From: Opitutaceae bacterium
GTDB lineage: Bacteria; Verrucomicrobiota; Verrucomicrobiia; Opitutales; Opitutaceae
Direction: 5' to 3'
Length of the DNA: 14,353 bases
NCBI GenBank assembly: GCA_031272375.1
Contig: JAISTY010000064.1
Span: forward strand, 1 to 14,353
Under the pieces are notes generated by a model. The model was not told where the DNA came from and did no database searches. It saw only the letters and a program-made list of their open reading frames with translations. Positions within the stretch are counted from its first letter, which is position 1; the number at the start of each line of letters is the position of its first letter. A program made the translations under genes and the position numbers. Below are positions 1 through 14,353 of this stretch, one piece after another.

Positions 1-171
1 CATGCGCCAGTCGCCGCCGCCGACGGAGAGCTGGGCGCTGTAGATGAAGGCGAGGCCGATGCCGGAGAGGGCGAGGATGGCGAGGGGCGTGATCCAGTCG
101 AAACGCGCGCGCGTTGTCCGTTTCGCAAAGAAGCGGAGGAGGGCTGAAAACGAGTGCCTTTGGCGTTTCAC
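1..171 (-). CDS. rodA: RodA/FtsW-type SEDS peptidoglycan polymerase, N-terminal fragment (runs off left edge)
   Basis: Only the first 57 codons are in the window. From a GTG at 171-169 the frame gives a basic cytoplasmic leader (about residues 1-24, rich in Arg and Lys), then FDWITPLAILALSGIGLAF and IYSAQ at about 24-46. This is a first transmembrane helix ending in the typical RodA IYSA motif, followed by a GGGDWRM loop. SEDS proteins are polytopic glycosyltransferases that work with a class B PBP; RodA elongates the lateral wall. The FDW entry and IYSA favour RodA over FtsW (which usually has SAS), but the catalytic regions lie outside the window. The GTG is the best in-frame start I see. 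A TTG further upstream, near 210, is possible. Neither has a Shine-Dalgarno sequence. The gene follows pfp on the same strand after a 192-bp gap. Confidence 0.75.
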   Translation of the reverse strand, partial: MKRQRHSFSALLRFFAKRTTRARFDWITPLAILALSGIGLAFIYSAQLSVGGGDWRM

Positions 172-218
172 GGGGGAAAGAGGGGGGATGGATTTCCCTG
201 CCCACCCCTCCAAGCCAA

Positions 219-250
219 CACGGATTTTACGGATGCGGCACGGATTTCAC
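219..250. repeat. Tandem pair of CACGGATTTYAC in the pfp-rodA gap
   Basis: Two copies of a 12-mer, CACGGATTTTAC (219-230) and CACGGATTTCAC (239-250), sit with a 20-bp period in the 192-bp gap (172-363) between pfp and rodA. A partial ACGGAT overlaps the end of the first copy. The stretch around 217-280 is clearly more AT-rich than the flanking genes and contains a short imperfect inverted repeat (TTGAT to ATCAA, about 261-279). No gene is supported in this gap. The repeat could be part of a dispersed intergenic element, which only a genome-wide comparison can show. Confidence 0.55.
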
Positions 251-307
251 GCGCATTACATTGATGTTAGAAATATCAACCACCCCGTCTTCCGTTGCCA
301 TCCGCGC

Positions 308-333
308 GGCGGGCGGAGCCGTTGTTTCCCGCC
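308..333 (-). other. GC-rich stem-loop downstream of pfp
   Basis: GGCGGG at 308-313 can pair with CCCGCC at 328-333 across a 14-nt loop. CCCGCCGGCGGG at 328-339 is itself a perfect 12-nt palindrome. Both lie 25-56 nt past the pfp stop on the transcribed strand and could end or stabilise the pfp message. No U-tract follows, so an intrinsic terminator is not established, and GC-rich DNA yields such stems by chance. Confidence 0.25.
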
Positions 334-363
334 GGCGGGCGGCGTCCGGAGAGGCCGTGGCGG

Positions 364-1623
364 TCAGATTTCGTAGGGCGGGAGGGCTTTTTCGGTGGGC
401 ACCTTTTCCAGGCGGACGTAGACGGGGAGGCCGTTCTCGTGGGGGACGGGGGTCTCGCCTTGGATCAGGGGGAGGGCGTAGCGGAGGTATTGGTGGTTCA
501 TGCTGACGCCGTCCTCGTTGATCCATTCGCGGGGGAGTTTTTTGACGCCGTTGGCGATGTCGCCGAGGGCGGCGAGGCCGGTTTCGCAGGTGTAGTGGTC
601 TTTGTCGCCGCGCAGGAGGGTGACCATTTTGCCGCTTTCGCCGGCGATGGCGGCTTTGACGGCGGCTTGTCCGGCGAGGAACGACTCGTCGGCGTCGGTT
701 TTGGAGCCGGCGTGGGCGGCGGCGCGCTGCGGGTGGCCGAGTTTGGCGGTGCGCACCTTGAGGTCGGGCAGTTTTTCGTTGAGGAGGGCCTGGAGGTAAT
801 CGGCGGCGCCGCCGAGCTGGGCGTGGCCGAAGGCGTCGGTTTTCTCCGCGGCGGCGACGTAGTTGCCGTCAACGTCAACGAGGCCCTCGCCGACGACGAT
901 GAGGCAGTATTTTTCGCGTTTGAGGACGCGTTGGACGTCCTCGGTGAATTTGTCCGGGGAGAAGGGGACTTCGGGGAGGCAGATGATGTGCGGGGGGTCG
1001 TGGGGGTGGTCGCGGCGTTTGGCGAGGGAGGCGCCGGCGGCGATCCAGCCGGCGTTGCGGCCCATGACCTCGACGATGGAGACGAGGTCGTTGCGGCCCA
1101 TGGCCTCGCTGTCGCAGGCGAGTTCGCGGACGATGGTGGAGATGTATTTGATGACGGAGCCGTAGCCGGGGCAGTGGTCGGTGACGGGGAGGTCGTTGTC
1201 CACGGTTTTGGGGATGCCGATGACGCGGAGTTCGTAGCCCTGTTCCTTGGCGAGCTTGTCAATTTTGTCGGCGGTGTCCTGGGAGTCGTTGCCGCCGGCG
1301 TAGAAGAAGTAGCGGATGTTGCGGGCCTTGAAGACCTCGAGGACGCGCTCGAAGTCGGCTTGTTTCTTGAGTTTGTAGCGGCAGGTGCCGAGGGCGGCGC
1401 CGGGGGTGTGGCGGAGGCCGCGGATGGTTTGCTGGGACTCGGCGGCGAGGTCCACGAAGTCCTCGTTGAGGATGCCGAGGACGCCGTTGAGGGTGCCGTA
1501 GATTTCCTCGACGCAGTCGTGGTTGAGGGCTTCGGCGACGACGCCCGCGATGGATGCGTTGATGACGGCGGTGGGGCCGCCGGACTGGCCAATCAGGACG
1601 TTGCCTGCGAGTTCTTCGAACAT
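364..1623 (-). CDS. pfp: Pyrophosphate-type 6-phosphofructokinase
   Basis: 419 aa, full length for the family. It phosphorylates fructose 6-phosphate to fructose 1,6-bisphosphate, probably with pyrophosphate as donor, making the glycolytic step reversible. Visible motifs: the N-terminal phosphate loop GQSGGPTAVINAS (12-24), YAGGNDS (108-114), GIPKTVDND (136-144) with the catalytic Asp and the Lys typical of PPi enzymes, MGRNAGW (187-193), and LGHPQR (295-300). ATP-dependent enzymes have Gly where this protein has Asp113 (GGDG type), and Gly where it has the Lys of PKTVDND; both changes are the known signature of PPi specificity. Asn112 instead of the common Asp in GGDD is slightly unusual. 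The ATG at 1623 is immediately ahead of the fold; no Shine-Dalgarno sequence precedes it. The 148-bp gap to cdd (1624-1771) could hold its own promoter but shows nothing clear. Confidence 0.93.
   Translation of the reverse strand: MFEELAGNVLIGQSGGPTAVINASIAGVVAEALNHDCVEEIYGTLNGVLGILNEDFVDLAAESQQTIRGLRHTPGAALGTCRYKLKKQADFERVLEVFKARNIRYFFYAGGNDSQDTADKIDKLAKEQGYELRVIGIPKTVDNDLPVTDHCPGYGSVIKYISTIVRELACDSEAMGRNDLVSIVEVMGRNAGWIAAGASLAKRRDHPHDPPHIICLPEVPFSPDKFTEDVQRVLKREKYCLIVVGEGLVDVDGNYVAAAEKTDAFGHAQLGGAADYLQALLNEKLPDLKVRTAKLGHPQRAAAHAGSKTDADESFLAGQAAVKAAIAGESGKMVTLLRGDKDHYTCETGLAALGDIANGVKKLPREWINEDGVSMNHQYLRYALPLIQGETPVPHENGLPVYVRLEKVPTEKALPPYEI
661..670 (+). repeat. Dispersed motif GGCGGCTTGT, copy 1 (inside pfp)
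   Basis: Exact 10-mer preceded by C and followed by C. It is antisense to pfp, where it reads GGA CAA GCC GCC in the coding frame (part of AGQAAVKA). One of eight exact copies in the window. Confidence 0.7.
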
Positions 1624-1771
1624 GGTGCTTGTGTGGGTTGGTTTGAGTTGACTGGAAAAAAACAGGGGCGCGGAGGGTGGGGGTCGCGCGGAGGGGCTTG
1701 CAACCGGAAATTTGGGCGGGCGCGGCGACGCGCGGTTTAACTCCTCGGGCTCCGTGTGATGCGCGCGGGTT

Positions 1772-2188
1772 TCAGGCGGCGAGGTTGTCCGGGCCGAAGG
1801 AGTCGGGGAGGAGGCGGTCGAGGGTGGTGTCGAGGCGTCCGGGGCCGTCGCAGAGGGCGATGACGCGGGTGTTGGCGGAGAACTCGCGCAGGACCTGGCG
1901 GCAGGCGCCGCAGGGGGCGGTCGGCGTCGGGGTCGGGGTGTGGATGAGGACGCAGCGGATTGTTTTCGCGCCGGCGGTGACGGCGGCGAAGACGGCGGCG
2001 CGCTCGGCGCAGATGGTCAGTCCGAGGCTGGCGTTCTCGACGTTGCAGCCGGCGTGGACGCGCCCGGTGTCGTCGAGGACGGCGGCGCCGACGCGGAAGC
2101 CGGAATAGGGGGCGCGGGCGTTGCGGGCGGCGTTGCGGGCGGCGGCGGCGAGTTTGCGGAGGGGGAGTTTGGGGGCGGCGGTTTTCAT
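1772..2188 (-). CDS. cdd: Cytidine deaminase
   Basis: 138 aa, the usual size of the homotetrameric zinc enzyme that deaminates cytidine and deoxycytidine to uridine and deoxyuridine in pyrimidine salvage. The signature is complete: YSGFRVGAAV (28-37), AGCNVENAS (46-54, substrate binding), TICAERAAVF (58-67, with zinc ligand Cys60 and catalytic Glu62), PCGACRQVL (92-100, with zinc ligands Cys93 and Cys96), and the C-terminal LLPDSFGP. A small TPTPTPT run (84-90) sits just before the PCGAC motif, where other members usually have a short variable loop. The ATG at 2188 lies 13 nt after the pyrB stop, so the two genes are very probably co-transcribed. The spacer is C-rich with no Shine-Dalgarno sequence and contains most of a dispersed-motif copy. 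Confidence 0.95.
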   Translation of the reverse strand: MKTAAPKLPLRKLAAAARNAARNARAPYSGFRVGAAVLDDTGRVHAGCNVENASLGLTICAERAAVFAAVTAGAKTIRCVLIHTPTPTPTAPCGACRQVLREFSANTRVIALCDGPGRLDTTLDRLLPDSFGPDNLAA

Positions 2189-2192
2189 GGGC

Positions 2193-2202
2193 GGCGGCTT
2201 GT
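2193..2202 (+). repeat. Dispersed motif GGCGGCTTGT, copy 2 (pyrB-cdd junction)
   Basis: Exact copy. On the transcribed strand the pyrB stop runs straight into it: TGACAAGCCGCC, then GCCC and the cdd ATG. The motif therefore makes up most of the 13-nt intergenic spacer. Confidence 0.7.
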
Positions 2203-3137
2203 CAGGGGAGGTTTTTCTTTTGGCCGCCGGCGCAGAGGAAGAGGACGGCCATGCGGACGGCGATGCCGTTGGTGACCTGCTCCAGGATCACGCTGCGGTC
2301 GCCGTCGGCGAGGTCGCTGTCAATTTCGACGCCGCGGTTGATGGGGCCCGGGTGCATGATGATGGCCTTTGGGTGGAGCCAGGAGGCGCGCTCCTTGTTG
2401 AGGCCGAAGAGGGCGGTGTATTCGCCGAGGGAGGGGAACATGCCCGCCGCCTGGCGCTCGTGCTGGATGCGCAGGAGCATGACAACCTCGGCGTCGCGCA
2501 GGGCGCTTTTCAGGTCGTGCGAGACGGTGACGCCGAGGTCCGCGAGCGTTTCGGGGACGAGGGTCGAGGGGCCGACGACCGTGACAGCGGCGCCCATTTT
2601 GGTGAGCGCGTGGATGTTGGAGCGGGCGACGCGGCTGAAGAGGATGTCGCCGAGGATCGCGACCTTGCGTCCGCGCATGGAGCCGAGGCGCTCGCGCATG
2701 GTGAAAGTGTCGAGGAGGCCCTGCGTGGGGTGGGCGTGGGCGCCGTCGCCGGCGTTGATGACGGGAATGCCGAGGATGTTGGAGAGGTAGAGGGGGGCGC
2801 CGGAGGCGGAGTGGCGGATGACAATCATGTCGGCCTTCAAAGCCTGGATGTTCTCGGCGGTGTCGCGGAGGCTTTCGCCCTTGGTGGTGGAGGAGCGGGC
2901 GGCGTCGAAGGCGATGGTGTCGGCGCCGAGGCGTTTGGCGGCCATCTCGAAGGAGATGCGGGTGCGGGTGCTGGGTTCGAGGAAGAGGTTGACGAGGGTT
3001 TTGCCGCGGAGGGCGGAGAGTTTTCCGGGCGGGCCGGACAAGGCCTTCTTGAAGACGCGCGCGGTGGCGTGGATGTGGTCAATTTCGCCGAGGGAAAGCT
3101 CTTCGAGGGCGAGGAGGTGTTTGCGTGTCCAGGTCAT
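2202..3137 (-). CDS. pyrB: Aspartate carbamoyltransferase catalytic subunit
   Basis: 311 aa, normal for the catalytic chain. It condenses carbamoyl phosphate with aspartate to carbamoyl-aspartate, the committed step of de novo pyrimidine synthesis. Motifs in order: FLEPSTRTRISFE (52-64, carbamoyl-phosphate site), SSTTKGESLRDT (82-93, mobile loop with the active-site Lys from the neighbouring subunit), HAHPTQGLLD (134-143), GDILFSRVARSN (163-174), MHPGPINRGVE (261-271), and EQVTNGIAVRMAVL near the end. ATCase is favoured over ornithine carbamoyltransferase by HPTQ plus PGPINRG. No pyrI or pyrC is adjacent; cdd follows instead. The ATG at 3137 comes 24 nt after the stop of the upstream LacI gene, so read-through transcription is possible. 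A pyrimidine-rich leader replaces a Shine-Dalgarno sequence. Confidence 0.95.
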   Translation of the reverse strand: MTWTRKHLLALEELSLGEIDHIHATARVFKKALSGPPGKLSALRGKTLVNLFLEPSTRTRISFEMAAKRLGADTIAFDAARSSTTKGESLRDTAENIQALKADMIVIRHSASGAPLYLSNILGIPVINAGDGAHAHPTQGLLDTFTMRERLGSMRGRKVAILGDILFSRVARSNIHALTKMGAAVTVVGPSTLVPETLADLGVTVSHDLKSALRDAEVVMLLRIQHERQAAGMFPSLGEYTALFGLNKERASWLHPKAIIMHPGPINRGVEIDSDLADGDRSVILEQVTNGIAVRMAVLFLCAGGQKKNLP

Positions 3138-3161
3138 TGCGAAAGGAGGGCGCGGGCGGGT

Positions 3162-4193
3162 TCAGGTGATTTTGCGGACGGATTCGCGGATCACGAGCGT
3201 CGGGGGCAGGATGATGGGGGTTTTGGGCGCGTCCGGGCAGGGTTCCAGCCGCCCGAGGAGCAGGCGGACGGCGGCGACGCCCATGTCCGCCACCGGCTGG
3301 GCGACGGTTGTCAGCGGCGGGGAAAGCTGCCGCAGGTAGGGGAGGTCGTCGTAGGCGACGAGCGAGACGTCGTCCGGCACGCGAAGTCCGGCCTCGGAGA
3401 GGGCGCGGAGGGCGCCGAGGGCGAGGAGGTTGCTCGTCGCGAAAAGCGCGGTGAAGCCGGGTGATTCGAGCAGGAGGTGTTTGGTGTCGAGGTAGCCGGC
3501 GCGCTCGCCGTAGGAGTCGCCGGCGATGAGCGTGTCGTCGGGGCGGACGCCGTTTTTTTCGAGGGCCGCGAGGTAGCCGGCGACGCGGGCCTTGCCGGGC
3601 GCGCTTTCGCGGATGCCGCGGAGGCAGGCGATGCGGCGGTGCCCGTTTTCGAGGAGGTATTCGGCGGCCATGCGCCCGCCGGCGAGGTTGTCGGAGGTGA
3701 CGCTGGGGAGGGTCGCGCCGGGAAAGACGCGGTCAACGAGGACGACGGGGCGGTTGTCGCGGGCCGTGCCGGAGAAGTCCTCCGGGGAACGCCCGACGGG
3801 GCAGACGATCATGCCGTCAACGCGCCGGTTCCAGAGGAGGGCGACGGCCTGGCGTTCGAGGTCGGCGTTTTCCTCGCTGTCGCAAAGGATGATGGAATAG
3901 CCGCGCGGGCGGGTCTGGCTGACAACCTGCCGCGCGATGCCGGCGAAGAAGGGGTTGGCGATGTCGGGGATGACCAGGCCGATGGTGTGGGTTTTTCTGA
4001 GGCGGAGGCTGCGGGCGATGGGGTTGGGGGTGTAGTTTTCCTTTTTGACCAGTTCGCGGACGCGGGCGGCGGTTCTGTCGCTGATGCGGTATTTCCCGGC
4101 CTGGCCGCTCAGGACACGCGAGATGGTCGTGCAGGAGACCCCCAGTTTTGCGGAGATTTGCTTTAACGACGAAAGTGGGCGGCCCGGGTTCAT
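3162..4193 (-). CDS. LacI-family transcriptional regulator (first)
   Basis: 343 aa from the ATG at 4193. An in-frame ATG at 4271 would add 26 residues before the DNA-binding domain, which is atypical. The N-terminal helix-turn-helix is LKQISAKLGVSCTTISRVLSG (about 10-30), then the hinge region IARSLRLRKTHTIGLVIPDIANPFF (59-83), which leads into a periplasmic-binding-protein-like sensor domain. Recognisable sensor blocks are VDGMIV, the SDNLAGG loop (167-173), GHRRIACLRG (184-193), FATSNLLALG (251-260) and the DDVSLVAYDDLPY block (274-286). Such proteins usually bind a sugar or nucleoside and repress nearby genes. The gene lies between the FGGY kinase (74 bp upstream, same strand) and pyrB (24 bp downstream). 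The kinase is the more plausible target, but a role at pyrB-cdd cannot be excluded. The effector is unknown. Confidence 0.9.
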   Translation of the reverse strand: MNPGRPLSSLKQISAKLGVSCTTISRVLSGQAGKYRISDRTAARVRELVKKENYTPNPIARSLRLRKTHTIGLVIPDIANPFFAGIARQVVSQTRPRGYSIILCDSEENADLERQAVALLWNRRVDGMIVCPVGRSPEDFSGTARDNRPVVLVDRVFPGATLPSVTSDNLAGGRMAAEYLLENGHRRIACLRGIRESAPGKARVAGYLAALEKNGVRPDDTLIAGDSYGERAGYLDTKHLLLESPGFTALFATSNLLALGALRALSEAGLRVPDDVSLVAYDDLPYLRQLSPPLTTVAQPVADMGVAAVRLLLGRLEPCPDAPKTPIILPPTLVIRESVRKIT

Positions 4194-4196
4194 TGT

Positions 4197-4228
4197 GGCG
4201 GCGCGGAGGCAAGGGGCTTCGCGCCGCC
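4197..4228 (-). other. Perfect 9-bp inverted repeat just upstream of the first lacI gene
   Basis: GGCGGCGCG (4197-4205) and CGCGCCGCC (4220-4228) form a 9-bp stem with a 14-nt loop in the 74-bp gap between the kinase stop and the regulator's start. On the transcribed strand it ends only 3 nt before the ATG. No U-tract follows, so it is more likely an RNA structure that affects translation of the regulator, or an operator, than an intrinsic terminator for the kinase. Confidence 0.4.
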
Positions 4229-4267
4229 TTTGGAAGAGAAAAGACGGCGCGCGCGGGGGCGCCGGCC

Positions 4268-5938
4268 TCACGCCGCGGCCATCAGCCGGCGGTAGGCGAG
4301 GAAGTCCTTGTGGAGGCGGTGGAAAACCGCGTGTTTGCGGTCATGGTAGCGGGCGACTTTGCCGCGCGAGGGCGTGATGACGGCGCCGGACTTGTTCATC
4401 GCCCGCATCGCCGCGAAAATGTCCGCGTGGCGTCCGGCGGCGACGGCGCCGAGGACGGCGGAGCCGAGCAGCACGGCCTCCGGCTCGGCGGGCAGCACGA
4501 TGCGGCAACCGGTGATGTCCGCGTGCTCGCGCAGGAACACGGGGTTTTTCGTGCCGCCGCCGCAGGCGAGGACGGTCTTGATGGCGTAGCCGCGGCGGTT
4601 CAGCTCCGAGATGATGTGCCGCGTGCCGTGGGCGACGGCCTGGATGGCCGCGAGATATTGCAGCGCGAGGTCGTCCGCGGTGGCCGAGAGGGAGAGGCCC
4701 GCGACGGTCCCTTTGAGCGTCGGGTCGGCGCGTGGGGAGCGGTTGCCATGGAAATCGGGCTGGATGTGGAGGTCTCGCGTCAGTTCGGCGGGGTGGGCGG
4801 CCTTGCGCTGGCGCGCAAGCGCGTCGAGGCGGGCGTTGAGAAGCTCGTAGAGGGTTCTGCCGGAGGCGGCGGCCTCCTTCGCGAGGGGGATGGAGGCGGC
4901 GTGGGAGTGGATGATGTGGTCAATGAGCGCGCCCGTCGCGGACTGTCCGCCCTCGGTGAGCCAGAGGCCGGGGATCATCGCGGAGAAATACGGCCCCCAG
5001 ATGCCGCGGATGAAAAGCGGCTCCGGCGAGACGGCCATGTGGCAGCTCGACGTGCCGCCGATGAGCGCGAGGCGCGAGGGCAGGGCGGCCGCCGCCGGCG
5101 CCCTTCCCCCGACGGGCGCGCCGAGCAGACCGAGGCCGCCGGCGTGGGCGTCAATAATGCCCACGCCCACGGGCGTTCCGGGGCGAAGGCCGAGTTCCGC
5201 GGCGGAGCGGGGCGACAAGCCGCCGCCGACAGGCTCCCCCATCGGGCGGACGCGCGCGCCGATTTTCCCGAAATTATCCGCCGCCAGCTCCCCGAGGCCG
5301 ATCCGGTCGAAGTAGGACTTGTCCCAACCTTTGCCGTCGTTGCCGCGGTGCCCGAGGTAGGTCCACTTGCAGACGGTCGTGCAAAGGGAGCGGGTGTCGT
5401 CGCCCGTGGCGCGGTAGGTGAGGAAGTCGGCGAGGTCGAGGAAACGGACTGTTTCGCGCCAGGAGCCGGGGAGGTTTTCCTTTATCCAGAGAAGCTTGGG
5501 CGTCTCCATTTCCGGGGAAATGACGCCGCCGACGTAGCGGAGGACGGGGTGGCGGGTGGCGTTGACGCGCCCCGCCTGCGGGATGGCGCGGTGGTCCATC
5601 CAGACAATCACGTTTTGCGCGGGCGCGCCCGTCGTGGAGAGCGAGACCGGCCTGTCGTCCGCGCCGAGCGCAACGAGCGAGCTGGTGGCGTCGAAACCGA
5701 CGCCCGCGACGGCGGCGGACGGGGCGGCGGCCTGTTTGAGGGCGTTTTGGACGGCGTGGCAGCAGGCGGCCCAGATGTCGTCGGAGGACTGCTCGACGTG
5801 GTCGGGCGCGGGCTTCCACATTTGGATGGGCTTGCTGGCGGAGCCGAGGAGTTTGCCGGAGGCGTCGAAAACGCCGGCGCGGGCCGAGCCGGTGCCGACG
5901 TCAACGCCGATGAAGAGCGGGGAGGAGCGGGTGGTCAT
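4268..5938 (-). CDS. FGGY-family carbohydrate kinase (D-ribulokinase/ribitol-kinase-like)
   Basis: 556 aa from the ATG at 5938. A longer ATG at 6082 would put 48 basic, low-complexity residues through the promoter region and is rejected. Two actin-like FGGY domains phosphorylate a sugar or polyol with ATP in the cytoplasm. Seen: [15 protein letters not shown] (11-25, phosphate loop 1), [11 protein letters not shown] (81-91), [10 protein letters not shown] (109-118, substrate contacts), [11 protein letters not shown] (260-270, with catalytic Asp263), LIGGTSSCH (292-300), [15 protein letters not shown] (327-341), and [11 protein letters not shown] (458-468, adenine site). The DATSSLV, WMDHRA and IIDAHAGG blocks match the pentulose-kinase branch that includes human FGGY and bacterial ribitol kinases rather than xylulokinase or glycerol kinase. 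The exact substrate is inferred. It is transcribed divergently from a LacI-type regulator, its probable repressor, and followed by a second one. Confidence 0.9.
5215..5224 (-). repeat. Dispersed motif GGCGGCTTGT, copy 3 (inside the kinase gene)
   Basis: Appears as ACAAGCCGCC on the plus strand. On the kinase coding strand it reads GGC GGC TTG TCG (GGLS, about residues 239-242), a frame different from the copies in pfp and pdxJ. Confidence 0.7.
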
Positions 5939-5970
5939 GGGAGGGCTGGATGGAGGATTTTTTCGAGGCG

Positions 5971-5982
5971 GGAAACGTTTTC
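5971..5982. promoter_or_regulatory. Candidate LacI-family operator (cre-like)
   Basis: GGAAACGTTTTC contains the perfect 8-bp palindrome AAACGTTT centred on CG, the centre found in most LacI/GalR-family operators; the wider site matches in 5 of 6 paired positions. It lies 33 nt upstream of the kinase ATG, well placed to block transcription. Confidence 0.45.
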
Positions 5983-6009
5983 GCGGGTTCGCGGGCGAAG
6001 TGAAGTTTT

Positions 6010-6023
6010 GTTTTTGCAAAAAC
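6010..6023. promoter_or_regulatory. Candidate operator: perfect 14-bp palindrome
   Basis: GTTTTTGCAAAAAC is identical to its reverse complement over all 14 bases. It sits between the divergent kinase and lacI genes, 52 nt before the regulator's ATG. Its AT content stands out in this genome, so a chance palindrome of this length is unlikely. Binding by the adjacent LacI protein is inferred. Confidence 0.5.
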
Positions 6024-6024
6024 C

Positions 6025-6034
6025 GGCGGCTTGT
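6025..6034 (+). repeat. Dispersed motif GGCGGCTTGT, copy 4 (divergent promoter)
   Basis: Exact copy preceded by C, starting one base after the 14-bp palindrome and 42 nt ahead of the lacI start codon. It is intergenic, so no protein constraint explains it. Confidence 0.65.
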
Positions 6035-6075
6035 TTTGCGTGCCCCGCCAAAACGCCAGCAACCCCGTTCCCGCC

Positions 6076-7125
6076 ATGCCAAAACAAACCGCCTCCGCCG
6101 AACGTGTCACCGTGCGCCACATCGCCGAGCTGGCGGGGGTCTCCGTCGGCTCGGTCTCGACCGTCCTGAACAACCACCAGGTGGAGCGGCGCATCTCCGA
6201 GGGAACCGTTAAACGCATCCGCGAGGCGGCCGCGAAACTCGGCTATCTGCCGAACATCGGCGCCCGCCGCCTCCGCAGCAAAGGCGGCGGCAAACCGCCC
6301 GTCGTGCTCGCCATCGTCACCAGCTACGAGGCCCCCATCCCCTTGATCAGCCACTTCATCACCGCCCTCCGCCGCCGCGTGAAGGACCACGAGCAGCACA
6401 GCCAATACCTGTTCTCGGTCATGATAGAGATGTTCTCGGCGGGAAGACTGCGTGAGACGCAGGGGCTTCTCTCCGGCGACCTCTTCAACGCCGCCATCAT
6501 CCTCAACACCACCCCGGAGGACGACCAGTTCCTCCGCCACAACCGCGTCGCCTGCCCCGTCGTGCTCGTCAACCGCGCCATCGCCGGCTACCCCTCCGTC
6601 ACCGAGGACATGGCCGGCGGCGCCAAGGCCGCCGACATCCTCATCCGGGGAAAATCCAAACGCCTCGTCGTCCTGCACGGCAGCCCCCTCACGCAAATCA
6701 CCAAGGGCCGTGTGGACAGCTTCATGCGCCGCGCCGCCGAAACCCTCGGCTGCCCCGCCGTCGAGGCCGTCGCCGACGACCTTTCCGAGGACGCCGGCTA
6801 CCGCGCCGTCAAAAGCCTCCTCAAAAAAGGCTCCGAGGCCGACGGTCTTTACGCCGTCTCCGACCCGCTCGCGCTGGGCGCCTACCGCGCCATCCGCGAA
6901 ACGGGACGCTCCATCCCCAATGGCATCTCCGTCGTCGGCACGGGCGACTACGACATTTCCGCGTTCTTCGACCCGCCGCTGACCTGCGTGGGCGTCTCCC
7001 ACAAGGAGCTGGCCGAGGCCGCCGTCGCCTCCCTCCTGCGGCAGCTTGGGCGCGGCGCGGCGGCGGAGACCGGCAAGGTCGTCCCCGTGCGGGAACTCGC
7101 GCGCGCCTCCGTCCGCAAGGCGTGA
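6076..7125 (+). CDS. LacI-family transcriptional regulator (second), divergent from the kinase
   Basis: 349 aa from the ATG at 6076. A TTG at 6031 is in frame but would begin inside the dispersed motif and add 15 residues before the DNA-binding domain. Helix-turn-helix: [20 protein letters not shown] (11-30) followed by LNN. The hinge follows at [20 protein letters not shown] (47-66), and the ligand domain fills the rest. That domain is divergent: the usual sugar-contact sequences are replaced by [14 protein letters not shown] (82-95) and ILNTTPEDD (142-150), while [25 protein letters not shown] (162-186) and [16 protein letters not shown] (258-273) keep the family pattern. It probably represses the divergent FGGY kinase and itself through the palindromes in 5939-6075. 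It differs clearly from the first LacI protein, so the two are not a recent duplication. Confidence 0.9.
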
Positions 7126-7185
7126 CGCCCGCGCGGAGCCGTTCCCGTTTCAACAACAACAACAACGCCGCGCGCCGCGCGTCAC
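7122..7185. terminator. Possible bidirectional terminator between converging genes
   Basis: The stop codons of the converging genes lie in matching arms, GTGACG (7122-7127) and CGTCAC (7180-7185). GC-rich complementary stretches (CCGCGCGG type) sit inside them, and a (CAA)5C tract at 7151-7166 falls in the loop. The stem is imperfect and lacks a clean U-tract on either strand, so function is uncertain. Confidence 0.3.
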
Positions 7186-7919
7186 CCCGCCTGCGGCGGC
7201 TTGTCCCCGCCCGCCGTTTTCCGCCCGCCGCGCTCGCGCAGGATCTGCTCGAACCCGAGACCGCTGAGTTTCGCGACGCCCCCGAACAGCCGCCAGAGCG
7301 CGAACAGCGCCATGCCCGTCGAGGGCGGCACGATGACCAGCCACCCCATCCAGAACATCCGCGAAAGCTGCCCGTTGAACGCCTCCGAGCCGGCGGGCGC
7401 CGTCAGCAGCAGCCGCGCGAGCCAGAAGTTCAGCGCCGCGCTCAACGCGAACGACCCCACCAACCACAGCCCCGATCGCGTGAGCAGCCGCTCGAAATCA
7501 CCGCGCCGCCCCCGCGCGTCGAGGGCCGCGTTGACCCGCTCCGTGTCTATCAGCTGCCCGTTGAAAAACAGCGTCCGCATCAGCGAGCGCTCGGACCGCA
7601 GCGTGAGCAGCAGCGCGACGGCGATGAGCGCGGGAATGCTCGCCTCCTTCACCGCGAACCAGAACACGTCCGTCTTCAGCGCGCCCAGCACCCCTGTCAG
7701 CAAAACCCCCGCCGCGCCGATGACCGCGATGACGCTCGCCTCGCGCCGCCGCGCCAGATCCCAGATGAAATAGCCGACGGGAAACGCCAGCGCCACGAAC
7801 ATCGCCGGCAGCGGGCCGAGACGCTCCGGCGCGCTCAGCTTGGAAAGCGCCAGCGCGGGCGCGGCGATGTTGAGCGCGAGGTTCGCAAAAAGATTCTCTC
7901 CCGGTTTTTCGGCGGACAT
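7182..7919 (-). CDS. VC0807-type polytopic membrane protein
   Basis: 245 aa from the ATG at 7919. The same frame stays open far upstream, but only as antisense of pdxJ. Six hydrophobic segments are visible at about 11-27, 37-54, 62-80, 90-107, 150-170 and 187-213, with a charged cytoplasmic-type loop at 108-148 (contains RTLFFNGQLIDTERVNAAL). The blocks LALNIAAPALALSKLS, FPVGYFIWDLARRR and KEASIPALIAVALLLTLRS match what I recall of the VC0807 family, whose function is not established. It has no obvious operon partner: it converges on the second lacI gene and diverges from pdxJ. The C-terminal GGDKPPQAG is partly encoded by a dispersed-motif copy and is probably not conserved. Family assignment is from memory of the pattern. 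Confidence 0.75.
   Translation of the reverse strand: MSAEKPGENLFANLALNIAAPALALSKLSAPERLGPLPAMFVALAFPVGYFIWDLARRREASVIAVIGAAGVLLTGVLGALKTDVFWFAVKEASIPALIAVALLLTLRSERSLMRTLFFNGQLIDTERVNAALDARGRRGDFERLLTRSGLWLVGSFALSAALNFWLARLLLTAPAGSEAFNGQLSRMFWMGWLVIVPPSTGMALFALWRLFGGVAKLSGLGFEQILRERGGRKTAGGDKPPQAG
7195..7204 (+). repeat. Dispersed motif GGCGGCTTGT, copy 5 (3' end of the VC0807-type gene)
   Basis: Exact copy flanked by C on both sides, 10 nt inside the stop codon. On the coding strand it reads GAC AAG CCG CCG (DKPP), in the disordered C-terminal tail. Confidence 0.7.
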
Positions 7920-7949
7920 GCCGCCGGAGTCAGCCGCCAACCCGCCGCC

Positions 7950-7968
7950 GGGAAAAGCGGATTTTCCC
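7950..7968. promoter_or_regulatory. Inverted repeat in the VC0807-pdxJ divergent gap
   Basis: GGGAAAA (7950-7956) and TTTTCCC (7962-7968) form a perfect 7-bp inverted repeat with a 5-nt spacer. It is in the 117-bp gap between two divergent genes, 30 nt upstream of the membrane-protein start. It could be an operator or part of a promoter. No -10 or -35 box is clear. Confidence 0.35.
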
Positions 7969-7985
7969 GCGCGCCTATCGGCGAC

Positions 7986-7995
7986 GGCGGCTTGT
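7986..7995 (+). repeat. Dispersed motif GGCGGCTTGT, copy 6 (upstream of pdxJ)
   Basis: Exact copy preceded by C, 41 nt upstream of the pdxJ ATG in the divergent gap. Non-coding on both strands. Confidence 0.65.
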
Positions 7996-8036
7996 TTGCG
8001 CTTCCGCTTTCCCGCGCCGCCGGTTTGCTGCGGGGC

Positions 8037-8789
8037 ATGATTTTGCTCGGCGTGAACATAGACCACTCCGCGACCCTCCGGCAGGCCCGCTACCGCGGCT
8101 ACCCCTCCACCACCGGCGGCCCCGTCGAACCCGACCCCGTGCTGCTCGCCGCCCTCGCCGAGCAGGCGGGCGCCGACGGCATCACCATCCACCTCCGCGA
8201 GGACCGCCGCCATATCCAGGAACGCGACGTCTGGCGCCTCCGCGAATCCTGCCGCACACGCGTCAACCTCGAGATGGCCTGCGACGACGCCATGCTCGCC
8301 CTCGCCCTCCGCCTGAAGCCCGACTCCGTCTGCCTCGTCCCCGAAAACCGCGACGAAATCTCCACCGAGGGCGGGCTGGACGTCGCCGGCCGCCCGGAAC
8401 GCGTCGCCGCCTGCGTCGCCGCCCTGTCCGCCGCGGGCATCACCGCGAGCCTGTTCATTGACCCCGACGCCGCCCAGGTCGGGGCGGCGGCGGCTTGTCG
8501 CGCGCCTTTTGTCGAGCTGCACACGGGCGCCTGGGCCAATGCCTGGCACACCCCGCGCCGCGCGGAGGAGTTCGCCCGCCTCGCGCAAGGCGCCGCGCTC
8601 GCGGCGAAGGCCGGCCTCTCGGTCAACGCCGGCCACGGCATCAACTACCAAAACATCCGCGACATCCGCGGCATCCCCGGCCTCCACGAGTTGAACATCG
8701 GCCACAGCATCCTTTGCCGCGCCCTCTTCGTTGGCATCGGCCCCGCCGTCCGCGAAATGAAACGCCTCATGAACGGGACGCCCCTGTGA
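8037..8789 (+). CDS. pdxJ: Pyridoxine 5'-phosphate synthase
   Basis: 250 aa, normal length for PdxJ. It closes the pyridoxine ring from deoxyxylulose 5-phosphate and 3-amino-2-oxopropyl phosphate in DXP-dependent vitamin B6 synthesis. The (beta/alpha)8 barrel motifs are all present: LGVNIDHSATLRQAR (4-18), DGITIHLREDRRHIQ (47-61), NLEMA (77-81), VPENRDEISTEGGLDV (101-116), FVELHTGAWA (158-167), LSVNAGHGINYQNI (194-207), and HELNIGHSI (217-225). Ser11 replaces the common Ile in NIDHIATLR, and the loop at about 19-34 is longer than in E. coli PdxJ. Residues 153-155 read ACR, where E. coli has EVG just before APF; this falls on a dispersed-motif copy. The ATG at 8037 opens directly on the first barrel strand. 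acpS overlaps by 4 nt. Confidence 0.95.
   Translation: MILLGVNIDHSATLRQARYRGYPSTTGGPVEPDPVLLAALAEQAGADGITIHLREDRRHIQERDVWRLRESCRTRVNLEMACDDAMLALALRLKPDSVCLVPENRDEISTEGGLDVAGRPERVAACVAALSAAGITASLFIDPDAAQVGAAAACRAPFVELHTGAWANAWHTPRRAEEFARLAQGAALAAKAGLSVNAGHGINYQNIRDIRGIPGLHELNIGHSILCRALFVGIGPAVREMKRLMNGTPL
8489..8498 (+). repeat. Dispersed motif GGCGGCTTGT, copy 7 (inside pdxJ)
   Basis: Exact copy flanked by C on both sides. In frame it gives GCG GCT TGT (Ala152-Ala153-Cys154), using T-ending codons that are rare in this gene. It sits beside a normally well-conserved VGAPF-type block. Confidence 0.7.
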
Positions 8790-9202
8790 ACCCCGCGAAC
8801 GACAACCCGCCGCCGGCCGCTCCGGGACTCGGCGCCGACATCGTGGACATCGCCCGCGTCGAGCGCGCCATCGAACGCCACGGGGAGCGTTTCCTCGAAT
8901 ACGTCTTCACGGAGGAGGAGCGCGCGTATTGCGCGGCCATGCGCCGCCCCGGACAGCATTACGCGGCCCGCTTCGCCGCGAAGGAGGCTGTCGCCAAATG
9001 CCTCGGCACCGGCATCGGCCACGGCCTTTCCTGGAAATCCGTCTCCGTCCGCAACACCCCCGAAGGCGCCCCGCTGGCCGTCCTCGACGCCCCCGCCGCC
9101 GCCCTCCTGCGCGCCTCCGGCGGCTCCGGCCTGCGCCTGACCCTCTCGCACACAAAAACGGTTGCTTTGGCGGTCGCCCTTATCATTCAACCCCGCCCCT
9201 GA
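8786..9202 (+). CDS. acpS: Holo-[acyl-carrier-protein] synthase
   Basis: 138 aa. It transfers 4'-phosphopantetheine from CoA to the serine of acyl carrier protein, activating fatty acid synthesis. Key elements: LGADIVDIARVERAIERHG (15-33, with Mg-binding Asp18), FLEYVFTEEERAYC (36-49), HYAARFAAKEAVAKCLGTGIG (58-78, with metal-binding Glu67), and LTLSHTKTVALAVALI (118-133). The start is the GTG at 8786, whose last two bases and the next base form the pdxJ stop (GTGA overlap). This gives a 14-residue Asn/Pro/Ala-rich leader before the conserved core. The pdxJ-acpS pairing is widespread in bacteria. nnr follows after 4 nt, so pdxJ, acpS and nnr form a translationally coupled unit. Confidence 0.94.
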   Translation: MNPANDNPPPAAPGLGADIVDIARVERAIERHGERFLEYVFTEEERAYCAAMRRPGQHYAARFAAKEAVAKCLGTGIGHGLSWKSVSVRNTPEGAPLAVLDAPAAALLRASGGSGLRLTLSHTKTVALAVALIIQPRP

Positions 9203-9206
9203 CTCC

Positions 9207-10763
9207 ATGACTCCGCTCCCCAACACCCATCCGGTCCTTTCCTGCGAGGAGGCCATCGCTTTTGAGAAGGCCCTCTTCGGCGGCGACGCCGGCGCGGAAT
9301 GGAACGCCATGCGGGCCGCCGGCCTCGCCGTGGCGGAGGCCGTCCTTGAGGACTTCCGCGAAATCGGCGGCTTCCCGGCGGACGGGCGCGTCCTCGTCCT
9401 CTGCGGCAAAGGCCGCAACGGCGGCGACGCCCTCCTCGCCGCCCGCGCCCTCCTCGAAAAATTCCCGAAGGCCTCCGCGGACGTCCGCTTCGTCCATGGG
9501 CAGAAAGCCCTGCGCCCGCCCGCCGCCCGCGCCGCGGAACTCCTCTGGGCCTGCCGCGACCGCGTCCAGACCCTCCACGGCCCGCCCGCCGGCCCCTACG
9601 CCGTCTGCCTCGACGGCATCTTCGGCCACTCCTTCCGCGGCAAACTCGACGAGCCGTCCGCCCGCGCCATCGAGGAAACGCGCCGCGCCGAAATCTCCCT
9701 GCGCGCCGCCGTTGACCTGCCCAGCGGACTGGACGACCCCGGCGCCTTCCGGGCCGATTTCTCCTACGCCACCGGCGTCGTCAAAAAACCCCTCCTTTAC
9801 CTGCCCGCCGCCGGGCGCCCCCGCTACCTCGACCTCGGCTTCTTCAGGGACCTCCCCAAAACCCGCGCCCTCCGCGCCTCCTGGAAAGCCCCCTGCCGCG
9901 TCCTCACAACCGGACTGCTCGCCGACCTCGCCGCCTTCCGCCGCCCCACCCTCCACAAATACGCCGCGGGGCACGTGTTCGTCATCGGCGGCTCGCGCAA
10001 CCTCCCCGGCGCCGTGCTCATGAGCGTCCGCGCCGCCCTCAAAAGCGGCGCCGGCCTCGTGAGCGCCTTCGTCCCGAAATCCCTCGTCCCCGCCTTCGCC
10101 GCCCGCCTGCCGGAGGCCATGTGGATCGGCTGGCCGGAACTCCCCGACGGCAGCTTGTCCCCGGAGGGCTTCCCCCGCCTGCGCGAACGCCTCCCGGCCG
10201 CCAACGCCCTCGTCATCGGCCCCGGCATGGGCCGCGACCCCGAAACCCTCACCCTCGCCCGCGACATCATCGCCAGCTCCCCAGTGCCCCTCGTCATTGA
10301 CGCCGACGCCCTCCAGTCCACCACCGTGCACGCCGGGCGCGCCCCGCGCATCCTCACGCCCCACACGGGCGAGTTCGCCCGCCTCGCCCAGGGCATGTCC
10401 TTTGAGAAATTCGCCGAGCAGACCGGCGGCTTCATCACCACCGTCCTCAAAGGCCCCGTCACCCGCGTCGCCGCCAACGACGCCGTCTATCACAACTTCT
10501 CCGGCGGCCCCGTGCTCGCCCGCGCCGGCAGCGGCGACCTCCTCGCCGGCCTCGTCGGCGGCCTCCTCGCCCAATGCCCCGCCGAACCCCTCTCCGCCGC
10601 CGTCCGCGGCGTCCTCTGGCACGGCCTCGCCGCCGACGCCCTCGCCCGCGAACGCGGACAAACCGCCGTCATGGCCACCGAACTCCTGGAGTTCCTCCCC
10701 GCGATCCTCCGCCGCCACAACCTCCGCAACCACGAGGCCGCCGCCCGCCAAAAACAGGGTTGA
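9207..10763 (+). CDS. nnr: Bifunctional NAD(P)H-hydrate epimerase / ADP-dependent NAD(P)H-hydrate dehydratase
   Basis: 518 aa, the normal size of the fused YjeF/Nnr protein that repairs damaged (hydrated) NADH and NADPH. The N-terminal epimerase (about 10-215) has LVLCGKGRNGGDAL (63-76), CLDGIFGHSFRG (134-145), DLPSGLDDPG (170-179) and DLGF (209-212). The C-terminal ribokinase-like dehydratase (about 230-505) has HKYAAGHVFVIGGS (250-263), ALKSGAGLV (277-285), LVIGPGMGRDPET (335-347), VIDADAL (363-369), LTPHTGEFARL (383-393), VLKGPVTRVA (413-422), and AGSGDLLAGLVGGLLA (440-455, with the catalytic Asp). Small deviations are GRNGGD for GNNGGD and ARAGSGD for TGGSGD or TGGTGD. The ATG at 9207 is chosen over an in-frame TTG at 9162 because it follows the acpS stop and opens just before the domain. 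Placement next to acpS is common. Confidence 0.94.
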   Translation: MTPLPNTHPVLSCEEAIAFEKALFGGDAGAEWNAMRAAGLAVAEAVLEDFREIGGFPADGRVLVLCGKGRNGGDALLAARALLEKFPKASADVRFVHGQKALRPPAARAAELLWACRDRVQTLHGPPAGPYAVCLDGIFGHSFRGKLDEPSARAIEETRRAEISLRAAVDLPSGLDDPGAFRADFSYATGVVKKPLLYLPAAGRPRYLDLGFFRDLPKTRALRASWKAPCRVLTTGLLADLAAFRRPTLHKYAAGHVFVIGGSRNLPGAVLMSVRAALKSGAGLVSAFVPKSLVPAFAARLPEAMWIGWPELPDGSLSPEGFPRLRERLPAANALVIGPGMGRDPETLTLARDIIASSPVPLVIDADALQSTTVHAGRAPRILTPHTGEFARLAQGMSFEKFAEQTGGFITTVLKGPVTRVAANDAVYHNFSGGPVLARAGSGDLLAGLVGGLLAQCPAEPLSAAVRGVLWHGLAADALARERGQTAVMATELLEFLPAILRRHNLRNHEAAARQKQG

Positions 10764-10808
10764 TCCCGCCTCCCCCCGCCCCTCACCCTCCGCGCCCCCT
10801 TGAAAACC

Positions 10809-10885
10809 GGACGCTTAGCTCAGTTGGTTAGAGCACATCCTTCACACGGATGGGGTCACTGGTTCGAGTCCAGTAGCGTCCACCA
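10809..10885 (+). tRNA. tRNA-Val (anticodon CAC), CCA end encoded
   Basis: A complete cloverleaf folds by eye. The acceptor stem is GGACGCT with AGCGTCC (10809-10815 and 10875-10881), the D arm is GCTC/GAGC around AGTTGGTTA, and the anticodon stem is CATCC/GGATG around loop TTCACAC, with anticodon CAC at 10843-10845. The variable loop is GGGTC, the T arm is ACTGG/CCAGT with loop TTCGAGT, the discriminator is A, and CCA is encoded at 10883-10885. It decodes GUG. It sits 45 nt after nnr and 18 nt before murI on the same strand. Confidence 0.97.
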
Positions 10886-10903
10886 GCCCGCCCCGGAAAA
10901 CCC

Positions 10904-11554
10904 ATGAGACTCGGCGTCTTCGACAGCGGCATCGGCGGCGAGGCCATCGCCCGCGCCCTCCGCGACGCCTTCCCCGGCGCCGAAATCCTCTCCGCCAACG
11001 ACCGCGCCGGCCTCCCCTACGGCGACAAGCCGCCTCCCGAAATCATCCGCCGCGCCAACGCCGCCATCCGCCCGCTCCTCGACGCCCGCTGCGACATCAT
11101 CGTCCTCGCCTGCAACACCGCCACCGCCGTCGCCATTGACACCCTCCGCGCCCTCCACCCCGCGCAGAAATTCATCGGCATCGAACCCATGCTCAAACCC
11201 GCCGCCGCCCTCACCCGCTCCGGCGTCGTCGCCGTCTGCGCCACCCGCGCCACCCTCTCCAGCGCGCGCTACCGCCGCCTCCTCGAAACCCACGCCGGAA
11301 ACCTCCGCGTCCTCGAACCCGACTGCTCCGACTGGGCCTCCCTCATCGAAAACAACCGCCTCAACCGCGCCCGCCTCCGCGACACCATCGAGACCGTCTG
11401 CCGCGAGGGCGCCGACGTCATCGTCCTCGGCTGCACCCATTACCATTGGATCAAAAAAAACATCTCCGCCCTGGCCGCCGGGCGCGCCCGCGTCATCGAG
11501 CCTTCCGGCGCCATCGCCCGCCGCGTCCGCGAACTCCTCGCCACCTCCCCCTGA
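10904..11554 (+). CDS. murI: Glutamate racemase, short form
   Basis: 216 aa, clearly shorter than typical MurI (about 255-285 aa). It interconverts L- and D-glutamate for peptidoglycan. Seen: GVFDSGIGGEAIARAL (4-19, with Asp7 and Ser8), LPYGDKPPPEI (37-47), IIVLACNTATAVA (65-77, first catalytic Cys70), FIGIEPMLKPA (90-100), the VVAVCATRATLSS block (108-120), and VIVLGCTHYHW (172-182, second catalytic Cys177 and His179). Both thiols are present, so activity is likely. The usual GDTARxPYG block reads ANDRAGLPYG, and CTHYPLL reads CTHYHWI. The shortening comes from compact loops and the C-terminus, not from a frameshift. DKPP is encoded by a dispersed-motif copy. The ATG is 18 nt past the tRNA. 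Confidence 0.85.
   Translation: MRLGVFDSGIGGEAIARALRDAFPGAEILSANDRAGLPYGDKPPPEIIRRANAAIRPLLDARCDIIVLACNTATAVAIDTLRALHPAQKFIGIEPMLKPAAALTRSGVVAVCATRATLSSARYRRLLETHAGNLRVLEPDCSDWASLIENNRLNRARLRDTIETVCREGADVIVLGCTHYHWIKKNISALAAGRARVIEPSGAIARRVRELLATSP
11025..11034 (-). repeat. Dispersed motif GGCGGCTTGT, copy 8 (inside murI)
   Basis: Appears as ACAAGCCGCC on the plus strand, where it reads GAC AAG CCG CCT (DKPP, residues 41-44). It is one of two copies on the minus strand. Confidence 0.7.
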
Positions 11555-11596
11555 AAAAACTTCCGAAATTCCACCGCCTCCCCCTGACTTCCCGCC

Positions 11597-12514
11597 GTGC
11601 TACGCCTCGTCCTCATCCGCGTCCTCCAGACCATCCCCGTCCTGCTCGCCATCATCGCGCTCTCGTTCGGGATGCTGAAGCTCGTCCCCGGCGGCCCCTT
11701 CGACACCGAAAAAGCCGTCCCACCCGAAATCAAACGCAACCTCGAGGCCTACTACGGCCTCGACCTCCCCGCCCACCGCCAGTTCCTCCGCTACCTCGCC
11801 AACCTCGCCCGCGGCGACCTCGGCTACTCCATGCGCTACTCCAGCCGCACCGTGAACGAAATCATCGCCGACAAGCTGCCCGTCTCCCTCCACCTCGGCG
11901 GCCTCGCACTCGCCGTCGCCCTCGCCCTCGGCCTCTCCGCCGGCATCCTCGCCGCCGTCTTCAAAAACACCGCCCTCGACTACTCCGCCTCCGCCCTCGC
12001 CATGATCGGCATCTGCGTCCCCACCTTCGTCCTCGGCCCCGTCGCCGTCCTCCTCTTCGCCATCCACCTCCGCTGGTTCAACGCCTCCGGCTGGTATGAG
12101 CCCCTCGACTGGGTCCTCCCCTCACTCGTCCTCGGCATGGTCTACGCCGCCTACATCGCCCGCCTCACCCGCGGCGGCATGCTCGAGGTCCTCTCCCAGG
12201 ATTACATCCGCACCGCCCGCGCGAAAGGCGCCTCCGGCCCCCGCGTCATCCTCCGCCACGCCCTCCACGGCGGCCTCATCCCCGTCATCTCCTACCTCGG
12301 CCCCGCAATCGCCGGCATCCTCACCGGCTCCTTCGTCATCGAAACCATCTTCCAAATCCCGGGCCTCGGCCGCGCCTTCGTCGAATCCGCCCTCAACCGC
12401 GACCAAACCCTCGTCCTCGGCACCGTCATCCTCTACGCCGTCCTCCTCATCACTCTCAACCTCCTCGTGGACATCCTCCAGACCTGGCTCAACCCGCGCT
12501 CCCGCTCCCGCTGA
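11597..12514 (+). CDS. oppB: ABC transporter permease, OppB/DppB type
   Basis: 305 aa, normal for the first permease of a peptide/nickel/opine-type importer. Seen: the N-terminal helix LRLVLIRVLQTIPVLLAI (2-19), the LVPGGPFDTEKAVPPE entry loop (29-44), YGLDLPAHRQFLRYLANLARGDLGYSM (53-79, diagnostic of OppB proteins), five further helices, and the EAA-type coupling segment DYIRTARAKGASGPRVILRH (202-221) that contacts the ATPase. SFVIETIFQIPGLGRAFVESA (245-265) is also family-typical. The start is the GTG at 11597, which opens at the first helix; there is no Shine-Dalgarno sequence. The second permease follows 10 nt after the stop. No solute-binding protein or ATPase is in the window, so the substrate cannot be named. 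Confidence 0.9.
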   Translation: MLRLVLIRVLQTIPVLLAIIALSFGMLKLVPGGPFDTEKAVPPEIKRNLEAYYGLDLPAHRQFLRYLANLARGDLGYSMRYSSRTVNEIIADKLPVSLHLGGLALAVALALGLSAGILAAVFKNTALDYSASALAMIGICVPTFVLGPVAVLLFAIHLRWFNASGWYEPLDWVLPSLVLGMVYAAYIARLTRGGMLEVLSQDYIRTARAKGASGPRVILRHALHGGLIPVISYLGPAIAGILTGSFVIETIFQIPGLGRAFVESALNRDQTLVLGTVILYAVLLITLNLLVDILQTWLNPRSRSR

Positions 12515-12524
12515 CCCGCCTCCC

Positions 12525-13412
12525 GTGCAAACTCCTCCAACCAACGCCCTCCAGCCCCCCGAACCCGGACACTCCCTCTGGCACGACACCTGGCTCCGCC
12601 TCCGCAAAAACAAACTCGCCCTCCTCGGCGCCCTTTCCCTCCTCCTCGTCGCCGCCGTCTGCCTCCTCGTCCCCGCCGTCAGCCCCTACGGCTACGAAAC
12701 CCAAAACCTCGACGCCACCTTCTCCCCTCCCTCCGCCGCCCACTGGCTCGGCACCGACGAACTCGGCCGCGACCTCCTCACACGCATCGCCACCGGCGGC
12801 AGGTTGTCCATCGCCATCGGCCTCGTCGCCACCGCCGTCGCCCTCCTCATCGGCGTCTCCTACGGCGCCGTCGCCGGCTTCTTCGGCGGCAAACTCGACG
12901 CCGCCATGATGCGCCTCGTGGACATCCTCTACTCCCTCCCCTTCACCATCTTCGTCATCCTCCTCGTCGCCATCTTCGGACGCGACATCTACCTCCTCTT
13001 CGTCGCCATCGGCGCCGTCGAATGGCTCACCATGGCCCGCATCGTCCGCGGCCAGATCAACTCCCTCAAACGCTCCGAATACGTTGACGCCGCCCGCACC
13101 CTCGGCTTCGGCAAAACCCGCATCATCGTCCGCCACATCCTCCCCAACATCCTCGGCCCCGTCATCGTCTACACCACCCTCACCATCCCCGCCGTCATGC
13201 TCCTCGAGGCCTTCCTCTCCTTCCTCGGCCTCGGCGTCCAGCCACCCATGAGCTCCTGGGGCCTCCTCATCAAAAACGGCGCCGACTCCATGGAGGAATA
13301 CCCCTGGCTCCTCGTCTTCCCCTGCCTCTTCTTCTCCATCACCCTCTTCTCCCTCAACTTCCTCGGCGACGGCCTCCGCGACGCCCTCGACGTCCGCGCC
13401 TCCAAGGACTGA
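12525..13412 (+). CDS. oppC: ABC transporter permease, OppC/DppC type
   Basis: 295 aa. Partner of the upstream OppB-type permease, together forming the membrane channel. Seen: the N-terminal cytoplasmic segment LWHDTWLRLRKNKLALLGA (18-36) and first helix, HWLGTDELGRDLLTRI (73-88, diagnostic of OppC), ALLIGVSYGAVAGFFGGKLD (106-125), VDILYSLPF (132-140), the EAA-type segment YVDAARTLGFGKTRIIVRHILPN (186-208), and FLSFLGLGVQPPMSSWG (230-246). The start is the GTG at 12525, 10 nt past the oppB stop. The reading frame stays open upstream through oppB, but that part is out-of-frame shadow. The end shows normal NFLGDGLRDALDVR. No oppD/F or oppA follows; a pseudopilin gene comes next. Confidence 0.9.
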   Translation: MQTPPTNALQPPEPGHSLWHDTWLRLRKNKLALLGALSLLLVAAVCLLVPAVSPYGYETQNLDATFSPPSAAHWLGTDELGRDLLTRIATGGRLSIAIGLVATAVALLIGVSYGAVAGFFGGKLDAAMMRLVDILYSLPFTIFVILLVAIFGRDIYLLFVAIGAVEWLTMARIVRGQINSLKRSEYVDAARTLGFGKTRIIVRHILPNILGPVIVYTTLTIPAVMLLEAFLSFLGLGVQPPMSSWGLLIKNGADSMEEYPWLLVFPCLFFSITLFSLNFLGDGLRDALDVRASKD

Positions 13413-13474
13413 CCCTTCCCGCCTTGCCCGCAACCCAACCGCCCCGCTACCGTCTTCACGCAATCCTCCCTCCC

Positions 13475-13939
13475 ATGAAAAAAACCTCCCGCCAACCCGC
13501 CCGCTCCCTCCGCCGCGCCTCCCGCGCCTTCACCTTGATGGAAATCCTCATCGTCGTCGCCATCATCGGCCTCCTCGTCGGCGTCGCCGTCACCAACCTC
13601 GACTCCGTCCTCGGCTCCAACGAAAAGAAAATCGCCTCCCTCTTCGTCAACCAAAGCATCAAGCCCGCCATGACCCAATACCGCATACAAATGGGCGACT
13701 ACCCCTCCACCGCCGAGGGCCTCCAAGCCCTCATCTCCGCCCCCGCCGGCAAAGAGGCCTCCTGGTCCGGCCCCTACCTCGAAAAACTCCCACTCGACCC
13801 CTGGAAACAACCCTACGTCTACCAGTCCCCGGGCACCCATAACAAAAACAGCTACGACCTCTTCTCAAAAGGCCCCGACAAAACCGAGGGCACCGCCGAC
13901 GACATCGGCAACTGGGAAACCACCGCCCCCGCCCAATGA
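13475..13939 (+). CDS. gspG: Type II secretion major pseudopilin GspG
   Basis: 154 aa. Major subunit of the type II secretion pseudopilus, made as a prepilin in the inner membrane. A basic 18-residue leader ends ...RASRA, then the mature N-terminus FTLMEILIVVAIIGLLVGV (19-37) with Glu23 as the conserved fifth residue. The residue before the cleavage site is Ala, not the usual Gly. The C-terminal part is textbook GspG: YPSTAEGLQAL (76-86), WSGPYLEKLPLDPWKQPYVY (97-116), and the calcium-site loop FSKGPDKTEGTADDIGNW (130-147). The ATG at 13475 gives a leader of normal length; a TTG at 13424 would add 17 residues. It is 62 nt past oppC, and a second pseudopilin starts 25 nt after its stop. Confidence 0.93.
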   Translation: MKKTSRQPARSLRRASRAFTLMEILIVVAIIGLLVGVAVTNLDSVLGSNEKKIASLFVNQSIKPAMTQYRIQMGDYPSTAEGLQALISAPAGKEASWSGPYLEKLPLDPWKQPYVYQSPGTHNKNSYDLFSKGPDKTEGTADDIGNWETTAPAQ

Positions 13940-13964
13940 CCGCCCGCGGCAGACGGCCCCCGCC

Positions 13965-14353
13965 ATGAACCACCCGCCGTCCCCTCCCCATTCCCCATCC
14001 GCCGCGCCCCCCGCGCCGCCACAGTATTCCTCCGCGCCGCGCCCCCCCGCCGCGGCGTCCCCCGCCGCCACAGCATTCCCCCGCGCCGCGCCCATTACTC
14101 ATTACTCATTGTTAATTGCCAATTGTCCCCGGCGGCGACCCCGCCGCCGCGGAGCCTTCACCCTCCTCGAAATCCTCGTCACCACCGCCCTCATCGGCCT
14201 CCTCGCCGGCGTCCTCACCATCGGCGCCTCCGCCCTCCTCAACTCCCGCAACGCCTCCCCAAAAAAAATCCTCCTCGAATCCATCAACGCCTCCAGACGC
14301 GCCGCCCTCCTCAACCACACCGACGTCACCCTCGCCTTCAACCCCGAAACCCG
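13965..14353 (+). CDS. Second pseudopilin-like protein (GspH/GspI position), cut by right edge
   Basis: The frame is open from the ATG at 13965 to the window end (129 residues visible). The recognisable part begins at RRRGAFTLLEILVTTALIGLL (about 61-81): a prepilin-peptidase site with Phe65 as first mature residue, Glu69 as its fifth residue, and a hydrophobic helix. LLESINASRRAALLNHTDVTLAF-type sequence follows, consistent with a minor pseudopilin such as GspH. The 64-residue leader from this ATG is far longer than normal and is a Pro/Ala/Ser low-complexity stretch encoded by repeat DNA. A TTG at 14108 would give a 16-residue leader ([16 protein letters not shown]), which is much more typical. 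The true start is unresolved, and the specific pseudopilin class cannot be set from this fragment. Confidence 0.75.
   Translation, partial: MNHPPSPPHSPSAAPPAPPQYSSAPRPPAAASPAATAFPRAAPITHYSLLIANCPRRRPRRRGAFTLLEILVTTALIGLLAGVLTIGASALLNSRNASPKKILLESINASRRAALLNHTDVTLAFNPET
14015..14093 (+). repeat. 30-bp direct repeat (28/30 identical, period 49 bp)
   Basis: The segments 14015-14044 and 14064-14093 match at 28 of 30 positions; both differences are T in the first copy and C in the second. They begin GCCGCCACAG and end CCGCGCCGCGCCC. They lie between gspG and the conserved part of the next pseudopilin, and encode low-complexity residues only if the upstream ATG is used. Confidence 0.75.
14093..14125 (+). 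repeat. AT-rich heptamer repeat CATTACT plus AATTGCCAATT block
   Basis: CATTACT occurs twice in tandem (14093-14106), followed by CATT and then GTTAATTGCCAATTG with near-dyad AATTGCCAATT. This roughly 33-bp island is strikingly AT-rich in a very GC-rich window, directly upstream of the pseudopilin signal sequence. Heptamer tandem repeats of this kind are known as short repetitive elements in other bacterial phyla, such as cyanobacteria. Confidence 0.6.

Follow-up and report, generated by a model that had tools for sequence, protein, structure and literature searches.

A 12-letter word present in about 1,000 copies in one incomplete Opitutaceae genome looks like a self-recognition tag for DNA uptake

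One incomplete genome of the Opitutaceae contains about 1,000 copies of a 12-letter word which, from the analysis described here, looks like a self-recognition tag for DNA uptake. In the window, i.e. the whole stretch of 14,353 nucleotides that was analysed, a preliminary description had reported eight exact copies of a 10-mer, GGCGGCTTGT. All eight were found, six on the plus strand (at 661, 2193, 6025, 7195, 7986 and 8489) and two on the minus strand (5215–5224 and 11025–11034), and in 200 dinucleotide shuffles of the window the mean count was 0.06 and the largest was 1. As described, the preceding base is C in seven copies and the following base is C in six, the near-copies at 1354, 10149 and 11871 each differ from the 10-mer at one position, and the GC content, given as about 70 %, measures 68.8 %. 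The 12-mer proposed at the time is indeed enriched, but it is merely the commonest member of a larger motif, CGGC-[GGC/AGC/GGG/AGG/GAC/AAC/GCC/ACC]-TTGT(C/t), in which two largely fixed blocks surround a restricted triplet (nine fixed and three restricted bases). The 11 sites of this motif in the window, and one copy outside the strict form, are as follows.

660..671, plus strand: CGGC-GGC-TTGTC, antisense in a phosphofructokinase-domain gene (364–1623, minus; Pfam), where it reads GQAAV
2192..2203, plus strand: CGGC-GGC-TTGTC, between a deaminase-domain gene (1772–2188, minus) and a carbamoyltransferase-domain gene (2202–3137, minus; both Pfam), sharing 2 bases with the end of the carbamoyltransferase-domain gene
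3921..3932, minus strand: CGGC-AGG-TTGTC, sense in a LacI-type regulator gene (3162–4193, minus; Pfam), reads RQVV
5214..5225, minus strand: CGGC-GGC-TTGTC, sense in an FGGY-kinase-domain gene (4268–5938, minus; Pfam), reads GGGLS
6024..6035, plus strand: CGGC-GGC-TTGTT, between called genes
7194..7205, plus strand: CGGC-GGC-TTGTC, in a called ORF (7182–7919, minus) without a Pfam match and of uncertain coding status
7985..7996, plus strand: CGGC-GGC-TTGTT, between called genes, upstream of pdxJ
8488..8499, plus strand: CGGC-GGC-TTGTC, sense in pdxJ (8037–8789, plus), reads AAACR
8801..8812, minus strand: CGGC-GGG-TTGTC, antisense in an ACPS-domain gene (8786–9202, plus; Pfam), reads DNPP
10148..10159, plus strand: CGGC-AGC-TTGTC, sense in an NAD(P)H-hydrate dehydratase-like gene (9207–10763, plus), reads DGSLS
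12797..12808, plus strand: CGGC-AGG-TTGTC, sense in an OppC-like permease gene (12525–13412, plus), reads GGRLS, aligned without a gap to GGRIS in the best relative
11024..11035, minus strand: one-off copy AGGC-GGC-TTGTC, outside the strict form, in a glutamate racemase-like gene (10904–11554, plus)

Enrichment extends over the whole assembly to which the window belongs (1.46 Mb in 242 contigs, 67.6 % complete), in which GGCGGCTTGT occurs 511 times and the reversed pattern 21 times, CGGCGGCTTGTC 390 times and its control 5 times, and CGGCRVSTTGTC 983 times and its control 13 times. Finer counts were made on a sample of 60 stretches, six of which read all N; the all-N length was included in the Markov, frame, strand and pair counts and in the first gap analysis, and the six stretches were left out of the density, evenness, perfect/one-off and codon counts. 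In the sample the 12-mer was observed 136 times, with 1.0 expected under an order-3 Markov model, far from the near-Markov count that the preliminary description had named as an argument against its motif, and the reversed control gave 8 sites as opposed to 382 for the motif. The eight middle triplets account for 321 of the 333 CGGCNNNTTGTC sites in the 417 kb sample. A triplet that is restricted yet variable is unusual for an uptake signal and counts against reading the motif as one. When all eight middles were scored as perfect, perfect copies (321) exceeded those with one deviation at the nine fixed positions (201), despite there being 216 possible one-off words. The density is 0.916 per kb in the 417 kb sample, near the one copy per kb of known uptake signals, and the copies are spread evenly, with Poisson counts over the 55 unmasked sequences (chi-square 56.6 at 54 df). 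In the sample, no conserved flank was seen beyond about 14 bases, nor any AT enrichment in the 30 bases on each side.

The constraint acts on the DNA. Motif sites are found in each of the six codon frames as well as between genes (65 of 382 sites in the sample are intergenic), and non-coding DNA is favoured, with 1.20 sites per kb compared to 0.85 per kb in coding DNA by our own gene calling. Codon usage is overridden where the motif can be encoded: motif codons were present in 20 of 21 DKLP peptides (0.93 expected from codon use), 12 of 13 DKPP peptides (0.76 expected), 11 of 12 DNLP peptides (0.86) and 13 of 21 RRLV peptides (0.04), and all 15 peptide/codon pairs tested lay above expectation, the weakest being QVA (11 of 38, 5.8 expected). 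A single protein frame or codon bias is ruled out by the six frames and the codon override, and the repeated protein motif in one frame that had been raised as the other argument against the motif was not found. Overall the strands are balanced, with 264 and 247 copies of GGCGGCTTGT in the whole assembly, and 449 and 534 of CGGCRVSTTGTC, contig orientation being arbitrary.

When compared to relatives, the motif copies appear from the alignments to be mostly substituted rather than inserted. Gap analysis was run first on 61 sites and then on the 97 of 308 coding sites that had a relative, some of these relatives being from other phyla. Of those 97 sites, 77 lay within the alignment, and 67 of them were ungapped, 6 were insertions and 4 were deletions. 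Insertions make up 7.8 % of aligned sites and 5.4 % of aligned control positions. Control positions overall were 82 % ungapped, 4.8 % insertion, 2.3 % deletion and 11 % outside the alignment, and the 20 of 97 motif sites that fell outside the alignment are not judgeable. Identity to relatives is 40 % at motif residues and 51 % at controls, i.e. the motif occupies less conserved positions.

All of the 870 other genomes searched for one or more motif patterns were at background. Among them, the 251 other genomes of the family have no more than 10 copies each of the 12-mer and none is enriched, though family members do share USS and DUS. The genus is represented by one genome in the searched set. 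For one motif-bearing protein the closest relatives besides itself, among the best 120 of 8000 scored, are 84 % identical, and therefore no same-genus comparison was possible; these relatives include named Opitutaceae of termite guts. In this genome 104 dispersed 10-mers are enriched, whereas 1.55 Mb from three relatives gave 6, 0 and 0. A screen for dialects of 80 sequences of at least 9 kb, own included, had low power, with some own stretches scoring no better than relatives, and among the best 45 of the 80 own stretches fill most of the top ranks. Third in this screen was a contig named uncultured Arenicella, with 10 copies of CAGGATGACT in 6 distinct contexts; seventh was an Opitutaceae contig with the palindrome ACGCCGGCGT. 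Viral contigs scanned for paired sites yielded seven loci with 0 to 2 strict motifs each, none enriched.

A partial set of competence and pilus genes is present. ComEC, DprA, PilT, secretin and pilin domains score above cut-off, PilB/GspE-like ATPases are encoded and four pilin N-termini were found, while full-length models for ComEC/Rec2, PilB, GspD and Amuc_1098 score below cut-off, some genes being cut by contig ends. The ComEA-type HHH_3 domain was not found in this 67.6 % complete assembly. Of the four pilin-type genes inspected, none was assigned as the receptor.

In our judgement, the motif probably serves this Opitutaceae species as a self-specific signal for DNA uptake. We favour this reading because there is about one site per kb, evenly spread, strand-balanced and in all frames, because perfect copies outnumber one-off copies and because the copies are substituted at permissive positions. 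From this one incomplete genome, we infer that a surface receptor in the type IV pilus/competence machinery, the likeliest candidate being a minor pilin, would bind both fixed blocks in free double-stranded DNA. Fragments bearing the motif would be taken up and recombined more often, copies arising by chance point mutation would be over-represented in transforming DNA and so would spread (molecular drive), and near-perfect copies would come to fill the genome at every place where they are tolerated by protein and regulatory function.

The known uptake sequences are the closest comparison. In the excerpted text of PMC1626085 and PMC5031613, USS and DUS occur near one per kb with no overall bias in orientation, prefer non-coding DNA though many copies are genic, include more perfect than one-off copies and are born by substitution. 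The USS of the Pasteurellaceae (AAGTGCGGT in the Hin type and ACAAGCGGT in the Apl type) thus resemble the motif in density, strand balance, non-coding preference, excess of perfect copies and substitution. By eye, ACAAGC in the reverse complement of the motif, GACAAGCCGCCG, is also found in the Apl type, and we take this as chance. The motif differs from USS in its core word and phylum, in having a triplet between two fixed blocks and no AT-rich flanks, and in being confined to one genome among those searched. The DUS of the Neisseriaceae (ATGCCGTCTGAA and dialects, read by the minor pilin ComP) are likewise on the scale of a 12-mer, are very strongly over-represented, number in the hundreds to thousands, have no flanking motif and rarely show single deviations (PMC5031613, PMC1626085 and PMC3630211, as excerpted). 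However, by eye the word is unlike the DUS consensus, and CGGCGGCTTGTC has no CTG, the DUS core (PMC3630211, in excerpt), on either strand. Close pairs of USS or DUS are opposed and spacing is more regular than random (PMC1626085, same excerpt), whereas the motif pairs within 60 nt are mostly head-to-tail (39 direct and 8 inverted) and the Poisson counts per contig in the 55 unmasked sequences gave no sign of such regularity.

The preliminary description had likened the motif to uptake sequences, which is supported, and had rated a signal of chromosome organisation and a short mobile repeat as equal possibilities; the former is less likely and the latter poorly supported. A KOPS- or Chi-like organisation or recombination signal, kept by selection chromosome-wide and read by a chromosome translocase, a condensin/partition protein or a RecBCD/AddAB-like enzyme, seems unlikely, though it would fit the even genome-wide spread and the DNA-level constraint in all frames. 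Chi and KOPS are short genome-wide signals, also found within genes, and signals of chromosome organisation are short, with a polarity that follows the replichore; compared to Chi and KOPS, the motif is longer and far more over-represented, and it shows no clear strand polarity. Strand use within contigs is uneven when all copies are counted (chi-square 45.7, 26 contigs), but is nearly balanced after neighbours on the same strand have been merged (27.8, 23 contigs), and motif strand is barely linked to GC skew (120 and 99 in contigs of at least 8 kb). The nine fixed and three restricted bases and the excess of perfect over one-off copies also argue against a signal of this kind.

There is a slim prospect that the motif is another kind of self-tag or reflects another DNA-processing bias, such as packaging by a gene transfer agent, conjugative or vesicle exchange, or the self mark of a defence system. 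Biased exchange of tagged homologous DNA would be expected to yield the same point-mutation origin and strong consensus. None of these systems is known to us to have a motif this dense, and with a partial pilus/competence gene set present, uptake is the simpler route.

That the motif is a short repeat which moves or copies itself into genes and gaps, in the manner of REP/RAYT elements or MITEs, is quite improbable. The genome does include a gene like those for REP-associated tyrosine transposases (below the family cut-off), the words are short, dispersed and GC-rich, and 12 of the direct pairs are spaced exactly 15 nt. Yet the one stretch with this gene is the sole unmasked stretch without the motif, which, in contrast to REP elements, is non-palindromic, not limited to gaps and mostly not inserted, and lacks a conserved flank beyond about 14 bases. 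The gap analysis gave no support for mobile insertion, apart from a weak excess in alignments of at least 50 % identity (3 of 34 sites, 8.8 %; 2.3 % at control positions). That composition, codon usage, a repeated protein motif or an assembly artefact produced the motif is scarcely credible: the genome is GC-rich, flanks in the sample are rich in GGC and some motif runs lie within single genes, but chance by composition or a Markov process is ruled out by the shuffles, the Markov and reversed-control counts and the screen of relatives, and the six frames, codon override, evenness over contigs and ungapped alignments with relatives argue against the remainder.

Sequence-specific DNA uptake evolved convergently in two families, Neisseriaceae and Pasteurellaceae, according to the available part of a 2016 review (PMC5031613). 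Our literature searches found nothing linking uptake sequences to Verrucomicrobia and natural transformation, or to Verrucomicrobiota, and the available portion of a Verrucomicrobia paper on competence and type IV pili does not treat them. We would put it only slightly above an even chance that the motif is a self-specific uptake signal which evolved independently as the third of its kind and the first in Verrucomicrobiota, with a new two-block/triplet architecture that leaves coding room and an undiscovered receptor, and that it is recent and belongs to one lineage with a small genome (estimated at about 2.2 Mb if 1.46 Mb represents 67.6 %, which is below most relatives searched). If so, frequent exchange by transformation would be implied in this group, and such an origin, the third and in a distant phylum, would bear on what uptake systems need, how receptor and word arise together and why lineages tag their DNA. 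The 10 listed of 12 papers containing the letters of the motif look unrelated, judging from their titles; in one Neisseria paper, GGCGGCTTG occurs inside a strain construct.

The eight exact copies of GGCGGCTTGT that the preliminary description had reported in the window were all found, each at its claimed position and with the flanking bases it had been given, against an expectation of 0.06 from dinucleotide shuffles. The window is contig 131 of 242 in an assembly of 1,461,740 bases (67.6% complete, contamination 0.23%). For its OppC-like protein, most of the best relatives belong to Opitutaceae or Opitutia (Verrucomicrobiota), and for a second protein of this genome the nearest among the matches listed is named Opitutaceae (84% identity). 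On these grounds the genome was assigned to Opitutaceae. The excess holds for the whole genome, in which GGCGGCTTGT is present in 511 copies (264 and 247 on the two strands), compared to 21 for the pattern read backwards. The 12-mer CGGCGGCTTGTC was counted 390 times (reversed control 5) and the degenerate pattern CGGCRVSTTGTC 983 times (reversed control 13). The genome-wide motif is real and strong.

The anatomy of the motif was examined in a sample consisting of the window and 60 further contigs of the same assembly (59 in full and one truncated to 20 kb). The sample comprises 432,932 bases; six stretches totalling 15,881 bases were masked, leaving 417,051 bases with 66.7% GC. When all single changes of CGGCGGCTTGTC were counted, bases 1–4 and the last five were largely fixed, the final two being the least fixed of these, and the middle three were variable. 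The resulting form, CGGC-N3-TTGTC, occurs 333 times, and eight middle triplets dominate (GGC 136, AGC 46, GGG 43, AGG 26, GAC 26, AAC 17, ACC 14 and GCC 13), each with an expected count of about 0.2–1.2. GAG was seen twice, and AAG, GCG and ACG were absent from the 333 sites. On the opposite strand the middles read GCY, CCY, GTY and GGY. Because the middles occur across frames, the limit on the triplet lies at the DNA level. Two G are favoured upstream, and no further conserved flank and no AT tracts were found beside the motif in the sample. Allowing TTGTT brings the total to 382 sites (0.916 per kb). Perfect copies with one of the eight middles number 321, and only 201 copies, 61 of them TTGTT, differ at a single fixed position, even though 216 such words are possible. 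The hairpin-like variant CGGCAGCTTGCC, which breaks the TTGTC block and is possibly a separate element, is also over-represented in the sample (16 versus 0.3 expected).

The 382 sites (reversed control 8) are Poisson-even over the 55 unmasked sequences (chi-square 56.6, 54 df), and one sequence lacks a site where 0.59 were expected. Using our own simple gene caller, which found 352 genes in the sample, 308 sites were placed in genes, 9 across a gene edge and 65 in intergenic DNA, giving densities of 0.85 per kb in genes and 1.20 per kb between them. The genic sites use all six frames (antisense 104, 67 and 14; sense 78, 33 and 12), and a protein motif repeated in a single frame is ruled out as the cause. 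Codon choice was also affected: motif codons are used in 20 of 21 DKLP peptides (codon use predicts 0.93), 12 of 13 DKPP (0.76), 11 of 12 DNLP (0.86), 7 of 8 DNPP (0.95) and 13 of 21 RRLV (0.04). Each of the 15 peptide/codon pairs that were tested was above expectation, the weakest being QVA (11 of 38 versus 5.8), and 78 of 840 TTG and 104 of 1139 CAA codons lie inside the motif. In codon choice, the motif DNA takes precedence over the protein.

Within contigs, unmerged sites use the strands unevenly (chi-square 45.7 over 26 contigs), and merging same-strand neighbours no more than 200 nt apart brings strand use close to balance (27.8 over 23 contigs); in contigs of at least 8 kb, 120 sites are on the G-rich strand versus 99 on the other. 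Neighbours within 60 nt are head-to-tail in 39 pairs versus 8, and 12 pairs are spaced by exactly 15 nt. Frame preference inside one gene may account for part of this excess, and a few neighbours are plain tandem repeats (contigs L097 and L139). Runs of four head-to-tail copies with differing middles, mostly 15 or 18 nt apart, were seen in three contigs of the sample:

L088:8235-8309, four-copy run
L089:447-503, four-copy run
L098:1036-1095, four-copy run

Neither frame preference nor tandem repetition accounts for those runs spaced by 15 nt whose middles differ.

To examine the origin of the copies, 2.7 Mb of sequence fetched from relatives, some of other phyla, was compared, and 97 of the 308 genic sites, in 55 genes, had a match. 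Of these, 67 align ungapped, 6 lie within an insertion, 4 fall at a deletion and 20 are outside the alignment; random positions of the same genes gave 82, 4.8, 2.3 and 11%, respectively. Identity with the relative is 40% for residues at motif sites and 51% at control positions. In the subset with at least 50% identity, insertions show a weak excess (3 of 34 versus 2.3%). Based on this comparison of gaps and identity, most of the copies that can be judged arose by substitution at permissive places. A similar gap test by Redfield and colleagues showed that the USSs (uptake signals) of H. influenzae are not insertions (PMC1626085).

No enrichment was found in 870 other genomes, each searched with at least one motif pattern, in overlapping sets. 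The 10-mer reached at most 30 copies in any of 37 relatives, and the 12-mer at most 10 in 251 other genomes of the family and 8 in 386 genomes from the phylum. The degenerate pattern gave no more than 52 matches in any of 371 genomes from the order, the maximum being in a 5.5 Mb genome where the control gave 46. In the searched set, the genus is represented by this one genome. A de novo screen recovered 104 enriched dispersed 10-mers from the sample, the ten shown all being pieces of the motif, versus 6, 0 and 0 from three relatives (400, 400 and 753 kb covered). A less powerful screen covered 80 sequences of at least 9 kb; in it, stretches of this genome fill most of the top places among the 45 best ranked. 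Two records from outside it also rank high, L044, a contig named Arenicella, with 10 copies of CAGGATGACT, and L061, an Opitutaceae contig, with the palindrome ACGCCGGCGT, counted 8 times on the two strands together.

The motif had been likened to the DNA uptake sequences of Neisseria and Pasteurellaceae, and the density, consensus and substitution origin fit this likeness. From this one incomplete genome, we infer that the CGGCGGCTTGTC-type motif is most likely a DNA uptake signal. The mechanism proposed is a receptor-driven uptake bias coupled with drive by transformation, which would jointly explain how dense the sites are, their use of both strands alike, the over-strong consensus, their origin by substitution and their permissive placement; all but the last are given for USS and the neisserial DUS in two papers (PMC1626085, PMC5031613). 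The motif differs from both in phylum and word, in its two-block form with a restricted triplet, in its head-to-tail pairs and random instead of regular spread, and in not being shared within the family (251 other genomes searched). ACAAGC is common to the Apl-type USS and the reverse complement GACAAGCCGCCG, which we treat as chance. DUS dialects are described as varying among relatives and acting as barriers (PMC3630211). A search of open-licence full texts, mostly at title level, found no report of the present motif or of uptake sequences in Verrucomicrobia/Verrucomicrobiota, nor any in the literature on Opitutaceae, competence and pili.

ComEC, secretin and pilin-type domains were found in the genome, but a ComEA-type domain was not found in the 67.6% complete assembly. 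The ComEC domain (contig 144) is over the cut-off, with the full-length ComEC/Rec2 model under it, and DprA (contig 154) and PilT (contig 33; 453 bits versus a cut-off of 319) are over theirs. PilB/GspE-like ATPases in contigs 120 and 148, the latter running off the locus, are under the full-length cut-offs. The secretin domain in contig 9 is nearest to the Amuc_1098 type IV pilus family and that in contig 121 to GspD. Modelling predicts a minor pilin as the USS receptor (PMC12616744). Four pilin-type N-termini were found in the genome, two of them side by side at the window's right end:

13475-13939, GspG pseudopilin gene
14142-14216, frame cut by the window end

This gene set permits competence but is no proof of it.

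Other elements were also seen. The window includes a tRNA-Val (cac) at 10809-10885. A tandem repeat at L139:3354-3485, with 60-bp units each containing TTTTGGA-TGCGGCGACTTGTC or a near form, includes the motif with GAC as its middle and may be a distinct element of REP-like type. At L106:965-2008 lies a gene resembling REP-associated tyrosine transposases, with a score below the family cut-off. Three copies of AAATAACCTGTCCCT are nearby (2052-2066, 2091-2105 and 3229-3243), and their core, TAACCTGTCCCT, was counted 14 times in the sample. The sample also has another dispersed word, TTGAACAGAAGATAA, in 16 copies, far above expectation, and TTATCTTCTGTT, part of it on the opposite strand, in 22.
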